DNA of 64,000 nucleotides from a virus. The stretch spans positions 1 to 64,000 of the IMG/VR virus record IMGVR_UViG_3300009506_000025; one strand, written 5' to 3'. This document shows, piece by piece, positions 1-64,000 of this stretch; the stretch's first letter is position 1; every line of letters starts with the position of its first letter. The notes under the pieces were generated by a model. That model searched no databases, was not told where the DNA came from, and worked only from the letters and a program-made list of their open reading frames with translations. Made by a program: the position numbers and the translations under genes.

Positions 1-4
1 GCCG

Positions 5-748
5 TTGTGCGAGTGTGAGACGGAGGACGGGCGAAAGGTGTGGATGCCGAGGAAGCCTGGCATCCTGGAGGAGTCACCGCTGCCAGCAGGAAAACGGTTG
101 CCGTTGGAGGTGCAGTCGCTTGCCGAGTCTGGCATCAAGGTGATTCCCGAGGCGGAGTGGTCGGACGTTATCAGCGACCCGAACCGCACGCCTCCCAGGA
201 AGTACGTTAAGACAATATTCGATCAGAATGGATACGGTTCGTGTGCCTCGGAGTCTGTCACCGGCTCGATGGAGGCAAGACGCATTCAGGACGGGCAGGA
301 GCACGTCGTCCATAACCCACTGTTTATCTACCATACTGTTTCTGGCGGACGTGACCAGGGCAGCAGTTTGCCAGATAACATCGCCTTCATCCAAAAGTAC
401 GGATGTGCTTCCGAAGCAGTCTGGCCACGGTCCAAGGGATTCAAGGCAACCCCGAGCGATGCGGCCTACGAGGACGCCCTGTACTACCGCATGGCGGCGG
501 ACGGCGTGGTCGAGGTGAAGAACAAGCTGGAACTCGGCACGATGGTCTTGCTGGGCTACCCCGTGTACTTTGGCTATTCGGGGCACGCAATTTGGATGGC
601 AGACATTCTCTCGACCACTAAGGGAGTCTATTGCAACTCGTGGGGTAACTGGGGCGACGAGGGATTCGGCTCCATCTCGTTCAGTAGCGTCTACTACCAA
701 TATCGCTTGTTTGCCATGATCGCTGCTATCGACAAAGGGGGTGCGTGA
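5..748 (+). CDS. Papain-family (C1A) cysteine peptidase, probably cut at its 5' end
   Basis: The three catalytic elements of clan CA papain-like peptidases are visible. Gln74 and Cys80 lie in DQNGYGSC with the Gln six residues before the Cys, His194 in YSGHAIW, and Asn211 in NSWGNWGDEGFG. The frame is open to the window edge, and the only start is a TTG at base 5, so the true N-terminus probably lies upstream. The body is about the length of a mature C1A domain (~220 residues). It could mature a phage or surface protein, or act on host proteins; the sequence does not say which. Its stop overlaps the next ATG (TGATG), so the genes are coupled. Confidence 0.82.
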   Translation: MCECETEDGRKVWMPRKPGILEESPLPAGKRLPLEVQSLAESGIKVIPEAEWSDVISDPNRTPPRKYVKTIFDQNGYGSCASESVTGSMEARRIQDGQEHVVHNPLFIYHTVSGGRDQGSSLPDNIAFIQKYGCASEAVWPRSKGFKATPSDAAYEDALYYRMAADGVVEVKNKLELGTMVLLGYPVYFGYSGHAIWMADILSTTKGVYCNSWGNWGDEGFGSISFSSVYYQYRLFAMIAAIDKGGA

Positions 749-852
749 TGGCTGATGACCGAGGATGGTGGTGGATCTGCCGAGAGTGCGGAAAACTGAA
801 CACGCACCCCGACCCGGTGTTTTGCAAAAGCTGTGGAGCACCGAAGAGGTAA
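748..852 (+). CDS. 34-residue zinc-ribbon microprotein
   Basis: The ORF starts in the TGATG overlap with the peptidase gene. Two Cys pairs (WICREC near residue 11 and FCKSC near residue 26) form a minimal four-Cys zinc ribbon resembling the isolated rubredoxin-like or 'zinc-ribbon' domains common in phages. The gene is too short for most gene finders. The role is unknown; the CxxC pairs and tight coupling are the reasons to believe it. Confidence 0.55.
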   Translation: MADDRGWWWICRECGKLNTHPDPVFCKSCGAPKR

Positions 853-856
853 ATCA

Positions 857-1039
857 ATGACTTACTGGAGAGTCGAGGTACAACAGATGATAGGAACGTG
901 CTATCTTGTTGAGGCTGACTCAGAAGATGACGCTGAATCCTTGGTGGAGGATGCGGGTGAACCATTGTCTGCGAGTTTCGATGTTCTCAGTACAGAATAC
1001 GGTGACATTCGTATAATCGGCGTGGAGCCGAATGAATGA
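857..1039 (+). CDS. Hypothetical acidic protein, 60 aa
   Basis: The ORF starts four bases after the preceding stop. It is a small acidic protein (MTYWRVEVQQ start, many Asp/Glu around residues 20-35) with alternating hydrophobic residues that suggest a beta-alpha-beta fold. Its look (short first strand, acidic SEDDAESLVED helix, last strand IRIIGVEP) resembles small phage accessory proteins, but no family can be named. A 107-base gap follows it. Confidence 0.6.
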   Translation: MTYWRVEVQQMIGTCYLVEADSEDDAESLVEDAGEPLSASFDVLSTEYGDIRIIGVEPNE

Positions 1040-1146
1040 CCGCTGGTTACGGCCCAGCGGCCCAAGCCATTGCAGACCCCAAGCTGTAAGCAGGGGGAGA
1101 GTATAGTATGTTCCGTCTCGAAGTATAAAGCAAGAGGAGAAAATAG

Positions 1147-1569
1147 ATGCTTGAAACCATCCTACTTTCGCTAGCGTTGGGCGGCCCGCCCACCCCGCAC
1201 TTCGGCCCGCTGCCAGTCAAACTACCGACTCCGCACTTCGGCCCGCTGCCAGTGGTGAAGGTGGACCCGTTTGCTGAGGAGCCGCAGATTCACACAGGGA
1301 AGCCAACCGTAACGCCGAAGGTGGTCAATCACACTTCACACTCGCCGCACCTAGCAAACTGTGCCATGTGCTTAGGACAGCATCTCCGCAACGCCCACGG
1401 CGAGAGCAACGCCAAGCTCGATAATCTCGGCTATCAGAATTGGTGGACATATCATGCGAGTCTGCACAAGGGGGCGGCGTATGTGGCTCCGGTGCGTTCT
1501 TGCCCGACGTGCCAGGGGGGCAGTTGCCAGGTCGGCCCTTTGCGAAGGCTGTTTGGAGGATGGCGATGA
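1147..1569 (+). CDS. Secreted Cys/Pro-rich protein with a duplicated Pro-rich motif
   Basis: A clear Shine-Dalgarno sequence (AGAGGAG) lies 8-9 bases before the ATG. The protein is 140 aa. The N-terminal hydrophobic run (LETILLSLALGG) looks like a short signal peptide or anchor. It is followed by a perfect tandem duplication of TPHFGPLPV (about residues 16-35), also visible in the DNA. Further on are a CAMC pair near residue 95 and a CPTC pair near residue 119, a possible zinc or disulfide site, and a basic tail (PLRRLFGGWR). The 3689-3943 product has a similar basic, Pro/Arg-rich tail. Function unknown. Confidence 0.6.
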   Translation: MLETILLSLALGGPPTPHFGPLPVKLPTPHFGPLPVVKVDPFAEEPQIHTGKPTVTPKVVNHTSHSPHLANCAMCLGQHLRNAHGESNAKLDNLGYQNWWTYHASLHKGAAYVAPVRSCPTCQGGSCQVGPLRRLFGGWR

Positions 1570-1685
1570 AGCTCTGGGCAATCAAGATGCTCTTTCTCTG
1601 GCGGTGGCGACTGGGCTACTGGGAGTGGGATGGGTTCAGGGCTGCCTGGAGAACTAAGCGGGGGAAACAGTGGTCTACGCCGTGA
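1566..1685 (+). CDS. Trp-rich 39-residue peptide
   Basis: The ATGA overlaps the previous stop, so translation is coupled. The product (start MKLWAIKMLFLWRWRLG) is short, strongly aromatic and basic, with seven Trp, and could bind membranes or nucleic acid. It overlaps the GTG of the next gene by 16 bases. No family is recognised. The start overlap and the continuing coupling chain are the only support. Confidence 0.4.
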   Translation: MKLWAIKMLFLWRWRLGYWEWDGFRAAWRTKRGKQWSTP

Positions 1686-1924
1686 TAGTGATCGACACTG
1701 GCGCAATCCTCTATCTGGGAGATTCCGATGATGAGGCTGGCGAGAGACTTTCTCGTGGTAGCGTATGGGGTAGCGGCATTACTGAGGAGCAGGCTCTGGA
1801 GGACGCCCAAAGGCAGCGGACGGATGCACTCGTGATCGAAGGGGGCTACGAGGTCGCGGATCACCTTTGGAGGAAGATGGCTCTCTGTCACTGCGACGGC
1901 AAGAATCACCGCAGAAGGAGTTAG
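1670..1924 (+). CDS. Hypothetical protein, 84 aa
   Basis: A GTG start is used inside the end of the preceding ORF. The product begins with a beta-strand-rich stretch (VYAVIVIDTGAILYLGD), followed by an acidic helix and a C-terminal segment with Cys/His residues (ALCHCDGKNH). The first half looks like a small ferredoxin-like or Ig-like fold, but nothing can be named. The gene closes the first gene cluster; a noncoding gap of about 200 bases begins right after its stop. Confidence 0.5.
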   Translation: MVYAVIVIDTGAILYLGDSDDEAGERLSRGSVWGSGITEEQALEDAQRQRTDALVIEGGYEVADHLWRKMALCHCDGKNHRRRS

Positions 1925-1941
1925 TATTTGGCAAACCAAGA

Positions 1942-2017
1942 AGCACGGCCGGTGTCATACGGTGTAGCAGTAAACAGCCCTATACCGCTCAGTCGAAAGA
2001 CAGACACCGGCCGTGCT
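1942..2017 (+). ncRNA. Candidate structured RNA: 15-bp stem closing a three-way junction
   Basis: A perfect 15-bp inverted repeat (AGCACGGCCGGTGTC at 1942-1956, its complement at 2003-2017) encloses two further hairpins. The first is CGGTGTAG (1960-1967) with CTATACCG (1980-1987), 8 pairs including one G-U, with a 12-base loop. The second is GTC-GAAA-GAC (1992-2001), capped by a GNRA tetraloop. The three together fold as a compact three-way junction. It lies in a rare noncoding gap, just before a tRNA-like element. There is no strong U-run after the stem, so a plain terminator is less likely. It could instead be a recombination site. Confidence 0.45.
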
Positions 2018-2021
2018 ATTT

Positions 2022-2110
2022 GCGGCGGCGGCGTGGCGGGCACACGCGAAACACTACATGCCCAAGTCGGGAAGGCAATCCGACAGCAGGTTCGACTCCT
2101 GCCCGCCGCA
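2022..2110 (+). tRNA. tRNA-like element, type II-like but with an unclear anticodon arm
   Basis: The 3' half is canonical: T stem GCAGG (2086-2090), loop TTCGACT, CCTGC (2098-2102), then acceptor CCGCCGC (2103-2109) and discriminator A. A matching 5' acceptor strand GCGGCGG sits at 2025-2031 (also at 2022-2028). GTCGG/CCGAC (2066-2070 and 2080-2084) could be the long variable arm of a Leu/Ser/Tyr-type tRNA, and TGGCGG...ACGCG resembles a tRNA-Leu D arm. No 5-bp anticodon stem with a 7-base loop fits at 2049-2065, and no CCA is encoded. It may be a decayed tRNA, a tRNA mimic, or an attachment-site copy of a host tRNA 3' end. Confidence 0.4.
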
Positions 2111-2122
2111 CTGGAGGAAACT

Positions 2123-2338
2123 ATGACAACGACAGCAAGCAGACGTGAAATGGTAGACGCCGCCTATCGTGCGTTCATTGAAGGCACGTATGCTCGTCTA
2201 CTTGGAGAGAAGTTGAGCGGCTGCCCTTATGCCGCTCGCACCCATGCCGCTGACAGTTGGGAGCTAGGATGGTTGCGTGTAGACGATTTTCCGAACATGA
2301 GCGAGTGGGACGAGCACGTTTACCGCACTGGAGGATGA
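2123..2338 (+). CDS. Ribosome modulation factor / CrpP-like small protein
   Basis: The 71-residue ORF starts at an ATG preceded by GGAGG (2113-2117). A longer frame upstream reads through the RNA elements and is unlikely. The core follows the RMF/CrpP pattern of an alpha-helical segment with regularly spaced small residues, then SGCPY (about residues 34-38), about ten residues, and SWELGW (about 48-53). RMF binds the ribosome during stationary phase. Many phage and plasmid members of this superfamily have unknown partners. The acidic tail after the motif (DDFPNMSEWDE) is not typical of RMF. Confidence 0.6.
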   Translation: MTTTASRREMVDAAYRAFIEGTYARLLGEKLSGCPYAARTHAADSWELGWLRVDDFPNMSEWDEHVYRTGG

Positions 2339-2339
2339 G

Positions 2340-2525
2340 ATGATAAGACGCATGATAGCTACGGCGTGTGCCGGCATGTTACTGTTGGCCATCGTCGCCG
2401 GATTTCTTCTGATTCCGGTCATGCTGCTGTTCTGGCCGCTGGGATGGATTGTTGTGCGGTTCGACATCTTCGGCCTGGGTGATTTGGTTAGAGACACCAC
2501 CCCGATGTATAAGCACCTACAATGA
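2340..2525 (+). CDS. Small integral membrane protein
   Basis: The 61-residue product has a basic N-terminus (MIRRMIATA) and one long or two short hydrophobic segments (about residues 10-40, AGMLLLAIVAGFLLIPV then LLFWPLGWIVV), then a polar tail. It starts two bases after the previous stop with GGAGGATG just upstream. Size and topology would suit a holin-like or superinfection-exclusion peptide, but there is no direct evidence for either. Confidence 0.6.
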   Translation: MIRRMIATACAGMLLLAIVAGFLLIPVMLLFWPLGWIVVRFDIFGLGDLVRDTTPMYKHLQ

Positions 2526-2791
2526 TTGATGACGGACCCGATGCAATAGCGTCTGCACTGAGCACCTACGCAGATTCTCTGCTGTCTGGCGATGATGTGG
2601 ATCAGGTGCTCATGGAGCTTGCGGAGTACGTGATTGGACTAGTGAAGAAGCGGGAGATTGAGTGGGAGATTACGTTTCCTTTGAAGGCATATATCTCGGA
2701 GCAATTACTGTGCGATTGCTACGACGACTACGGGGAGCAACGCCTAGAGTTTCCTTGCGAGTGGTGCAAGATGGTGAAGGAGTGGAAATGA
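2522..2791 (+). CDS. Hypothetical acidic helical protein with a C-terminal Cys cluster
   Basis: The ATGA overlaps the previous stop. The 89-residue product is mainly acidic and helical. Near its end it has CDCYDDYGE followed by CEWC, four cysteines spaced like a zinc ribbon. The next gene begins with the same kind of motif. No family recognised. Confidence 0.6.
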   Translation: MIDDGPDAIASALSTYADSLLSGDDVDQVLMELAEYVIGLVKKREIEWEITFPLKAYISEQLLCDCYDDYGEQRLEFPCEWCKMVKEWK

Positions 2792-3030
2792 CCGAGCCCA
2801 ACTGCCCGTTCTGTGGGGCGGAGTTTAGCCATTACACGGCCAACGGCTCAGGCACTCGTGTATGGAAGTGTGCGACGTGGGACAATGCCAGTAAAGGTCT
2901 CCCGCCCGAGCAGAGCATTACCTGCAAGCTGCGAAGTCTGGAGGCCGAGAACGAACGACTGCGGAAGGCGCTGAAGGCGATGGGGCCGCTGGCGAGCCCG
3001 ACGTGGCCGCGTGAAGAAGGAGAACGATGA
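2788..3030 (+). CDS. Zinc-finger plus coiled-coil protein, 80 aa
   Basis: I placed the start at the ATG overlapping the previous stop (ATGA). A longer frame from 2662 runs inside the previous gene. The N-terminus has CPFCGAEF, then a second Cys near WKCATW and a third near ITCKL, a likely zinc-binding module. It is followed by a leucine-zipper-like helix (RSLEAENERLRKALKAM). This 'Zn-finger then heptads' layout is common in small phage regulators and adaptors. Function unknown. Confidence 0.6.
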   Translation: MTEPNCPFCGAEFSHYTANGSGTRVWKCATWDNASKGLPPEQSITCKLRSLEAENERLRKALKAMGPLASPTWPREEGER

Positions 3031-3086
3031 TCGATGAACCAGAGAGAAGACGGACGAAATAGCGGTTTCACTAATTGGAGGACGAG

Positions 3087-3329
3087 ATGAGTGAGTCAGA
3101 GCTATACCCCAATGTTCAAGCGTTAGCTCAAGGGTGTGTGAGTGGGCGTTTGAGTGAGTGGCCAGAACTGAGGCATGAAGCAGAGCGGCTGTTGAAGCAC
3201 TGCCAAATACTTGGGGCGGAGAACGATCGGCTGAAGGCGAAGAACGATCGGCTGAAGGCGAAGGTTGGCGAACTGAGGGAACGCCTGGGGCAGGCACTGA
3301 GATGTACCGGCCTGCACTTGCCGGGATAG
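3087..3329 (+). CDS. Coiled-coil protein with tandem NDRLKAK repeats
   Basis: GGAGG precedes the ATG by six bases, which favours this start over a TTG at 3075. The 80-residue product is almost wholly helical. A 7-residue heptad (NDRLKAK) is repeated in tandem at about residues 47-60. The DNA repeat (GAACGATCGGCTGAAGGCGA, two copies at 3221 and 3242) is identical, so it is a recent duplication. It resembles its neighbours 2788-3030 and 3349-3585 in being a short coiled coil. Confidence 0.6.
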   Translation: MSESELYPNVQALAQGCVSGRLSEWPELRHEAERLLKHCQILGAENDRLKAKNDRLKAKVGELRERLGQALRCTGLHLPG

Positions 3330-3348
3330 CCGCGCAAAGGAGGATGAG

Positions 3349-3585
3349 ATGGCTGACAAGCCGAGTAAGATTCTGCCGGACATGGGCGAGATCGACAAGC
3401 TGGTGGCGATGCTCCAGGATGCGGTATCCCAGTTCAACAAGACACGGGAGCAGTTGGAGCGGGCGCTGTACACGGTCCAGACTATGCTCGACCGCCTGGC
3501 GGCGATGGATGAGTTGAGGGCCTCGATTCAGCCACAGGGGCCGATAGAGGTGGTTGTTCCGCTCAAGTCTCAGTTACCCCGATAG
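3349..3585 (+). CDS. Coiled-coil protein, 78 aa
   Basis: GGAGG lies 7 bases before the ATG. Residues 12-55 form one amphipathic helix (MGEIDKLVAMLQDAVSQF...), followed by a short beta-prone tail (GPIEVVVPLK). Small helical proteins of this shape are often phage structural adaptors or chaperones, but this is only a resemblance. Confidence 0.6.
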   Translation: MADKPSKILPDMGEIDKLVAMLQDAVSQFNKTREQLERALYTVQTMLDRLAAMDELRASIQPQGPIEVVVPLKSQLPR

Positions 3586-3688
3586 TGGGGTACTTCTCCG
3601 GCTTCTCAGGAAAGTCGTCTGGACACCCCCCCTATCTGCCGGTAAAGTGAGCATTGATATCCACTCCCCGAGAAACGGAGAACCTCGG

Positions 3689-3943
3689 ATGAATGCTCTA
3701 GTTCTTCTGGCCGCCCTCTCGGCCGCCCCCTGCGAAGGCCCTCAGTGTGCCGTGTGTGACGCTCCGGCACTCCAGGGGTCGGAAACTAGCTGCCAGGCCG
3801 ACCGGCTCCCGGCGAGGCTCCTGCGGCCTCTCAGGGCCGTTCCATCGCGGGTGCTGGCCCGTCAACCGGTAAGATCGATGATTCAGCGCCGTCCTCTGCG
3901 GGGCCTGGTCCGCAGGATTCCTAGATGCCGCCGCTGCGGCTAA
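3689..3943 (+). CDS. Secreted Cys- and Arg-rich small protein
   Basis: An 84-residue ORF opens with a signal-peptide-like segment (MNALVLLAALSAAP), then Cys-containing EGPQCAVCDAP, and ends in a strongly basic Pro/Arg tail with RCRRCG. The tail resembles the end of the 1147-1569 product, so the two may be one small family. In 3780-3943 all three forward frames are largely open, so the reading frame of the second half is not certain. A frameshift into the following ORF would give a coiled-coil protein instead. Confidence 0.45.
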   Translation: MNALVLLAALSAAPCEGPQCAVCDAPALQGSETSCQADRLPARLLRPLRAVPSRVLARQPVRSMIQRRPLRGLVRRIPRCRRCG

Positions 3944-3950
3944 TGCCACC

Positions 3951-4118
3951 GTGGAGGGCAAGGATGTTCCCCCACACCTGCCTGCCGTGCCGCCAGCCAT
4001 CCTGGATCTCCTGGCCAGGGTCCAGCGTCTTGAGGCTAGGATCGCGAGACTCGAATCCCGCAAGCTGAAGAGGCCAACGAAACGAAGTCCCAGGGAGGCT
4101 CTGGGGGGGAAAGAGTGA
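3951..4118 (+). CDS. Short coiled-coil ORF, start uncertain
   Basis: The frame is open from about 3876 to the stop at 4118 but has no ATG. The first usable codon is a GTG at 3951. The 55-residue product contains a convincing heptad helix (ILDLLARVQRLEARIARLES) and a basic tail. It could be a separate gene, or the downstream part of 3689-3943 reached by a +1 frameshift, since the two frames overlap over about 70 bases. Its stop overlaps the GTG of the next gene (GTGA). Confidence 0.4.
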   Translation: MEGKDVPPHLPAVPPAILDLLARVQRLEARIARLESRKLKRPTKRSPREALGGKE

Positions 4119-4441
4119 AACCGATCCACCTGGTCGTCATGCTTCTCAGCGCGGGAGGCATAGCCTTCGGGGAATCCTTCGCTCAGGTTACACCTCCTGA
4201 CGGCCTCGATCCTTGGCTCAAAGCGGGTGTGGCTGTCGTCTCTCTCGCGGCTCTTATCTGGGTCGTGCAGCATCTCCTTCGTTACACGATTCCAGAGCAA
4301 CAGAGGACGTTTCAACAAACCATGGACAAGATCTGTGAGAAATCGGAGCGGATTGACCTCCAGAACCGAGAGGCCCTCCACGAGATAACCGACAAGTGTG
4401 CCCAGACCCAACAGCGTTGGCTTGACCGTGCCAAGGAGTAG
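4115..4441 (+). CDS. Membrane protein with cytoplasmic coiled coil, holin-like
   Basis: The product is 108 aa. It has a signal-like first hydrophobic segment (residues 5-22, LVVMLLSAGGIAFG), a second transmembrane segment at about 35-52 (AGVAVVSLAALIWVVQHLL), then a charged helical domain to the end. Size, two membrane segments and a charged tail fit a class II holin or a spanin-like protein. The GTG start overlaps the previous stop. No endolysin is recognisable nearby, so the lysis role is only a suggestion; an appendage-secretion or anchoring role is equally possible. Confidence 0.55.
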   Translation: MKPIHLVVMLLSAGGIAFGESFAQVTPPDGLDPWLKAGVAVVSLAALIWVVQHLLRYTIPEQQRTFQQTMDKICEKSERIDLQNREALHEITDKCAQTQQRWLDRAKE

Positions 4442-4444
4442 AAG

Positions 4445-6535
4445 ATGAAGCGGTTCTTTTTGCTTGCAGTTTTCTGCCTGACGGCGACAAGCGTCTCCGG
4501 GGCTGACCCGAGTTCGGGCGATCACCCTGAACGTGTGTTTTGGGTTGTTTCCAGCGATGTTCCAGAGTACGCGCGCCGCCCAGGGCCAAACGTGTGGCTC
4601 TGCGATCTTAAAGCAGATGATGTTCAGGTCCAGGCGGCGATCGACGCGGCTGAAGCTGTTGGATCTGGGGCCATGCCCGCTGAGGTACATTTTTCGAGCG
4701 GAAGGTATTCGTTCACGACGCCAATCTACGATGGCTACGCTTCTGGAGTCCCCGAGGGGACAGCGGGATGCTCTCTCATAGGCCACGGTTTCGTTCAGAT
4801 CGGTTGGGCTGGCGCCACACAGACTACCGACAAATTCCTAATCAACGTAGCCCCCTCTGATAGCCAACAGTACGGGCTGAGGATTGAAGGATTCAAGCTG
4901 TGGAGCAACGGTAAGATCAATGGAATGTTCATGCAGAATTGCGTGCGTGCTAGGGTCAGAGACATACTGTTTCTCGCCCCGCTCTCGATGGGCCTAGTGA
5001 CAAATGATTCCTGGACAGGCACCTATGACAATCTGCTTTTCACCTACGCAAAGGGACAAGCGATTGTTGCTATTGGTGCTAATGTGACCAGCTTTCGCAA
5101 TATATCGCTAGACTCTAACTGCGTGGACACAAACGTCCCATACCTTCGGGCCTACACGATGGATTCCAGCATCGTGAACGACTACCGGCTGCTGGAGACT
5201 GTCAGTGCAACCGGTGGAGAAACTGGAGTAGTCGTCGGGTGGAGCGACACGGTGCTATATGTCGCGCATGATGTAGACGACGACTTTGATGACGGAGATA
5301 GCGTGACGGGTGCTACGAGCAGTTTCTCTGAGACCGTGGACAACGACGCCAGCGAAACCCGAAACTGCGAAGCGGCCATATACATCCGCGGAGGAACCAC
5401 GGACATCAGTATGCTTAATTGGGAGCAATGCGACTTCAGCACAACCCATGATTGCCCGTTGCTCTTGGCGGAAGGAAGCAATGCCTCAATCAGAAACTTA
5501 CGGTTCGAGGTTGGCGCAACGTCGTCGGCGAATCGCCGTCTAACCTCGACTTGGGTGAACATTAGGAACATGCAGAATGCGGTGATTGAGAACGTGAAGG
5601 GCGCTGGAAACGGGGCACAGTTGGTAGAGTCGGTGAGCAACCTTGGTGGGGGGAGCAAGCAGGTAGACGGGATCTCGTCTACTCAATACGCCAGGCTCAA
5701 TGTAGGTGACATCATATACCTCTGGGAGGTCGATGGGAGCGACGATGATTTCACTGATGGACCGTACACCATTGCCTCCAAGGACGGTGCGGGGGTCGAT
5801 GCCTATCAGGTTACACTGGAGACAGATCCCGGCGGAACTGACGACAGAGACGGTGGCTCGTTCGCCTACCTTCTGAGTTTGGCAGATCGAGACAGCCCCG
5901 TAGATCTGATCAAATTGGAGAATGCGGATGGAGTTACTGTTCACAATCCCTGGGGTTATGGGTTCGGCAATAGCATAGTCAACATAGGTTCCGACTGTGA
6001 CCGCACAGTAGTAGTAAAGCCGTTTGAGCAGATGGTGGATACTTACCAGACCTACAGTGCCGAGTCTGGCTGGCTGTACCATTGCAAGCCAAGACAGATC
6101 GTGCTAAATGCTGGCACTCATACTACCATCATCAACCCCCAGACATTCAATGCCATAGTCGACCCCGGTGGCAACGCGCTAGTTTATGCTGGCAGCAACT
6201 ATGACGACGGGGACTTGTCGCAAGAGAACCAGAAGATCGGATTTGATGGGATTCAACTGGCTAGTGCGTCGCCGCTGGCCATAGGCACGGCATTTGGGCC
6301 ACACTACAGAATCTACCTGACTGGCAGCACTACACCGATTGCATCGATTACAGGCGGTTACTTGGGGCAGGTGATTACCCTGATTTCCTACGGGGCGTCT
6401 ATCACGTTGACCGATTCAGCCACGCTGAACGTGGGCGCTGGGGACTATGCAATACCACAGTATGGAGCTATCCAACTGATCTGCAACAATGCGGCTGGAA
6501 CTAGCTGGGAGGCTGTAGGAGTCAATGGGTTGTAG
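4445..6535 (+). CDS. Secreted right-handed beta-helix protein (tailspike / pectate-lyase-like)
   Basis: The product is 696 aa with a good signal peptide (MKRFFLLAVFCLTATSVSGA). The following domain contains DDVQVQAAIDAAEA, the start typical of pectate-lyase-superfamily beta-helix proteins (as in phage tailspikes and polysaccharide depolymerases). Repeated short strands with Asn/Asp turns follow (FRNISLDSN, IRGGTTDISMLNWEQ, VNIRNMQNAVIENV). The end (about 620-696) is a beta-rich cap. Catalytic residues cannot be assigned by eye. A signal peptide on a tailspike-like protein is unusual and would suggest export from the infected cell rather than, or as well as, virion assembly. Confidence 0.75.
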   Translation: MKRFFLLAVFCLTATSVSGADPSSGDHPERVFWVVSSDVPEYARRPGPNVWLCDLKADDVQVQAAIDAAEAVGSGAMPAEVHFSSGRYSFTTPIYDGYASGVPEGTAGCSLIGHGFVQIGWAGATQTTDKFLINVAPSDSQQYGLRIEGFKLWSNGKINGMFMQNCVRARVRDILFLAPLSMGLVTNDSWTGTYDNLLFTYAKGQAIVAIGANVTSFRNISLDSNCVDTNVPYLRAYTMDSSIVNDYRLLETVSATGGETGVVVGWSDTVLYVAHDVDDDFDDGDSVTGATSSFSETVDNDASETRNCEAAIYIRGGTTDISMLNWEQCDFSTTHDCPLLLAEGSNASIRNLRFEVGATSSANRRLTSTWVNIRNMQNAVIENVKGAGNGAQLVESVSNLGGGSKQVDGISSTQYARLNVGDIIYLWEVDGSDDDFTDGPYTIASKDGAGVDAYQVTLETDPGGTDDRDGGSFAYLLSLADRDSPVDLIKLENADGVTVHNPWGYGFGNSIVNIGSDCDRTVVVKPFEQMVDTYQTYSAESGWLYHCKPRQIVLNAGTHTTIINPQTFNAIVDPGGNALVYAGSNYDDGDLSQENQKIGFDGIQLASASPLAIGTAFGPHYRIYLTGSTTPIASITGGYLGQVITLISYGASITLTDSATLNVGAGDYAIPQYGAIQLICNNAAGTSWEAVGVNGL

Positions 6536-6619
6536 ATGGCAAAGTTACTCGACTGGCTCACCGTTCTAGTTCTGCTCCTGGCGATTGGATGTGTATGGTT
6601 CCTCCTATTTCGAGGTTGA
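6536..6619 (+). CDS. 27-residue transmembrane peptide
   Basis: The ATG lies one base beyond the previous stop. The peptide (start MAKLLDWLTVLVLLLAIG) has one transmembrane helix and almost nothing else. It is too short for most gene callers. Position between two coding genes, a good start and a clean membrane helix are the support. Confidence 0.45.
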   Translation: MAKLLDWLTVLVLLLAIGCVWFLLFRG

Positions 6620-6625
6620 CGATGA

Positions 6626-7264
6626 ATGGAATTGCTCGTCAGAGAGATCAATTCGGTTGACGATTTGGCAGCCGTTTACGGCTTGACTTACCGTGAGTAT
6701 GTCCAACTCAACTATATCCAACCAAATCCAACTCGTAAGTTCCGGCAGTATTACAGACTCGACAAGTACAGTGGGACAACGGTGTTCGGGGCGTACCTAG
6801 ACGGCAGCTTGGTAGGAACGAACTCATTGACGGTGGACGGCCAGATGGGTTTGCACGTGGACCACGATTTTCCGGATACAGTTGGACGTATTCGCAGGTG
6901 GTGCCGGTCACGGGGCATGGACCTGGGTGCCTCCTGGAGGATCGTGACGGACAGTAGTGTGCGAAACAACTTTCGGATTCTTGTAGAACTGGTTCGAGCT
7001 ACGATACGCAAGGGATGCCAACTTGGTCTGCACGTTACGCTGTACTCGTTCCATCCGAGGCACGAGAAAACCTACCGACGTTTTCTTGGTCTCCAGACCA
7101 TAGCTCGTGATGTGTGTCGTGCGGCTGGCGGAGCACCGGCGGTTCTGATGTATGGAGACAGCCGGATAATCCTCAGTCATTGCCCTCAGTTGCGTCAACC
7201 TTGCTTCGGAAAATGTAAGCCTCCGATCTGGCCCGCGTTGGCCGGACAGTGGAAAGGAGAATGA
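6626..7264 (+). CDS. FeeM-like GNAT-fold N-acyltransferase
   Basis: The product is 212 aa. The pattern matches the N-acyl-amino-acid synthase (FeeM) / autoinducer-synthase branch of GNAT enzymes: VYGLTYREYVQLNYI near residue 17, a central VFGAYLDGSLVGTNSLTVDG strand pair, and the late FHPRHEKTYRRFLGL segment (compare the RH..YRR.LGF signature of FeeM). These enzymes transfer fatty acyl groups from acyl-ACP to amines or amino acids. Here it sits among appendage genes, so it might acylate a virion or surface molecule. The C-terminal 40 residues, with three Cys (about 190-205), are extra. Confidence 0.65.
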   Translation: MELLVREINSVDDLAAVYGLTYREYVQLNYIQPNPTRKFRQYYRLDKYSGTTVFGAYLDGSLVGTNSLTVDGQMGLHVDHDFPDTVGRIRRWCRSRGMDLGASWRIVTDSSVRNNFRILVELVRATIRKGCQLGLHVTLYSFHPRHEKTYRRFLGLQTIARDVCRAAGGAPAVLMYGDSRIILSHCPQLRQPCFGKCKPPIWPALAGQWKGE

Positions 7265-7268
7265 ACAG

Positions 7269-7664
7269 ATGGATACAGCGATTCTAAAAACTGAATTGTT
7301 AACCGACCCGCTGAGCCGTGGGTATTCGGGAATGTCAGATGTGGCAGCGGCGGCTGACCTAAACACGGTATATCGCCAGATCAACAAAGTGAGCATGACT
7401 GGAAGTGAAGTGCTCAATGCCCTGGACACTACGGAGGTGCTGGCACTGACCGACGCCCAGCGGCAACGGATGTGGAATGTACTCCACTTGGGAACGATCA
7501 ATCCGTTCGGGATGGAAGCGTCAATTTTTATCGATGTTTTCGGTGGCGGCTCCAATTCTATTTCGGCATTGCAAGTCGCTCGAAAGACCGATGTAAGCCG
7601 AGGCGTTGAACTCGGTTTAGGTAACGTTCGTGAGGGTGAAGTTGCTGAAGCAAGGAGATCGTAA
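7269..7664 (+). CDS. Phage hypothetical protein, probable appendage-gene neighbour
   Basis: The 131-residue product begins with ILKTELLTDPLSRGYSGMSD and DLNTVYRQINK, a phrase I associate with a widespread phage hypothetical family encoded near tail and fibre genes. It is mostly helical, with a glycine-rich stretch near residue 93 and a C-terminal helix (VELGLGNVREGEVAEARRS). It starts four bases after the previous stop and sits directly before two structural-type proteins. No biochemical role is known to me. Confidence 0.65.
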   Translation: MDTAILKTELLTDPLSRGYSGMSDVAAAADLNTVYRQINKVSMTGSEVLNALDTTEVLALTDAQRQRMWNVLHLGTINPFGMEASIFIDVFGGGSNSISALQVARKTDVSRGVELGLGNVREGEVAEARRS

Positions 7665-7666
7665 CG

Positions 7667-8158
7667 ATGGCTAACAAAATCTACGTCGCCCGTGAAACCC
7701 CCACCGTGTGGAGCGACACGGCTGGTGATAAGGTAATGACCCTAAACAATCTGGCTGCTGGTGCGGCAAGGATTGGAGCCCAGTTGGATCTGGGTGCTGG
7801 GTCGGTGTCGGAGTGGTATTCCTGGCGACTAACCGTTCAGTTCAATGCGGCACCTACAGCAGTTGGTGAGACCGTCGAGATTTATCTATCGACCTCGGAC
7901 GGAAGCGAAGAGGATGGGCAGGAAGGTACAGCAGATGCCGCTTTGGGATCGGCCAACTCACTAAAGAACATGCACCTTATTGGGGTTCTCGTGACGACTA
8001 GCACCGATGCTTCGCACGACATGACGGCTAGCGGTATTTGCCGTATTTCGTCACGCTATGTTTGCCCGGTGATCTATAACAACGCTTCACAGGCATTGAA
8101 GGCAACCAACGATACTAGTGAGTTCACTTTAACGCCGATTCCGTCTGAAGTGCAGTAG
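7667..8158 (+). CDS. Structural-type beta-rich phage protein
   Basis: The 163-residue product is beta-rich and low in Cys and Lys, with strands such as WYSWRLTVQF and VGETVEIYLSTSDGS. The composition matches phage tail-appendage or decoration proteins. A clean SD (AAGGAG) lies before the ATG. It is one of several similar proteins here (also 39993-40496) that share the 'strand, Thr/Ser/Gly loops' look without recognisable domains. Confidence 0.6.
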   Translation: MANKIYVARETPTVWSDTAGDKVMTLNNLAAGAARIGAQLDLGAGSVSEWYSWRLTVQFNAAPTAVGETVEIYLSTSDGSEEDGQEGTADAALGSANSLKNMHLIGVLVTTSTDASHDMTASGICRISSRYVCPVIYNNASQALKATNDTSEFTLTPIPSEVQ

Positions 8159-8160
8159 TA

Positions 8161-9285
8161 ATGTACTTTCCGTCGTTCAATGAAATTCTGTCTGTCGCAT
8201 ACAGTCGTGGTGCAGCTTCTGAGGCACCTGGGCTGTGGAAGGGCCTCGTCGGTGCGTGGCCATTGCAGGAGGGCGGAGGGACAGCCGCATTTGATGTTAG
8301 CGGGTTCAGCAAGAATGGCACGCTGACGAACATGGAGCCGGCGACCGACTGGCAAGCCAGCCCCGTCGGTTATTGCCTGGAGTTTGACGGTAGTAACGAA
8401 TCGGTGTTGGCAGATGCAGTTACTCCCATCGGCACAGGAAGTTTTTCGGTAAGTGCTTGGGTGAACCTGGACGTTGGCGTTAGCAACGCTAGTGCGGCGA
8501 TAGTGTCTCAAGGAGACCTCGGCAGTGACGAGTGGATGTTCCGTGTCTCTGCTGCGGACAGTGCTAATGCTAAACTGCAACTATACGGTGCTGCTGGTCA
8601 AATAAACCCAACTCAGACTACTGGGGAGTTCGTCCAATACAAGGGTTCGTGGGTGCATGTCGTTGCCGTTAGAGATGCTCCAAGCACTGATGCAATCATT
8701 TATATCAACGGCGTAGAAGTTGGTAGAGATGACGTTGCATCGTATAATCTCTCGACCACTAAACAGATCCAGATCGGATGCGCCGATAGTACAGCGGGTC
8801 GTTGGTGGGAGGGGAAGATCACAAATGTTGCATTCTGGCATCGCACTATTCTACCTGGAGAAATCGTCGAACTCTACGTCGACCCCTGGGCGATGTATAG
8901 GCAGCGGAGACGGACGTCATTCCGGGGGGTAACGATCATTGAGGGGACAGTCTGCTGGGGGCACGATACTGCCGTCGAGGAAGACAACACCCGCGACTTT
9001 ACCGGGGACTGGACAGGCACAGGGTCGATTTCGGGTGCCGGTGACGCTGAACAGATTGATCTGGACGATGGAGAAACCATGGAGACCAGCCCGGTAGTTC
9101 ATACCGGCGCTGTCACCGTGACGATCCAAAAGAACAAATACGGCAGCGGCGATGCGGAGGTAGTGGTCAATTATCGCCACGGCGCAACGGTTGCCGCCTG
9201 CCAAGCGGCAGCATGGAACGAATACGCCGCTCCTTTCGTGTCCGCAGGTTACGTTCAGGTGCAGGTGGAGAACGAAGTTGCATGA
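8161..9285 (+). CDS. LamG / concanavalin A-like lectin-domain protein
   Basis: The product is 374 aa. Residues ~20-235 form a LamG_3-type jelly roll: [54 protein letters not shown], then IQIGC and [18 protein letters not shown]. Such domains bind glycans or proteins, and in phages usually sit in tail fibres or head decorations. After a basic linker (YRQRRRTSF) there is a second beta-rich domain (about 255-374). The last four bases overlap the start of the Thr/Ser/Pro-repeat protein, so the two are co-translated; they may work together as adhesin and glycosylated stalk. Confidence 0.8.
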
Positions 9286-12212
9286 GGGCTCGATCAACGC
9301 CGTACCGCTTCTGGCTCATAGCAGCACTCCTGCTTTCGGGAGTGCTGACGATGGCTAAGAATCTCAACGGCCTTACTCTCACGGCCCCTTCCAGCGATCC
9401 CAACATCCTGGTGGGCGAATCGTTCGATTGCACGCTTACTCCTTCGTTCAACGGGTCGGGAACTCCAAACCCATACACTCTACAGTGGGAGTGGAACGAG
9501 GGAGAGGGGGCCTATTCGGCAATCGGTACGACGCCGACGAACGGCCTCTACCACGCCGCCACGAACCCGCTAGTCAATATCCAAGTAGACGGTCCTTCTA
9601 CGCTTGTAGTCTATGGTGGCACTAGCGGCATCTTTCACGTCCGCGGGAATGGAAACAGCGGCAGCTACTACACGTCGGAGCAGCAGGTAACCGTTTCCAG
9701 CGGTTCTGCTACTCCGAGTTCCACGCCCTCCGCCACGCCTTCCGCGACTCCCAGCGGCACGCCTTCAGCTACACCGTCAGCCACTCCCTCTTCGACCCCC
9801 AGTGCGACCCCTTCGGCCACTCCAAGTGCCACCCCGTCCGCCACACCTAGCACCACGCCCACTCCCAGCTCAACCCCGTCGGCGACCCCAAGTTCAACAC
9901 CCTCGACAACGCCCACTCCCTCAAGTACACCCTCCGCCACACCTAGCGCCACACCTTCCACCACCCCGACGCCGTCGAGTACGCCTTCATCTACGCCCTC
10001 CGCTACGCCGAGTACGACACCAACTCCCTCTAGCACACCGAGTGCAACGCCTTCAGCCACGCCGAGCGCAACCCCGTCTTCGACTCCTAGTGCCACCCCG
10101 AGCGCAACCCCATCTGCAACTCCGAGCACCACGCCGACACCATCGAGTACGCCAAGTTCCACTCCATCGGCAACTCCCAGTACGACTCCGACCCCGAGTT
10201 CCACGCCGTCAGCGACGCCGAGCGCAACCCCCAGTACCACCCCGACGCCTTCTAGTACCCCGTCGGCCACCCCCTCGGCCACACCGTCGACGACCCCGAC
10301 GCCTTCGAGCACTCCAAGCGCTACCCCTTCAAGCACGAGGAGTTCCACTCCAAGCTCTACCCCGAGCACTACGCCAACTCCCACAATAACCGGTACGGGG
10401 ACAGTATCAGCTACACCCTCTTCTACGCCGAGTTCCACGCCGTCGACGACCCCGACAGGCACTCCAACTATCACCCCGACCGCTACGCCATCATCCACCC
10501 CTTCATCCACTCCCAGCAATACGCCCTCCACCACCCCTACCCCGTCTTCGACCCCCAGCGCGACACCCTCAGCAACCCCCAGCGCCACTCCCTCGGCCAC
10601 TCCAAGTGCCACCCCAAGCACAACCCCCACACCCAGTTCGACTCCTTCGGCCACTCCATCTTCGACGCCGTCTGCCACCCCAACCCCCAGTTCAACTCCG
10701 AGCGCCACGCCCTCTGCGACGCCCAGTACGACGCCGACACCGAGTTCCACTCCCTCTGCCACCCCCAGCAGTACACCATCCGGTGCCGCGTTGTCCGTAG
10801 ACGACATCGTTGTCACCTGGTCAACAGCGAGTGCCACGCCGAGTTCGACTCCCTCTAGTACGCCGAGCGCTACTCCCTCTAGCACCCCCTCCGCGACCCC
10901 CAGCACTACGCCGACGCCTTCCAGCACGCCGAGCAGCACGCCCTCCAGCACGCGCAGCTCGACTCCAAGTTCCACACCAAGTACGACCCCCACCCCGACA
11001 GTGACTGGAACGGGAACGGTATCGGCAACGCCGTCTTCTACTCCGAGTTCAACACCGTCCACTACCCCAACCGGAACCCCGACGCCGAGTAATACACCTT
11101 CGACTACGCCAACTCCCTCTTCAACTCCCAGCTCTACGCCGTCGGCAACGCCCTCGGCAACTCCCAGCGCGACACCTTCAGCGACCCCGTCGGCTACTCC
11201 GAGCGCGACACCTTCGACTACGCCGACACCCAGTAGCACCCCTTCCGCGACGCCATCAGCGACCCCGAGCACCACGCCAACGCCCTCCAGTACACCGTCG
11301 GCTACCCCTTCTGCGACGCCCTCCACGACACCGACCCCTAGCAGCACGCCCAGCGCCACTCCATCGGCCACCCCGTCAGGGACCCCTTCGTCGACCCCGA
11401 GTAGCACGCCAAGTAGCACGCCGAGCAACACACCCTCGACGACCCCCACGCCTTCGAGTACCCCCAGTGCGACGCCCTCGGCCACACCCTCGACCACCCC
11501 TACTCCATCGAGTACGCCGTCTTCCACTCCTAGTGCGACGCCTTCGACTACCCCAACGCCCTCCAGTACGCCCTCCAGCACGCGGAGTTCGACGCCCAGT
11601 TCAACTCCAAGTACAACACCTACTCCAACAATAACTGGCACCGGCACCGTATCCGCCACACCATCTTCCACTCCGAGCACGACCGGGACTCCAACCCTTA
11701 CCCCGACGGCAACTCCATCCTCGACTCCGTCCTCGACACCTAGCAATACTCCCTCGACAACACCAACGCCTTCTTCTACGCCGAGTGCTACACCCTCGGC
11801 TACTCCCTCCGGGACGCCCAGCAGCACAGCCTCTGCGACCCCGAGTAGTACGCCCAGTGCGACGCCAAGCAACACACCGTCGGCGACCCCCACTCCATCC
11901 TCAACGCCAAGCGCAACCCCGTCAGCCACTCCGAGCGCGACGCCGAGCAGCACGCCGTCTGCTACCCCAACCCCATCCAGTACACCGAGCGCGACGCCGT
12001 CGACGACGCCAACGCCGAGCAGCACGCCCTCATCTACACCCAGCGCGACACCCAGCAGCACCCCCAGCGCTACACCCTCAACGACCCCTACCCCATCCAG
12101 CACCCCCAGCTCCACTCCAAGTTCTACCGGCGCCGCCGCCAGTGCGGTTCCCATTGTCGGGAGCGGAGGAATCCACTCCCTTGTCGGAGGGAGACAGGTC
12201 ATAAATGGATGA
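9282..12212 (+). CDS. Secreted mucin-like protein: ~800 residues of Thr/Pro/Ser repeats
   Basis: The product is 976 aa from the ATGA overlap; a longer frame from 9213 lies inside the LamG gene. Residues 1-23 ([19 protein letters not shown]) are a signal peptide or anchor. Residues ~24-142 form a compact beta domain (Ig-like, with [10 protein letters not shown] and [11 protein letters not shown]). Residues ~143-950 are near-pure Thr-Pro-Ser repeats ([20 protein letters not shown]). A short break at ~503 reads [17 protein letters not shown]. The last ~29 residues ([15 protein letters not shown]) are not repetitive. No sortase motif, Cys or transmembrane anchor is visible at the C-terminus. The composition is that of an O-glycosylated stalk, and the next genes are glycosyltransferases. 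Confidence 0.85.
9706..12130 (+). repeat. Coding Thr-Pro-Ser repeat tract with higher-order periodicity
   Basis: The unit is three codons (ACN CCN AGY/TCN) with Ala, Ser or Thr in an extra variable position, so the peptide reads TPS-x. A longer block ([18 protein letters not shown] followed by [10 protein letters not shown]) recurs three times, near 10337, 10950 and 11583, about 615-630 bases apart. Synonymous codons are thoroughly mixed, so the peptide repeats far better than the DNA does. The opposite strand is also open over most of the tract because of the composition; that is not a gene. Confidence 0.9.
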
Positions 12213-12915
12213 TCTGACTGTGATCTACATCACCGATAGCGTGCTGGACCCCACGATAGCCCACGGGTGCAGGAAAATACTAGCCAGGGCCGCTGGAGAT
12301 CACCGAATCATAAGCGTATCGCAGGACTTCCTGGAATTTGGGGACAACCTCTGCGTGGGCCGGATCGGACGTTCGGTGTTATCGATGGAACAGCAGATCG
12401 AAGCAGGACTGGAAGCGGCCACCTCACGGTGGGTTGCGATCGCCGAACACGATTGCATCTACTCAGAGGAACATTTTCGTTTTCGGCCACCAGACGACCG
12501 GTTATTCTGGTACAACAGAAACGTCTGGATCTTGAGGACAGACATCCAACGGTTCTCCTACAGGGAGCGCAAGATTCAATCTCAGATGGTCTGCGACAGG
12601 AAGCTACTCCTATCGGCGACAAGGATGAAGCTGGAGGTGGTAGCCAATCCGGGCTGGGAAAAGATGCGTCCCATGGGAGAGCCGGGAGCGGCTGGGTACT
12701 ACAGGTCGCGCCAAAGGTGTAGAGGGGAGGAGCTGAAGCGAATTGTCGGAGAGTACGCTCTGCGATTTAGCTCGCAGCCATTTGGGACCGCAGTACCCAA
12801 TGTGGATATTTGGCACGGAGGCAATCTTAGGGGCAGGCGAACCGGACTAAATGGGCGCTATCGATTGGAACCTTGGGGAGAATACGCAGATATATGGAAG
12901 ACATTCAGAAGCTAA
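12205..12915 (+). CDS. Putative glycosyltransferase, EHD-motif family (copy 1)
   Basis: The product is 236 aa. It is related to 15403-16128: both open with a strand and a THNRG/TDSVL-like segment, then 'AVSQ/SVSQ ... WGD/FGDN', then an acidic-His motif (EHDCIY at about 76-81) and an aromatic HFRF...P...NRNVW block, and end with NVDIWHGGN. Such proteins are annotated as GT-A-fold glycosyltransferases in phages; EHD would replace the usual DxD. Substrate unknown. The start overlaps the end of the mucin-like gene by 8 bases, tying the island to that protein. Confidence 0.65.
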
Positions 12916-13475
12916 TCCATCGCAGGTTCAAGATAAAGAAGCGCAGCGACAATGTCGTGCGAGGTGCTCGCGGAGATAGAGTAACCCTCGCGGCCCTATG
13001 GGGAGAGGTCGGCCTGAATCGAGGGGTGGAGGTCGGCGTATGCAGGGGGACGTTCTCCAAGATTCTCTGCCTCAACAATCCAAACATAGAGCTGTACTCG
13101 ATTGATCCGTGGTTCACCGGAGGGCGGGTTGGGCATCGCCGCGAGAGACATATGCGGAGAGCCATAAAGAAGCTGGCTCCATTTGCAGTCACCATCATCC
13201 GCAAGACCAGTATGGAGGCACTAGCCGACTTCGAGGACGGTAGCCTCGATTTCGCATTCATCGACGGAAACCACACGTTCGACTACGTAGCCCCGGATAT
13301 CATCTTCTGGTCAAAGAAGGTACGTAGCGGGGGAATGATCGGGGTCCATGACTACCACCGGCACCGCTGGGGTGGCGTGATCGAAGCCGTGAACGCCTAC
13401 ACGTTCTGCCACAACATCAACCCCTGGTACGTCACTTGGGAGGCCACGCCCACGGCGTTTTGGGTCAAGCCATGA
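12894..13475 (+). CDS. Class I SAM-dependent methyltransferase (Methyltransf_24 type)
   Basis: An ATG at 12894 fits better than the TTG at 12873, since it leaves a 22-base overlap and a normal N-terminus (193 aa). VEVGVCRGTFSKIL (about 43-56) is motif I, LYSIDPW (about 66-72) the second strand, LDFAFIDGNHTFDYV (about 120-134) motif II, and GGMIGVHDYH (about 147-156) the strand after it. This matches the small O-methyltransferases found in polysaccharide clusters. Probably it methylates a sugar. It resembles 24296-24841. Confidence 0.75.
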   Translation: MEDIQKLIHRRFKIKKRSDNVVRGARGDRVTLAALWGEVGLNRGVEVGVCRGTFSKILCLNNPNIELYSIDPWFTGGRVGHRRERHMRRAIKKLAPFAVTIIRKTSMEALADFEDGSLDFAFIDGNHTFDYVAPDIIFWSKKVRSGGMIGVHDYHRHRWGGVIEAVNAYTFCHNINPWYVTWEATPTAFWVKP

Positions 13476-14164
13476 AGCTCTCGATCATCATCCCGGTCCT
13501 CAACAGCCACGAGATCGTCCGGAGGCAGATGGTGCATTACTCCGCGATGCCTCTTCCTCCAGACGTGGAGGTGATCCTGGTGGACGATGGGAGTGATCCG
13601 CCTATCCCCCAATCCATGGATCGATACATCAACATCCTCCGAACGCACGATACCCGCCCCTGGACCCAGCCCAAGGCCAGGAACATTGGCGCCCGTGCGG
13701 CCTGCGGCGAGTTCCTGCTGTTCACGGACATCGACCACATCGTACCGGAAGACAGCGTGAAGTGGTGCATGGATTGTCAATACGATTTTTCCAAGTTCCG
13801 ACGCTACCTGGGCGTCCTGGACGAGTTCGGCAGGATCACCCAGGATCGACAGGTGCTGGAGCAATACGGGGTCGACAGGAAGAAAGGGCTCCGCGTCTCT
13901 TGCCATACCCTCAGCATGGTTGTCCGCCGGGACCTGTTCTGGGAGACGGGGGGATACCGAGAGAAACTCGGCAAGCATCCAACCCACGATGATGGACATA
14001 TGAAGAAGATGCTGGGGCGTCGAGTTCGTAGAGGGGAAATCACTCGCTGTCCCGACGGACACGGGGAGGACGAGCGTCCAGTGATCTACGTCTTCCCAAA
14101 CGGGAGGTTTGGCGGCAGCGAAAACCATAATCCCATGGGCCTGTTCCACAGCTTGCAGCGATGA
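13472..14164 (+). CDS. Family 2 glycosyltransferase (GT-A fold), copy 1 of a duplicated pair
   Basis: The product is 230 aa: LSIIIPVLNSHEIVRRQ at the N-terminus, VEVILVDDGSDPP (DD nucleotide-binding motif near residue 34), then LFTDIDHIVPE (DxD near residue 90), GGYREKLGKH and the late GENPMG-like block. The same order and the SHEIVRRQ string recur in 14729-15406. Nucleotide-sugar donor and acceptor are unknown. ATGA overlaps the preceding methyltransferase stop. Confidence 0.82.
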   Translation: MKLSIIIPVLNSHEIVRRQMVHYSAMPLPPDVEVILVDDGSDPPIPQSMDRYINILRTHDTRPWTQPKARNIGARAACGEFLLFTDIDHIVPEDSVKWCMDCQYDFSKFRRYLGVLDEFGRITQDRQVLEQYGVDRKKGLRVSCHTLSMVVRRDLFWETGGYREKLGKHPTHDDGHMKKMLGRRVRRGEITRCPDGHGEDERPVIYVFPNGRFGGSENHNPMGLFHSLQR

Positions 14165-14763
14165 AGATACTACCCCCAGCCAGCTATGCCGCATACCGCG
14201 CCGGCCAGCGGAAAAAGTACCGCAAAAAGCGGAACCACGTCTGGATCAATCGTCGAGAGTGGGACTTTCTGGCTGCTACGATTCGCGAATGTGCCAAAGA
14301 GCTACGCCAGGGGATCTGCCACGGCGTCCGGAAGGGGATCGAGTGCGACAGGCTATCGGAACTCCTGGAGATCCCCGTGATCGGGACGGAGATCGGGAAC
14401 CCTCACTGGCACAGGGTAGTAGCGAATTGGGATTTTCATAAGACAAAGCCTGAGTGGAACGAGCAGTTTTCGTTTGTGTACTCCAACGCCCTGGACCACT
14501 CCTACGACCCGAGCCTGGCCCTGGCGACCTGGGCCACGCAGCTTCACGTCGGCGGGATCATGGTCCTGCACTGGGCGACGGATGATTTGGAGCCCAGCAG
14601 CCCGGAGGACTGCTTCGGCGCGACCCTGGAGGAGTACGCAGAATTGGTAGGTGTGCATTGTAGCGAGGTGCGGCTTATACCCTCTCCCGTCAAAAGGGGA
14701 AACAGGACCCTTGTCGTTGGAACGCGCAATGAGACTCTCCATCGTGACCCCCGTGTTGGATAG
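14161..14763 (+). CDS. Methyltransferase-like hypothetical protein
   Basis: The product is 200 aa. The N-terminal 60 residues are strongly basic (RAGQRKKYRKKRNHVWINRREW), then FSFVYSNALDHSYDPSLALATW and GGIMVLHWATDD, resembling the second half of a class I methyltransferase (motif II-like 'DALDH' and the post-motif strand). I cannot see a GxGxG loop, although ELLEIPVIGTEIG (about 60-72) may take its place. Perhaps a divergent SAM enzyme acting with the flanking GT2 pair. Start overlaps previous stop (ATGA). Confidence 0.5.
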   Translation: MKILPPASYAAYRAGQRKKYRKKRNHVWINRREWDFLAATIRECAKELRQGICHGVRKGIECDRLSELLEIPVIGTEIGNPHWHRVVANWDFHKTKPEWNEQFSFVYSNALDHSYDPSLALATWATQLHVGGIMVLHWATDDLEPSSPEDCFGATLEEYAELVGVHCSEVRLIPSPVKRGNRTLVVGTRNETLHRDPRVG

Positions 14764-15406
14764 CCACGAGATCGTCCGTAGGCAGTTGCTCCACTACAAT
14801 CGGATGGATCTGCCGGACTCCGTGGAAATCCTCTTCATGGACGATGGGAGCGATCCGCCGCTGGAAGGGAACGGGCGGGTTACGGTTCACCGGACGAACG
14901 ACACGCGCAAATGGACGGAGCACATTGCCCGCAACAAGGGGGCACAACTAGCCCGCGGCGAATACCTGCTGATGATCGACGTCGACTACATCGTACCCGA
15001 GCAGACCATCCTCCGGGCCATCGCCTTCGACGGGGATCGCATGGACTTCGATAGGAGATTTGGGGTTCTCGATAGGGAGGGGAAGGTCGATACCAGCATC
15101 CAAACTCTTGCCGTGTGGGGCCTGCTTCCGAAGTGGCAACGCAGGCGGACCCCCAACCACCGAAGTCAGTACCTAATGCGAAAGTCGCTGTTTGAGAAGA
15201 TCGGCGGTTATCGCGAGGATCGCTGGGGTAAGGCTCACCCGAAGGGAGGCGGGGCGGGGCAGAAGTTCTTCCTGAATTGGCGGAGACAGGAGATCCCACT
15301 GCCGGAGGAACGGCCCATCGTCTACATGTTTCCCAACGGGAAGTATTGCGGAGATCTGGACTACAACCCGTTTGGATACTTTCACAAGCTGACACGCAAA
15401 GCATGA
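14729..15406 (+). CDS. Family 2 glycosyltransferase, copy 2 of the duplicated pair
   Basis: The product is 225 aa, a close paralogue of 13472-14164: LSIVTPVLDSHEIVRRQ, ILFMDDGSDPP, LMIDVDYIVPE (DxD near residue 92), GGYRED, then RPIVYMFPNGKYCGD matching RPVIYVFPNGRFGG in the other copy. I chose the ATG at 14729, 35 bases inside the previous gene, because it aligns with the start of its paralogue. Tandem copies with diverged middles suggest two different linkages in one glycan. Confidence 0.82.
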   Translation: MRLSIVTPVLDSHEIVRRQLLHYNRMDLPDSVEILFMDDGSDPPLEGNGRVTVHRTNDTRKWTEHIARNKGAQLARGEYLLMIDVDYIVPEQTILRAIAFDGDRMDFDRRFGVLDREGKVDTSIQTLAVWGLLPKWQRRRTPNHRSQYLMRKSLFEKIGGYREDRWGKAHPKGGGAGQKFFLNWRRQEIPLPEERPIVYMFPNGKYCGDLDYNPFGYFHKLTRKA

Positions 15407-16128
15407 CCGGAGGCATCGTCTACTACACGCACAACCGGGGTGACCCCATGATCCTCGCTGCCTGCCGCAGGCAGATCGACCGAGCAAGAGGAGAGATTCC
15501 TGTGGTAGCTGTATCGCAGAATCCGCTGGATTGGGGCGATCAGAATATCGTGATGAAGGGGATTGGGAGGACGGACCTGGCCATGTTCCGCCAGCAACTC
15601 GCGGGGCTGGAGGCCGTCGGAACCGACTACGTGTTTTTCTGCGAGCACGACGTACTCTACCACCCGAGCCACTTTACCTTTGTTCCCCCCACAGATGACA
15701 AATACTACTTCAACTGGAACGTCTGGGCCGTGGATGCTGACACGGGCCAAGCGCTTCACTACGACGGGATGCGGATGACCTCGGGGGTCGTGGCCTATCG
15801 CGATATCCTGATCGAGCACTACAGGAAGAAGATCGAGATAACGAGGAGGCGAGGAAAGTTCTCCCGGCAGCTCCTTGGATATGAGCCCGGTAAGCCGAAG
15901 TCCCGGGAGATGCTGGGGAACTACAGGCAGGGGAAGTTCTACTCCACACTGCCCAACATCGACATCAAGCACGACCGCAACATTACCCGGAAGCGATTCG
16001 CCCCAAGCGATTACCGGAACTGGACGCACATAATGGACTCGTGGACCCTGGCCGATTCCGTTCCCTACTGGGGAACGACCAAGGGTAGGTTCAGGGAATT
16101 CCTGGCAGAGGTGGCGAATGGTAATTGA
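15403..16128 (+). CDS. Putative glycosyltransferase, EHD-motif family (copy 2)
   Basis: The product is 241 aa, related to 12205-12915. It shows IVYYTHNRG, VVAVSQNPLDWGDQNI, FFCEHDVLYHPSHF (EHD near residue 76), YYFNWNVWAVD, and the late PNIDIKHDRNITRKRF. The shared features span the whole length, so it is a true paralogue. I start it at the ATGA overlap at 15403, as the longer frame would run inside the GT2 gene. Sugar and acceptor unknown. Confidence 0.68.
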   Translation: MTGGIVYYTHNRGDPMILAACRRQIDRARGEIPVVAVSQNPLDWGDQNIVMKGIGRTDLAMFRQQLAGLEAVGTDYVFFCEHDVLYHPSHFTFVPPTDDKYYFNWNVWAVDADTGQALHYDGMRMTSGVVAYRDILIEHYRKKIEITRRRGKFSRQLLGYEPGKPKSREMLGNYRQGKFYSTLPNIDIKHDRNITRKRFAPSDYRNWTHIMDSWTLADSVPYWGTTKGRFREFLAEVANGN

Positions 16129-16933
16129 CTGCTTTCCGTTCTTCAACGAACTGGACCTGCTGGAGATCCGCCTCCACGAGCTGGCTCCCGTGGTGGACGT
16201 GTTCGTTCTCTCCGAGGCGACGCTGACGTTCACCGGGAAGCCAAAGCCCCTCTACTACCACGACAACCGGAGTCGCTTCAGGGAGTTCTCTGATCGCATC
16301 CACCACCTGGTCGTCTCCGATTACACGGGGATGAAGCTCAATGACACCCGCTCCATGGACCGGGAGCAGAAGCAACGGGGGCTGGACTGGATGGTGGAAC
16401 GCTTCAAGCCGGGCTTGCAGGATCTCGTGATCATGGCCGACGTGGACGAGATTCCCAGGGCCAGCACGATTGCCCAGGCCGAGAAGGAGACGGGGTGGAT
16501 TGCGGCGATGATTGAGATGCAGTTGTACTACTACTACATGAACTGCCGCGCCAAGGGGCGACCGGGGTCGTGGAGAAACCCCCGCCTGCTTCGCGTAAAC
16601 AGGGGAGAGAGGATTCACTACAACAGCACCCGGAAGGGGTGGCGAGACAAGGACTACTGGGACGCTGGGTGGCACTTCAGCTTTCTCCACGGGTCCGTCG
16701 CCGACATCCAGTACAAGGTCTCCTCGTACACCCACGCGCCGGAGTTCGACAACGACCATTACATGGCGCCTGAGCATATCAGCGACTGTATCGAACAGGG
16801 GAGGGATATCTTCCGCAGGAAGAGATACCAGTTTGAGTACCTCGATGACTTGGGATTTCTGCCCGAGTACGTGCAGAACCATCTCGATAGGTTTGCCAAG
16901 TACATTCACCAGCCATGCGAGACCTTAGCGTAA
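16118..16933 (+). CDS. Family 17 glycosyltransferase (GT17-like)
   Basis: The product is 271 aa, the whole length of a GT17 domain. IDCFPFFNELDLLEIRL starts the domain as in beta-1,4-N-acetylglucosaminyltransferase III-type proteins, then VFVLSEATLTFTGKPKPL, DLVIMADVDEIPR (DxD near residue 110), an aromatic LYYYYMN strand and GWHFSFLHGS. The eukaryotic founder adds GlcNAc to mannose in N-glycans; bacterial and phage relatives have unknown acceptors. It overlaps its neighbours on both sides, so it is part of the coupled cluster. Confidence 0.8.
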   Translation: MVIDCFPFFNELDLLEIRLHELAPVVDVFVLSEATLTFTGKPKPLYYHDNRSRFREFSDRIHHLVVSDYTGMKLNDTRSMDREQKQRGLDWMVERFKPGLQDLVIMADVDEIPRASTIAQAEKETGWIAAMIEMQLYYYYMNCRAKGRPGSWRNPRLLRVNRGERIHYNSTRKGWRDKDYWDAGWHFSFLHGSVADIQYKVSSYTHAPEFDNDHYMAPEHISDCIEQGRDIFRRKRYQFEYLDDLGFLPEYVQNHLDRFAKYIHQPCETLA

Positions 16934-17844
16934 TCATCCCCGCCCGCAACGAGATGTTCCTGAACAGAACGGTCCAGGATGTCCTCGACCATGCGCGGGC
17001 CGATACCGAGGTGATCGTAGTCCTCGATGGCTACTGGCCTGATCCACCGTTGCCGGACAACGACCGGGTGATCGTACTCCACCACACCACGGCGATCGGA
17101 CAGAGGGCCGCCACCAACCAGGGGGCCAGGGTCTCGCAGGCGAAGTACGTGATGAAGCTCGACGCCCACTGCTCGCTGGACGAGGGCTTCGACGTGAAGC
17201 TCATGGAGGACTGCCAGCCGGACTGGACGATGATCCCGAGCATGTATAACTTCCACGCCTTTGATTGGAGATGTGTGGCCTGCGGGAACCAGACCTATCA
17301 AGGATTCAAGCCGTCGCTGTGCTCCAAGTGCAAGGCAACCGAGTTCGAGATGGTGGTGACCTGGGAGCCCCGCTGGAACCGAAAGACGGTCTCCTGGCGG
17401 TTCGACAAGAACATGCAGTTCCAGTATTGGCGGAAACACTGCAAGAGGGCCGAGGTCAAGGGCGACCTGATCGAGACGATGTGCTTCATCGGGGCCTGCA
17501 TGTTGATGGAGAGGAAAAGGTTCTGGGACCTCGGGGGGATGGACGAGGCTCACGGAAGCTGGGGCCAGTTCGGCACGGAGATCTCCTGCAAGTCCTGGCT
17601 CTCCGGGGGAAAGCTGATCACGAGCCAGAAGACCTGGTTTGCCCACCTCTTCCGCACCGGGAACTTCAGCCACAATGGCCATTCTACGTTTCCCTACCCG
17701 CTGAGCCAGCAGGCCATTGATCGGGCCAGGGCATACTCCAAGGACCTCTGGCTGAACGACAAGTGGCCCGGAGCGATATTGCCGCTTTCCTGGCTAGTTG
17801 ATAGATTTAAGCCAGTTCCCGATTGGCATGAGGGGGCGAGATGA
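16915..17844 (+). CDS. GT2/GT27-like glycosyltransferase with inserted zinc ribbon; polypeptide GalNAc-transferase-like motifs
   Basis: The product is 309 aa. Residues 4-14 (LSVIIPARNEM) and IVVLDGYWPD are GT-A elements. KLDAHCSLDEGF has the D-x-H metal motif (Asp83, His85) typical of polypeptide GalNAc-transferases rather than plain GT2. GGMDEAHGSWGQFGTEIS and CKSWLSGGKL (about 208-234) match the 'GG-D-x-x-x-x-WG-x-x-x-E-x-S-x-x-x-W-x-x-GG' block of that family. A four-Cys zinc ribbon (Cys120, 123, 136, 139) is inserted between. No ricin domain follows. The enzyme may transfer a sugar to Ser/Thr of the nearby mucin-like protein; that is inference. Confidence 0.72.
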   Translation: MRDLSVIIPARNEMFLNRTVQDVLDHARADTEVIVVLDGYWPDPPLPDNDRVIVLHHTTAIGQRAATNQGARVSQAKYVMKLDAHCSLDEGFDVKLMEDCQPDWTMIPSMYNFHAFDWRCVACGNQTYQGFKPSLCSKCKATEFEMVVTWEPRWNRKTVSWRFDKNMQFQYWRKHCKRAEVKGDLIETMCFIGACMLMERKRFWDLGGMDEAHGSWGQFGTEISCKSWLSGGKLITSQKTWFAHLFRTGNFSHNGHSTFPYPLSQQAIDRARAYSKDLWLNDKWPGAILPLSWLVDRFKPVPDWHEGAR

Positions 17845-18056
17845 AGACCTGCAAGACCTGTATCTGGTGGGACACGAATCATCCGAGACTTTTGTTCGCA
17901 CCGAAAGTGTCTGGTATGCACTGTCCTGGCTTCTGCCGGAAACACAAACCCGGGGCCTACTCGGTGGCGACCGGCGAACACGGAAATTTCGCGATTGGAA
18001 TCCAGCCCATAACCGACGGCGATGAGGGCTGCGCTGAACACAGGGAGTCGATCTAA
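17841..18056 (+). CDS. Cys-rich small protein, 71 aa
   Basis: ATGA overlap with the preceding gene. The first residues, KTCKTCIWWD, give a CxxC; HCPGFCRKHKPG (around residue 27) and a final DEGCAEHRE give three more Cys and two His. The pattern suggests one or two structural zinc sites or disulfides. Function unknown. It starts a block of four structural-type or small genes that interrupts the glycosyltransferase island. Confidence 0.6.
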   Translation: MKTCKTCIWWDTNHPRLLFAPKVSGMHCPGFCRKHKPGAYSVATGEHGNFAIGIQPITDGDEGCAEHRESI

Positions 18057-18676
18057 TGGGTTGTCCTACCTCCTGCGTACTCGGTGAAGATCTGGTCTTC
18101 TCGGTCACAACCCACGATCCGGATACCGGCGTGCTGACCGACGCGGATTCTGTCCCCAGCTACCGGATCTACGAGGACGAAACCACCGCGGCAATCCTCA
18201 ATGGCAGCATGGCAAAGCTCGACGACGTAAACACGACGGGCTTCTATAGCGAGTTGATTGCCGTTACGGCAGGCAACGGATTCGAGGCCGGGAAGAATTA
18301 CACGGTCTACATCGAGGCGACGGTTGACTCCGACACCGGCGGTATCAGCTACGCCTTCAAGGTAACACCCGCGGTCCCAGATGCGAACGCGGTTCAGATC
18401 AATGACAGCGCAGCGGCAGCCGCGCAGCTCGCGCTCTCCGCTATCGGTATCGTGTCCGGCGCGGCTATCCTGGGGACCTTGTCCACGACCCAGATGACGA
18501 CAGACCTCACCGAAGCGACGGACGATCATTACATCGGCGGGGTGATCGTCTGGACCAGTGGGGCGCTGGCAGGACAGCGGAGCGACGTGACGGACTACGA
18601 CGGTGCAGTCAAGATGCTCACCTACACGGCGACTACCGACGCCCCCTCGGCGGCGGATACCTTCGTGATTATCTGA
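18056..18676 (+). CDS. Ig-like phage appendage protein
   Basis: The product is 206 aa and starts in the TAATG overlap. The N-terminal ~110 residues (GEDLVFSVTTHDPDTG, DADSVPSYRIYEDET, GFYSELIAVTAGNGF, NYTVYIEATVD) look like the beta-sandwich domain seen at the front of many phage tail and baseplate proteins. A helical linker and a second small beta domain (GGVIVWTSGALAGQRSDVTD) follow, which resembles a trimerising or tip domain. Why a virion-type gene sits inside a sugar-modification cluster is not clear; perhaps it is itself modified. Confidence 0.6.
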   Translation: MGCPTSCVLGEDLVFSVTTHDPDTGVLTDADSVPSYRIYEDETTAAILNGSMAKLDDVNTTGFYSELIAVTAGNGFEAGKNYTVYIEATVDSDTGGISYAFKVTPAVPDANAVQINDSAAAAAQLALSAIGIVSGAAILGTLSTTQMTTDLTEATDDHYIGGVIVWTSGALAGQRSDVTDYDGAVKMLTYTATTDAPSAADTFVII

Positions 18677-18677
18677 G

Positions 18678-18908
18678 ATGGCGCAGCTCACCAGACAATC
18701 CCTGATGGCCGTCGCGATGGGCATGTATGGCTCCTTCGCAGGGAAGCTGCCCGCCGAGGTATCGGCACTGGACGGTACGCCCGACGAGACCCTCCGTCGT
18801 GGAGAGCCGGTGACCGACACGCTCAGGAGAGGCGAACAAGTAACCGGGACACTCCGCCGCAGCGGAGACCCGGATGATCCGCTGTGGAAGCATTGGAAAC
18901 CTAACTGA
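18678..18908 (+). CDS. Small protein with three TLRRGE-type repeats
   Basis: The 76-residue product contains TLRRGEPVTD, TLRRGEQVTG, TLRRSGDPDD in tandem (about residues 40-68). The DNA repeats too (ACNCTCMGNMG...). The N-terminus is weakly hydrophobic (LMAVAMGMYGSFAG). The repeats are 10 residues long and could form a small solenoid or a charged stalk. No family recognised. Spacing of one base to the previous stop supports expression. Confidence 0.5.
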   Translation: MAQLTRQSLMAVAMGMYGSFAGKLPAEVSALDGTPDETLRRGEPVTDTLRRGEQVTGTLRRSGDPDDPLWKHWKPN

Positions 18909-18921
18909 AAAGGAGAGCGAG

Positions 18922-19380
18922 ATGAGACGTTGGACAAAAGTGCTATTTAGTGGTCTCCATGTTACGGTGCTGATAGCCCTTCTCGCCGTAGCTATTTACG
19001 GAGCCTTCTGTACGCTTAACTATTTTGCCTCGGCTGGTGTGCCGCCCATCGGCGGCCAATCGATGCAGGTGATCGATGGAATCCTAACCCCCGTGGGATA
19101 CCACCAGTACACCTCGCTGGCAACGTCCAAGGATCTCAGTGATGGCGGGACGTTTACAATCCCCGCAAATGCCCAGATTGCCTGGATTCAGGCCGAGACC
19201 AAGGACGTCCGCTGGAGGGACGCCGACTATGCCGACGGCGACACGACCAACCCTACCGCTACGGTGGGCATGGTCCTTGCCGCCGGGAACTCGATCTGGT
19301 ATCACGGAAACCTCAAGGCAATCGAGTTCATCGAGACTTCCGCCAGCGCCAAGCTGAACGTCTCGTTCTATGCAAAATAG
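18922..19380 (+). CDS. Membrane-anchored beta-rich protein
   Basis: GGAG lies 7 bases before the ATG. The 152-residue product starts with a transmembrane or uncleaved signal segment (VTVLIALLAVAIYGAFCTL, about residues 14-32), followed by a beta-rich domain (FTIPANAQIAWIQAETKDV, MVLAAGNSIWYHGN, LKAIEFIETSASAKL). The domain resembles the small beta-sandwich of phage decoration proteins. The N-terminal anchor means it could sit in the host membrane. Unknown function. Confidence 0.6.
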   Translation: MRRWTKVLFSGLHVTVLIALLAVAIYGAFCTLNYFASAGVPPIGGQSMQVIDGILTPVGYHQYTSLATSKDLSDGGTFTIPANAQIAWIQAETKDVRWRDADYADGDTTNPTATVGMVLAAGNSIWYHGNLKAIEFIETSASAKLNVSFYAK

Positions 19381-19412
19381 GAACGGACACCCTCGGCTGA
19401 GGCTCGGATGCC

Positions 19413-20255
19413 ATGCTAAGCCACTCGATCATCATCCCGCACCGGGACTACTCCAAGTACCTAGAGATGTGCCTCTGGTCGATCCGGTGCTCCGCGCACT
19501 GCTGCGACGTCGATGACTACGAGGTCCTGGTAGTAGACCAGGGCTCGAAGCTGCCCCCGACCCTCTACGATCCGCACGATCGCTTGATCAAGCAGCCCCG
19601 CGCGCCAGCCTATAGGTACATCCGCTACTTCAACAAGCCGATGGCACTGAACGAGGGGATCAGGCAGGCCAAGGGCGAGATCCTGACCTTCCTCGACGCG
19701 GACGCGATCGTTGGCGAACTCTGGATGGATTGCGTGAGCTGGTTGAAGGGAGAGAATGACCGTAACGCCATGACAAAACTTTGCTACCGCGTCCGCTATC
19801 TCCCCGAGACCGCATTGATTCGGATGGCGGCCCTGGAGCCGGACGCTAGGGAGAAGATGGTCTACGGTGAACGGGGCTTCTTTGACTGCTACCGAGACTT
19901 CCAGCGGGCGGTGGAGTGCTACGGGGAGCCCGACAAGGACCCGCACAACAATCCTCCAGGCAGGAAGTGGGACGGGGATGAGCCACCGGAGCATCCGATC
20001 TTCGGGAACTCGCAGTTTTCGATCCATCGCGACCAGCTCGGGAAGATCCGGTTCGACGAGAAGTACGTCGGCCGCGGGTTCGAGGACATCGCCATGAACC
20101 GGGAGATCTGGAGACGGAAGGGGGACAACTACCGAGCGGGGATCGTGCTCGATTCAAGGCACGCGATGTTCCACGTCCGCAACCCCAGCCAGGGGGAGAA
20201 GTGGGGGGCAGGCAAGCAGAACACCGCCAATCTCAGGAGGTACAACAAGACATGA
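19413..20255 (+). CDS. Family 2 glycosyltransferase
   Basis: The product is 280 aa. SIIIPHRDYSKYLEMCL and VLVVDQGSK open the nucleotide-binding half; ILTFLDADAIV (near residue 90) is the DxD. The end carries GRGFEDIAMNREIWRRKG, the acidic acceptor-side block of GT2. An upstream ATG at 19408 closes after three codons, so 19413 is the start. It restarts the enzyme genes after the four-gene structural block and overlaps the epimerase gene by four bases. Confidence 0.8.
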   Translation: MLSHSIIIPHRDYSKYLEMCLWSIRCSAHCCDVDDYEVLVVDQGSKLPPTLYDPHDRLIKQPRAPAYRYIRYFNKPMALNEGIRQAKGEILTFLDADAIVGELWMDCVSWLKGENDRNAMTKLCYRVRYLPETALIRMAALEPDAREKMVYGERGFFDCYRDFQRAVECYGEPDKDPHNNPPGRKWDGDEPPEHPIFGNSQFSIHRDQLGKIRFDEKYVGRGFEDIAMNREIWRRKGDNYRAGIVLDSRHAMFHVRNPSQGEKWGAGKQNTANLRRYNKT

Positions 20256-21253
20256 GAGTCCTGGTTGCGGGGGCTGGAGGGTTCATCGGGGGGCACTTGG
20301 CCAGGGCGCTGGTCAAGGCTGGGCATGAAGTCCACGCCGTCGACATCAAGCCCTACGAGGAATGGTGGCAAGGGGCGGGGGCCGGAGGTCCCGCTTCCCT
20401 GTTCTTCTCGACTAACATTGCCTGCGAGAGAGAGGCAACATACCACTGCACAGGGATGGATTGGGTCTTCAATCTGGCCTGCGATATGGGGGGGATCGAG
20501 TTTATCGAGGGAAACAAGGCCCGCTGCATGGACTCGGTTCTGATCAACGCCAACCTGCTACGGGCTGCCAGGAAGAACAGGGTTAAGCGATACCTCTACA
20601 CCTCCTCGGCCTGCGTCTACCGGGCGGATCGGCAGGACGGCCCGGATCAGCCGCCGCTGAAGGAGGAGGATGCTTACCCGGCGATGCCCGAGGATGGCTA
20701 TGGCTGGGAGAAACTCTTTTCGGAGCGACACTGCCGGCACTACATGGAGGACTACGGCCTGGACTGCCGCGTGGTCCGGCTGCACAACGTATACGGCCCC
20801 CACGGGTCCTGGTGCGATGGACGCGAGAAGGCCCCGGCGGCGATTTGCCGCAAGGTGGCCGAGGCGAGGCTCCAGGGAGACGGGGAATTTATGATCTACG
20901 GGGATGGGACCCGGACCAGGACCTTCATGTGGATCGAAGACTGTGTCGAGGGGCTCCAGAGGATCATGGAGTCGGAGATCCGCCAACCGATCAACCTGGG
21001 TATCCAGGACGAGGTGGTCACGATCAACCGCCTGGTGGAACTCGTCCAAGAGGTGGCAGGAACGGACCTGGAGGTGAACCACGACCTCTCCCGGGCCCAG
21101 GGCGTCTACGGCCGATCTAGCGACAATACCATGATTCGCAGAGAGCTAGACTGGGAGCCGAGGACCCCGTTGCTGAGCGGCCTCGCCCGTACCTATCCCT
21201 GGATCGAGGACCAAGTGAGGAAGCGAGAATGCTTGAGTACCCCCACTCGCTGA
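20252..21253 (+). CDS. GDP-mannose 3,5-epimerase homologue (extended SDR)
   Basis: The product is 333 aa, the size of the family. GAGGFIGG (7-14) is the NAD-binding glycine motif. ACDMGG (77-80), SSACVY with catalytic-type Cys121, YGWEK with Tyr150 and Lys154, and REKAPAA with Lys193 match the residues that do catalysis in plant GDP-mannose 3,5-epimerase. The plant enzyme makes GDP-L-galactose (and L-gulose) from GDP-mannose. A phage copy suggests that an L-sugar donor is made for the glycosyltransferases around it. The product could also be another GDP-hexose. Confidence 0.82.
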   Translation: MRVLVAGAGGFIGGHLARALVKAGHEVHAVDIKPYEEWWQGAGAGGPASLFFSTNIACEREATYHCTGMDWVFNLACDMGGIEFIEGNKARCMDSVLINANLLRAARKNRVKRYLYTSSACVYRADRQDGPDQPPLKEEDAYPAMPEDGYGWEKLFSERHCRHYMEDYGLDCRVVRLHNVYGPHGSWCDGREKAPAAICRKVAEARLQGDGEFMIYGDGTRTRTFMWIEDCVEGLQRIMESEIRQPINLGIQDEVVTINRLVELVQEVAGTDLEVNHDLSRAQGVYGRSSDNTMIRRELDWEPRTPLLSGLARTYPWIEDQVRKRECLSTPTR

Positions 21254-21876
21254 CAGCGGAGGAGATCCGGGACCTCGTGGGCGTGGCCCCCCTGATGCTG
21301 GAGATCGGCTGCCACGACGGCTCGGACACGGCGAAGTTTCTCAGGGCGATGCCCGAGGCGATCATCCACTGCTTCGAGCCCTACGAGAACCCGAGGCGGA
21401 GATTCCGTGAGAGCGTCGGGACCTCCAAGCGGGTCCGTCTCTATCCGGTGGCGGTCTGTGACATCGATGGTCAAGTTGAGTTCTACGCCTCGACCGGCGC
21501 CGCCGGTGGCCGGGAGGACTGGGACTACTCCGGGAGCATCAACCGGCCGACGGGCCACCTCAAGCGGTCCCCGGAGATCGCCTTCAAGCCCCCGATCACG
21601 GTCGAAGGGATGCGACTGGACACCTGGTTCGAGGAGCACTCGCTGCCGAAGATCGACTTCATCTGGGCCGATGTCCAGGGTGCCCAACGGAAGGTGATCG
21701 AGGGTGGACAGCGAGCCCTACTGGCGACCCGGTATCTCTATATCGAGAGGCACCGATGGCCGTTGTACCAGGACGAGCCCACCCCGGACGAGCTGCTCAG
21801 ACTCCTACCGGGATTCAACCCCCTGGCGGAGTACGCCCGAGAGAACGTACTCCTGGAAAACAGGTACGCCAAGTGA
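21229..21876 (+). CDS. FkbM-family methyltransferase (1 of 3)
   Basis: The product is 215 aa. PLMLEIGCHDGSDT (about 22-35) is motif I, IIHCFEPYENPR (about 45-56) the second strand with the acidic residue, VRLYPVAVCDIDG, and KIDFIWADVQGAQRKVIEGG (about 141-160) is the FkbM signature with D-V-Q-G. The family O-methylates sugars and other secondary metabolites. It overlaps the epimerase end by 25 bases and the next gene by four. Confidence 0.8.
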   Translation: MLEYPHSLTAEEIRDLVGVAPLMLEIGCHDGSDTAKFLRAMPEAIIHCFEPYENPRRRFRESVGTSKRVRLYPVAVCDIDGQVEFYASTGAAGGREDWDYSGSINRPTGHLKRSPEIAFKPPITVEGMRLDTWFEEHSLPKIDFIWADVQGAQRKVIEGGQRALLATRYLYIERHRWPLYQDEPTPDELLRLLPGFNPLAEYARENVLLENRYAK

Positions 21877-22772
21877 GCTGCGAGTTTCACAGAGCGGCGG
21901 ATACGCTGCGGAAGATCAACAGCCTGGGCGTGGCCGGACGCGCGAAGGATGCCTCGGACAGCATCAAGGTGATCGACTCCCTGCTCTCGACCTACAACCA
22001 GGCGAAGTCAGCTAACCACCTGGCAAAGTTTCAACCGGCGATGGACGGGTTCCTAGCAGCCACACGCAAGTCGATGACGGAACTCGTCTACGCGGTGGAA
22101 CAGATGGCCGAGATCGTCGGTCCCCAAAACTTCAACGCCTCGCCCCCGGCGTTGGAGTCGATGGCCGCCATGCGTAGCCGCAACTTCCCGGAGGCACCCC
22201 AGGTGGGCGCCCTGCACGGGGAGGATGCGATTATAAGGGATCTGCTTCCGGAGTCGGTCGGCCACTACGTCGACATCGGGGCCTGGCGCCCAGTAGAGCA
22301 GTCGAACACCTGGGCCCTCTACCAGCGGGGATGGAGGGGGCTGTTGATCGAACCGGTCCCCCAGGCTTGGGGCGCTATTTTGCATCAGCGACCAGGGGAT
22401 TTTCTGGCGCCCTGGGCAGTGAGCGACACCGCAGGACCGACCCGCATGTGGGTCAACGGCCCCCTGAGCACGATCCGGCCGGACAAGGCCCTGGCGGAGT
22501 CGAGTGAGATCGTGGTGCAAGGGCTTCCCTTGAATCAGATCTTGAAATTCTTTCCCACCATCCGTGATCAGTGCCTGATGTGCAGCATCGACGTCGAAGG
22601 CGCTGAAGAGGCGATCCTGAAATCTACCGACTGGAAGAAGTTCTCGCCCAGGATTCTAGTGGTGGAGTTCATCCACGGAAACCAAGACTCCATCAAGGCG
22701 ATCCTGACCGCAGCGGGTTACCGGAAGCAGGCCGACACCCGCAACAACCTGATCTTCAGCCGGAAGGAATAG
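21873..22772 (+). CDS. FkbM-family methyltransferase with helical N-terminal extension (2 of 3)
   Basis: The product is 299 aa from the GTG at the GTGA overlap. Residues 1-115 are an extra, mostly helical domain (about SCEFHRAADTLRKI... to EQMAEIVG). The C-terminal part is the FkbM core: VGHYVDIGAWRPVEQSNT, GLLIEPVPQAW, LAPWAVSDTAG, CSIDVEGAEEAILKSTDW and ILVVEFIHGN. The extension is not seen in the other two FkbM genes here and may serve oligomerisation or recruit another island enzyme. Confidence 0.78.
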   Translation: MSCEFHRAADTLRKINSLGVAGRAKDASDSIKVIDSLLSTYNQAKSANHLAKFQPAMDGFLAATRKSMTELVYAVEQMAEIVGPQNFNASPPALESMAAMRSRNFPEAPQVGALHGEDAIIRDLLPESVGHYVDIGAWRPVEQSNTWALYQRGWRGLLIEPVPQAWGAILHQRPGDFLAPWAVSDTAGPTRMWVNGPLSTIRPDKALAESSEIVVQGLPLNQILKFFPTIRDQCLMCSIDVEGAEEAILKSTDWKKFSPRILVVEFIHGNQDSIKAILTAAGYRKQADTRNNLIFSRKE

Positions 22773-22775
22773 CTG

Positions 22776-23534
22776 GTGAGTACGATCCGCTGGCGAGAGA
22801 TCGAATGGTGGTACGTCAACCTCTCCACCCGCCCCGACCGCCGGGAGCACGCCGAGGAGCAATTCGCCCGCCATGGCCTCCAGGCCCGGCGCTTCGAGGC
22901 GTACACACCGGACCAGTGGAATGGGCCCGGCGCGGACGTCGCCATGATGCGTCCGACTCCCGGGGCGATCGGTTGCTTTATGTCCCAACGCGAGGTCACA
23001 CGAACTGTGGAGGGGACAGATAGGGTGGTGGCCGTCTGCGAGGACGACGTGCTGTTCTGCGACGATCTCTGCGATCGCCTCCAGTACATCGAGGAGAACT
23101 TCCATAAACCCTGGGACGTCTTCTGGCTGGGATCGACCTACCACGTCAACCCGCCAGTCTGGCACACCAAGGATCTGGGAAGGGATTTCTGCCAGACAGA
23201 CGTGAAACATATCCACCGGGCCTACGGGCTCTGGGGGACCTACGCCTACCTGGTCAACGGCCGTAGTGTCTCCAGGATCATGGAACTCTTCCAGCGGGAC
23301 CTGCCAAAGGCCCGGGGGATCGACGATCTCTACATCATGCTGGAGCCGGAGATCAACAGCTACTGCTTCACCCCCGGGATGGCGTTTCAGATCGACGGGA
23401 AGACGAACATCGGCGTAGGGGGAGACGGGATGACCATCTTCTCGAACTTCCACAAGCTGGGGCCCTATGTCTTCACGAAGCGGCTGGAGGATTTCGACTA
23501 CGACTCGTTCAATTGGGCGGAGGGGAAGCGATGA
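22776..23534 (+). CDS. Family 25 glycosyltransferase (LOS/collagen-type)
   Basis: The product is 252 aa with a GTG start at 22776. YVNLSTRPDRREHAEEQF and ARRFEAYTPDQW are the first GT25 block, GAIGCFMSQREVTR the second, VVAVCEDDVLFCDDL (E-D-D near 90) the metal site, and LWGTYAYLVNGRSVSRIM the third. GT25 includes lipooligosaccharide galactosyltransferases and collagen hydroxylysine galactosyltransferases. It sits between two FkbM genes. Confidence 0.8.
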   Translation: MSTIRWREIEWWYVNLSTRPDRREHAEEQFARHGLQARRFEAYTPDQWNGPGADVAMMRPTPGAIGCFMSQREVTRTVEGTDRVVAVCEDDVLFCDDLCDRLQYIEENFHKPWDVFWLGSTYHVNPPVWHTKDLGRDFCQTDVKHIHRAYGLWGTYAYLVNGRSVSRIMELFQRDLPKARGIDDLYIMLEPEINSYCFTPGMAFQIDGKTNIGVGGDGMTIFSNFHKLGPYVFTKRLEDFDYDSFNWAEGKR

Positions 23535-24292
23535 GCGAACTCACCGAGAAGGAATTTCACGATCAGGTCGAGGACACCTACCGGAGGATGTACCTTGAGC
23601 CCGATGCGCCCGCCCCATCGATGACGGCCGCGGAGTACCGCGGGCTCTACGGCGAGGTGGTGACCAACGACTGCTACGGACTGGGGGCGATAGAGTTTCA
23701 GCCCGAGGTGATCTTCGATCTAGGGGCGAACGTGGGGGTGTTTACCAACTTTGCACGCCGGCTTTTTCCCGAGGCAACGATCATAGCCGTCGAGCCCGAC
23801 GAGCAGAACATGCAGAACATGAGCTACCTGGCAACGGATCACAGCCAGACGGTGTTCATGGAGTACGCAATCGGACTTGGTCTGGTCTATTCTGCCGGAA
23901 GCCTAGCGAACGGAGCCCACCGTTCCTATATCTGCGATGGATCAGAGTACCTCCGACCATTTACCCAGGAGGGCGGGCGGTACAAGCTCTCCGATGTTCC
24001 TGCAATCACCCTCTCCGCACTGATGGACCTTTTTCCGATCCAGCCGCGTTTCATCAAGGTGGATATTGAAGGAGGGGAGGCGGCGATTTTCGAGCACGAG
24101 AAATCGATGCTGGCGCTCGCCGAAACGGAGGCATTTGCAATAGAGCTACACGATCGGTGGTGGGCGACCAGACTACAATCGCTGCTATCTGAGACCCACT
24201 CTGCCGAGTGGGAGCCTCGGACCTGCGTGCTGAAGGCAAGGAAGAGATCGCCGGCGACACCCCCATCGCGAGGAAGACCAACTCAGGAGTAA
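23531..24292 (+). CDS. FkbM-family methyltransferase (3 of 3)
   Basis: The product is 253 aa from the ATG overlapping the previous stop (the 23513 start would precede it). EVIFDLGANVGVFTNFARRL (about 56-75), IIAVEPDEQNMQNM, FIKVDIEGGEAAIFEHE and FAIELHDRWW form a textbook FkbM core. The last ~30 residues are basic and Pro-rich, perhaps disordered. Same general role as the other two copies. Confidence 0.82.
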   Translation: MSELTEKEFHDQVEDTYRRMYLEPDAPAPSMTAAEYRGLYGEVVTNDCYGLGAIEFQPEVIFDLGANVGVFTNFARRLFPEATIIAVEPDEQNMQNMSYLATDHSQTVFMEYAIGLGLVYSAGSLANGAHRSYICDGSEYLRPFTQEGGRYKLSDVPAITLSALMDLFPIQPRFIKVDIEGGEAAIFEHEKSMLALAETEAFAIELHDRWWATRLQSLLSETHSAEWEPRTCVLKARKRSPATPPSRGRPTQE

Positions 24293-24295
24293 CCC

Positions 24296-24841
24296 GTGGA
24301 AAAGATCACGAGCAGGGCACACTTCTACAAGCTCCTCGACAGACCGGAGTTGAAGCAGGCGGCGGCGGAGGTCGGGGTAGCTGAAGGCAGGTATTCCCGC
24401 GAGATCCTTTCGTGGGGAATAGGTAAGCTCTACCTTGTAGACCTGTGGGAGGAGATCGGGGGGATGAAGGGGTGCCCAAGCACCGGGCAACACCAGCAGA
24501 ACTACGACTCCTGCCTCCGTATCGTCGAACAATTTCCTGGTCGGGTGATCCTCCTGAAGGGATGGTCCTGGGAGCAGGCCAAGAATGTTCCCGACAATTC
24601 GCTGGGCCTGGTCCATCTCGACGCGCACCACTACTACGAGTCGGCGGTCAAAGACCTGGCGGCATGGTGGCCGAAGCTCCTGCCCGGGGGTGTGATGTCG
24701 GGCCATGATTATCTGGCCCACGAGTACACGGTCAGACAGGCAGTGGACGAGTTTGCTACAGCAAGAAAGATCGAGGTCCTTGTTGATAGGCCAGACGATC
24801 CCCGCAATGCCTCGTTCTATTTCAGAAAGCCCCCGGCATGA
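24296..24841 (+). CDS. Class I SAM-dependent methyltransferase
   Basis: GTG start, 181 aa. AAEVGVAEGRYSREILSWG (about 21-39) is motif I, LYLVDLWEE the second strand, LGLVHLDAHHYYESAVKDL motif II, and GGVMSGHDYL (about 139-148) the strand after it. It resembles 12894-13475 in motif order and in the HDY element, so these are two diverged copies. Likely a sugar O-methyltransferase. Confidence 0.75.
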   Translation: MEKITSRAHFYKLLDRPELKQAAAEVGVAEGRYSREILSWGIGKLYLVDLWEEIGGMKGCPSTGQHQQNYDSCLRIVEQFPGRVILLKGWSWEQAKNVPDNSLGLVHLDAHHYYESAVKDLAAWWPKLLPGGVMSGHDYLAHEYTVRQAVDEFATARKIEVLVDRPDDPRNASFYFRKPPA

Positions 24842-25614
24842 ACATCAAGGTCCTCACGGGCTACCAGGGCGATTGCCTCTATCGCGAGCTGACGCTGGCG
24901 AACCTTGGAGAATACTGCGCCAGGTGGGGCCACACGTTCGTATCTCGATTCGGCGACTGGATGGACGAGCGTGGCGAGATGGAGGAAACGGCCCGGAGGT
25001 TTTTGGAGAGATCCGGAGGAAGGATCTCGGAAGAGGAATACGCCATCCGTCCAGAGCACGCGACCCGCAAGATGACCCTTACCTGGGCCAAGCATCTACT
25101 GATCCGGGAGGAACTAGGCGGCTGCGACTGGCTCCTGTGGCTGGACGCCGACTGCAAGATTATGGATATGCGGGTGTCCCTGGATTCGCTGATAGACAGC
25201 GACCACGATCTTGTCCTTTCTGGAATGTTTCCCGAGTGCTGGGCGGCCAATACCAAGGCAGTGATGTGCAAGGAAGCGCCAGAGGGGCACGGGGTCGTCT
25301 CGCTTGGGATCATGTTGATGAGGAACTGTACCTGGACTTGGGATCTTCTGGACGCCTGGTGGGCGTCGCGCAACAAGGACTGGGCGAGAGAGAAACCCTA
25401 CGAGTGCATGTACCATGGAGACAATCAGTGGTTCTCGTGCCATTTCATGCTCAAGGCCCCCGGCCGGGATCGAGTAAAGGTCGTGCCCAAGGAGACGATG
25501 GGTTGGTGCCACCACAAGCCAGACCTCCAGCAGTTCATAATCCACCTCTACGGGAGCATCGAGGTGAATCGGCTGGCCATGCTCCGGGACTTGGAACGCT
25601 TTGTGAAACGATAG
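24838..25614 (+). CDS. GT34-like glycosyltransferase (GMA12/MNN10 type)
   Basis: The product is 258 aa. CDWLLWLDADCKIMDMR (about 96-112) contains the DxD in the context of fungal and plant alpha-galactosyl, mannosyl and xylosyltransferases. VVSLGIMLMRNCTWTWDLLD and YHGDNQWFSCHFM follow in the family order. The start overlaps the previous stop (ATGA). The donor would be UDP-Gal, UDP-Xyl or GDP-Man; it cannot be told apart here. Confidence 0.72.
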   Translation: MNIKVLTGYQGDCLYRELTLANLGEYCARWGHTFVSRFGDWMDERGEMEETARRFLERSGGRISEEEYAIRPEHATRKMTLTWAKHLLIREELGGCDWLLWLDADCKIMDMRVSLDSLIDSDHDLVLSGMFPECWAANTKAVMCKEAPEGHGVVSLGIMLMRNCTWTWDLLDAWWASRNKDWAREKPYECMYHGDNQWFSCHFMLKAPGRDRVKVVPKETMGWCHHKPDLQQFIIHLYGSIEVNRLAMLRDLERFVKR

Positions 25615-25624
25615 GTGGATCATA

Positions 25625-26287
25625 GTGGACGTCAGATTCACGAACATCACGCCCGTAGAGCCGCTGGTCCGAAACCCCGATAGCATCTCGGATGGGGAGA
25701 AGACAGTTATCGTCGTGGGTCTCGGCCGGGGAGGGACATCCGTCGTTGCGGCGGTGCTGGATGCCTTGGGGGTCTACATGGGACCGCGGGAGGAGCTGAG
25801 TACACAAGGGGCATTTGAGTCCGCCGTGTTCATCCATGGAACCCGCCAGGATCGCGAGGCGGAGATCGCCAGACTCAATGAATTGCATTCCATCTGGGGC
25901 TGGAAATGGCCCTATGGCGCTGATTTGCTTAGCGATATGTATGCCGGAGTGAGGAACCTCCATCCGATCTTTGTCTTCCGGGATGTCGTCGCCCTAATGC
26001 AGTCCTACGCGGTCCACGCCAACGAGTCGGTGGACGAAGTTGCCGAGAACCTTTGGGGGAGGTACTGCAATCTTTACGAGGCGGCGATGGGGACGGAACT
26101 CCCGGCACTACTGGTCAGTTTCGAGCGGGTGAAGATGCGCCCGGTGGATTTCGTCCACAGCGTAGCAGACTTCCTGCGTCTTGAGATCACTAGTTCCCAA
26201 GTTTCGGAGGCAGCGTCCCGGGTCAGTTTCCGTGGAGGATACCTGATCATGCCGGACGAGTACACGGATCGGAGGAAGGCCAAATGA
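25625..26287 (+). CDS. Sulfotransferase-family P-loop protein
   Basis: GTG start, 220 aa. VIVVGLGRGGTSVVAAVLDAL (about 28-48) is a 5'-phosphosulfate-binding loop rather than a kinase P-loop. IFVFRDVVALMQSYA (about 114-128) holds the Arg/Ser pair of the 3'-phosphate site, and LLVSFERVKMRPVDFV the next strand and helix, as in bacterial sulfotransferases. It probably adds sulfate from PAPS to a sugar. No PAPS-synthesis gene is present, so host PAPS would be needed. Confidence 0.7.
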   Translation: MDVRFTNITPVEPLVRNPDSISDGEKTVIVVGLGRGGTSVVAAVLDALGVYMGPREELSTQGAFESAVFIHGTRQDREAEIARLNELHSIWGWKWPYGADLLSDMYAGVRNLHPIFVFRDVVALMQSYAVHANESVDEVAENLWGRYCNLYEAAMGTELPALLVSFERVKMRPVDFVHSVADFLRLEITSSQVSEAASRVSFRGGYLIMPDEYTDRRKAK

Positions 26288-27072
26288 GCTTTAGCTTTGC
26301 AGTGACGGCCTACAATGAACTGTCCGAGGAGGGACGGCACGGCGACTTCATCCTCCGCTGCATCCGTCCCGCCCAGGAGCACCCCGCGATCGATGAGATC
26401 GTGGTGGTGGACGACAGCCCGTCAGACGAGGGCCTCGGCGCGTTCCTCGATGGTCAGGCGAAGGTTCAGTTCTTCCGCAACCCCCAGAACCTCGGGGTCT
26501 TCGGCAACAAGCTCGAAGCGGTGGCCCGCTGCCGGGGGGACTGGGTGATCAACTGTGACTCTGACAACTTCATGGACCGGGCCTATCTGGACAGCGTCAT
26601 AGCCCACGCGCAGCTCGGTGACACCTGGATCTCGGCCAGCTTCGCCAGGCCAGAGTTCGATTATCGGGGTCTCACGGGACTCTGGTCACGCGAGAACCTC
26701 CGAGAATTGCTCAGCCGTCCCCGGGCGGGATGCCTCCTGAACACCGGCAACCAGACAGTCTACCGTCCGGCCTTCATGGAACTCTTCGAGCGGGTGCGTG
26801 GTCTCCGGCCCGACCTGCTGATGCCCAACTGGCTCAATATCCCCGATGACCAGCGGCCAGCCCACCACTGGAGATTGGTCTTCGACGCCCTGGATTCCAC
26901 AATCTACAACATGATCTGGCTGCGGGCCGGTAATCGAATCCGGGTGGTCGAGGGGTTGGAGTACGATCACCACTACTCCTCCGGCGCCGACTCCAACTAC
27001 TCCCGCGCCCCCCGGGACAAGGACCGGCTCTCGGACGTCCTGCTACGCGAACTAGAACAGCTTGCAAGATGA
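26284..27072 (+). CDS. Family 2 glycosyltransferase
   Basis: The product is 262 aa. FSFAVTAYNELSEEG and IDEIVVVDDSPSD (DD near 41) mark the nucleotide site; GDWVINCDSDNFMDRAY (D-S-D near 96) the metal site. The second half (AHHWRLVFDALDST, HHYSSGADSNYSR) differs from the other GT2 genes, so the acceptor is likely different. ATGA overlaps with both neighbours. Confidence 0.82.
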   Translation: MSFSFAVTAYNELSEEGRHGDFILRCIRPAQEHPAIDEIVVVDDSPSDEGLGAFLDGQAKVQFFRNPQNLGVFGNKLEAVARCRGDWVINCDSDNFMDRAYLDSVIAHAQLGDTWISASFARPEFDYRGLTGLWSRENLRELLSRPRAGCLLNTGNQTVYRPAFMELFERVRGLRPDLLMPNWLNIPDDQRPAHHWRLVFDALDSTIYNMIWLRAGNRIRVVEGLEYDHHYSSGADSNYSRAPRDKDRLSDVLLRELEQLAR

Positions 27073-28001
27073 ACACGATCACGATGCGGGAATTTGGCAA
27101 GTGGGGGCGCTGGGGAAACCAGCTCTTTCAGTACGCCTTTCTGAAGATCTATGCGAGTAAGTGGGGATGTGAACTCCAGCTGCCTCCCTGGGTAGGCAAC
27201 GTGCTACTGGCAGCGAACGATCCACCGATCACCGTGGCGCTACCGCAGACGAGAGAGACCACCGACAAGCTGGAACAGGGGCAGCCACCCAACGGTGCCG
27301 AGCTGGTCGGCAGGGACTACCAGGGCTACGCCCAGTTCCACACGGGGTACTATCGGCCACACGAGGAGCGAATCCGAAACGACCTTTGGCTCCCCTCGCC
27401 CCAGCTCAGGGGCAGGATGCGTCCGGCCATGGAGAAGCTCTGGGGCATGGGCAAGTCCAGGATCGGAATCCATCTCCGCCGCGGCGACTTCGGACGGCTC
27501 TGCTTCTACGTCACCCCGGTCGACTGGTATCTCCGGTGGTTAGACGAGCATTGGAAGCGGTTTGAGGAGCCCGTGCTTTTCATCGCCACGGAGACTCCAG
27601 ATCTCGTAAGGGAGTTCTCCGACTATCACCCCGTCACAACGACCGACCTCGGGATAGATCTCACTGGAGGACCGATGGAACACTACCAGTACCTCCGCCC
27701 CGACCTGCGGATGCGCGAGCCATGGCAGATGGATTTCTTCCCAGACTGGTGTATGCTGGCGTCCTGCGATGTGGTCCTGGCGCCGAATAGCACGTTCTCG
27801 TTCACCGCAGCGATGGCCGGCGACCCTCCGGAATTCTGGAGATCCTCGCTGCCTGCGGGCGCCTTCGTACAGGAAGACGTCTGGGACACCTTCCCCTTTC
27901 AGCACGTTAGGGCCGAGGACTATTGCCATATCCCCGGGGTCTGTCTGGACGAGACGGAATACTGGGTGCGGCTGCCCGATGGGAGGTTCAGGGAGAAATG
28001 A
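27069..28001 (+). CDS. Family 11 fucosyltransferase-like protein
   Basis: The product is 310 aa. GRWGNQLFQYAFLKIYA (about 13-29) is the GT11 N-terminal G-N-Q-L-F-Q-Y-A element. SRIGIHLRRGDFG (about 133-145) is the GDP-fucose-binding H-x-R-R-x-D, and LAPNSTFSFTAA (about 236-247) the peptide motif III. Classic members are alpha-1,2-fucosyltransferases. The GDP-sugar donor could be the product of the neighbouring GDP-mannose epimerase rather than GDP-fucose. Confidence 0.8.
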   Translation: MNTITMREFGKWGRWGNQLFQYAFLKIYASKWGCELQLPPWVGNVLLAANDPPITVALPQTRETTDKLEQGQPPNGAELVGRDYQGYAQFHTGYYRPHEERIRNDLWLPSPQLRGRMRPAMEKLWGMGKSRIGIHLRRGDFGRLCFYVTPVDWYLRWLDEHWKRFEEPVLFIATETPDLVREFSDYHPVTTTDLGIDLTGGPMEHYQYLRPDLRMREPWQMDFFPDWCMLASCDVVLAPNSTFSFTAAMAGDPPEFWRSSLPAGAFVQEDVWDTFPFQHVRAEDYCHIPGVCLDETEYWVRLPDGRFREK

Positions 28002-28525
28002 GAGATCTCGACGAAACCACGCTCAGCAGAATCGTCAGCGAAATGCTCTGCAATCGCTGGCGGAACATTCCCGAGCTAAAGGAGATGCTGGAGTGCTCCG
28101 TGGATGGCTATGGTCCTGGACGTACTAGCGATCGGGTGTCCCGCCAGATGGAGTTCACAATTAGGATTCCAAAAGCGGAATATATGTGCGAGAAGTCGTG
28201 GAAGAGGCCGGTAGAGAAAATCCCCTGGGACCCCGAGGGCCTAATGAACCCGGAGGCATGGAGTCGTCACTTGCACGATGCGATCGACGAGATCACCGAG
28301 GTCTTTCAGGAATGGCTAACGTATGCCACCTGCGCCGCGCCCATGCTGGGACTGCCCCACCCCCAGCCGCGTCTCGCCTGGCCTGGACCGCTCACAGCAG
28401 AAGTATCGCGAGATTTTTGCTACGCGTCGCTCGTGGTAGCCCTTGAGCTGTGGGTGACTATCATTGACGGCTCGCAGGAGCTGATGGTGTTAGGAAATAT
28501 CTCCCACAGAGGAGTCGGAAGATGA
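27998..28525 (+). CDS. Hypothetical protein inside the glycosyltransferase island
   Basis: The product is 175 aa from an ATGA overlap. It is mostly helical, with Cys at about 18, 33, 60, 118 and 149. Blocks such as EEITEVFQEWLTYATCAAPML and DFCYASLVVALELWVTIID look like a helical bundle. No enzyme motif is visible. Tight coupling with glycosyltransferases on both sides suggests a partner or chaperone rather than a virion part. Confidence 0.55.
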   Translation: MRDLDETTLSRIVSEMLCNRWRNIPELKEMLECSVDGYGPGRTSDRVSRQMEFTIRIPKAEYMCEKSWKRPVEKIPWDPEGLMNPEAWSRHLHDAIDEITEVFQEWLTYATCAAPMLGLPHPQPRLAWPGPLTAEVSRDFCYASLVVALELWVTIIDGSQELMVLGNISHRGVGR

Positions 28526-29184
28526 ACGCAGTCACGGTATGCGTCAACTATGACGATTACCTGGCACTGACGTTGCCATGGAACGTCGGGCACTTTGACG
28601 CCTGGCTGATCATCACCGATCTGGAGGACGAAGCTACCCGGCGGCTGGTCGAGGACTCCCCCTGGGACAATGTCGAATGCTACGCCACGGACGCCTTCTA
28701 TCGAGGCGGCGCGCCGTTCCGCAAGGGCCTGGCGATCGAGGAGGGCTTCGACGCCCTGGGTCGCGAGGGATGGATGATGGTCCTGGACGCTGACGTGATC
28801 CTCCCCGAGGCGTTGACCAGACCGAGAGAGGGCTGGCTGGAAGACTGCATCTACTCGCCCCAGCGGCGGCTTTGCGAGGACGTCCGCTGGTTCACGCACG
28901 AACTGGAGTGGGACACACTCCCCTACGGGAACGAGAAGGTGATCTTCCCTTTCGAGTTCGCCGGATACTGCCAGCTATTTCATGCCTCCGCAAGCTGCCT
29001 GAAGAAACGCCCTTGGTACGGAGTAGATCACCCAACCGCCCAGGCGTGCGACAGCGACTTCTACTCGAAGTGGCCCAAGGCGAAGCGGGTACGGCCACCC
29101 TTTGAGGTCCTGCACCTCGGGCCGACGCGGGTGAACTGGAGCGGGAGGGTGAGTCCCAGGCTGGGGATCAATCGTGACCACTGA
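28522..29184 (+). CDS. GT-A-type glycosyltransferase, family unassigned
   Basis: The product is 220 aa. VTVCVNYDDYLALTLPWNV and DAWLIITDLEDEAT look like the nucleotide-sugar half, EGWMMVLDADVILPEAL (D-A-D near residue 92) is the metal site, and FPFEFAGYCQLFHASAS and ARACDSDFYSKW-like stretches form the acceptor half. Short for GT2 and lacking the usual start, so I leave the family open. It is the last enzyme gene of the island. Confidence 0.7.
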   Translation: MNAVTVCVNYDDYLALTLPWNVGHFDAWLIITDLEDEATRRLVEDSPWDNVECYATDAFYRGGAPFRKGLAIEEGFDALGREGWMMVLDADVILPEALTRPREGWLEDCIYSPQRRLCEDVRWFTHELEWDTLPYGNEKVIFPFEFAGYCQLFHASASCLKKRPWYGVDHPTAQACDSDFYSKWPKAKRVRPPFEVLHLGPTRVNWSGRVSPRLGINRDH

Positions 29185-29199
29185 AGCGAGGACAATCTC

Positions 29200-29349
29200 A
29201 TGCCAAGGGTTCTCGACGGAAGGCGACTGACCGCCAAGGAACACCGGATCTGGAAGGCGGTGATGGAATCCAGTGGGTCGGGAGGCGCGGCCACCAACGC
29301 GGTGAGGGTCCACCGGAAGATGAGGCGCAAGCGATCGGGAAAGCAGTGA
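29200..29349 (+). CDS. Basic 49-residue protein
   Basis: Not a long ORF, but its ATG at 29200 opens a frame whose stop overlaps the GTG of the next gene (GTGA). The product has 14 Lys/Arg in 49 residues, clustered in the second half (RVHRKMRRKRSGKQ). A nucleic-acid-binding or translation-coupling leader peptide are both possible. Confidence 0.4.
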   Translation: MPRVLDGRRLTAKEHRIWKAVMESSGSGGAATNAVRVHRKMRRKRSGKQ

Positions 29350-29678
29350 GTATACACTACTACGGAGTCACGGCCGCCCGCGCCAAGGGACACGAGGGCC
29401 ACTGGCAGGTCCAGATCCGCGCCGGGGCCAAGATCCTCACCTGGCCGCGACGATTCGCGGACCAGGTAGAAGCGGCCCGGCTCGCTGACGCCCTGGCCCT
29501 CTGCGTTCGGGGACCGGACGCGAGACTGAACTTCGATGGAGTCTGTCCCCCATGGGTCACACCCGAGATTCTCAGGGCCTTTTTTGAGGATCGAGGCGCC
29601 CTGGAATCGGCCCCCTGGATCAAAAACTACCCCCCGGACGGCGAAATTCCCCTTGCCGAGCCAGCCGGTGGCGATTAA
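29346..29678 (+). CDS. AP2-like small DNA-binding-domain protein
   Basis: GTG start, 110 aa. Residues ~18-64 read HWQVQIRAGAKILTWPRRF, then EAARLADALAL and the closing GPDARLNFDG. That is the pattern of the AP2/ERF-type domain (strand-strand-strand, AAxAxDxAA helix, xLNF). In phages this domain usually accompanies HNH homing endonucleases; none is adjacent here. The C-terminal 45 residues are Pro-rich. It stands between the sugar island and the head genes. Confidence 0.5.
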   Translation: MSIHYYGVTAARAKGHEGHWQVQIRAGAKILTWPRRFADQVEAARLADALALCVRGPDARLNFDGVCPPWVTPEILRAFFEDRGALESAPWIKNYPPDGEIPLAEPAGGD

Positions 29679-29746
29679 AGTGCATCTATCCTCCGCATAA
29701 CACTACCTCCCCCTGGCTTACACAGACAACGTGTATGCCGTAGTTA

Positions 29747-29780
29747 GGCGACCAGCTCTCCTCCGCCAGCGAGAGTCGCC
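29747..29780 (+). promoter_or_regulatory. Intergenic hairpin before the head-gene block
   Basis: GGCGA(C) at 29747-29752 pairs with (G)TCGCC at 29775-29780. Inside it, CTCTC (29756-29760) pairs with GAGAG (29771-29775 region), leaving a bulge. There is no U-run, so a terminator is not obvious. It lies 15 bases before the scaffold-gene start and may mark the border between the sugar island and head expression, or act as an RNA-processing site. Confidence 0.35.
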
Positions 29781-29794
29781 GAGGTGATCTATTG

Positions 29795-30805
29795 ATGGCG
29801 GAGACTGCTAGCGCGGCGGCGGAGGAATCTACCCAGCCCGACGGATCTCTTGCGAGCATCGTGGCCAAGGAGGAGGCAGAAGCCGCCAAGGCCACCAAGG
29901 CGGCCGACGACAAGGCCGCCGCAGATCCGGACGATTCTGACGGGCCGGAGGATGGACTCTCCAAGGAGACCGACGAGGACTACGACGCCCTCTCGGTGAC
30001 CAAATACTACGACGAGACCCAGGGGAGTCGCAAGGCAGAGGTCTTCAAGGATGACGAGAACTTCTTCCGTTGGGTCCGCGAGATGGAAGCCAGCCAGGGA
30101 CGCCGGGACGAGGACGCGATCCTCGGGAAGCAGATCCGCGAGCGGCTATCGGGCAACCCCGAGCTGCTCGACGGAATTCTCGGGGGCAAGAACGGCCAGG
30201 CCGCCAAGGCGTCGGACGAGGAGCCGGAGTTCGACACAGCTTGGGTCACGACGGACGCCCAGGGACGGGTGATCCCCGCTCCGGGTGCCCCCCCGGACGC
30301 CATGAGGAAGCACGCCGCCTGGCAGCGGAAGATCCAGCGATTCGCGGCCAACCCCGAGAAGTTCGTCGAGGAGGCGGTCGCCAAGAGGCTAGAGCAGTTC
30401 GAGGCCCGCTTTCAGCAGACCGAGGAGAAGCTCCAGCGCCAACAGCAGGAGGCAGCCCTGGGGCAGTGGCTGGGGGCCAACAGCCAGGCCCTCTATCTTG
30501 AAGGCGACTACCGTAAGGGCATGACCCGTCCCGGCAAACAGACGACGGAGCTGGCCCAGGCCATCGCCGAGCGTGGCGGCGAGGTGGACATGGAGCTGCT
30601 GGACAAGATCCTCAAGCTGGCGGTGGCATCTGGCCCCAAGCCCGCGCCGAGGAAGGTTCCACCCAAGGCCGTCCGGACCCCGGGCGTCGCCAAGCAGCCA
30701 CCCCCGTCGCAGGACGAAGAGAGCCTATTCCGCGAGGCAGAGAAACAAGGTAAATCCTTTGCCGAGGTCTTCGCCGAGATCTCGGCCAGGGACGCAACGA
30801 CCTGA
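29795..30805 (+). CDS. Probable scaffolding protein
   Basis: The product is 336 aa. It is strongly acidic and Ala/Lys-rich at the N-terminus (EEAEAAKATKAADDKAAADPDD), with long charged helices (FVEEAVAKRLEQFEARFQQTEEKLQRQQQE, about 190-220) and a C-terminal Pro/Lys linker then a helix (SLFREAEKQGKSFAEVFAEISARD). It sits immediately upstream of the capsid gene, where scaffolds usually are. A TTG at 29792 is possible but the ATG fits. No protease domain is seen, so scaffold rather than protease-scaffold fusion. Confidence 0.6.
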   Translation: MAETASAAAEESTQPDGSLASIVAKEEAEAAKATKAADDKAAADPDDSDGPEDGLSKETDEDYDALSVTKYYDETQGSRKAEVFKDDENFFRWVREMEASQGRRDEDAILGKQIRERLSGNPELLDGILGGKNGQAAKASDEEPEFDTAWVTTDAQGRVIPAPGAPPDAMRKHAAWQRKIQRFAANPEKFVEEAVAKRLEQFEARFQQTEEKLQRQQQEAALGQWLGANSQALYLEGDYRKGMTRPGKQTTELAQAIAERGGEVDMELLDKILKLAVASGPKPAPRKVPPKAVRTPGVAKQPPPSQDEESLFREAEKQGKSFAEVFAEISARDATT

Positions 30806-31019
30806 GTAAAGCGATAACCGTGGCGGCGATTTCGGCGGAGGGGTCGCCGTCGCGTAACGCCCGGGGGGCCGGGCGGATAATCCTTCTCCGGAAGGACCCA
30901 TCCCGCCCCCTGTTTTTCCCCTCCGCCAGGTTTCCTCCGCTATAGCCCTCCCCGGACCCTCCATGGCAATCCGAATCGGTCCCTTGTGACCGATGGCTTA
31001 TAGCGTAGGGGACCACCAA

Positions 31020-32108
31020 ATGGCCCACATCGAAGCCACGGCGAGGATCAAAACCACCACACTGGACGCCGCCCTGCGGGTCAAGGTGGAGCCGGTCTTT
31101 CGCAAGAGCTACTTTCTCGAAGCGCTCCGCAGCCGCGGACGAATCAGCTTCAACGAGTCCGGCGAGTACATGACCTGGCGGCCTCGGAAGCGGGCGCGGA
31201 GCATCACGGCGGGAAGCGGGACGAACATCGAAATCCCCTTCCCCCAGACCAACATCCGGGCCAAGGTCAGCCTGCCCTGGCGGCACTACTACCTTGGCGA
31301 GTCGATCGAGTATTACGAGCTGCTGGTGAACAAGGGCGAGAACGCCGTGTTCTCGATCATGGACGATGCCGTGGACGCCGCGGCCGATGACTTCGTCCGC
31401 AGCTTCCGGCCCAAGCTCTACTCGGATGGCGACGCCGGCGCGGGGAACGAGCTGCACGGCCTGGAGTCGTGTATGGCCGTCAACGGCCTGATCACCAACT
31501 CGAAGTGCTGCAACCCCAACGACACCTACGCCACGACCTCGACGGCCCTGGGCGTCGGCGGGGCATGGACCGCAGACACGGGCGATGGATGGCCCACCGG
31601 GACGGGGGACCCAGAGTACCATTGGTGGTCCCCCATAGTGATTGACTACAATCACCCAGATTGGGCGGGAGCCAACAACTGGACGACTTCCTGGCAGCAG
31701 GTGCTCCGGTACGGCCAGACCTACCTGAGCAACCTCCAGCAGGAGGACCCGGACGTCTGCCTGCTCCACCCCGAGCTGTTGCGCGAGGCCAAGGACTCCC
31801 TGGAATCGGCCCAGCGCTTCGAGCTGACCCAGCAGGAGGGCCGGACCAACGTCGGCCACAAGACGCTGCTGTTCGAGGACATCGAGATCGCCACGGAGTA
31901 CGGGATGCCCGACGGCGTGGGCTACTTCCTCTCCTTCGAGAACCTCCAGCTGCGGTGCCTGACGAGCCAGCTCGTCGAGACCCAGCAGGACACCGACATC
32001 GTCTCTGGGGGGACGAAACTCGTTTCGTTCCAGTTCTTCGGGAACCTGATGATCTACGCCCCCAGCTTCCTAGCCAAGCTCCTCGGGTACTCGGCCGCCG
32101 GAACCTAA
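31020..32108 (+). CDS. Major capsid protein (HK97-type fold likely)
   Basis: I start at ATG 31020, which has AGGGGA 6-8 bases upstream; ATG 30993 is in frame but has no Shine-Dalgarno. The 362-residue protein begins HIEATARIKTTTLDAALRVK, includes RGRISFNESGEYMTWRPRKR, LPWRHYYLGESIEYYELLVNKG, a variable middle (~150-230) and ends with LVSFQFFGNLMIYAPSFLAKLLGY. The length, place after the scaffold, and the pairing with a decoration-type gene are the basis. Its length is close to unprocessed HK97-fold capsids without a delta domain. Confidence 0.72.
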   Translation: MAHIEATARIKTTTLDAALRVKVEPVFRKSYFLEALRSRGRISFNESGEYMTWRPRKRARSITAGSGTNIEIPFPQTNIRAKVSLPWRHYYLGESIEYYELLVNKGENAVFSIMDDAVDAAADDFVRSFRPKLYSDGDAGAGNELHGLESCMAVNGLITNSKCCNPNDTYATTSTALGVGGAWTADTGDGWPTGTGDPEYHWWSPIVIDYNHPDWAGANNWTTSWQQVLRYGQTYLSNLQQEDPDVCLLHPELLREAKDSLESAQRFELTQQEGRTNVGHKTLLFEDIEIATEYGMPDGVGYFLSFENLQLRCLTSQLVETQQDTDIVSGGTKLVSFQFFGNLMIYAPSFLAKLLGYSAAGT

Positions 32109-32173
32109 CCGGCAGCTCCAGTGTGAGAGGGTTACTTTCGTTTCAATAGGGGCATTTTCAAGGAGAAAACCCG

Positions 32174-32743
32174 ATGGGAATGACAAACCATTGCCTCCCG
32201 TTTCCCCGGGGTTCGACGTACTCGGACGGCGGGACACTGACGATGACGGACACCTTCAAGAACGACCTGCTGGGGCGGGTCTTCCTGACGCCCGATACCG
32301 TCCACGGCACGGGAAAGACCGTCGCCCTGCGTGTCGTGAAGAACGATACGGGCGCGGCGATTACGGTGGCCCGCAATCTCTGCGAGTTCGATGGCGCCGA
32401 CGCCTACGACTTCGGTCGAAAGGTGACCAGCTTCGGGAACAACCTTTCCGCCCAGGGCGCCGTCTGCAAACCGCTGGACGACGCCTACACCGTGGGGGCG
32501 AGCATCCCGGCCAACGACCTCTTCTACGTGATTGAGGAGGGCTACGCTACGGTCCTGACCGAGAGCGGGGCCGTCTCGCTCCCGAGGGGCACGGCTGTCT
32601 GCGCCAACGCGACCGGGACCCTGGACGGCGCCCGCGCCGCCGCGGGGACCTATGTGATCGGGACGATGGTGAATCCCTGCTACGCAGCGAGCACCAACGC
32701 GATCATCGACGTCAACGCCGGGCTCTTGAACGCCTCGGCCTAA
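32174..32743 (+). CDS. Probable head decoration / capsid-associated protein
   Basis: A strong SD (AAGGAG) precedes the ATG. The 189-residue product is beta-rich and has few charged residues: VFLTPDTVHGTGKTVALRVV, NDTGAAITVARNLCEF, GAVCKPLDDAYTVGASIPAND, YVIEEGYATVLTESGAVSLPRGTA. Such proteins directly after the capsid gene are usually minor head or decoration proteins. Exact family not recognised. Confidence 0.6.
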   Translation: MGMTNHCLPFPRGSTYSDGGTLTMTDTFKNDLLGRVFLTPDTVHGTGKTVALRVVKNDTGAAITVARNLCEFDGADAYDFGRKVTSFGNNLSAQGAVCKPLDDAYTVGASIPANDLFYVIEEGYATVLTESGAVSLPRGTAVCANATGTLDGARAAAGTYVIGTMVNPCYAASTNAIIDVNAGLLNASA

Positions 32744-32807
32744 CGACCCGATCCTTCAGCACGGCCCCCGGGCGGTCCCAACTGCCTCCCGGGCCCCCGG
32801 AGGGCCG
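32744..32807 (+). terminator. GC-rich intergenic hairpin after the capsid genes
   Basis: CCTCC at about 32785-32789 pairs with GGAGG (32799-32803), enclosing a CGGG/CCCG-rich loop; a larger pairing with the CCCCCGGG stretch at 32765 is also possible. No T-tract follows, so it may be an RNA stabiliser or cleavage site rather than a terminator. Confidence 0.3.
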
Positions 32808-33236
32808 GTGCTGATCGATCAGAGCAAAGCGATGTTTGTACGCGACCTTCATAACCAGCCTGTTCCGGAGAATCTCCAAGACATCTTCGCTGGTCTGGAG
32901 TGCATCAAGCGGTGGTCGAAGAGGATGCAGGAAATGATCGCCCAGCTGGGCAGCCTGGCTATGGAGCCCTACGGGAGGGCGATCGATTACGAGTGGGCGA
33001 GGGTGGTCTTGCTGGAGGTGGTGGCGCACGTCGCCGATGCTGCCCCGGCCAGGCCCTGTCGCTGCGAAGCCTTTGATCTGTCATGCGAGCTATGCCATGG
33101 GAGCCGCTGGTACAACCGAGCAGACTACTACCGCACACTCCGCCCTCGTCACGGTGACGGGGATCTATCGCAGGCCCTGGACGACGCGCCTACGGAGCCC
33201 ATCGCTTCGTGCGGTGGTTCAGTTCGAGGGCGGTGA
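32808..33236 (+). CDS. Hypothetical head-region protein with zinc ribbon
   Basis: GTG start (an in-frame ATG at 32832 is the alternative). The 142-residue product has an N-terminal helical part and then PARPCRCEAFDLSCELCHGSRWYNRADYY (four Cys near residues 84-97), a zinc ribbon. The rest (SQALDDAPTEPIASCGGSVRGR) overlaps the next ORF in another frame. It is of unknown function; position between capsid and packaging genes suggests a head-joining or completion protein. Confidence 0.55.
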   Translation: MLIDQSKAMFVRDLHNQPVPENLQDIFAGLECIKRWSKRMQEMIAQLGSLAMEPYGRAIDYEWARVVLLEVVAHVADAAPARPCRCEAFDLSCELCHGSRWYNRADYYRTLRPRHGDGDLSQALDDAPTEPIASCGGSVRGR

Positions 33237-33432
33237 GATCGAGGTGGTCAGCAACGAGCAGGAGATCATGGACCGGCTCAGTGAGATCGGCGAGGAAAGC
33301 CTCGTGCGGATCAGTGGTGAACTGATCGAGCATCGCTGGAGCAGAGGAGATGGAGTAGAGCTGCGCCGTCACCAGATCAAACCGAACGAGATTGTGGTCA
33401 TCCGCAACGCCAGACACCCTTCACAGACGTAG
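33154..33432 (+). CDS. Hypothetical beta-rich protein, start uncertain
   Basis: The frame is open from 33037, but codons before 33154 run inside the previous gene. GTG at 33154 or at 33214 could start it. The solid part is AVVQFEGGEIEVVSNEQEIMD, SLVRISGELIEHRW and IVVIRNARH, a small beta-barrel-like protein. It ends eight bases before the small-terminase candidate. No family recognised. Confidence 0.45.
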   Translation: MTGIYRRPWTTRLRSPSLRAVVQFEGGEIEVVSNEQEIMDRLSEIGEESLVRISGELIEHRWSRGDGVELRRHQIKPNEIVVIRNARHPSQT

Positions 33433-33440
33433 GCGCGCCG

Positions 33441-33761
33441 ATGGAGAAGCTCAGCTCACCCTTGAACATTATCGATCGCCTCCGGCAAGAGGGCGTGGAT
33501 TACCGCACGGATATTCCCGCGGTGAGGGCCTGTGCGGTGGCCGCCTTCGGCGGCGCCAAAGGTCTCGCGGAGATGCTAGCGCAGGAGTACGAAGCCGCCC
33601 GCCCGGGGAGCGCGGTCCGAGCCAAGATCCTCACGACGATCCTCGATATGATCAAGGATGACCCAGGCGAGGAAGAGGAGTTCGATGACGAGGACTACGA
33701 AGCGGTCGATCGGCTGATCTCGGGGGGGTCGCCAGGAGGTGCCAATGGCGATTCCACTTGA
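33441..33761 (+). CDS. Candidate small terminase subunit / packaging-associated protein
   Basis: The 106-residue product ends 17 bases inside the large terminase gene. It has a helical N-terminal half (SSPLNIIDRLRQEGVDY, AFGGAKGLAEMLAQEYEAA), a second helix (AKILTTILDMIKDD), and an acidic tail (EEEEFDDEDYEA). Small terminases are often this size, helical and next to TerL, but I cannot see a clear HTH. So the assignment rests on position. Confidence 0.45.
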   Translation: MEKLSSPLNIIDRLRQEGVDYRTDIPAVRACAVAAFGGAKGLAEMLAQEYEAARPGSAVRAKILTTILDMIKDDPGEEEEFDDEDYEAVDRLISGGSPGGANGDST

Positions 33762-35484
33762 TATGTCGGCCCTGGTCGCCCGGACCTCCTCGGCGCCTCG
33801 CCTGGACGCCGGGGCGATGACCTCGCAGATAGCCTACCTGGCTAGTCGAGCCAGCCGCCGCCGCAAGATCAAGAAGATCCTCGCCCGGCACATGGAGGGG
33901 CTGAGGCTGGTCCGCCCGCTTCCACACCTGGAATGCTTTCACCGATCAGGAAAAGCCTGGAGGATAATCGACGGCAGCAACCGCTCCTCGAAAACCATGA
34001 GCGCCTGCATTGAGCTGTGCCGGGCGATCCTCTCCGCTGACCCCTACAAGAAGTACATTCCCTACCAAGGGAACGTGATTGTCGTAGGGATGAAACTCGA
34101 CCATGTCGAGATGATCTGGAGGAAGTGCGCCATGCCGGGCGCCTTCAAGATCATCCGAGACGAGATCAACGGGCTCTATCGGGCAGTTCGCCCTGACCCC
34201 AACGATCCCCTCCATCTCGATCCTTACGACGAGGCGTACCGGGAGAAGTGGCGGGACGGTCCACCGTTGATCCCCGCCAGGATGATCAGGGGTAACATCG
34301 CCTGGGAGGATCGGGCCAGGGCAATCCCCTCCTTCGCCAAGTTCGCGACCGGATGGCAGATCCACTTCCACTCCTCGAAGTCCGTCCCCCCCCAAGGCGA
34401 CCACTACCACTTTGCCCTGCTCGATGAGGAACTCCTCAACCCGATGTTCCTCACGGAGATCCGCCGCGGACTGGTGGCCCTGGACGAGCCGGTCGATCAG
34501 CGCCCCCGAGGGATCTGGTCCGCTACCGCCCAGACCACCAACCCCGAGCTGCTGCGGATGCGGGAGCAGGCCGATGCCGGATCGGCGCGGGTGGACGCCT
34601 TCCAGGCCCTGATCAAGGACAACCCCTACGTCCCCGACGAGGAGAAGCAGGCTTTCCACGATTCCCTGAGCCCCGAGGACCGGAGGGTCCGCTACTACGG
34701 CGAGTACACTCTGGCCGGGATGCGGTGCTACCCCAACTTCGATGCCCAGACGATCCACGGCTACGAGCCGATGGAGATCCCGGATACCTGGTGCCGCTAT
34801 CTGATCCTCGACCCCGGGACCCGGCACTGCGGGACGCTGTTTGCGGCGGTCGATCCCCAGGAGGCCCACGTTTGGGTCTACGACGGTTTCGATCTCCAAA
34901 ACGGCGACCCGGCGACCTGGGCCCAGCGGATTGCCGCGCGCCACGAGCAGTTCCAGGCGGGGATCATCGACACCAAGGCGGGCAAGCAGCGCTCGATGGG
35001 GATGTCAAGCCAGACCGTCAACGTAGCCACCGCGTACTTCAGCGCCCTGAAGGACGAGGGTGTGCGGTTCATCCAGGAGGGACCTCTCTACGGGTTTTTT
35101 GCGGGCAGCGAAGATCAGCCGGGCAGGCAGACCGCGCTCCAGACCTGGCTGACGATCAGGGAGCATGGTCCGTTCTCCGGGACCTGCAAACTCCAGGTAG
35201 CCCGGGGAGCGATTCCCGAGCTTGAGGATCAGGTCCGCTTCGCCCACATGGACCTCCAGAACCCGGATCGGCGGGCCAAGCCTAAGTGGAATCGCTTCCA
35301 GGAGGACTTGCTGGTCTGCCTGGAGTACCTGGCCGCCTTCGAGCCCCGCTACTTCGCGCCGAAGATCGTCGAGGACCCGCGAGGGGCGGAAGTCTACTGG
35401 CAATACAAGAACTCAAGACGGGTCCACGCCCGCCGTCGTGCCGCCACTTCCAGCCAGGCGAGTTCGATGATCGAAATGGGCTGA
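33745..35484 (+). CDS. Large terminase subunit (TerL), packaging ATPase-nuclease
   Basis: The product is 579 aa. IDGSNRSSKT (residues 75-84) is the Walker A-like loop, HFALLDEEL (222-230) the Walker B with catalytic Glu, and SATAQTTNPE (motif III-like) near 262. CRYLILDPGTRHCGTLFAAVD (about 347-367) starts the RNase H-like nuclease with its first Asp, and IIDTKAGKQR (about 410) the second acidic strand. GGAGG precedes ATG 33745 by four bases. Motor subunit that packages phage DNA into the prohead with the portal. Confidence 0.87.
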   Translation: MAIPLDMSALVARTSSAPRLDAGAMTSQIAYLASRASRRRKIKKILARHMEGLRLVRPLPHLECFHRSGKAWRIIDGSNRSSKTMSACIELCRAILSADPYKKYIPYQGNVIVVGMKLDHVEMIWRKCAMPGAFKIIRDEINGLYRAVRPDPNDPLHLDPYDEAYREKWRDGPPLIPARMIRGNIAWEDRARAIPSFAKFATGWQIHFHSSKSVPPQGDHYHFALLDEELLNPMFLTEIRRGLVALDEPVDQRPRGIWSATAQTTNPELLRMREQADAGSARVDAFQALIKDNPYVPDEEKQAFHDSLSPEDRRVRYYGEYTLAGMRCYPNFDAQTIHGYEPMEIPDTWCRYLILDPGTRHCGTLFAAVDPQEAHVWVYDGFDLQNGDPATWAQRIAARHEQFQAGIIDTKAGKQRSMGMSSQTVNVATAYFSALKDEGVRFIQEGPLYGFFAGSEDQPGRQTALQTWLTIREHGPFSGTCKLQVARGAIPELEDQVRFAHMDLQNPDRRAKPKWNRFQEDLLVCLEYLAAFEPRYFAPKIVEDPRGAEVYWQYKNSRRVHARRRAATSSQASSMIEMG

Positions 35485-35503
35485 AGCTGAAGGAGAATCT
35501 GCA

Positions 35504-35953
35504 ATGAGGGAGGAATTCGTTTATCCCGACATCAGAATGGGAATGTTCGTCGAGGTGAGCAACGATCCCAGCCGGAGCGACCGGATGCTGGGGATCGTGA
35601 TCGACCCGAAGAACGAGTGCGCCGACATCTGCACGATCACCCGAACCGGGCTCGGGATGCGCCGAAACTGTTGGTACGAGGGCGACCCCCGATGTGACCA
35701 CGAGCTTGAGCACTTCCACAGGAACCAGTCCGGGGTGTTCAACATCGCGCCCAGGGAGCTGGAGATCATCCACCTCCGCGAGGACCTCGACAAACTGACG
35801 CAGGAACTAGAGGAGGCGAAAGCGAGGGAGGCCGTCAAGCCACTCCGGAAGCAAGATCCTCCGCAGATTGCCGAGGCCGCTGACCTCCCCGCGCCAAAGC
35901 GCAAGGGACGCCCCCCCAAGAGCACCCGACCAGAACCGGTGATCGCCCAATAG
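35504..35953 (+). CDS. Hypothetical protein between TerL and portal
   Basis: The product is 149 aa. The N-terminal ~85 residues form a mixed domain (PDIRMGMFVEVSNDPSRSD, CADICTITRTGLGMRRN, with four Cys and two His near 45-70), then one helix (HLREDLDKLTQELEEAKAREA) and a basic Pro-rich tail (KRKGRPPKSTRPEP, an AT-hook-like GRPPK). It may bind DNA near the packaging machine, but this is speculation. Good SD (AAGGAGA) before the ATG. Confidence 0.55.
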   Translation: MREEFVYPDIRMGMFVEVSNDPSRSDRMLGIVIDPKNECADICTITRTGLGMRRNCWYEGDPRCDHELEHFHRNQSGVFNIAPRELEIIHLREDLDKLTQELEEAKAREAVKPLRKQDPPQIAEAADLPAPKRKGRPPKSTRPEPVIAQ

Positions 35954-35972
35954 TCACCCCCGGACTTGACCT

Positions 35973-37856
35973 ATGGACATCCAGGGATTTCTCCAGTCGA
36001 TTACTTCGCTTTGGCTGAAGCAGATCGAGATCTGCGAAGAGTCCAAGGAGGCCAAGTTTGGCAAGACCGCGCGCCGCCTCTGGGACTTCCTGGGAAAGTC
36101 CTACCGCCAACTCTACCTGGAAGGGGAAGGTGACCTAGCCTTTGCCAACGCGCGCAAACCGCTCTACAAGAGCAGGATCAGCAAGTCCGCCGAGGCCGTG
36201 GCGATCCTGGTCCCCTGGGTCCTGAGCCAGTTGCCCCACCGCCGCGTCACCCCGCGGCGCCCGGCCCTCTCCCTAGAACTCCAACAGATGGTCCCGCAGG
36301 CAGCTACGCTGCGGCAGGCGATCGATCAGCAAGACCTCCTGGGGGCGTATCTCCTGGAGTGGTTCTTGAACTACACGGTCAACGAGTTCGGGCTCAAGCG
36401 GGAGGCCCGCACTGCACTACCCGAGGCGTTCGTTAAGGGGCGAGGGATTCTCTGGCACGAGATGGTAGACTCGGCGGCGGGGCTGATTCCCTCCAGCCAA
36501 TTCGAGTCGGTAGATAATCTCCTGATCGACAGCGATGCCATCAGGCCCAAGGATGCGGGATTCATCATGCGGGGCCGGGACATCAGCGTCTGGAAGCTGT
36601 CCGAGATCTCCGGGCTGCCGCGGGAGTATCTCCGCGGCGTAGCCAAGTCCGGTTTCAGAAAGGCCAGCGGGGGCGGGACCGGAAAAGAGGACCGCGACGT
36701 CTGCCGATGCTACGAGGTCTATTCCAGGGTGGGAATCGGGCACTGGCTCGATCGCAGCGACGATGCACTGAAACGATTGGGCGACATTCTCGACGACATA
36801 GGACGCCATATCCACCTGATGGTAATGGACGGCGTACCGTTCCCGCTGAATCTCAATCCCGCGAATCTGACCTTGCTCGATGAGCCGATCAGTGAGATCG
36901 GGGACCGGCTCCGCTGGCCGATCCCCTTCTGGGCCGATATGTCGGAGAATCCCTGGCCCTACAGCGCCCTGGACTTCTACCCGCACCAGGCAGACCCCTG
37001 GGCGACGTCCCCGCTGGAGCCCGGGCTGCCGATGCAGGTCTACCTGGACCACTTGTATTCGTTCGCGATGAGCCGGATCGCGATCACCAGCCGCAACATC
37101 GGGTTCGTGGCTAAGGCCCTGGAACAGGCGGCAAGGGATGCAATCGAGGCCGGTAACGATCTGACGCTCGTGCCCGTGGATGGGGAGCCGGGACTGGAAC
37201 TCGATAGGTTCTTCAAGATGCTGGAGTTCCCTAAAACCAACGAGGACCTCTGGACGATCGCCGCGATGGTCGAGCGGGCCTACGAACGGGCCACGGGGCT
37301 CGACCCCAGGCTCTATGGGTCGCAGGGCGAGACGCAGTTGCGATCCGCCAAGGAGGCGGCGCTGCTGGAGTCGCACGTCAGCTCACGCCCCGATGACTAC
37401 GCCGACGCCACGGAGGATTGGCTTTCCGCCGCCGCCGGAAAAGAGCAGCAGATGGCCCGCCAGATGGTGGATCATACCGTCGTGGCCCCGATCTTCGGCG
37501 AGCAGTTGCCAGCAGAGAACGACCCCAATCCGATCTTCGGCCCACTTACGGAGAAGTGGCTGGAGCTGGTCTATACCGAGGACCCCTTCACGGCCGCGGC
37601 CCAATACGCCTGCCGAGTTGAGGCAGGGCAGGCCCGACGGCAGAACAAGGCCAAGGACCTCGCCGACGTTGAGCAGACGATCCAGACCCTGGGCCAGCCC
37701 CTGGTGGCACTGGCCTTGCAGGGCCTGCCGGGGCCGTTCAACGCCCTGATGGAGATGATGGGGGAGGCCCACGGAATCGACGTGACGAAGTTTATGATCC
37801 CCGAGGGCTTCCGTCCGGCGGGGCAGGAAGAGGAAGGCGCTGAAGGAGAAGTCTGA
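35973..37856 (+). CDS. Portal protein
   Basis: The product is 627 aa, in the normal position after TerL. The N-terminal part (WDFLGKSYRQLYLEG) and the central domain (RGILWHEMVDSAAGLIPSSQFESVDNLLIDSDA, with MRGRDISVWKLSEISGLPREYLRG) have the alternating aromatic and charged pattern of podovirus and siphovirus portals. The latter part (NLDEP, ALEQAARDAIEAGNDLTLVPVD, YERATGLDPRLYGSQGETQLRSAKEAA) fits the tunnel-loop/wing region. The last 25 residues are acidic. It forms the ring at the head vertex. Confidence 0.72.
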   Translation: MDIQGFLQSITSLWLKQIEICEESKEAKFGKTARRLWDFLGKSYRQLYLEGEGDLAFANARKPLYKSRISKSAEAVAILVPWVLSQLPHRRVTPRRPALSLELQQMVPQAATLRQAIDQQDLLGAYLLEWFLNYTVNEFGLKREARTALPEAFVKGRGILWHEMVDSAAGLIPSSQFESVDNLLIDSDAIRPKDAGFIMRGRDISVWKLSEISGLPREYLRGVAKSGFRKASGGGTGKEDRDVCRCYEVYSRVGIGHWLDRSDDALKRLGDILDDIGRHIHLMVMDGVPFPLNLNPANLTLLDEPISEIGDRLRWPIPFWADMSENPWPYSALDFYPHQADPWATSPLEPGLPMQVYLDHLYSFAMSRIAITSRNIGFVAKALEQAARDAIEAGNDLTLVPVDGEPGLELDRFFKMLEFPKTNEDLWTIAAMVERAYERATGLDPRLYGSQGETQLRSAKEAALLESHVSSRPDDYADATEDWLSAAAGKEQQMARQMVDHTVVAPIFGEQLPAENDPNPIFGPLTEKWLELVYTEDPFTAAAQYACRVEAGQARRQNKAKDLADVEQTIQTLGQPLVALALQGLPGPFNALMEMMGEAHGIDVTKFMIPEGFRPAGQEEEGAEGEV

Positions 37857-38392
37857 TGCCGACCTACCGATACCGATGCACCGGATGTGGGCACCTCGTC
37901 GAGGCGTTCCAGTCCGTCGAGGAGATGCGGCGGCGCCGGGACTCGATGCGATGCGTCCGTTGCGAGTCAAAGATGCAGTGGCTATTCCCCTGCCCCAACC
38001 TGAGCACCGAGACTAGCTTCATGGCCAACCGCAGCGACTTGGGCTTTGGGTTGGACGAGAAGACCCGCAGGCAGCGGGTGGCCAAGGCCAAGCGGGAGGG
38101 GATCGATATCGGCGGGAAGTTCTGGGCCCCGGAGCTGAATGCCTGGGTGGGATCGAAGGCGGAGGTCAAGGCCCTGGCCGCCGCCAAGGGACGCGGGGTG
38201 AACGGCCTGGTCCACGCCCCCGCCCCCGACCTCCCCCCGCCGGAGAAGAGACGCTACGAGGTCGCCGAAGACATCGTCCAGGATCGGGTCGCGGAGGTAG
38301 TGGAGGCCCACGGCGGAGACGTGACACCCAAGGAGGTCGCCCAGATCACCGAGGGGGTCCGGGAGAAGGCCCGAGGAAAGCAGTTTGACTAG
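37856..38392 (+). CDS. FmdB-type zinc-ribbon phage protein
   Basis: ATGC start overlapping the portal stop. PTYRYRCTGCGHLVEAFQSVEEM with CVRCESKM (about 8-45) is the FmdB/putative regulatory zinc ribbon (CxxC...CxxC). The rest is helical and charged: EKTRRQRVAKAKREGIDIGGKFWAPELN, and a C-terminal pair of helices. Many phages have this gene near the connector and its role is unknown to me. Confidence 0.65.
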   Translation: MPTYRYRCTGCGHLVEAFQSVEEMRRRRDSMRCVRCESKMQWLFPCPNLSTETSFMANRSDLGFGLDEKTRRQRVAKAKREGIDIGGKFWAPELNAWVGSKAEVKALAAAKGRGVNGLVHAPAPDLPPPEKRRYEVAEDIVQDRVAEVVEAHGGDVTPKEVAQITEGVREKARGKQFD

Positions 38393-38400
38393 GAGCGGTC

Positions 38401-39582
38401 ATGGCACTTCCCGAAGCCTACACCTACGGTGACGCGATCGACGCGCTGACGGACCTGGCGACGCCCTACGGACGCTCCGCGCCCCAGCCCACGATCCGCC
38501 GGGCGATCCGCATGGCCCGGGACGAGATCGCCGCCAGCTTCGGTTGGTCCTTTCTCCAGGAGAACGGTCGCGTCCTGCTACGGGCAGCCCAGACCGATGG
38601 GACAGTGGCCTACGACCACACCGGAGGTGCCACCTGCGAGAGGCAGGTTACGCTCACCCACGCTACCGCCACCTGGCCGACCTGGGCGATCAGCGCGGCG
38701 ATCAGGATCGGAACGACCGTCTGCGACGTCCAGGAGGTCAAGACGGATACAGTCCTCCAGCTCGATTCCGTGATGAACCCGGGGCAGGACATTGCAGCGG
38801 GCACGACCTACAGTCTCTACCCCAGGTGGTATCGCCTGCCCGCCGACTTCGCCGGGATGGTCCGCACCTACGAGGAGACGGCCTGGCGACTGGGCCGAGA
38901 GATCCCCTTTGAGGAGATGATCGCCCGGCAGAAATACCTCACGTCATCGGGTGACATCAACCTCTACGCGATCGGACCAACGCAGGACGAGATCGGGACG
39001 CAGGCGATCTACGTGGCCCCCCCCAGCGACACCACCGAGCCCATCGACTTCCTCTACCGACGGCGGCTGCGGGACCTGCGGTACACGGGGCACGACGCTC
39101 CGAACTTTGCGGGCACGGTAGCGGTGACGGCGGACTCCTACACGGTCACGGGAAGCGGTACTTCCTTCCAGACCGGGATGGTGAACTCGATCTTCCGGGT
39201 CTCCAGCAGCACGACGATCCCGACCGGACTGGAGGGGCTCAATCCCTGGGTGGAGCAGCGGGTGATCCGATCGGTGGAGTCCACGACCTCGCTCACCCTG
39301 GACAATGTGATCGCCACCAGCCGTAGCGGAGTGAAGTACGTTGTCTCCGATCCGATCGATGTCGCCCCGGGCGCCTGGAACGCATTCGTAGCCTGCGCCG
39401 CGAAGAACTACGCGATCGCCGTCAACCTGAAAGAGAAGGGCGAGTTGATCGCCCTCTGGAAAGAGGCCCTGCGAGTAGCCAGGCAGGCGGATTGCCGGAC
39501 CCTGGGGCCCAGCGTGATGCACATTGGCCCGGTGATCGCCGGCAGGATGGCCGACTCACAGGACCGGGAGGTGGTGGAGTAA
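38401..39582 (+). CDS. Connector / tail-tubular-type protein
   Basis: The product is 393 aa. The N-terminal helices (PTIRRAIRMARDEIAASFGWSFLQE) resemble the opening of gp4/tail-tubular-A type connector proteins, where one helix is followed by a W-x-F-L element. The middle is a beta domain: VTADSYTVTGSGTSFQTGM, VIRSVESTTSLTLD (Ig-like strand repeats). The C-terminus (AFVACAAKNYAIAVNLKEKGELI) is a helix again. Directly after portal and zinc-ribbon genes, as expected for a head-tail adaptor. Confidence 0.6.
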   Translation: MALPEAYTYGDAIDALTDLATPYGRSAPQPTIRRAIRMARDEIAASFGWSFLQENGRVLLRAAQTDGTVAYDHTGGATCERQVTLTHATATWPTWAISAAIRIGTTVCDVQEVKTDTVLQLDSVMNPGQDIAAGTTYSLYPRWYRLPADFAGMVRTYEETAWRLGREIPFEEMIARQKYLTSSGDINLYAIGPTQDEIGTQAIYVAPPSDTTEPIDFLYRRRLRDLRYTGHDAPNFAGTVAVTADSYTVTGSGTSFQTGMVNSIFRVSSSTTIPTGLEGLNPWVEQRVIRSVESTTSLTLDNVIATSRSGVKYVVSDPIDVAPGAWNAFVACAAKNYAIAVNLKEKGELIALWKEALRVARQADCRTLGPSVMHIGPVIAGRMADSQDREVVE

Positions 39583-39974
39583 TGGCAACCTACAGCGCCG
39601 ACAGCGACATCGTGGCCGTCTTCGGGAACGAGAGCGTCGACAAGTGGGCGGACCTCGACGGGGACGCCGACGCTGCCAAGATGACGGCCCGCAAACTGCT
39701 GGCGCGGAGCATCGCTTACGCCCATATCAACGACCTGGCACGGGAGACTCACTACACGATACCCCTGGCCGATGCCTCGGGGGCGGTCCCGGACACGGTG
39801 ACCAACTGGGAGGCAACCCTGGCGGGGATCTGGTTGTACGAGGCCAGCGGCACTATCGACTTCGACCCCCGCAGCGGGGCCCCCGGGCACCGTTTCACCT
39901 ATCTGGAATCGTCGATCAGACACACCCTGGAAGAGTTCCGCACGGGGCGACGGAAGATCGACGCGATGAGCTAA
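39582..39974 (+). CDS. Head-tail connector-like protein (gp6/Gp36 type)
   Basis: The product is 130 aa; ATG overlaps the previous stop (TAATG). The order of helices (VFGNESVDKWADLDGDADAAKMTARKLLARSIAYAHINDL) and a final helix (HTLEEFRTGRRKID) match the small all-helical connectors such as HK97 gp6 or phage Mu Gp36. 12 copies of such a protein normally join portal and tail. Confidence 0.6.
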   Translation: MATYSADSDIVAVFGNESVDKWADLDGDADAAKMTARKLLARSIAYAHINDLARETHYTIPLADASGAVPDTVTNWEATLAGIWLYEASGTIDFDPRSGAPGHRFTYLESSIRHTLEEFRTGRRKIDAMS

Positions 39975-39992
39975 TCTCTCAAGGAGACAAGC

Positions 39993-40496
39993 ATGTCCGA
40001 AGTGACGAGAATCAACGGGGACCTCGTGGTGATCGGGGCCTTCCTTGGGGCCACCGAGATCGCCTACCCGACAGGTTCGATCACCAATGCTGCCATCTCG
40101 GCGTCGGCGGCGATCGCGGCGTCCAAATCACAGCGATCGTTCCCGGCTACCGCTCAACAGAGTGGGACCGTGGCGGACGAGACGATCATCATCCACATCG
40201 TCCAGGGCAGCACGGGGATACTCAAGAGCTTCACCTGCTCCCAGGTCACCGCGCCCACCGGAGTCTCCACCTTCACGGTGGATCTCCAGAAGAACGGGGT
40301 CACGATGCTCTCCGCCCCAGTCACCGTAAACGCAGCCACCGGGGCGCTGGGCGAGGCTACGGGGACACTGACCGTGACGGCCCTGGCGGATGGCGACGTG
40401 TTGACCGTGGTGATCGACGCCACGGCAAGTGGGACCGACACTCCGGCCACCGGCGCCTTTGCCATGGCGATGATCGACGAAGACTACGCCTCGTAG
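39993..40496 (+). CDS. Structural-type beta-rich protein
   Basis: The product is 167 aa with clean SD (AAGGAG). ITNAAISASAAIAASKSQRS is a helix or turn rich in Ser/Ala, followed by a jelly-roll-like run of strands (ETIIIHIVQGSTGILKSFTC, VSTFTVDLQKNGVTMLSAPV, GTLTVTALADGDVLTVVIDA). Low charge and Ala/Thr richness are typical of head fibres and tail appendages. No family named. Confidence 0.55.
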   Translation: MSEVTRINGDLVVIGAFLGATEIAYPTGSITNAAISASAAIAASKSQRSFPATAQQSGTVADETIIIHIVQGSTGILKSFTCSQVTAPTGVSTFTVDLQKNGVTMLSAPVTVNAATGALGEATGTLTVTALADGDVLTVVIDATASGTDTPATGAFAMAMIDEDYAS

Positions 40497-40506
40497 GTCG
40501 AGATGA

Positions 40507-41019
40507 ATGGCGACCACCAACCCAATCCGACTGGTCCACGAGAAGATCTGGGCGATGCTCCGCGCCAATTCGGATCTGTTGGGTGCTACCGGGCTGGTGA
40601 CTGCGCCGAATCAGGTCGACTACACGGTCAGCACCCGCGTTCCTCCCCGCGATGTGGTGACTGAGGGAAAGACGCCTGAGATGGAGGTCGTCGCCTCCTC
40701 GATGCGACCCCATCTCCAGGAGACCAGCAGCGGGTCCTCCCTGGTAGTCCGCTGGGAGATCCGGGTCACCAGCGGCAGCGAGCTGTTTGCCAACCTGATG
40801 GACATCGAATGGGAGACCTACCGGGCCATGGAGGATTGGGAGACACACTTCTCGGTCCTGACCTGGGCGGAGAAACGATTCGTGACCCTCTGCCGCCCCC
40901 TGGCTAGCCGGGATACCCTGGGGACCCCTATGAGCCGGGGCATCCGGGGTTGGGTATGCGTCTGGGCCTGCGAGACCCAGCTTGACTTCACCACCAGCGA
41001 CATTGCGGTAGGGGCCTGA
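40507..41019 (+). CDS. Tail-completion / minor tail-type protein
   Basis: The product is 170 aa. VHEKIWAMLRANSDLLG and the following PNQVDYTVSTRVPPRDV, MEVVASSMRPHLQETSS, SSLVVRWEIRVTSGSELFANLM match the general layout of tail completion proteins of the gpU/neck type (an alpha-beta fold with a long beta hairpin). It ends on the ATG of the next gene. Assignment rests on shape and position. Confidence 0.5.
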   Translation: MATTNPIRLVHEKIWAMLRANSDLLGATGLVTAPNQVDYTVSTRVPPRDVVTEGKTPEMEVVASSMRPHLQETSSGSSLVVRWEIRVTSGSELFANLMDIEWETYRAMEDWETHFSVLTWAEKRFVTLCRPLASRDTLGTPMSRGIRGWVCVWACETQLDFTTSDIAVGA

Positions 41020-41876
41020 TGGGAATCGTCTCTGGAATCGGCGCGGTGATCCACCTCGACGGCAGTGCAGAGAGCACCGTCCGCCGCTGGGAGATCGCCT
41101 ATCGCGGCCTGGTCGATGCCGAGGTGGCAACCAACACCCAGGGCGGGACGCACCGCATCCCGGGGAACACGGATTGGAGGGGATATTACCTGGGATACGG
41201 ACACACTCCCAGCGTCTTCCCGGGCGACAGCTTCGCGTTCAAGGGGACCACGGACGGGACCAAGGGCTGTTATGGGACGGCGATCTGTGACTCGATCCTG
41301 ATCCGCTGCCCTATTCGGCAGGGGACCAAGATCGAATACCGCGTGGACTTCAGCGCCGATGGATCACTGAAGCTCGCCGCCGACGTGGGCTCCACCCCCT
41401 TGGTGGACGACACCTCGGTCGCGGCCTTTCAATCGATCGGCAGAAAGGTAGCTCTCGGGGGGACGTCGCAGACCGTCGACGGAACCGACGTGCCCCAGTT
41501 GCACTTCTGGGATTTCCTGGTGGCCTCGCGGAACAGGCCCTACGTCCACACCAACACGGCGGGGAGCGTGCAGCGCAATCCGGGTAACCTCGACGCCAGG
41601 TTCAGGTACGGGGTCTACGTAGACAACCCCGCCGATACGACCCAGTTGCCCACGCTCCAGGACGAGGGGATGCTGAAGTTCTACGTTACCTCCACGACCT
41701 TCTGGGAGTTGCGGTGGGGATTGATTGAGGAGATCGCGCAGTTCGGCGCCAACGTGGAGAGCGCCGAGAACGTGATTGCCGTAGTCAGCGGTGGGCTTAC
41801 TACCACCAGCGGCGACGTGAAGGGATCGATCTACAACCCGGCGGGCGAACTGAAGTGGGGAACCGCAGCGGCATAG
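41019..41876 (+). CDS. Structural beta-rich tail protein
   Basis: The product is 285 aa. Strands such as DSFAFKGTTDGTKGCYGTA, TKIEYRVDFSADGSLKLA and MLKFYVTSTTFWELRWGLIEE suggest a tail-tube or adaptor protein with two beta domains. Three Cys cluster at about 87-97. ATGG start overlaps the previous stop (TGATG). No specific family recognised. Confidence 0.5.
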   Translation: MGIVSGIGAVIHLDGSAESTVRRWEIAYRGLVDAEVATNTQGGTHRIPGNTDWRGYYLGYGHTPSVFPGDSFAFKGTTDGTKGCYGTAICDSILIRCPIRQGTKIEYRVDFSADGSLKLAADVGSTPLVDDTSVAAFQSIGRKVALGGTSQTVDGTDVPQLHFWDFLVASRNRPYVHTNTAGSVQRNPGNLDARFRYGVYVDNPADTTQLPTLQDEGMLKFYVTSTTFWELRWGLIEEIAQFGANVESAENVIAVVSGGLTTTSGDVKGSIYNPAGELKWGTAAA

Positions 41877-41881
41877 GATGA

Positions 41882-42235
41882 ATGATGGCAGAGTGGTTTG
41901 ACGACCTCTGGAGTAAGGCGGGAGACCTCTGGGATCAGGCGGGTCGGGAGATCGACCAGACCCGCGAGGAGCAGGAGGCAATCGCCAAGAGCAGGCGGCT
42001 CTCCCGCAGGCGAGGAGACTCCCAGGACATCTCGGACTGGGTGATCGGATCGCTGGATGGACTACGTGGGGCGGCTGAACCCGCGGCGGGTGGAGGCGGA
42101 GGCGCCGGGCTGGGGAGCACCGACCAGCAGATGATCCAGCTGTTGACTGAGATCCGTGACACTCTGAAGGAGAGCCAAGAGACCTTGAAGGCTATCCAAG
42201 AGAAGAACAACTCGGTAGGAGTCTACGGCCCGTGA
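41882..42235 (+). CDS. Small helical virion-region protein
   Basis: The product is 117 aa. Amphipathic helices (SKAGDLWDQAGREIDQTREEQEA and QQMIQLLTEIRDTLKESQETLKAIQ) flank a Gly-rich linker (PAAGGGGGAGLG, about residues 66-77). Similar layout appears in phage tail assembly chaperones and head-tail adaptors. Function not established. Confidence 0.5.
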   Translation: MMAEWFDDLWSKAGDLWDQAGREIDQTREEQEAIAKSRRLSRRRGDSQDISDWVIGSLDGLRGAAEPAAGGGGGAGLGSTDQQMIQLLTEIRDTLKESQETLKAIQEKNNSVGVYGP

Positions 42236-43071
42236 CGTATCTCACACCGACCAGTCCCTTGAACCCCGTTCCCGAGTGCCCCGTGGACTACTACGAGGTC
42301 AACGGGTTTCCCCAGTCGAACTGGCAGAACGGGAAGTTCGAGGCGGTACGCCGGGTCCGCACTGCCTGGGCGGATCGAACCAACTTCATCTTGTGGATCG
42401 ACACCTACCCTAACAACATGTACCCCTACGACGAAGGGCCCCCGGACGCCTGGGTCTCTTCGATCTCCACGGTGCCGGTCGCCAGGCAAGGCAAGGAGAA
42501 TTACAACCCTCGAAGCGGCAGCCCCGGCGATCCCAGAACGTACATCATTGAGCGGGCTACCTATCTCGAAGCGGAAATCACCATCCGCTACAACACCGAG
42601 ACCATCGGATACCTGGGCGGGATCAAGGTAGCCGAGTGGATCAGGCCGGACACGGAGATGTATAAGCGGGACTACTCGATCTTCCAATGGTCGGGAGGCA
42701 CGCTTCTGAGGGAGGGCGAGAGCCCGACGCACACGCTCTACACGTTCCAGTACGTGGTGAAGTATCTGAACATCATGGCCTTCCCGGATTGGGTGCAGTC
42801 CAACATCGGAACCTGCAACACAAACACCTTCTGGACCTACGGACTCTGGAGCAGCTTCCCCCCGCAGACCTTGCTCTATCAGCCGCCCACGATCGAGGCC
42901 ACGCTGACCACAGGAAACGTGCGGACCTACAACCTCACCTGCTACTACCGATACCGGCCCTGGAGTTGGAACTATCACTGGCGGCAGGACACGCAGGCTT
43001 GGGAGCCGGTCTACCTGCTCGACGGCACGCAATATATTCAGTACCCCCTGGCTACCTATCTCCATCCATGA
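42232..43071 (+). CDS. Aromatic-rich virion protein A
   Basis: GTG start, 279 aa, rich in Tyr and Trp (PRTYIIERATYLEAEIT, LYTFQYVVKYLNIMAF, NLTCYYRYRPWSWNYHW). It is related in style to the next protein and may be a tail-tip or appendage subunit. No transmembrane segment or signal. GTGA overlaps the previous stop; ATGA links it to the next gene. Confidence 0.5.
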   Translation: MTYLTPTSPLNPVPECPVDYYEVNGFPQSNWQNGKFEAVRRVRTAWADRTNFILWIDTYPNNMYPYDEGPPDAWVSSISTVPVARQGKENYNPRSGSPGDPRTYIIERATYLEAEITIRYNTETIGYLGGIKVAEWIRPDTEMYKRDYSIFQWSGGTLLREGESPTHTLYTFQYVVKYLNIMAFPDWVQSNIGTCNTNTFWTYGLWSSFPPQTLLYQPPTIEATLTTGNVRTYNLTCYYRYRPWSWNYHWRQDTQAWEPVYLLDGTQYIQYPLATYLHP

Positions 43072-44018
43072 GCAACACCGACCATATCCGCCGAGTCGTC
43101 CAGGGCGATGAGCTTTCCGCCGAGCGGGACGCCCAGATCCTGGAGGCGATCGACCGCAAGTGGAGCGGCGCAGGATCGGTCACCGACTTCAAGGGCACGG
43201 CACTCAGCTCCCCGTTCAAGAGGAGGATCTGCCGGTTCGAGATGGTCGACGAGCTGCTTCTTCCCCAGAATGGCTCCGGCACCGCGGACGCCTACTTCCT
43301 CTCTTGGGCCGAGGGGGCGCTGGGCAACCTCACGGGGATCGAGGACAAGACGATCAAAGTCGTCGACACCATGCGCTGCCACAGCAAGATGGAAAATCCT
43401 GCACACCCAGACACAGGCGCGATGGATGTGGGTGCCTATGGTCTGGCTTGGATTCCCGACGATCCGCTGGTCCACAGCCCGTACAATGCCCACTGGGAGA
43501 TCCTCTGGATGCAGACCCCGGGCGATTTCATCGGGATCATTCTCTCCGGAGAGAGCCTGACGCACTACAACTCCTCGCCGCCCTCCGACGGGGATAGCTG
43601 TTGGGTGGCCGTCTTCGACCCCTGGCCCTTTCCATCGATCGGGCACAGGACCTTCGGTGGATTCGATCCGTTTGGTATCAACTGGACGGCCAACTACGGG
43701 AGCGGAGACATACCCTACTGCCAGGTTTACAACCTACCCCGAGAGTGGACGGAATCCGTCGAGCCCCCCACGGTGCCTCAATACTACTGGTTCGAGGCCA
43801 ACGAGGACCAGTTCGTCTACTGCCGCTGGCTGATGAGGGAGAGCAAATACTACGTGATCGGGGTGCCGAACAATCTCAGCGTGATGGGGGATGATCCCTC
43901 CCTTGCCCCTGGCCCCACGGTGCATACCTACCCCCAAACGATGCACCTGACGTTCGACATCGCAGATTTCAACGTGGTCGATGACGGAGACGGTCACCTC
44001 ACCGTGTCCCTGAAGTAA
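43068..44018 (+). CDS. Aromatic-rich virion protein B
   Basis: The product is 316 aa. The first 60 residues are charged and helical (RVVQGDELSAERDAQILEAIDRKW). The body is beta-rich with many Trp (HWEILWMQTPGDFIGIIL, SCWVAVFDPWPFPSIG, YYWFEANEDQFVYCRWLMRE). I chose the ATG at 43068, which overlaps the previous stop; the longer frame is inside the other gene. Probably a tail appendage. Confidence 0.5.
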   Translation: MSNTDHIRRVVQGDELSAERDAQILEAIDRKWSGAGSVTDFKGTALSSPFKRRICRFEMVDELLLPQNGSGTADAYFLSWAEGALGNLTGIEDKTIKVVDTMRCHSKMENPAHPDTGAMDVGAYGLAWIPDDPLVHSPYNAHWEILWMQTPGDFIGIILSGESLTHYNSSPPSDGDSCWVAVFDPWPFPSIGHRTFGGFDPFGINWTANYGSGDIPYCQVYNLPREWTESVEPPTVPQYYWFEANEDQFVYCRWLMRESKYYVIGVPNNLSVMGDDPSLAPGPTVHTYPQTMHLTFDIADFNVVDDGDGHLTVSLK

Positions 44019-44030
44019 AAGGAGAGTGTG

Positions 44031-45923
44031 ATGCCCAGCAACTTTAAGGCGGGTCTCAACCAGGCGTTCCCCGGACTGGGAGGGACCGTCCCAAAGAAGA
44101 AGAAGCGGCCGATCACCGCAGCCCAGAAGGCATATGTCACGCCGGCAGCACTCGAAGAGGCACGCCTCGGGATCGCCCAGTGGATGGGGATGAAGCCGAC
44201 CACCAAGGCAGCGTACCCGCTCACACAGGCCCCGGCCCCCGTGCCAGCGCCTACCTCCCCCTACAACATCACCCCGGAGATGATCGCAGCCTGGACGGGA
44301 CCAGTGGCGGGCCCCGCTGCGGCCTCTGTGCTCCCGGGAGTAAGGGCCCGCTCCCGCGCCGGGCAGCCTCTCGCCCTTCCTTCTTCGGCAGCCACGTACA
44401 CTCCGACGAGCGACCTTCGGGCAGCCATGGCTGGATGGCAGGGAACCCCGCCCGCAGTACCTGCCGTCGCCGCCGGGATGACCTCCGGCCAGGCCGCACA
44501 GCTCGCCAGCCTCCGGCAGCTTAGCACGGATCTGCGATCGATCGGCGCCAACATGGCGGCTCGACGGACCAGCCCCCTCGGTCCCGTCGCCTCCGTCACC
44601 AGGCCCCTAGCTCAGCAGGCTGCGCCCTCGGTGGCCTCGATGATCGAGAACCCCGTTTCCTACCAGCGGCACCTCGCGGCGGGGACGTACTCCCGGCCGA
44701 CCCCGGGGCTGGAGAGGCTCACCGCGCAGGCTGCACCGACCCCACAACAGGAGTTGGCCGCGGCGATCTCCGCAGCGTCGCCTGGACTTGCCGAGCAGCA
44801 GGCCGTCCAGTCTACGCTTGAGCCCGGGAAAAGCCTGGGTTACGCCGCACCTGCGGCAGACGCCGCCAACATCCAGGAGTACGCCGCAGCGATGAGGAAC
44901 TGGCGGGACACGATCGCAGCGGGAGGCACCGCTCCCTATCCGGGATCGTTCAGGACAGTCTGGGACCAGGGTCCACGCTACGATGCCGGGACCGCGTCCC
45001 TGGTTTCCGGGGGACGCCCGGGGGCCGAAGCAGCCCTAGCTGCGGAAGCCAAGGCGAAGGAACGTCGCGAGTCCCGGCGTGCGGAGTTCGCAGGGATGTA
45101 CGTCGCCAAAGACATCCGGCAACGGGTAGCCACCGCACAACGCCAGGGACGCAACATCACCCCGGCCATGGCGATGATCGAAAAGAAGATTGAGAACGAC
45201 AAACCACTATCGCCGGCCGAGATGCTGGCTTACTTCGGAGCCCTCGGTCAGCAGCAAGTCGCTACGGAAACCGCCGCAAAGACAGCCGAGGCGGAACAGA
45301 AAGCTGCCGCTAAGGCCCAGTCAGACGCCGCGATTGCTACGATCCTCTCGGGACCGTTGGCCGGGAGCCTTCCCCGGCAGGTCGTTGGACAGCTAATAGC
45401 CTCGATCCAGGGCGCTGCCGCCGGAGCAGCCTCCGGATTGGCAGGCGCGATCGGTGAGGGCGTTAAGCTCACCTCGCTAGAGCTTGACGATCTTGCTGGT
45501 AAGAGCAACACGAAGGAGGACTTCATCAGCCAAGGATTAGCACTCGGCGGAGACGAGAAGCAGCTAACACAGGAGGCCAATAGGCGGTTCAAGCCTGGAG
45601 CCATACAGAAGTTTCAAAATCTGGTGGCGAATGCCTACCCACAATACGAGAAATACCAGGCTGGAGCCGGGCCCGGGACGGTTCTCCCCAGCGAAGCTCT
45701 CGACTGGCTGACGATCGTTCCGAGGCTGGTTCGCGGCGATCCCACGATCCCCAAGATGAACATCCCCTCGAAGATTCTGAGCCAGGTCCAGAAGATGGCC
45801 CGCAGTGGTGATCAGGACGCCAAGCGAATCCTGAATCAAATTGCGCTGACGCAAAAGCGAGTTGCGCAACACCGCAATATCTGGCAGCGACTTCCTGGGG
45901 TCCTAAGTGCGCTCAACCCATGA
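44031..45923 (+). CDS. Internal virion / ejection-type protein
   Basis: The product is 630 aa with SD (AAAGGAGA) before ATG 44031. The N-terminus is basic (GTVPKKKKRPITAAQKAYVTP). The middle is Ala/Pro-rich and low in complexity (LTQAPAPVPAPTSPYNITPE, AAGMTSGQAAQLASLRQLS). Long helices follow (AEAKAKERRESRRAEFA, AAKTAEAEQKAAAKAQSD), a membrane-like Gly/Ala stretch (IQGAAAGAASGLAGAIG, about 455-475), and a helical C-terminus. This layout fits podovirus ejection proteins. It is also near the size of a short tape measure. Confidence 0.55.
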   Translation: MPSNFKAGLNQAFPGLGGTVPKKKKRPITAAQKAYVTPAALEEARLGIAQWMGMKPTTKAAYPLTQAPAPVPAPTSPYNITPEMIAAWTGPVAGPAAASVLPGVRARSRAGQPLALPSSAATYTPTSDLRAAMAGWQGTPPAVPAVAAGMTSGQAAQLASLRQLSTDLRSIGANMAARRTSPLGPVASVTRPLAQQAAPSVASMIENPVSYQRHLAAGTYSRPTPGLERLTAQAAPTPQQELAAAISAASPGLAEQQAVQSTLEPGKSLGYAAPAADAANIQEYAAAMRNWRDTIAAGGTAPYPGSFRTVWDQGPRYDAGTASLVSGGRPGAEAALAAEAKAKERRESRRAEFAGMYVAKDIRQRVATAQRQGRNITPAMAMIEKKIENDKPLSPAEMLAYFGALGQQQVATETAAKTAEAEQKAAAKAQSDAAIATILSGPLAGSLPRQVVGQLIASIQGAAAGAASGLAGAIGEGVKLTSLELDDLAGKSNTKEDFISQGLALGGDEKQLTQEANRRFKPGAIQKFQNLVANAYPQYEKYQAGAGPGTVLPSEALDWLTIVPRLVRGDPTIPKMNIPSKILSQVQKMARSGDQDAKRILNQIALTQKRVAQHRNIWQRLPGVLSALNP

Positions 45924-46035
45924 ACCAAGGGCGCAAGGGGTAATCGAAGAACAGTACACCGATCACGTAGACCAGGAGCACGTAGGTCACAACGACCGCG
46001 ACGGCCCCCAGGATTCCGAAAACAACGTGCCGCAT
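45913..46035 (-). CDS. 40-residue membrane protein encoded antisense inside the late block
   Basis: On the - strand an ATG at 46035 follows a strong GGAGG (46041-46045, spacing about 7). The product is mainly one transmembrane segment (VVFGILGAVAVVVTYVLLVY), followed by FFDYPLRPWF. It overlaps the end of the previous + gene by 11 bases and lies in the 178-base gap between two large virion genes. Clean Shine-Dalgarno plus a clean membrane helix make it credible despite size and orientation. Confidence 0.5.
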   Translation of the reverse strand: MRHVVFGILGAVAVVVTYVLLVYVIGVLFFDYPLRPWFMG

Positions 46036-46101
46036 GGGTGTAACCTCCAAAAATTTCATGCCCAAGCACAGTGTATGCCGTAAAGGGCTTCGCTGAAACC
46101 C

Positions 46102-49100
46102 ATGGCCACTATTCCGCGACCCAAACTGCCCAAGCTGACCCTGGGGGGGGCCAATGCGGCAATCAAGCTGCCCAAGGCTCCCAGCCAGGCGGATCTCAGC
46201 CCCGAGGAGGAACATGGGCTCCTCTCGGAGATCCTCCGTACCAGCCTGGGCGGTGTGCAGTATATCGGGGAGTCGCTAGACAAACCGGGGTCTGCGGTAC
46301 GGGGCTTCCTGGCCACGGGAGACCCCTCACAGCTCATCCACGCTGTCCCCTTCTCCGAAACCCTGGGGATCGATACCGAGAAGAAGTACAGCGGGCGCGA
46401 GCTGCTCCACAAGTTGGGCCTGGCGAGCAAGAACAAGCCCGGGTTCCGGGGTGACGTCCTCGGGGACCTGGCTGGGTTTGGAACCGAGGTCGCGCTCGAT
46501 CCCCTCTGGCTCCTGGCGGGGCTGCCGTTGGTCAAGGGCGCCGTTAAGGGCGGAGAGGTAGGGGTCAAAGCGATTGCCAGCGCCAAGACGCTGGGCGAGG
46601 CCCAGAAGGCGTTCAAGGCGGGCTCCGAGGCGATCAAGGCGGGGGAGCAGGTCCTCGGCCGAGTCCCCCCAACCGTCCCGGCGGCGCTCTCGAAGCAGAT
46701 TCGCCAAGGGGTCCGGGGCGTTGTCGGACTGCGAATCCCCGGGACCAAGGAGCCGTTTGTTACCTTCGGCGCGGGATCGAAGTTCGTCCCCTGGGTGATC
46801 GACCACACGGCCTACGGGCGCTACAGTCCCATCCAATGGATGCGGGGCCTGTTCTCCCGTTCCTCGGGTGCCAAGAGCGTCTATCAGTTTGGCAAGGGTG
46901 GGATCGCCAGGGCCTACGACCTGGCCTACGCCGAGAGGATGCTCCGTGATGACCTGGTCCTGGAACTCAGCTCGAAGATGGACCAGAAGGCGGCGGGGCT
47001 CTTTAAGCATCTCGCTCAGATTGCCGAGCACCACGGGGGGCTGGGCGACACGTCTGCGGTTGATGGATTCAACCGCCTCCTGGCCGAGCTTCAGAGCGGG
47101 ATGCCCAAGGGAAAGCAGTTCGCCCAGTTGTTCCGGGAGTCAATGCAGATTCCCGAAAACATTCCCCTGGACCAGCTCGTCGAAGTGCTGGACGGCCAGA
47201 CGCAGCAACTCCACACCTACATCGACATGGTCCTGGACCTCCAGAACCAGGGTTACCATAGGGTTCTCGACCTTGGGGGCCATGGTGAATTGCTGGAGGA
47301 TCTCTACGTCCAGCACACCGCCCGATCCAGGTCGATGATCTCCCAGTTACGAAAGGAGGGGAAGCAGTACCGGGAACGTGCCAACTTCCAACCGGCCACC
47401 CGGAGAAAGGACATCTACCGCGACGTTCCGGGCGGCAGTACGACGATAAACGGAATCGCTCATGATGCAAGGCTCACGGGGACGAAGGGCCTCGACAAAG
47501 AGGCCAAGATAGCACTGAAGGCCACGATTCGCCAAGACCTCAAGAACCTCGGCGTGGATATGCCCAAAAACTCCACACTAGAGGATCTTCAAGGCAACCT
47601 GATGTGGCACCAGTACATCAAGCGGCAGCTTCACGATGCCTGGGACAAAAAGATCACCGATCCGCTCGGCAATGCCACCGATGATCTTGGGAACACCCGC
47701 TTCTACAAGGACGGACCCCTTCGAGGCAGTCCGATCAACCGTGAGAATGAGGTCCGGTTATGGACGGACGACGAGATGCGGGTCCCTGCTCGGGTTCCGG
47801 CTGATCAAGAGCCCTTCATGGAGCGCATTCCCCCGAAGATCGAGAGAATGGTCAAGCGGTTTTCGGGGATGGACCCCCGCGTCCGGGAGCGTGGGATTTT
47901 TGATAAGGCGATCATGGATGACGCCCTGGAGTACACCAAGGCGATTCACGAGTGGGAGTCGACCCTTCGCAGCGCACACCATCTTTTGGGCCAACCTGGA
48001 GTCGTTCGCAAGGCGGCCGAGGGGTTGGGGCCGGGAGGCAAGGACACCTGGCAGTCGCTCCGCGAAGTCTGGCAGAACACCCGCGTCCACTACCCCGGCA
48101 AGAAGAAGGGGCGCCGGGTGCTGACCGACAGGGGGCTGGAGACCTTTGTCCGGGAGAACGCAGAGCAGTTGGGGATCGGAGCCGACGTACTCGCGGACCC
48201 CAAGCGATTCACTGAGGCGATCGACAACCTCCGCGTCGCGCCGAAGGTCGACCGGATGCTCCATTCCCTGATGCAGACCAGTCTGCCCCAGACACAGACC
48301 GAGATCGGCAAGCTGGTCGACAAGGTCAACTCGCTCTGGAAGGGCTGGCTCTTTACCCCCTGGATCGCGGCCCACACCCGAAACCTCGTTTCGGGATTGT
48401 ACCAGTCCTGGTCCGACGGCCATGTGAGTCTCCCGGAACTCTTGCGGGGGTACTACGCGGCGTACAAGTTCCTGAAGAAGGGCGGGAAGCTGGAAAGCCT
48501 GGCCCTCCTGCAACGGGAGGGGATACTTACCAAGGTCGGCTACCTCGGCGACGTGCTCACCCCCGAGGCACTCAAGGAATTCGGCCTGCCCGAGGGCGGG
48601 GTGAAGTGGGTTGCGGAGCGATACCTCCACCCGATCAAGGCAATCAGGGAGGGGGGGAAGACCAAGTACGGCCCCCTGAATATCCCCACGGCGCTCGATC
48701 CCTTCGCTCAACGCGGCTGGAGAAAGGCCACCCCGGAGGCCAGGGCGCTGGGGCTGGGTGTACCCACCAATATCCCGATGGAGACCGGCGAGCGGGCCTA
48801 CAAGCTGGTCGAGTTTCTCAACCGGGCAGGTTACGCCGAGGCACTGCTGAAGAAGGGCTACACCCCCAGCGAGATCAAACACCTCGTCACCCGGGCGCAG
48901 TTCGACTACTCCGCCATGAGCCACTTCGAGCGGAGCTACCTCTCCCGTGCAGTGCTGTTCTACCAGTGGCCCAGGAACAACCTGCCCTTCACGCTCTCGA
49001 AGCTGATCGACCGGCCCGGCGGCCGGACAGCCCAGACGCTGCGTGCCCTGAACTCCAGCCTGGGGCAGGACCCCAACGACGAGTACATCCCCAGCTTCCT

Positions 49101-49698
49101 CCGGGAGACGATCGCGGCGAGGATCGGCGGAACGCCCCAGGCGGCGCACTTCATCAGGGGCTCGGGTATCCCGGTCGAGGACCTCAACAAGATCGTGGTC
49201 GGGAGCCCCACCCGGACGGCCAAGAAGTTCGCCTCGTTCCTGCACCCCGCGCTCCTGGCAGGCCCCGAGGCGGCACTCAACGAGCAATTCTTCACCGGGA
49301 GGGAACTGACGGACCTCGAACCGATCACCGGAAACAGGCTCCTCGACTTTCTCATTGCACGCTCACCGGGCTCGCGCGTGGTAAGCGAGTTCCGCGGGTT
49401 GGCCGACGAGCGGAAGGCGTACTGGCAGCGGCTGTTGAACGCTACTACGGGAATCAAGACGGCCACCTACGACACGGAGTATTGGCGGACCAGGGACCTC
49501 AAGTCGGCCCTGGAGCGGCTGATGGCGGAGGACCCCCTGATCAAGGAGTCTACCTACCAGTGGGTTGTCAAGTCGGAACGGGAGACGGCGGCCGGGAAGG
49601 AATCGGCTAAGCTGCTGAGCCAGAAACGTAAGCTCTTGGCCAAGCTGGCAGAACTCCGCCGGCAAAAGGACCTTCAGTCACAAAAGGAGGGTAAGTGA
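46102..49698 (+). CDS. Very large internal virion / polyvalent-type protein
   Basis: The product is 1198 aa. It opens with a short basic Pro/Lys stretch (PRPKLPKLTLGGANAAIKLPK), then helical domains. A hydrophobic region lies at ~128-150 (FGTEVALDPLWLLAGLPLVKG) and a second near ~753 (LWKGWLFTPWIAAHTRNLVSGL). FDYSAMSHFERSYLSRAVLFYQWPRNN (about 935) and a C-terminal charged helix (KLLSQKRKLLAKLAELRRQKD) follow. Size, lack of enzyme motifs and location after the other large gene suggest an ejection protein injected with DNA. Its own ATG is 20 bases beyond the shared 12-mer noted elsewhere. Confidence 0.5.
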   Translation: MATIPRPKLPKLTLGGANAAIKLPKAPSQADLSPEEEHGLLSEILRTSLGGVQYIGESLDKPGSAVRGFLATGDPSQLIHAVPFSETLGIDTEKKYSGRELLHKLGLASKNKPGFRGDVLGDLAGFGTEVALDPLWLLAGLPLVKGAVKGGEVGVKAIASAKTLGEAQKAFKAGSEAIKAGEQVLGRVPPTVPAALSKQIRQGVRGVVGLRIPGTKEPFVTFGAGSKFVPWVIDHTAYGRYSPIQWMRGLFSRSSGAKSVYQFGKGGIARAYDLAYAERMLRDDLVLELSSKMDQKAAGLFKHLAQIAEHHGGLGDTSAVDGFNRLLAELQSGMPKGKQFAQLFRESMQIPENIPLDQLVEVLDGQTQQLHTYIDMVLDLQNQGYHRVLDLGGHGELLEDLYVQHTARSRSMISQLRKEGKQYRERANFQPATRRKDIYRDVPGGSTTINGIAHDARLTGTKGLDKEAKIALKATIRQDLKNLGVDMPKNSTLEDLQGNLMWHQYIKRQLHDAWDKKITDPLGNATDDLGNTRFYKDGPLRGSPINRENEVRLWTDDEMRVPARVPADQEPFMERIPPKIERMVKRFSGMDPRVRERGIFDKAIMDDALEYTKAIHEWESTLRSAHHLLGQPGVVRKAAEGLGPGGKDTWQSLREVWQNTRVHYPGKKKGRRVLTDRGLETFVRENAEQLGIGADVLADPKRFTEAIDNLRVAPKVDRMLHSLMQTSLPQTQTEIGKLVDKVNSLWKGWLFTPWIAAHTRNLVSGLYQSWSDGHVSLPELLRGYYAAYKFLKKGGKLESLALLQREGILTKVGYLGDVLTPEALKEFGLPEGGVKWVAERYLHPIKAIREGGKTKYGPLNIPTALDPFAQRGWRKATPEARALGLGVPTNIPMETGERAYKLVEFLNRAGYAEALLKKGYTPSEIKHLVTRAQFDYSAMSHFERSYLSRAVLFYQWPRNNLPFTLSKLIDRPGGRTAQTLRALNSSLGQDPNDEYIPSFLRETIAARIGGTPQAAHFIRGSGIPVEDLNKIVVGSPTRTAKKFASFLHPALLAGPEAALNEQFFTGRELTDLEPITGNRLLDFLIARSPGSRVVSEFRGLADERKAYWQRLLNATTGIKTATYDTEYWRTRDLKSALERLMAEDPLIKESTYQWVVKSERETAAGKESAKLLSQKRKLLAKLAELRRQKDLQSQKEGK

Positions 49699-49889
49699 TG
49701 GCCAAGACCCACTGGATCGCCGGGGCGATCAAAAACCCCGGGGCCCTGACCAGGACGGCGAAGCGGGCGGGGAAGACGGTGGCCCAATACACAGCGCATC
49801 CCCCCAAGAACGCCAGCGCCAAGACGAAGCGGCGGATCGCCCTGGCTAAGACCCTGCGGAAGCTGGCAAAGCGGCGGAAGCACAACTAA
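49698..49889 (+). CDS. Small basic phage protein (HWIAGAIKNPGAL family)
   Basis: The product is 63 aa. HWIAGAIKNPGALTRTAKR then TKRRIALAKTLRKLAKRRKHN. The HWI-x-x-AIKxPGAL opening is a phrase I recognise from many small phage proteins of unknown role, usually with a longer middle. About a third of residues are Lys/Arg, so DNA binding is plausible. ATG overlaps the stop of the previous gene. It ends the + block; its end overlaps a - strand ORF by 44 bases. Confidence 0.65.
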   Translation: MAKTHWIAGAIKNPGALTRTAKRAGKTVAQYTAHPPKNASAKTKRRIALAKTLRKLAKRRKHN

Positions 49890-50409
49890 CGCCCCTCAAT
49901 TCCTCCATAAGGAGGCGATGGAGGCGCTTACCATGCGCCCCGCGTGTAATTGTCTGATTACATGCTCTGGAAAACACCGAAGCGTCAAAGGCATCCGAGC
50001 AACTGTAGTATGGTTTTCCATTTGGCAATAGCGTAGGGCAGACGGCGCGGCGAGCCGCTAGCCGTGCGAACTTGGGGGTGCGTAGGAGGAGCCCAGAAGG
50101 TTCGCGCAGGCACGCTCTTGCGGCAGAGGCCCGGAAGCAATCCTTTCCAGTGCGCAGGTACTTCTCTACGGAGGGAGGCCGATCCCAAAGGTCAACAACG
50201 TCCAGGGCACATAGCCTGGAAAAGTGACGGAAAATCCCGCTAGCGTTGATGGCTGCCAGATAGTCAATATCGGTCTTCCAGCGGACACGGTAGGCAATGT
50301 CCCCCCTGGCGGCACCTAGAGCTACGATGGCAGTATAGTGTGGCTTGAGGCCAACCACCGCATCCCAGTCCGTAGGGCCAAATATCCACCCGTACTTCCA
50401 CCTGCTCAC
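49846..50409 (-). CDS. Hypothetical protein downstream of the recombinase
   Basis: The product is 187 aa. GTG start inside a GTGA overlap with the recombinase stop supports expression. N-terminal half: SRWKYGWIFGPTDWDAVVGLKPHYTAIVALG, then basic and Cys-containing segments (six Cys). No family recognised. Its last 15 codons overlap the small basic + strand gene, and the two transcription blocks meet here. A weak hairpin (CCTCC-ATAA-GGAGG, 49903-49916) lies within its 3' end. Confidence 0.5.
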   Translation of the reverse strand: MSRWKYGWIFGPTDWDAVVGLKPHYTAIVALGAARGDIAYRVRWKTDIDYLAAINASGIFRHFSRLCALDVVDLWDRPPSVEKYLRTGKDCFRASAARACLREPSGLLLRTPKFARLAARRAVCPTLLPNGKPYYSCSDAFDASVFSRACNQTITRGAHGKRLHRLLMEELRGVSCASAALPASAGS

Positions 50410-51362
50410 TGAAACATCCTCCGGTAGCGGTTGAGGTTATCCATGCCCGGACGTTTGGCGGGCCCTCTCCTCCGGGCGGCCAGAAGATCCTTGGCCTCCT
50501 GCTCCTGCTCGGGTGTGGCTGGCTTATCCCATAGATCAGAGCCCTTGGCCAGGCGCTTGACGTGCCACCAGAAAGCCGAGTAGAGCGAGTAGGTCCGGTA
50601 GACGTGGTAGCCGTTCTCGACCGCTTGGGCGCACCAGAGCCGCCCCTCTTTGTTCCTCTCCTGCCTCCGGTAGAAGTCCTCGGCGATCGCAATCATCGCC
50701 TCGCCGCTGCTGTAGCGGAGGAAGATCTCCTGGATCAGGGCGCACTGCTTGTCGTCCCAGATGTCGAGCTTGCCGCATCCGTTCTTCCTCCCCGGGGGCG
50801 GAGGCCCTTTCATGGCCACCCTCCGCTTGGCAGGGCCCCCGCTGACGCCCATGGCCAGGCCGTGGGCGCGGCGGTACTTGTACTCCGCCTTGATCGTCTC
50901 GGAGAGCTGCTCGCTGAATAGCTGGGCCATCCCGGCGTAGATCGCCAGGAAGATGCCGCCCATCACCGTGTCCAGGTCGAAGCAGAGGCCCCCCATATCG
51001 AGAATATGGAGGTTCACGCCGCGGTCCAGCAGGAACCGGACGCAGTTGATCCCCTCGTGCATACTCCGTTCCAGCCGGTCGAGTCGCCAGACAAACATGT
51101 GATCCTCGCGCTCGATCGCGTCCAGGAGTTTCGCCAACTCGGGTCGGCGCTTCCGGTCATACCACCGGGTCTTGGTGGCTGAGCGGCCCTCGTCGCAGTA
51201 GAAAAAGACCTCCAGGGCCTTGCCGGTGCGGGGGTCGGTGGGCCAGAGCTGCGTAGCTCGCTCCAGGACCAGCTCCCGCTGCTTCTCGGGGGAGGCTACC
51301 TGTTCGAGGGTTGAGGCCCGGACGTAGCCGAAGACTCGGGCCTTGGGGTGTAGTTTGCTCAT
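50406..51362 (-). CDS. Serine recombinase (resolvase/invertase family)
   Basis: The product is 318 aa. The catalytic domain has VFGYVRASTLEQ with nucleophile Ser17, FFYCDEGRSATKTRWYD, and the conserved WRLDRLERS (about 93-101). Then follows the long helix (AQLFSEQLSETIKAEYKYRRA). Residues 200-318 include a recombinase-type DNA-binding part (ALIQEIFLRYSSGEAMIAIAEDFYRR and a Zn-less end). It is too short for a typical large serine integrase (about 450-600), but more than a plain resolvase (~190). It could integrate, invert a fibre gene, or resolve dimers. A 232-aa gene overlaps it upstream by four bases. Confidence 0.8.
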   Translation of the reverse strand: MSKLHPKARVFGYVRASTLEQVASPEKQRELVLERATQLWPTDPRTGKALEVFFYCDEGRSATKTRWYDRKRRPELAKLLDAIEREDHMFVWRLDRLERSMHEGINCVRFLLDRGVNLHILDMGGLCFDLDTVMGGIFLAIYAGMAQLFSEQLSETIKAEYKYRRAHGLAMGVSGGPAKRRVAMKGPPPPGRKNGCGKLDIWDDKQCALIQEIFLRYSSGEAMIAIAEDFYRRQERNKEGRLWCAQAVENGYHVYRTYSLYSAFWWHVKRLAKGSDLWDKPATPEQEQEAKDLLAARRRGPAKRPGMDNLNRYRRMFQ

Positions 51363-52042
51363 GGTTTCACTCCATTCACCCGTACTAAGGCAGTAAGGTA
51401 GCGGAGGGGCCGCCGCTTCCCCTCCGCATTGACGAGATTGTCGCCGTTCACGGCAAGCAACTTGCGATCGGCTTTGCGGCGGAGGTAGATCTCCTTGTTA
51501 GAGCTGATCCAGCGGTATCCGTGGGGGTGGGGAAAGAAGTAGGTCTCCCCGTAGAAGTGATAGCGGAGGCCCCGGTGGGAGATGAACCCCCAGCTCTCCA
51601 CGCACGGCTGGTAGATGTACTTGGTGTACGTGCAGCGGCTTGAGTACCTGCCCTCGTTGTGCGTGAGAACAATGAGTGGACTGCCGTTTATCCCGGCAAG
51701 CCCAGCGCAGGCCGCAATCCAGTTCTTATACCTCGGACAAGCCTCCCGGCCCCTTTCGAGGGCCCATCGCGCCTGCATTGGCCCTAGAGGGATCAGGTGT
51801 CGCCGGCACCTTAGTCGCTCCTGAAGTGGAGGCGGCCAGCGCCTACTGCGGCGCCTGGCACGCCGTTTTGCCTTGACGATGGCCGCGGGGATCGTGTCGT
51901 GGAGCCTCCCGAAGAGTTTTAGCGCCTGGTAGTGCTTCTTGATAGAGCGGGATTCAAGGCACTCGGCGCTGCTCATATCCGCGATCTGGGCAGCCCAGAT
52001 CAGGTCCTCGAACCCCGTGATTGCTCTGGTAGTTGTGGGCAT
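51359..52042 (-). CDS. Hypothetical protein, 227 aa
   Basis: I start at ATG 52042, which has GGAAAG five bases upstream; another ATG at 52057 has no SD. A basic patch (KAKRRARRRSRRWPPPLQER) lies about residue 60 and the C-terminal half is aromatic: YTKYIYQPCVESWGFISHRG, YHFYGETYFFPHPHGYRWIS. The final IYLRRKADRKLLAVNGD looks like a beta-sheet. No known family. Overlaps the next gene by 43 bases and the recombinase by four. Confidence 0.55.
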   Translation of the reverse strand: MPTTTRAITGFEDLIWAAQIADMSSAECLESRSIKKHYQALKLFGRLHDTIPAAIVKAKRRARRRSRRWPPPLQERLRCRRHLIPLGPMQARWALERGREACPRYKNWIAACAGLAGINGSPLIVLTHNEGRYSSRCTYTKYIYQPCVESWGFISHRGLRYHFYGETYFFPHPHGYRWISSNKEIYLRRKADRKLLAVNGDNLVNAEGKRRPLRYLTALVRVNGVKP

Positions 52043-52254
52043 GATTCTTTCCAGCATTCTCGAAGGGAACGGATAAACTGCTCCAGGCCCGCGGCAGCGG
52101 TGCAGAGCAAGAATGCACGATTGACGATCTTGGGTTCCTCGAACTCAGGGATTCCCCCCTCCGTTTTCAGCGTGCCGCAGCGCGGGCACCAGAAGACCTT
52201 GGGCAGGCCGCCGTTCACTCGCTGCATCGTGTGGTCGCAGGTTTTGCAGGCCAT
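52000..52254 (-). CDS. Zinc-ribbon protein, 84 aa
   Basis: ACKTCDHTMQRVNGG then FWCPRCGTLKTEGG (CxxC near 3 and CxxC near 23) form a zinc ribbon; the rest is a helix (AGLEQFIRSLRECWKESC). An SD (GGAG) lies about 9 bases before the ATG. It pairs with 52259-52486, also a zinc-ribbon protein. Possibly a transcription-related factor. Confidence 0.6.
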   Translation of the reverse strand: MACKTCDHTMQRVNGGLPKVFWCPRCGTLKTEGGIPEFEEPKIVNRAFLLCTAAAGLEQFIRSLRECWKESCPQLPEQSRGSRT

Positions 52255-52258
52255 GTTC

Positions 52259-52486
52259 TTAATCTCCAGTCTTGATATCTGTGTGATCCTCGTACCAGGC
52301 GCAATCGTTGCAGATTACTCGCGGATCATAAGGTTCGCTCTCATGCTGATGGGGGCGCCCATAGACTTCACCGCTCTGCGATACCGCGAGGTAAGCATAG
52401 TGCGTCACGTCGCAGGCGTAGACTAGGCACTCGCTTCCGCACTGCGGACATACGGCCTTGCCGTCCTGTACCCTGACTTGCGTCAT
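52259..52486 (-). CDS. Zinc-ribbon protein, 75 aa
   Basis: AVCPQCGSECLVYACDVTHYAY gives a CxxC near residue 13, and VICNDCAWYEDHTD a second CxxC near 58. GAAAGGAG (SD) lies before the ATG. Together with the previous gene it makes a pair of small zinc ribbons. Role unknown. Confidence 0.6.
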   Translation of the reverse strand: MTQVRVQDGKAVCPQCGSECLVYACDVTHYAYLAVSQSGEVYGRPHQHESEPYDPRVICNDCAWYEDHTDIKTGD

Positions 52487-52503
52487 CGCTCACTCCTTTC
52501 GTG

Positions 52504-52779
52504 TTAGAAGTTGCACATATTCTCCACCCAGCGGTTCGGGTCCTTGGACTTGAGGAATCGCTTTGCAGGCTCCAGCAGTTCGCCCACATTGACCCCCAGA
52601 ACTTGCTCGGCAATCGTCACCAGGGCCGAGGGATAGGTTATGAAAGCGAGTTCGGCCGCTACCTTTCCTCGCTCCTCCCCGGAGAGATTGTGGTCAGCTT
52701 TGGCTGTCACCACCAGCAGAGACGCTATCCGGTTGGTCCACATCGCCCTCTCCGACTCGGTCCACTCCATCTTGGCCAT
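52504..52779 (-). CDS. Hypothetical helical protein, 91 aa
   Basis: ATG 52779 is chosen because GGAGG sits about seven bases upstream. The frame itself extends further, but with a less plausible start. The product begins AKMEWTESERAMWTNRIASLL and is mostly helical, ending KRFLKSKDPNRWVENMCNF. It overlaps the C-terminal codons of the next gene by 86 bases in another frame, so one of the two ends may be wrong. Confidence 0.5.
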   Translation of the reverse strand: MAKMEWTESERAMWTNRIASLLVVTAKADHNLSGEERGKVAAELAFITYPSALVTIAEQVLGVNVGELLEPAKRFLKSKDPNRWVENMCNF

Positions 52780-53053
52780 CACTATCCTCCTTTCGAGGTT
52801 CGGGTTTCCGCTCTCCGCTTCCAAGGACCTTGTCGATCCGTGCTCTTAGGTTCGGCGGTAATTCCCAGCCGCCGGGTATAGTGCGCGCCTGCTCGGCCCG
52901 CAGCTTGGCTCTTTCCTGGGCAATCTCCGTAGAGAGCCCCTGTGCCCAGACCGTCCCGGGGATCAGGTGCAGCGAGGCTTCCCCTACGGAAGGCCCCGCG
53001 TACACATTGATCCCCGTGGAGATCCTGGTCACGCAGTAGATGGTTTCGATCAT
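52694..53053 (-). CDS. Hypothetical protein, 119 aa
   Basis: I start at ATG 53053 (GGAG about seven bases upstream). The first ~60 residues (IETIYCVTRISTGINVYAGP, SLHLIPGTVWAQGLSTEIAQERAKL) look folded. The last ~45 (SGERKPEPRKEDSDGQDGVD...) are low-complexity and acidic and overlap the next gene's start. No family recognised. Confidence 0.5.
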   Translation of the reverse strand: MIETIYCVTRISTGINVYAGPSVGEASLHLIPGTVWAQGLSTEIAQERAKLRAEQARTIPGGWELPPNLRARIDKVLGSGERKPEPRKEDSDGQDGVDRVGEGDVDQPDSVSAGGDSQS

Positions 53054-53232
53054 TGCTTCTCCTCTGAGATCAGGCAGATGAGGTGATCCCCGGCCCATTT
53101 CTTCAGCTTGTCTTCCGGGAACACGTCCTCGGGTTTCATGTTCTCTCCGATCCACGTCATGGCCTTGGCAAGGAGCGCGTCAGATACCATAGCGTTTCGG
53201 AATAGAACCTTTGGGGAATTCCAGCTACTCAT
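53050..53232 (-). CDS. KPEDVF-motif small protein, paralogue A
   Basis: The product is 60 aa from ATG 53232, with GGAGG about nine bases upstream. SSWNSPKVLFRN, MVSDALLAKAMTWIGENMKPEDVFPEDKL are matched in the neighbouring 53234-53407 gene (IVSDSLLDEAIDWIAENLKPEDVFGESEL). The start overlaps nothing; its stop overlaps the next gene's start. A recent tandem duplication. Function unknown. Confidence 0.6.
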   Translation of the reverse strand: MSSWNSPKVLFRNAMVSDALLAKAMTWIGENMKPEDVFPEDKLKKWAGDHLICLISEEKQ

Positions 53233-53233
53233 T

Positions 53234-53407
53234 TCATTCCTCCTCGTAATGAAGCCCATTGTCCAGTGCCCACGTTTCCAGCTCCGATTCACCAAACACA
53301 TCTTCGGGTTTCAGATTCTCCGCGATCCAGTCTATCGCTTCGTCGAGCAGGGAATCTGATACGATGAACTCCTTGAACTTCTTGTTGGCGGAAAAACTGA
53401 CGGTCAT
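53234..53407 (-). CDS. KPEDVF-motif small protein, paralogue B
   Basis: A 57-residue ORF: TVSFSANKKFKEF, then IVSDSLLDEAIDWI and AENLKPEDVFGESEL, ending LHYEEE. It resembles paralogue A over ~37 residues. Stop at 53234, two bases from the start of paralogue A; its start lies two bases from the end of the VWA gene. The repeated D/E-rich amphipathic helix suggests a small adaptor protein of the VWA/MoxR module beside it. Confidence 0.55.
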   Translation of the reverse strand: MTVSFSANKKFKEFIVSDSLLDEAIDWIAENLKPEDVFGESELETWALDNGLHYEEE

Positions 53408-53408
53408 C

Positions 53409-54698
53409 TCACTTATCCTCCATCACGAGTTTGGTAATCCAGTCCGGTACGCGATCGGCGCGATGCTTTCGTGTGAGGCACGCCACCACGGCGGGCTGGA
53501 GACGGTGCCTGGGCCAGCCGGTGTCTCCATCGGTGACCACGATGATTGCGTTGGGGGCCGGGCGGAGCTTTGCCGCCTCTTCGATCAGCCGCCCCATATC
53601 GGTGCCCCCGCCGCCCGCCAGCTTGACATCCTGGGCGCGGAAGACCTTTTGGGTGGATCGGATACAGGTGTCCCCGGCCACCACCGTCAGCCCCTCGGCG
53701 GGGACGTTCCTGAGCCCCTGGGCGATCAGCCCCAGTCCCTTCTCCAGGTCGGCGGTGCCCATCGACCCCGAGGTATCCACGCCCACGACCACCCGGGGCA
53801 TCGGTTTGTGCTGGGCAGGGAGTCGCAGTCCACCGGGCGGGGACCTCCGGGGGAACTTCTTCCAGGTATAGTCCCCTCGGCCGTTCTCGTGGTGAGCAGC
53901 GAACCGGACCAGGGAAGGGAGAACCTTCCAGGGGTCCACGGTGGGGTGGAGTTTCTGCTGGGCGAACCGGGTCAAGTAGCCCGGTACGTCGCCCCGCCCC
54001 GAGGCCCCCTCGACCCGCTGGGCGACGTCACGCTCCAACATCTCCCGGTTGAAGGCATCCATGCCGGGGGTGTCGCACTGATCCGGTGGAGGGTCATCCC
54101 AGGGGCGTTTCCGGCCATCGGCCCCGCTGCCCCCTCCCTGCCTCCCAGGCTCGGGAGGCTCAGAGGGCTCTGTGGAGACATCCTGGCCGCCTCCCTCTCC
54201 GCCGCCTCTGCCTTCTCCGCTCCCGGGCTTCGGCTTTCCCTGCTGCTGGGGGAGCTGGTCGTAATACTGCTCCACCGAGAGGTTGGGCTCCAGCCCGAAC
54301 TTCTCGGGGATCAGCCAGTCCTTGCCGATGGGAACCCTGCACTCCCGGACTACCTGGTTTACCACCAGGTCCGCGGCGATGTTCCACCGCTTCCAATCCC
54401 CCTCCGTGGCAGCGGCCCCCACATGCGCCTCGGCCCGCTCGAAGTGGCGCAGGAGGACGTGGAGGGCCTCGTGCAGGATCATCCCCGAGCACTCGTCGAT
54501 TTCCCGCTCTGCGAATACTGCGGGGTCGTAATAGAGCCTCATGTACTCGTCCACGGCCAGCGTCCCCATGCCCGGCCTTTCGACCGGGATGAGCGACGCT
54601 ACGTGGCTGTAGAGGTACGGGGCATAGACGTTGGTGCGATACCTGGCTTCGCAGAGCCCAAAGGGGTACTGCTTGGCCGGTTTACTGGTGCGCTTCAT
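53409..54698 (-). CDS. VWA-domain protein with putative metallopeptidase domain (partner of MoxR)
   Basis: The product is 429 aa. MILHEALHVLLRHFERAEAH contains HEALH (His76, Glu77, His80), a zinc-peptidase-type motif of the 'putative metallopeptidase' domain. A low-complexity Gly/Pro/Gln linker lies at ~150-205. VVVGVDTSGSMG (Asp308, Ser310, Ser312) starts the VWA domain with the MIDAS DxSxS, followed by VVAGDTC, GGGGTDMGRLIEEA and VVTDGDTG. This matches two-domain VWA partners of AAA+ ATPases. The gene sits in the same run as the MoxR gene, with a 100-aa gene between. It may be a chaperone-type or metal-handling system for a phage target. Confidence 0.8.
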   Translation of the reverse strand: MKRTSKPAKQYPFGLCEARYRTNVYAPYLYSHVASLIPVERPGMGTLAVDEYMRLYYDPAVFAEREIDECSGMILHEALHVLLRHFERAEAHVGAAATEGDWKRWNIAADLVVNQVVRECRVPIGKDWLIPEKFGLEPNLSVEQYYDQLPQQQGKPKPGSGEGRGGGEGGGQDVSTEPSEPPEPGRQGGGSGADGRKRPWDDPPPDQCDTPGMDAFNREMLERDVAQRVEGASGRGDVPGYLTRFAQQKLHPTVDPWKVLPSLVRFAAHHENGRGDYTWKKFPRRSPPGGLRLPAQHKPMPRVVVGVDTSGSMGTADLEKGLGLIAQGLRNVPAEGLTVVAGDTCIRSTQKVFRAQDVKLAGGGGTDMGRLIEEAAKLRPAPNAIIVVTDGDTGWPRHRLQPAVVACLTRKHRADRVPDWITKLVMEDK

Positions 54699-54997
54699 CT
54701 CTCCCTCCTTTCTAATGCGGCACTGCCCCCAGAGGCTTTACGGTCCTCTAGCACCTTAACCACCTCGGCTCTGTCCTCGTCTTTTCGCTCCTGGAACCAC
54801 TTGTGGGCCAGGGTCGCCCCCAGCCCGGTGATCCCGTTGGCTACTGCGCTGCTGGTGTGGCCCTCTGCCTCCAGGAGCCCACGCCACTTGGCGCTGTCGT
54901 ACTTCTTCATCGTGATCACCGTCCCCACGGGGAGGTCGCGCAGGGCCGCAGCCTTCTGCTTACTGCGGCGCTGACGGTAGGCTTTGCTGCCTGGCAT
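54695..54997 (-). CDS. Hypothetical protein between VWA and MoxR genes
   Basis: The product is 100 aa with GGAGG upstream. N-terminal basic (AYRQRRSKQKAAALRDLPVGTV), middle ITMKKYDSAKWRGLLEAEGH, and a charged tail (ERKDEDRAEVVKVLEDRKA). Its ATGA overlaps the VWA gene, and its SD lies in the end of the MoxR gene. A third member of the module, perhaps an adaptor. It does not look like the usual third component of known MoxR operons (a second VWA or TPR protein). Confidence 0.5.
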   Translation of the reverse strand: MPGSKAYRQRRSKQKAAALRDLPVGTVITMKKYDSAKWRGLLEAEGHTSSAVANGITGLGATLAHKWFQERKDEDRAEVVKVLEDRKASGGSAALERRER

Positions 54998-54999
54998 GT

Positions 55000-56217
55000 T
55001 CAGTTCCTCCCACTCGGGGTTCCACGGAGGGCCCGGTCGATGCGGGGGAAGAGTTCCTTCAGGAACTCACCGGACCACTTGGCCCCCTGCGGCATGGCCG
55101 AAGCCAGGGGCTTCGCACACGCCAGGGCCACGTCCATCGCCTGCTGGGAGGCGAGGTAGAGGATGTGCATCCCCGCTTCCCATCGCGGCGGGGTGTTGTC
55201 GGAGATCACCGCCTGGTTGATCCCCGCCATCATGGCCATCACCTTGTCCGGGCGGTCGGGGTGATGGTAGTCCATCGGATTACCGGAGCTGAGGGCGTCC
55301 AGCGCCTTCTGGATCAGCTCCTCGGGGTCCGGGAGATCGAGGTTCTCCAGCCACTGGAACAACTCCAGGGCCACGGCCTCGCCTACCAAGCCGCGGGCGA
55401 GCTGGAGGGAGATCCCCTTCTCTGCGTTGACGCTACGCGCCGCAGCCATGCACCGGATGGTGTACTCCCAGGTCCGGGGGCTCGGCCACGGGCCGCCCTG
55501 CTGCATCCGATCCTCGGGGAACTGGCTCAGTCGGCCGGGCAGGTGGCGGTGAAACGCGGAAACCAGTCCACCGATCCCCACGATATGCTGCTCCCAGTCG
55601 TCCGGGAGGACGGGAAACTGCGGCGCGCCGAACTTGAGCCCGTTGGCATAGCCGTCCAGCACGGCATCCGTATCCCGCTCCCACTGGTGGTGATACAAAC
55701 GATTCGCCATTGGGGGAGAGAACTCGATCCCGTTGGCCGCCTGGTCGGGAGGATTGCAGGCGCCCATTATCCAGGTGTCTTCGGGGAGTTTTAGGTCTCC
55801 CACGTAGCGCTCGACGAGAATCCTGAGCATGGCTGCCTGGACGGCCGGGGGAATGGTGGTCAGCTCGTCCAGGAAGATGATCCACTTTCTGGACTCGTCA
55901 CAGCACGCGGCGGCCCACTCGGGCGGGATGATCTTCATCACGTCCCGGGAATCGCCATTGACCCCGATCTTGGCGGGGTAGGGATAGCCACCGATGTCGG
56001 CGGGGTCACGCAGACCGCCGATCAGGGTGTAGAGGGATCGATCCACCGCATTTCCGAAAGCATAGGTGGTCATGGATTTTGCGTCCCCGGGCATCCCTAT
56101 GGCCACGGGGGTCACTCCGGTCTGCACGCAGATCCAGAACGCCTCATTGGGCCAGGTCTGTCGCCCGGAGGCATTGCTCCAGGCCGGGGCGGCGGGGGCG
56201 GAGGTTGCAGCGGACAT
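55000..56217 (-). CDS. MoxR-type AAA+ ATPase
   Basis: The product is 405 aa from ATG 56217 (AAAGGAG at about ten bases upstream; GTG 56220 is the alternative). IGMPGDAKS (residues 40-48) is Walker A, KWIIFLDELTTIP (111-123) Walker B with Glu118, and the 'YTLIGGLRDPADIGGYP' segment (about 63-79) is typical of MoxR/RavA. TWIMGACNPPDQAANG is the sensor 1 stretch, SPPMANRLYHHQW the arginine-finger region. Known partners are VWA proteins, as here. It is likely to be a remodelling ATPase. Confidence 0.82.
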   Translation of the reverse strand: MSAATSAPAAPAWSNASGRQTWPNEAFWICVQTGVTPVAIGMPGDAKSMTTYAFGNAVDRSLYTLIGGLRDPADIGGYPYPAKIGVNGDSRDVMKIIPPEWAAACCDESRKWIIFLDELTTIPPAVQAAMLRILVERYVGDLKLPEDTWIMGACNPPDQAANGIEFSPPMANRLYHHQWERDTDAVLDGYANGLKFGAPQFPVLPDDWEQHIVGIGGLVSAFHRHLPGRLSQFPEDRMQQGGPWPSPRTWEYTIRCMAAARSVNAEKGISLQLARGLVGEAVALELFQWLENLDLPDPEELIQKALDALSSGNPMDYHHPDRPDKVMAMMAGINQAVISDNTPPRWEAGMHILYLASQQAMDVALACAKPLASAMPQGAKWSGEFLKELFPRIDRALRGTPSGRN

Positions 56218-56281
56218 CACAGCTCCTTTCAGTTGGGGGTTTTCCTCCAGTCAACTCGAATAAAGCCCTTGGCGTTCGGGT

Positions 56282-56329
56282 GTCGGCTCAGCCCCTCTCC
56301 GCCGTCCCTCGACGGCGGGTGAGGGCGGG
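56282..56329 (-). repeat. Intercistronic hairpin repeat, copy A
   Basis: CCGCCGTC-CCTC-GACGGCGG forms an 8-bp stem with a 4-base loop, extended past a mismatch by CCCTC/GAGGG. Copy B lies at 57094-57139, differing by two or three bases including one indel (an extra G at the end of the stem). Both are followed on the - strand side by a GGGGCTG. Here the short ORF beginning GTG at 56347 (19 residues) is frameshifted compared with copy B. Confidence 0.6.
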
Positions 56330-56361
56330 GCGGGCGTTGATTTTCACGATAGTGGTGGCGG

Positions 56362-56553
56362 TCAATCGCCCTCGTCTTCAGAAAGTGGGCTTTCGAGTGA
56401 AGTCACCCACCATGTTTCGTCGGTCAAGTCTGTTTTTCCATTGCAGTCAGCCCACTTTACAGCTTCATCGGCCGACTCAAATGGTCCCCAAAATACTAAG
56501 CCTCCCTCAATGGGGTTCCCAGAAATTACGATGTGTTGCAGTTTGTTACTCAT
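56362..56553 (-). CDS. Small hypothetical protein with repeated leader
   Basis: The product is 63 aa (LQHIVISGNPIEGGLVFWGPF, ADEAVKWADC, ETWWVTSLESPLSEDEGD). Acidic C-terminus, compact beta-alpha-beta pattern like small SPOR/ferredoxin-like folds. The start is preceded by the leader CTAGCGAAAGGGAAAACGCG, copied at three more starts. Family not recognised. Confidence 0.6.
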   Translation of the reverse strand: MSNKLQHIVISGNPIEGGLVFWGPFESADEAVKWADCNGKTDLTDETWWVTSLESPLSEDEGD

Positions 56554-56586
56554 CGCGTTTTCCCTTTCGCTAGTGGTGGTTACTGT

Positions 56587-56787
56587 TCACTGCTTTGTTT
56601 TGTTTGCCTTCTGGCACAGCGGACATTTTCTGCATGGTTTGTTACAATGTGCCCCGTCGTAGTAGTGTTTTACTGCTTCTAGGACTCCCGAAAGTGTCTT
56701 AGATTGTACTCGGAAGCCTCTGGCTCCCATTCCAGGGCACGATACCAGTATCGAATACCCGTAACCGTGATTACTAATAGTCAACAT
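56587..56787 (-). CDS. Small Cys-rich C-terminal protein
   Basis: The product is 66 aa (start ATG 56787 with the repeated leader; a longer frame to 56898 is less likely). LTISNHGYGYSILVSCPGMGARGFRVQSK is followed by a helix (LSGVLEAVKHYYDG) and then CNKPCRKCPLCQKAN, four Cys in a zinc-like knuckle. Similar small zinc proteins occur in phage early regions. Confidence 0.6.
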   Translation of the reverse strand: MLTISNHGYGYSILVSCPGMGARGFRVQSKTLSGVLEAVKHYYDGAHCNKPCRKCPLCQKANKTKQ

Positions 56788-56855
56788 CGGTTTCCCTTTC
56801 GCTAGTGGTGAACCTCCCGCTCCACTCTGCGGGCGAGTTGCCGGCTTGGCCGCAA

Positions 56856-57056
56856 TTAACCGCAAAACGGAATGAATACGATATTGCCGATCTCCCACCC
56901 GATAGTATCGCGCTTGACATAAAATCCGTAGTCAGCAGCGTATTTTTTAGCCTTGCCTTCCTCGGTGAAAACTGCTACCACCTGTCCAGAATACTGGCCC
57001 TTTAGCGGCTCGCACACCAGGTAGCGTGTGGGCCGCTCGCGTGCTGGGGTCTTCAT
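56856..57056 (-). CDS. Small hypothetical protein, 66 aa
   Basis: ATG 57056 has GGAGG about seven bases before it (in GGGAGGTGAGGTG), which is better than the next upstream ATG at 57071. The product starts KTPARERPTRYLVCEPL, then VVAVFTEEGKAKKYAADYGF, and ends IVFIPFCG. It looks like a small beta-sheet with one helix. No family recognised. Confidence 0.55.
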   Translation of the reverse strand: MKTPARERPTRYLVCEPLKGQYSGQVVAVFTEEGKAKKYAADYGFYVKRDTIGWEIGNIVFIPFCG

Positions 57057-57079
57057 CACCTCACCTCCCATTGCTAGAG

Positions 57080-57157
57080 TTACGCTGCCGGAAGTCGGCC
57101 AGCCCCTCTCCGCCGTCCCTCGACGGCGGTGAGGGCGGGTGCTGTTTTGATTCTCAT
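57080..57157 (-). CDS. 25-residue micro-ORF with repeated leader and hairpin
   Basis: The leader CTAGCGAAAGGGAATACC lies directly before ATG 57157. The peptide (MRIKTAPALTAVEGRRRG, then AGRLPAA) is encoded across hairpin copy B. A related, frameshifted 19-residue ORF (GTG 56347) is encoded across copy A. So it is either a tiny gene or a leader whose translation controls the hairpin. Confidence 0.35.
   Translation of the reverse strand: MRIKTAPALTAVEGRRRGAGRLPAA
57094..57139 (-). repeat. Intercistronic hairpin repeat, copy B
   Basis: CCGCCGTC-CCTC-GACGGCGG with flanking CCCTC/GAGGG, as in copy A at 56282-56329. Lies inside the micro-ORF at 57080-57157. A looser relative (CCGCCGT/ACGGCGG) is at 59964-59985. 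No long T-run follows on the - strand, so it is not a plain intrinsic terminator; it may protect or process the mRNA between small genes. Confidence 0.6.
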
Positions 57158-57182
57158 GGTATTCCCTTTCGCTAGATGGTAA

Positions 57183-57377
57183 TTACCAGTCAACCTCGAT
57201 TTCGTCGGTGCCGTAAGCTAATTTGAGCCTTCCCACACAACCAGATCTTCCGCATAGTTCACAGTTCACGTCGATGTAAACTGCATCACCTTCCCAGTCA
57301 GCATGAAATGAGCACATATCTGGAACATGCTTGCCCGACTTGGATTTGGGGCAATGATCGGGGTCTTTCTCGATCAT
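57183..57377 (-). CDS. Small Cys/His protein, 64 aa
   Basis: Leader ATAGCGAAAGGGAATACC directly upstream of ATG 57377. The product has HCPKSKSGKHVPDMCSFHADW and VNCELCGRSGCVGRL, with five Cys and several His, likely a small zinc-binding domain. The end, AYGTDEIEVDW, is acidic. Function unknown. Confidence 0.58.
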   Translation of the reverse strand: MIEKDPDHCPKSKSGKHVPDMCSFHADWEGDAVYIDVNCELCGRSGCVGRLKLAYGTDEIEVDW

Positions 57378-57391
57378 GGTATTCCCTTTCG

Positions 57392-57931
57392 CTATTGGGT
57401 GTTGGTGGTGATATTGACGCCAACGTGGGTCAGCGCCTTCAGGCAGGGGGCAAGCGGGCCGTCCTCTCCGTCCCAGATGCCTTGGTGAAACTGCGCGGCC
57501 TCCGATAGCTTCGCGGCCAGGTACTCGTCACAGAGCATCGCCCTTGCCGCGAGGTCGGAAACGTCCTCAAACCGGTGTTGGGCATAGGAGTACAGCACCA
57601 CATGCTCGGGGGTTTGGAAGGCTTCGGTGTAATGCTCCTCGGCTACCTTCTGGAGTTCCTCTCGGGGGATGTCATCAAGCCAGTTTCCAGGATCAGCATA
57701 GTCCCCCGCCACCACAATCCGGTCGCCCGCCCAGCTCCCCACGATCTCGTGGTCCTCCGCATTGTCGAGATCTCCCCCACCGCGCCCATTGCCGTCGGAG
57801 AGCAGCACAGCAAGGGCGCACATCGTATTGCCACCGTACCCGAACTCCAGGAGCTTCAGCCCATCGCCGAAGCGGTGGGGGTGGATGTACTGCCGCTTGT
57901 CCAGGTTCACGATCATGTAATACTGACCCAT
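57392..57931 (-). CDS. Conserved phage/bacterial protein, GQYYMIVNLDK family
   Basis: The product is 179 aa with GGAGG before the ATG. GQYYMIVNLDKRQYIHPHRFGDGLKLLEFG is an opening I recall from a broad family of unknown function in actinobacteria, planctomycetes and their phages. The middle (DHEIVGSWAGDRIVVAGDYAD, DDIPREELQKVAEEHYTEAFQ) appears conserved too. No catalytic motif is obvious. Confidence 0.65.
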   Translation of the reverse strand: MGQYYMIVNLDKRQYIHPHRFGDGLKLLEFGYGGNTMCALAVLLSDGNGRGGGDLDNAEDHEIVGSWAGDRIVVAGDYADPGNWLDDIPREELQKVAEEHYTEAFQTPEHVVLYSYAQHRFEDVSDLAARAMLCDEYLAAKLSEAAQFHQGIWDGEDGPLAPCLKALTHVGVNITTNTQ

Positions 57932-57979
57932 CGCTTTTCCTCCCTTGTTGGTGGTGTGGTTGCGGCGTCCTGGACGACC

Positions 57980-58552
57980 CTACCAGGACGAGTGATACTC
58001 AAACTCCCAATCAGCCAGACGAGGATCACCGAGCACGGCCTCCAGCATCTTCACGGTGTTCCGCAGATCCTCCAGGTAGTATTCGTCGTAATCCGTGCCG
58101 CCGAAGAAGAACCCCTCCTGCGTGGGCAGCAGCTCGGCCGCAAGTCCCTCCTGGGCCACCACTTCCCCTCGCTTGGTTTCCTGAACCACCCGGCCGTCTG
58201 GGTAATAAGCAGTCCCGGTGCGAACCTCGCCCTCTATCGTCTCGACCGTACCGAGGACCTGCTTACACAGCGCCACCAGTCCTACAAGTTGCTCGCGGGA
58301 GACGTAATACTCGCCGCAATCGTCGTTGCCGCCCTGGCAGTTCTCGACGAACCACCTGTGAATCTGGTTTGCCTTCCGCCAGTACGCCACGGTGACTGAA
58401 ACCTCCAGGCTCGGAGTGTGGCAGTCCCGGGAAAGGGAGTCGCCCATCCCCACTGCGGCAAGCACGCCCTGAAATGCAGCAGACTCCTGTCCTTTCTGGT
58501 ACTGATAATCAGAGAGGTGGAGCTTGGCACGCAGATACATATCCAAACCCAT
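57980..58552 (-). CDS. Conserved phage protein, MGLDMYLRAK family
   Basis: The product is 190 aa from ATG 58552 (AAAGGAA upstream); the frame open to 58729 lacks a good start. GLDMYLRAKLHLSDYQYQ, then WRKANQIHRWFVENCQGGNDDCGEYYVSREQL and GFFFGGTDYDEYYLEDLRNT are hallmark phrases of a widespread phage protein whose function I do not know. Aromatic-rich and acidic. Confidence 0.68.
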   Translation of the reverse strand: MGLDMYLRAKLHLSDYQYQKGQESAAFQGVLAAVGMGDSLSRDCHTPSLEVSVTVAYWRKANQIHRWFVENCQGGNDDCGEYYVSREQLVGLVALCKQVLGTVETIEGEVRTGTAYYPDGRVVQETKRGEVVAQEGLAAELLPTQEGFFFGGTDYDEYYLEDLRNTVKMLEAVLGDPRLADWEFEYHSSW

Positions 58553-58592
58553 GATTGGGTTCCTTTCACTTGTTGGCGGTGTGAAAAATTGG

Positions 58593-58784
58593 TCAGTTCT
58601 CGACTTGCTGGTGCAGGCCCCGGTAATGGTTTGTCTGAACTCGCGGCTCTCCGTTTTTGAGCACACCGTAAACCCTGAAGTGGGGCCACTTAATATGGAG
58701 GATCTCGGCTTCTCGGAGAGAATTACCAAACGCTACGATAACGGTATCTCCCACTTCTAGCCGTCTCGCTTGCTTTGCGTTCAT
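58593..58784 (-). CDS. SH3-like small protein, 63 aa
   Basis: ATG 58784 lies in the end of the next gene up. NAKQARRLEVGDTVIVAFGN, then EAEILHIKWPHFRVYGVLKNG form a run of strands like a small SH3-like barrel (KOW/Tudor-type). No Cys. GTG 58787 is an alternative start. Confidence 0.55.
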   Translation of the reverse strand: MNAKQARRLEVGDTVIVAFGNSLREAEILHIKWPHFRVYGVLKNGEPRVQTNHYRGLHQQVEN

Positions 58785-59590
58785 CACATCCCCACAGTCT
58801 GAAGGGTGGCGATAGTGGCCGCCTGCTCAATCGTGTCGATCACCTGATGCAAGTTACTCAGGCTCTCCTCCAGGACCTCCTCGTACTCCTTCACCCTGCG
58901 GTGCATGGCCATCGCCGCGTCTTTGCGGTTTTCCAGGGCCTTCTCACCGAGCTGCTTCCCCACAATGTCCTCGGTGAGCTGGGCAGCAGCCGCCACGATC
59001 TCCGCTTGCAGGGCGTCGCGGACCTCCCTGGCGGTGTGGCTGTCCATCACGGTGGTCATCTGCCGGATGCGGTTGCCCTCGGCCAGCTTCTCCATGTCCT
59101 CGGAGAGCCACTGCCAGTGACCCAGCTTGTCCTGCGGCATCCAGAACGTCCCCGGATAGACGACCACCGCCCCGAGCTTCAGGGCGATGGACTTCAGGGA
59201 CTCGCTCACCGCATGGGGAGCTAAGAGCCCCTTGCAGTAGATGAACTTCTCCTGCAACTTCCCGGTGTCGCAGTAGCCGTAGCCCGTGGAGATCACCCCA
59301 TCGTGGACCCACGCGCTGAAGTTGTTGACGTAGTGATTGCGGGAGGTGTCCCGCTCCACGTTGACCACCTCGTATCCGTTCACTGAGGGGCTCTTGAGGG
59401 CTTGGACGATCTGGTCCTTGCCCTTGAGGTCTTCCAGGGCCGCCTTCAGGGCAGCCCGATCACCGGTCTCCGCCGGCAGGTGGTCCTCATAATCGTGAAC
59501 CCGGTACACCTCGGCCAGGGCATCACGATTGGTAGGGACCAGGGACCAGGAAACCGTGGCCCCACTCACGCGAACTTGCGAAGTCAACAT
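58784..59590 (-). CDS. Hypothetical phage protein, 268 aa
   Basis: A strong SD (AAGGAG) lies before the ATG. N-terminal beta-rich half (LTSQVRVSGATVSWSLVPTNRDALAEVY; GYEVVNVERDTSRNHYVNNFSAWVHDG), middle VVVYPGTFWMPQDKLGHWQWLSEDME, and a long helical C-terminal part (REVRDALQAEIVAAAAQLTEDI). The size and two-part layout are unusual for an accessory gene. No family recognised. Confidence 0.6.
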   Translation of the reverse strand: MLTSQVRVSGATVSWSLVPTNRDALAEVYRVHDYEDHLPAETGDRAALKAALEDLKGKDQIVQALKSPSVNGYEVVNVERDTSRNHYVNNFSAWVHDGVISTGYGYCDTGKLQEKFIYCKGLLAPHAVSESLKSIALKLGAVVVYPGTFWMPQDKLGHWQWLSEDMEKLAEGNRIRQMTTVMDSHTAREVRDALQAEIVAAAAQLTEDIVGKQLGEKALENRKDAAMAMHRRVKEYEEVLEESLSNLHQVIDTIEQAATIATLQTVGM

Positions 59591-59635
59591 GATCTAACTC
59601 CTTGGGTCTGAAGGAAACAGGAAAACGGTGGATAG

Positions 59636-59926
59636 TTACAGCAGCCAATCAAGGCTGCCAGGTATCCCGTGCTGCACGTCCATGACGAAGCGATCCTCGG
59701 GCGAAGGCGTAACCCTATCACAGTGCAGGCACCACAGGTGAGCTATGCTCCAGCAAAGCCCGTTGGCGGGCCATGTGCCGTGCTCGTACACCAGCCAGTG
59801 GGGGCCGGTCGTGCCGCAGTGGGCGCAGGTAAGCTCGACTTGCTTGGCTTCGCTGAATGCGTCTTTCCGCGCACTGAATGAGGGAATACCTCTTTGCATG
59901 TAAACCGATTTGCGATCCATGCTCAT
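59636..59926 (-). CDS. Zinc-ribbon protein, 96 aa
   Basis: ATG 59926 is preceded by AAAGG and supports a 96-residue product over the longer frame (to 60094). TCAHCGTTGPHWLVYEH gives CxxC near residue 34 and LWCLHCDRVTP a second CxxC near 66, with a Trp/His-rich region between. Upstream lies the 59949-60000 inverted repeat. Confidence 0.6.
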   Translation of the reverse strand: MSMDRKSVYMQRGIPSFSARKDAFSEAKQVELTCAHCGTTGPHWLVYEHGTWPANGLCWSIAHLWCLHCDRVTPSPEDRFVMDVQHGIPGSLDWLL

Positions 59927-59948
59927 AGCAGCACCTTTTTCGGAGGGA

Positions 59949-60000
59949 ACGTCCGCCACCACTCCGCCGTGCTGCCCCACGGCGGGTAGGGGGAGGACGT
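59949..60000 (-). repeat. Nested inverted repeat before the 59636-59926 gene
   Basis: ACGTCC (59949-59954) pairs with GGACGT (59995-60000), and CCGCCGT (59964-59970) with ACGGCGG (59979-59985) inside it. The inner stem shares CGCCGT/ACGGCGG with the hairpin repeats A and B. It covers the stop of the 60000-60788 gene, so it may protect the mRNA 3' end or act as a terminator. Confidence 0.4.
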
Positions 60001-60788
60001 CAGTCCAGATCACACTTGGGCAGCAGGGAGTCCTTGTCGTAGCTGGCATCCCGAGGCATGATCGCCCCGAAGATCGCCGTCCCATCCCGGGCAATCGTGG
60101 TCACGGTGACCATGTTGTGCCGCGCCCGGGCAGCTAGCGGCTTGAAGTTCTTCGGCCCGCCCCCGTCGGTCAGAACCTCCGACATCTTCGCAGCTATGCC
60201 GGTAAGCTCCTCCCCGGGCTCCAGCCGCAGCGTGATCACGATCTTCCCATCCTCGTCACTCTTGGGGTCGAGCTGCGCCGCCATCCCGTCCAGCAGCCGC
60301 TTGAGGTTCCAGATGTCGAGCTGAACGCTCACGCTATTGTGCTCGTTGATCGGTGAGCTGGGCTTTACGGCGGAAAGATCGGGAAACTTCCCCTCCAGCG
60401 GCCGGATCTCCACCCTGTTGACGTGCTCCAGATCGGTGCTGAGCGCCTGCACTCGACCGTTGGCGTTCTGCTCGTCCAGGGCGACGTTGTGCAGGATCGC
60501 CTTGGGGGACTTCCTGAGCTTGGTGCGGAGCTTGAACAGCTCCTTGCACTGATCGGCAGGGATCATCGCAGAGAAGTCATCCCGAGGCACTGCGGAGAAG
60601 CCCTCGGGGGAAGGGAATTCCATGAAGTCGGGCTCCTCCCAGGTGCTTACCAGGAGGATTCTCGCATCCGTGGCAGCGGCCCGCGCCTTGCCCTTGTGGC
60701 GGTCCAGCCGGACGCCACCGAGGCAGTATCGTGTACCGTCGGGACCGCCGCAGACGTGCATACCGAAACGCTTGGGATTGACCAGCAT
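60000..60788 (-). CDS. Hypothetical protein, possibly sliding-clamp (beta-clamp)-like
   Basis: The product is 262 aa from ATG 60788 (AAAGGAG about eight bases before). LVNPKRFGMHVCGGPDGTRYCLGGVRLD, AAATDARILLVSTWE resembles the first domain of DnaN (the '...DG..I.ATDG.RL' block). Later repeats of beta-alpha segments (VSVQLDIWNLKRLLDGMAAQL, IVITLRLEPGEELTGIAAKM) fit a two-domain clamp. Overall similarity is weak; the size is shorter than a bacterial clamp (~370) but near that of phage clamps (~230). Confidence 0.4.
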   Translation of the reverse strand: MLVNPKRFGMHVCGGPDGTRYCLGGVRLDRHKGKARAAATDARILLVSTWEEPDFMEFPSPEGFSAVPRDDFSAMIPADQCKELFKLRTKLRKSPKAILHNVALDEQNANGRVQALSTDLEHVNRVEIRPLEGKFPDLSAVKPSSPINEHNSVSVQLDIWNLKRLLDGMAAQLDPKSDEDGKIVITLRLEPGEELTGIAAKMSEVLTDGGGPKNFKPLAARARHNMVTVTTIARDGTAIFGAIMPRDASYDKDSLLPKCDLD

Positions 60789-60831
60789 ACATGGCTCCTT
60801 TTTCACTGTAGCTCCGGGGCTAAAAGACCGC

Positions 60832-60886
60832 GGGGACCTCCGCGGAGCTACACGACGGAGGTCCCCTTCACCGAGTCCCCACTCGG
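60832..60886 (-). promoter_or_regulatory. Mutually exclusive hairpins upstream of the clamp-like gene
   Basis: GGGGACCTCCG (60832-60842) pairs with CGGAGGTCCCC (60856-60866) to form an 11-bp stem. But CCGCGG (60828-60833) also pairs with CCGCGG (60840-60845) using the same bases. A third hairpin, CCGAGT-CCCC-ACTCGG, is at 60871-60886. On the - strand the main stem is followed by a short TTTT. Alternative pairing in a leader upstream of a start is the layout of an attenuator. Confidence 0.4.
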
Positions 60887-60942
60887 CTAGCGGTCAATCG
60901 TTAATGCGATCCTAAGCGTACCCACATGACTTGGCTCCTTGG

Positions 60943-61200
60943 CTAGGGAAACATCTTGTCCAGGAGGCACCGGAATGCCTCCTTCTTCAGGTCCTCATAG
61001 TACCCACCTCCCTTGAAATCTTCCTCGGACTTGTAAAGACAGCACCCGAGGTAAGCTGAGCCCTCAAGGCACCCCCAGCGCGCCGTCACAATCACGTAGC
61101 ACCAGTTGCCCCGAGGAGGCGGAGGGGCACCGACGGGCTTTTTCCCCACTGCACGCTCTGCCTCCACGGTGAACTCCACTCCCTCGGGGATAGCACACAT
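60943..61200 (-). CDS. Small hypothetical protein, 85 aa
   Basis: GGAGGGG lies about ten bases before the ATG. CAIPEGVEFTVEAERAVGKKPVGAPPPPRG, then CYVIVTARWGCLEGSAYLGCCLYKS (Cys-rich) and a helix. Cys count is high but no CxxC pairs are seen. Unknown. Confidence 0.55.
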   Translation of the reverse strand: MCAIPEGVEFTVEAERAVGKKPVGAPPPPRGNWCYVIVTARWGCLEGSAYLGCCLYKSEEDFKGGGYYEDLKKEAFRCLLDKMFP

Positions 61201-61202
61201 AG

Positions 61203-61412
61203 TCAGCTCCCCTCCCGCTCACAGGCCAGCAGCTTCACCAGCTCCTCCTGCACCGCCATCGCAGCCTTCCCCGCGACGGCCCCACAATCAAGCCCGTCAA
61301 ACTCCACGGCGAACACCACCTCCATGTACTGGAAGACGTGGTCCCACACGTCCTTGTAAGCGAGGTTGATCCGGTTCGCGTCACGCAGAGCCAACTTGTT
61401 CAGCATGTCCAT
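61203..61412 (-). CDS. Small hypothetical protein, 69 aa
   Basis: I start at ATG 61412 (CAGGAG about eight bases upstream); the frame open to 61577 contains the GC-rich hairpin and is not likely translated. DMLNKLALRDANRINLAYKDV, then FAVEFDGLDCGAVAGKAAMA suggests an alpha/beta fold. Unknown. Confidence 0.55.
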   Translation of the reverse strand: MDMLNKLALRDANRINLAYKDVWDHVFQYMEVVFAVEFDGLDCGAVAGKAAMAVQEELVKLLACEREGS

Positions 61413-61450
61413 GATAAGCTCCTGAAAGAATGAGGGAAACAGTAATTGCG

Positions 61451-61490
61451 ATGCTCTGAGGTTCTCGAAAAGGCCATGCTCTGAGGTTCT
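61451..61490 (-). repeat. 15-bp direct repeat ATGCTCTGAGGTTCT, two copies
   Basis: Copies at 61451-61465 and 61476-61490, 25 bases apart. They lie between the 61203-61412 start and the strong terminator hairpin. They could be operator half-sites or the trace of a duplication. They are not long enough to be anything specific. Confidence 0.35.
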
Positions 61491-61524
61491 GAGAGCGGGC
61501 CGCCGCCGGGCAGTGGGGGAAAAA

Positions 61525-61565
61525 GCCCACCGGCGCCCCGAGGAGGCAGAGGGGCGCCGGTGGGC
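61525..61565 (-). terminator. Strong intrinsic terminator on the - strand
   Basis: GCCCACCGGCGCCCC (61525-61539) and GGGGCGCCGGTGGGC (61551-61565) form a perfect 15-bp stem with an 11-base loop. On the - strand the stem is followed by TTTTT (bases 61520-61524 read in reverse), the classic arrangement of an intrinsic terminator. It would end transcripts from the 61577-62426 genes, so the - strand genes below it may need their own promoter or antitermination. Confidence 0.75.
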
Positions 61566-61576
61566 CGGAGGGGGCA

Positions 61577-61762
61577 CTAGGCGTCCGGTAACCAGCGCTT
61601 GGCAACCACATGGGTTTCCCCACGTAGGCTAGGGTGGCGCCCCCTAAACTCTCGGCACGCGACCTCTTGTGAGGGGGCATAACAGGTATCTGCTACGTGC
61701 ACGTGGCCGGTCTTGGCCACGACTTGTAGCAGGAACAGCAGGGGGGGGCGTTTGCGTTTCAT
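61577..61762 (-). CDS. Basic 61-residue protein
   Basis: ATG 61762 with GGAG before it. KRKRPPLLFLLQVVAKTGHVHVADTCYAPSQEV and ETHVVAKRWLPDA. Basic N-terminus followed by a hydrophobic patch; it is either a small DNA-binding protein or a weakly membrane-associated one. Stop lies just outside the terminator stem. Confidence 0.5.
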   Translation of the reverse strand: MKRKRPPLLFLLQVVAKTGHVHVADTCYAPSQEVACREFRGRHPSLRGETHVVAKRWLPDA

Positions 61763-61790
61763 GGTAGCTCCGCGGTTTGGGGGAACGGGA

Positions 61791-61844
61791 ACGGGTTACA
61801 TCCTCCGCCCGGTGCCCACACCACCGGGCGGGAGTCTAACCCGT
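61791..61844 (-). promoter_or_regulatory. Nested hairpin between the 61851 and 61577 genes
   Basis: CCGCCCGGTG (61805-61814) pairs with CACCGGGCGG (61822-61831), loop CCCACAC; outside it ACGGGTTA (61791-61798) pairs with TAACCCGT (61837-61844). No T-run on either side. Such a stable two-part hairpin between two coding genes might regulate the ratio of the two proteins. Confidence 0.45.
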
Positions 61845-61850
61845 CACCCG

Positions 61851-62426
61851 TCACGCTACGGAGGGTTCGGGCTGCGGGATTTGGTCAGCGACCCAATCGG
61901 CCAGGTCAGCCACCGTCGCACGCGCCGCGCTCAGATCGGCAGGGGTGAGTTTGTCCGCGTGTTTTGCGGCCGCCAACAGGCACCCGACTACCGCTTCGCC
62001 GATTGCGCTGTCAAGCGTATCGGGATTCGCAGCCTTGAACGCCTCCCCCCTCTTTCCGCTGGCCACCACGTCGTCCATCGCCCCGCTGCGCGTACGGTCT
62101 GTCACGAAAGCAAGGCCCGTATCGGCGTTGGCCAGCGTGGCCAGATATTCGCGCGGCTTGTAGTTCTTGGCGCCGACCATTGCGCTGCCGCGCACCACAA
62201 GGCCGCGCTTTGTCCCAATGGCGTATTCCACCGGGGGGCGCGACGCGGCGGGTTTGGCGGCCGCGCTTTCCTTGCGCTGTCTCTCCTCGAGCGCAGACTG
62301 AGTGCGCTCATACGCGATACGCTTGGCGAGATACTCCGCCAGCTGGCCGTCGGTGATCTCGTGCTTGGCGTGCTTGGCCAGCACGACAGCTGTGGGGGTG
62401 GTGACGTTAATGGGCTCGTGTGACAT
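61851..62426 (-). CDS. Hypothetical early-region protein, 191 aa
   Basis: ATG 62426 with GGAG; the frame open to 62582 lacks a good start. The product has NVTTPTAVVLAKHAKHEITDGQLAEYLAKR, then VGAKNYKPREYLATLANADTG and a helix. It is the first gene of the - block after the noncoding control region, so it may be an early regulator. No family recognised. Confidence 0.6.
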   Translation of the reverse strand: MSHEPINVTTPTAVVLAKHAKHEITDGQLAEYLAKRIAYERTQSALEERQRKESAAAKPAASRPPVEYAIGTKRGLVVRGSAMVGAKNYKPREYLATLANADTGLAFVTDRTRSGAMDDVVASGKRGEAFKAANPDTLDSAIGEAVVGCLLAAAKHADKLTPADLSAARATVADLADWVADQIPQPEPSVA

Positions 62427-62693
62427 AACTATGGCTCCGTTTTCGGGGAATGACGGTCGATCGGTCCCGATTGTCGGGTCGATTCCGCCACCCAACGGTC
62501 GATTTGTGGCATTTTGCCCCGTTTTGATCAAAATTTTTTTTCGTGCCCCCCGAAGACGAATCAATCGCAAATCGTTCGACAATCGCGAGTTACGTCGGCA
62601 GAAAAAAAGTCGAGAATTCCAATCGGGGGTTCTGTCAAAATACGATACTCGCCACCCAATCGAACGAGACCCAATTTACCCCATTTGCGTAGC

Positions 62694-62722
62694 TTGACCG
62701 AAAATGAGGCGATGCCTAGAAT
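62694..62722 (+). promoter_or_regulatory. Sigma70-type promoter candidate pointing into noncoding DNA
   Basis: TTGACC (62694-62699), spacer 17, TAGAAT (62717-62722). Spacing is ideal. No ORF follows for 850 bases, but a 7-bp GC-rich hairpin with 3-base loop at 62914-62930 could end a ~200-base transcript. A regulatory RNA is possible. Confidence 0.4.
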
Positions 62723-62913
62723 TGCAGCATACCCCCCGATAGCGAATCGAATCGAAAGCCAGCCGAGCCAATGGCTTGCGTCGAAAATCAGCCGATTGCC
62801 CACAAAACGGGCGGATGCGCAACAATTAGGCACCCGCCCGGGACCGGAGTTCTCGGACAGTGCGCACGACCACAGGGAACGGGAGGTGGTTCATCCCGGT
62901 GGTGACGCCCTTA

Positions 62914-62930
62914 GCCCGGCGCAGCCGGGC
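62914..62930 (+). terminator. GCCCGGC-GCA-GCCGGGC hairpin
   Basis: A 7-bp perfect stem with a 3-base loop, GC-rich, without a downstream T-run (AAAGTCTCT follows). It could be a weak terminator for a transcript from the 62694 promoter. Confidence 0.3.
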
Positions 62931-62960
62931 AAAGTCTCTAGGCTAGGGCAGGGGACTAGG

Positions 62961-62996
<36 letters not shown>

Positions 62997-63351
62997 GACG
63001 GCAGCGCTTGGCTCCCACCCAAGGAACGTACCGAAGGCCCGTGGAACGTAGCTAGCTCGGCTCTCAGAACCCCCCCAAAAGGCCCCCCCTTCCAATTCCC
63101 TGCAATCACTTGGACCTGCCGGCCGCATGATTCCGGCCGAAACGTGGCTTTGTTGGGGTCCGGGAGCTTTCCCATGCCCCGGTCCCCCCCGGCAGCCGCC
63201 CTCCTTCATCAAGTACCATCCTCCCCATCCCTCTTAATCGCGTAGTATGCTTTCTGAGGGCGTTTTGTCTTGGGGTGCCAAGAGGTACGGGTTTGGGGCG
63301 GAACGCGATTCTGGGGCGTTCTAGGTGGCTTCTCGGGGCCATTGGGGTTTA

Positions 63352-63388
63352 GTGACGCGATTCGTCACTTAGTGACGATTGTCGTCAC
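63352..63388 (+). promoter_or_regulatory. Two perfect operator dyads GTGACG-N5-CGTCAC
   Basis: GTGACGCGATTCGTCAC (63352-63368) and GTGACGATTGTCGTCAC (63372-63388) are 17-bp perfect dyads with identical 6-bp arms and different centres. Their centres are 20 bases apart, two helical turns, so a dimeric regulator could bind side by side. They precede the repressor gene by about 210 bases. The pattern is like phage repressor operators. Confidence 0.75.
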
Positions 63389-63447
63389 AGGAGCTTTATG
63401 GAGTCTTGATGGGGTACAAATGGGGGCAAGTGAGGTCCTTGTCCCCG

Positions 63448-63477
63448 GTTTCGGTCCGTTTCGGTCAGTTTCGGTCA
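63448..63477 (+). repeat. Three tandem decamers GTTTCGGTC(C/A)
   Basis: GTTTCGGTCC at 63448-63457, GTTTCGGTCA at 63458-63467 and 63468-63477. Exactly 10 bases each, so all three face one side of the helix. They lie between the operator dyads and the decamer array upstream of the repressor promoter. Confidence 0.8.
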
Positions 63478-63501
63478 GCTCACCGCAAGGTTGCCACTCT
63501 A

Positions 63502-63551
63502 TGTCATCTTGTGCCATTTCGTGTCATCTTGTGCCGTCTTGTGTCGGTTCG
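63502..63551 (+). repeat. Five tandem decamers of consensus TGYCATYTTG
   Basis: TGTCATCTTG (63502), TGCCATTTCG (63512), TGTCATCTTG (63522), TGCCGTCTTG (63532), TGTCGGTTCG (63542): five abutting 10-mers. The last ends five bases before the -35 of the repressor promoter. Periodic helical spacing suggests a binding array for a regulator or an origin iteron set. Confidence 0.75.
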
Positions 63552-63556
63552 AGATC

Positions 63557-63586
63557 TTGACAGAATCGTCAGCCATAGAGTAAGAT
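63557..63586 (+). promoter_or_regulatory. Promoter of the repressor gene
   Basis: TTGACA (63557-63562), an exact -35, with an 18-base spacer to TAAGAT (63581-63586), a near-consensus -10. The start would be about 63593, within a few bases of the ATG at 63595, so the transcript may be leaderless. Confidence 0.7.
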
Positions 63587-63594
63587 TGTGTGGC

Positions 63595-63879
63595 ATGAGC
63601 AGATCTGGTGCTACCATGGCGGTTGACGAGGCAGGTTTGGGAAGTGGGGCAATCCGGGAGGCCCGGACGCGGACGTTTCGGGTGAGGGTCCGGGAGGAGC
63701 TTGAGCATGGGGCGATGAACCAGAAGAAGTTGGCGGAGGCGACGGGGTTGTCGGCGGGATGGTTGTCGTCGATGCTCAACGGACATGCTCATCCTAGTCT
63801 GGCGACGTGCTATCGGATTGCTGACGCGTTGGGGGTGCCGCTGATCTATCTGTTGGACGAGGCAGACTCGGAGAGATAG
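63595..63879 (+). CDS. XRE/Cro-C1-type transcriptional regulator
   Basis: The product is 94 aa. NQKKLAEATGLSAGWLSSML (42-61) is the helix-turn-helix, with LNGHAHPSLATCYRIADALGVPL, an XRE domain, and LIYLLDEADSE at the end (a short C1-like tail with no protease domain). The start I chose lies right after a strong promoter; ATG 63616 is a second option. It probably binds the operators or decamer arrays upstream and may govern the divergent early block. Confidence 0.75.
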   Translation: MSRSGATMAVDEAGLGSGAIREARTRTFRVRVREELEHGAMNQKKLAEATGLSAGWLSSMLNGHAHPSLATCYRIADALGVPLIYLLDEADSER

Positions 63880-63881
63880 CC

Positions 63882-64000
63882 ATGGGATGGTGGATCACTT
63901 GGGAAGGCCGCCCGAAGCTATTCATCTCACGGGAGGTGGCGGAGAAGTTCGCCATGGCCAGGGATTCGGGGATGATACGGTTGCCTGAGCCCGACCTGTC
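63882..64000 (+). CDS. Partial ORF at the window end
   Basis: The ATG lies two bases after the repressor's stop. Translation continues past the window edge: MGWWITWEGRPKLFISREV, then AEKFAMARDSGMIRLPEPDL. Not enough to identify. Likely co-transcribed with the repressor. Confidence 0.5.
   Translation, partial: MGWWITWEGRPKLFISREVAEKFAMARDSGMIRLPEPDL

Follow-up and report, generated by a model that had tools for sequence, protein, structure and literature searches.

The product of a phage gene composed almost entirely of Thr-Pro-Ser repeats is, judging from its sequence and setting, probably the acceptor of a mucin-type O-glycosylation system that the phage itself carries, and probably a virion fiber. 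The window (the whole stretch of DNA analyzed, 64,000 nucleotides with a GC content of 0.61, from an IMG/VR record of 72,807 bases) is phage DNA, as matches to a major head protein and a terminase show. We also lean, a little less firmly, toward a broader proposal, in which mobile, phage-restricted mucin-type O-glycosylation, consisting of GT27-like initiating enzymes and cognate Ser/Thr-repeat fiber proteins, occurs widely among uncultivated phages but not in the cultured-phage records searched.

Read from the ATG at 9351, the repeat protein has 953 residues, comprising an N-terminal domain, a repeat of 808 residues, and a C terminus of 27 residues (Table 1). The repeat contains 255 Thr, 241 Ser, 201 Pro, and 74 Ala, which together make up 95% of it, along with five charged residues (three Arg and two Asp) and no Cys; the description in a first-pass annotation of this DNA, a near-pure TPS repeat of ~800 residues that is almost uncharged and lacks Cys, is thus accurate. 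Six consecutive TPSx units occur 30 times in the window and never in 100 shuffles. The 59 copies of TPSATPS each have a different DNA sequence, their third codon positions are 24–28% identical (that is, random), and their pairwise identity is not above that of shuffled codons. Serine is encoded by both TCN and AGY codons. The random third positions, together with the two types of serine codon, indicate that selection holds the repeat at the protein level, and the window protein thus has the long, Ser/Thr/Pro-rich tandem repeat, maintained as protein, that characterizes mucin-like domains. The random third positions also rule out a DNA satellite as its origin, and a chance or antisense ORF is ruled out by the pattern statistics, the N-terminal homologue, and the conserved C-terminal tag.

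Table 1. Features of the repeat gene and its surroundings in the window
Feature	Position	Strand	Evidence or remark
LamG/concanavalin-like lectin gene, tail/fiber type, upstream neighbor	8161..9285	+	PF13385, 8.5e-23
Repeat gene, open frame	9282..12212	+	ends ...GGRQVING*
In-frame stretch earlier read as signal peptide	9282..9350	+	probably untranslated or non-functional; no counterpart in L198 homologue
N-terminal domain of repeat protein, Ig-like (inferred)	9351..9704	+	33% identity, 3e-20, to L198 2096-2530
Thr-Pro-Ser repeat, 808 aa, putative O-glycosylation substrate	9705..12128	+	composition, synonymous diversity, pattern count
Conserved C-terminal tag (I/V)PI(I/V)xxxGI(H/N)SxxxGxx(I/V)ING*	12129..12212	+	common to L139, L148, L189, L201
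HDxY-family GT-A-fold glycosyltransferase	12205..12915	+	starts 8 bases inside repeat gene; AlphaFold model
Methyltransf_24-type methyltransferase	12894..13475	+	PF13578, 1.9e-17; alignment, 45-54% identity
GT2a glycosyltransferase	13472..14164	+	PF00535; alignment with homologues
Gene of unassigned family, methyltransferase-like by eye	14161..14763	+	no Pfam match
Second GT2a paralogue, start near 14729	14651..15406	+	PF00535; alignment with homologues
Second HDxY-family glycosyltransferase	15277..16128	+	HDxY profile match
GT17 glycosyltransferase	16118..16933	+	PF04724, 8.5e-41
GT2b, GT27-like enzyme related to polypeptide GalNAc-transferases	16915..17844	+	PDB profile, fold, motifs
Tail-assembly-like gene, end of core cassette	18056..18676	+	phrog_778, 4.9e-5
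Accessory glycan genes	19413..29184	+	Pfam

The same annotation had placed a signal peptide at the start of the open frame and had proposed that the protein is secreted, a reading that is probably wrong. The in-frame stretch ahead of Met 9351 is hydrophobic (12-mer mean hydropathy of 2.45). The homologue in the viral locus L198 opens with MTATLNG, which aligns with Met 9351, directly after the stop codon of the preceding gene, and that gene is LamG-like, as in the window. Moreover, a hydrophobic N terminus is found in none of the 60 related repeat ORFs with complete starts. For these two reasons, ATG 9351 is the likelier start, and the ATGA overlap with the LamG gene is therefore probably unused. 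The protein thus appears to lack the signal peptide by which mucins are secreted; synthesis in the cytoplasm, in the manner of virion proteins, is the likelier route, and the absence of signal peptides is as expected for proteins of this kind. The N-terminal domain of the window protein has no match in Pfam or PHROG, and direct scans for relatives of this domain or of the terminase returned no useful match. Across the repeat proteins, the N-terminal domains vary widely and mostly lack a match to known virion families, so that placement on the virion rests on the neighborhood, namely the LamG and tail-like genes. One such domain, MATFELKxxLPKSTQDELDRI..., is common to L186, L207, L209, L213, L214, L223, and L228; with it begin many of the Ser-repeat ORFs that immediately precede a GT27-like gene. 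The C-terminal tag comes after differing N-terminal domains in the window protein and the four others that share it; a stricter, exact form of the pattern matched only L139 and L148 among the viral contigs scanned. Our guess is that the tag serves in fiber assembly or attachment.

The putative initiating enzyme is GT2b. Searched as a single sequence against the PDB, it matches polypeptide GalNAc-transferases first (6.9e-8), these are again best with a small profile (5.5e-9), and a 45-row profile finds GalNAc-T1 best (6.3e-15), with 58.8 bits versus 33.6 for GalT1. The other GT2 enzyme of the cassette, GT2a, by contrast matches generic GT2 enzymes rather than GalNAc-transferases. The AlphaFold model of GT2b has a pLDDT of 91.7, and among the PDB matches listed for its fold, all 50 are GalNAc-transferases (best 5e-16, TM up to 0.68); among viral models, the best match is A0A516LS96 (4.9e-20). 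In both sequence and fold, then, GT2b lies nearer the GalNAc-transferases than other GT-A enzymes. Asp-83, His-85, and His-244 (D83, H85, and H244) are present in 45 of 45 aligned rows and line up with the DAH and GHVFR motifs of GalNAc-T1; we take them to be the Mn ligands, the DxH and distal His of GT27 enzymes. The DxH, WGxxGxE, and HxFR motifs are invariant in the same rows. The donor-site motif WGGEN of GT27 reads WGQxGxE in GT2b, and the residue opposite the Glu of WGGE varies among M, F, V, Y, and Q in the 45-row alignment. Because the counterpart of this Glu is not conserved, UDP-GalNAc may not be the donor, and we therefore call the enzyme GT27-like rather than a member of GT27. The ricin-type C-terminal lectin domain that is usual, if not universal, in GT27 is absent from GT2b, which at 309 residues ends after the catalytic domain, and homologues carry an HDxY glycosyltransferase domain in its place. 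The enzyme also has a Cys4 insert (C120, C123, C136, and C139). By sequence and model, GT2b is a phage-restricted enzyme resembling the animal initiators of mucin O-glycosylation, with a putative donor and acceptor.

The linked neighbors claimed for the repeat gene, a LamG gene before it and a glycosyltransferase gene after it, stand except for the ATGA overlap discussed above. The adjoining downstream gene is not the GT27-like one, however; it encodes a GT-A-type enzyme with no Pfam match, and the GT27-like gene lies 4.7 kb, or seven genes, from the repeat gene. The model of the adjoining enzyme (pLDDT 95) matches GT-A structures such as SpsA and WrtF in the PDB, with the PBCV-1 glycosyltransferase structure 2p6w among the weaker matches; no Pfam family covers this HDxY enzyme. 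Used as a query, its gene found one relative, at 36% identity, in viral contigs and none in cultured phages. A single protein combines a GT27-like with an HDxY domain in 39 loci, and the HDxY family of the fusion partner includes the window gene that abuts the repeat ORF. The accessory genes encode two GT2 enzymes, an epimerase/GDP-Man dehydratase-like protein, three FkbM methyltransferases, GT25, GT34, Methyltransf_24, a sulfotransferase-like protein, and weak GT11-like and further GT2-like matches. The GT11-like gene (27069-28001; E 0.09) has an IHLRRGD-type motif and may encode a divergent fucosyltransferase.

Similar cassettes occur in other phages. An initial repeat pattern, which retrieved mostly non-homologous TPTPTP linkers, was replaced by a TPSx pattern with mixed serine codons, and this gave 26 stretches among the viral contigs. 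True TPSS repeats are present in four of the records (L133, L139, L144, and L148), each of which also carries GT2 genes and a GT27-like gene. Thus, the counterexample that the first-pass annotation had named, homologues without linked glycosyltransferases, did not appear among the four other TPSS-repeat phages found. The shared order resembles that of the window (repeat gene, Methyltransf_24, GT2a, and GT2b), except that no Methyltransf_24 gene was recognized in L133 and that the repeat gene of L144 comes after GT2b. Between the window and these phages, GT2b is 63–66% identical, Methyltransf_24 45–54%, and GT2a about 45%. In L152 and L155, a homologue of the tail-assembly-like gene comes after the cassette; identity is 47–54% in two loci. 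This core is common to phages whose GC content ranges from 0.43 to 0.61 and whose neighboring genes differ, and from that range the cassette seems to have been exchanged between phages. In L155, third-codon GC is 0.21–0.26 in the portal and head genes (1-3807) versus ~0.5–0.7 in the cassette and tail genes (3971-15562), reflecting either recent transfer or a chimeric contig. In L151, a TPS-repeat phage, a gene that by eye resembles B12-binding radical SAM proteins (11181-12383) lies between GT2a and GT2b.

The GT2b profile finds 77 loci in viral contigs, a single locus in GTDB (one genome per species), in a Sedimentisphaerales MAG, and matches in 2 of 298 genomes of the class of that MAG (E<=1e-20); in 50,697 records of cultured phages there is no match. 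One terminase family is matched by 17 of 50 of the virus records with GT2b; in three of these matches (G373, G379, and G400, the records of L190, L198, and L226) there are in-frame TGA/TAA codons, which could mean introns, frameshifts, or another genetic code.

For linkage, we counted non-redundant loci of at least 10 kb and called an ORF Ser/Thr-rich if at least 60 residues fell in windows with at least 42% Ser plus Thr and low entropy, on the same strand; phage loci extending 10 kb to either side of a P22-like coat gene served as controls. Such an ORF is present in 53 of 60 GT27-like loci versus 2 of 42 controls (P=1e-18), where the 53 becomes 52 if L179-L181, one non-redundant locus whose near-identical rich ORFs look like antisense artifacts, is excluded, and where both control matches lie on the minus strand and are probably antisense artifacts too. 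With at least 150 rich residues required, the counts are 47 of 60 and 0 of 42. In 29 of 78 loci (L179 and L181 included), no more than 400 bases separate the end of the nearest repeat ORF from a GT27-like gene downstream of it, and in 14 the two abut or overlap; many loci have two GT27-like copies, the abutting one often being the more divergent paralogue. The search for repeat ORFs came up empty in 17 of the 78 loci, which contig ends explain for some, though not for L195 and L206 (>14 kb). The loci nearest the window have TPSx-type repeats and the others SPSxSxS types, and the median Thr share of Ser plus Thr is 0.12 in unfused versus 0.03 in GT27-HDxY-fused loci (P=7e-6, uncorrected for relatedness). 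Comparative genomics thus strongly supports the predicted pairing of a dense O-glycosylation target with its own enzymes.

We infer the acceptor, the donor sugar, the order of steps, and the presence on the virion as follows. A modular protein, with an Ig-like N-terminal domain, a Ser/Thr/Pro stalk of ~800 residues, and a C-terminal tag, would be made in the cytoplasm, where the GT27-like enzyme would add the first sugar to Ser and Thr of the repeat. The HDxY, GT2, GT17, and other glycosyltransferases would then lengthen the chains, and the methyltransferases and sulfotransferase-like enzyme would cap them. The product would most likely be a stiff, glycan-coated virion fiber or stalk, serving as a shield or in carbohydrate binding. 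Phages with the cassette would then probably build their own sugar-coated fibers.

Other explanations have to be weighed against this scheme. It is possible, though unlikely, that the repeat is an unmodified linker or tail-fiber stalk, disordered or polyproline-like, and that the glycosyltransferases act on DNA, on surface glycans of the host, or on other proteins of the virion. Many phage proteins have TP-rich linkers although no such enzymes accompany them, the GT27-like gene is found in 0 of 49 virus records with TPTP-type repeats, and modification of DNA and of host glycans by phage glycosyltransferases is established (discussed in PMC12619734). But the repeats that go with the GT27-like family are Ser/Thr-rich rather than TPTP, the GT27-like and repeat genes are often immediately adjacent, and the structural relatives of the enzyme glycosylate Ser and Thr of peptides; further, a non-exhaustive scan of window genes found none for DNA hypermodification. 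We regard as very doubtful that the protein forms a glycosylated, mucin-like surface or secreted coat on the infected cell, during infection or lysogeny. Such a coat would suit the hydrophobic stretch ahead of Met 9351, and a serine resolvase/recombinase gene (50406-51362, minus strand; PF00239, 1.1e-24) hints at a temperate phage, but that stretch is missing in the L198 homologue and all 60 related ORFs. Least credible is that the two genes are mere neighbors in a variable fiber or cargo region with no enzyme–substrate relation, because, even though the N-terminal domains vary and the genes sit among tail genes, the coat-gene controls lack such repeats and repeat composition tracks enzyme type.

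The glycosylated virion fiber that we favor has parallels in several known systems. Most known cases of mucin-type O-glycosylation by polypeptide GalNAc-transferases come from eukaryotes. The animal and Toxoplasma systems (GalNAc-transferases of CAZy family GT27, and mucins) share with the phage system a sequence- and fold-related enzyme with DxH and HxFR motifs and, putatively, Ser/Thr/Pro tandem-repeat acceptors. The phage enzyme, whose activity is predicted, differs in being presumably cytoplasmic, in the donor-site motif, lectin domain, and Cys4 insert described above, and in its frequent fusion to a second GT-A domain. Serine-rich repeat glycoproteins of Gram-positive bacteria have long alternating-Ser repeats and linked cytoplasmic glycosyltransferases (GtfA/B, SecA2). 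The window repeat is likewise long and linked to glycosyltransferases, but the repeat ORFs here lack signal peptides, the candidate initiator is a GT27-like GT-A enzyme, and the genes are those of phages. Chlorovirus PBCV-1, like the phage as predicted here, encodes its own virion glycosylation, but it is a eukaryotic virus in which the capsid protein, not a Ser/Thr repeat, is modified, and its capsid-protein glycans are N-linked. In mycobacteriophages, phage-encoded glycosyltransferases are thought to modify virion proteins (Freeman et al. 2023, cited in PMC12619734); as that citing account presents it, the C termini of capsid and tail-tube proteins are modified, whereas here a dedicated mucin-like repeat protein would be paired with a GT27-like enzyme. 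Phage virion glycosylation and eukaryotic mucin-type O-glycosylation are thus both already known, and among the open-licence papers searched, we found neither their combination nor any phage mucin-like or GT27 system.

If the proposal is correct, a phage-only branch of the enzyme family, tied to mucin-like proteins that dozens of uncultivated phages encode, would bring phages within the range of this chemistry, and many low-complexity phage ORFs might acquire a possible role. The cytoplasmic, lectin-free enzyme could be of use for synthetic mucin production in bacteria, and the system would offer testable ideas on phage glycan shields and carbohydrate adhesion.

Two other features of the window are worth recording. 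Amid the tail genes, 6626-7264 matches FeeM N-acyl amino acid synthase (PF21926, 3.7e-26), which is unusual for a phage. Near the right end lie a (CAAG)8 tetranucleotide run (62964-62996) and a set of 10-base repeats (63448-63545).
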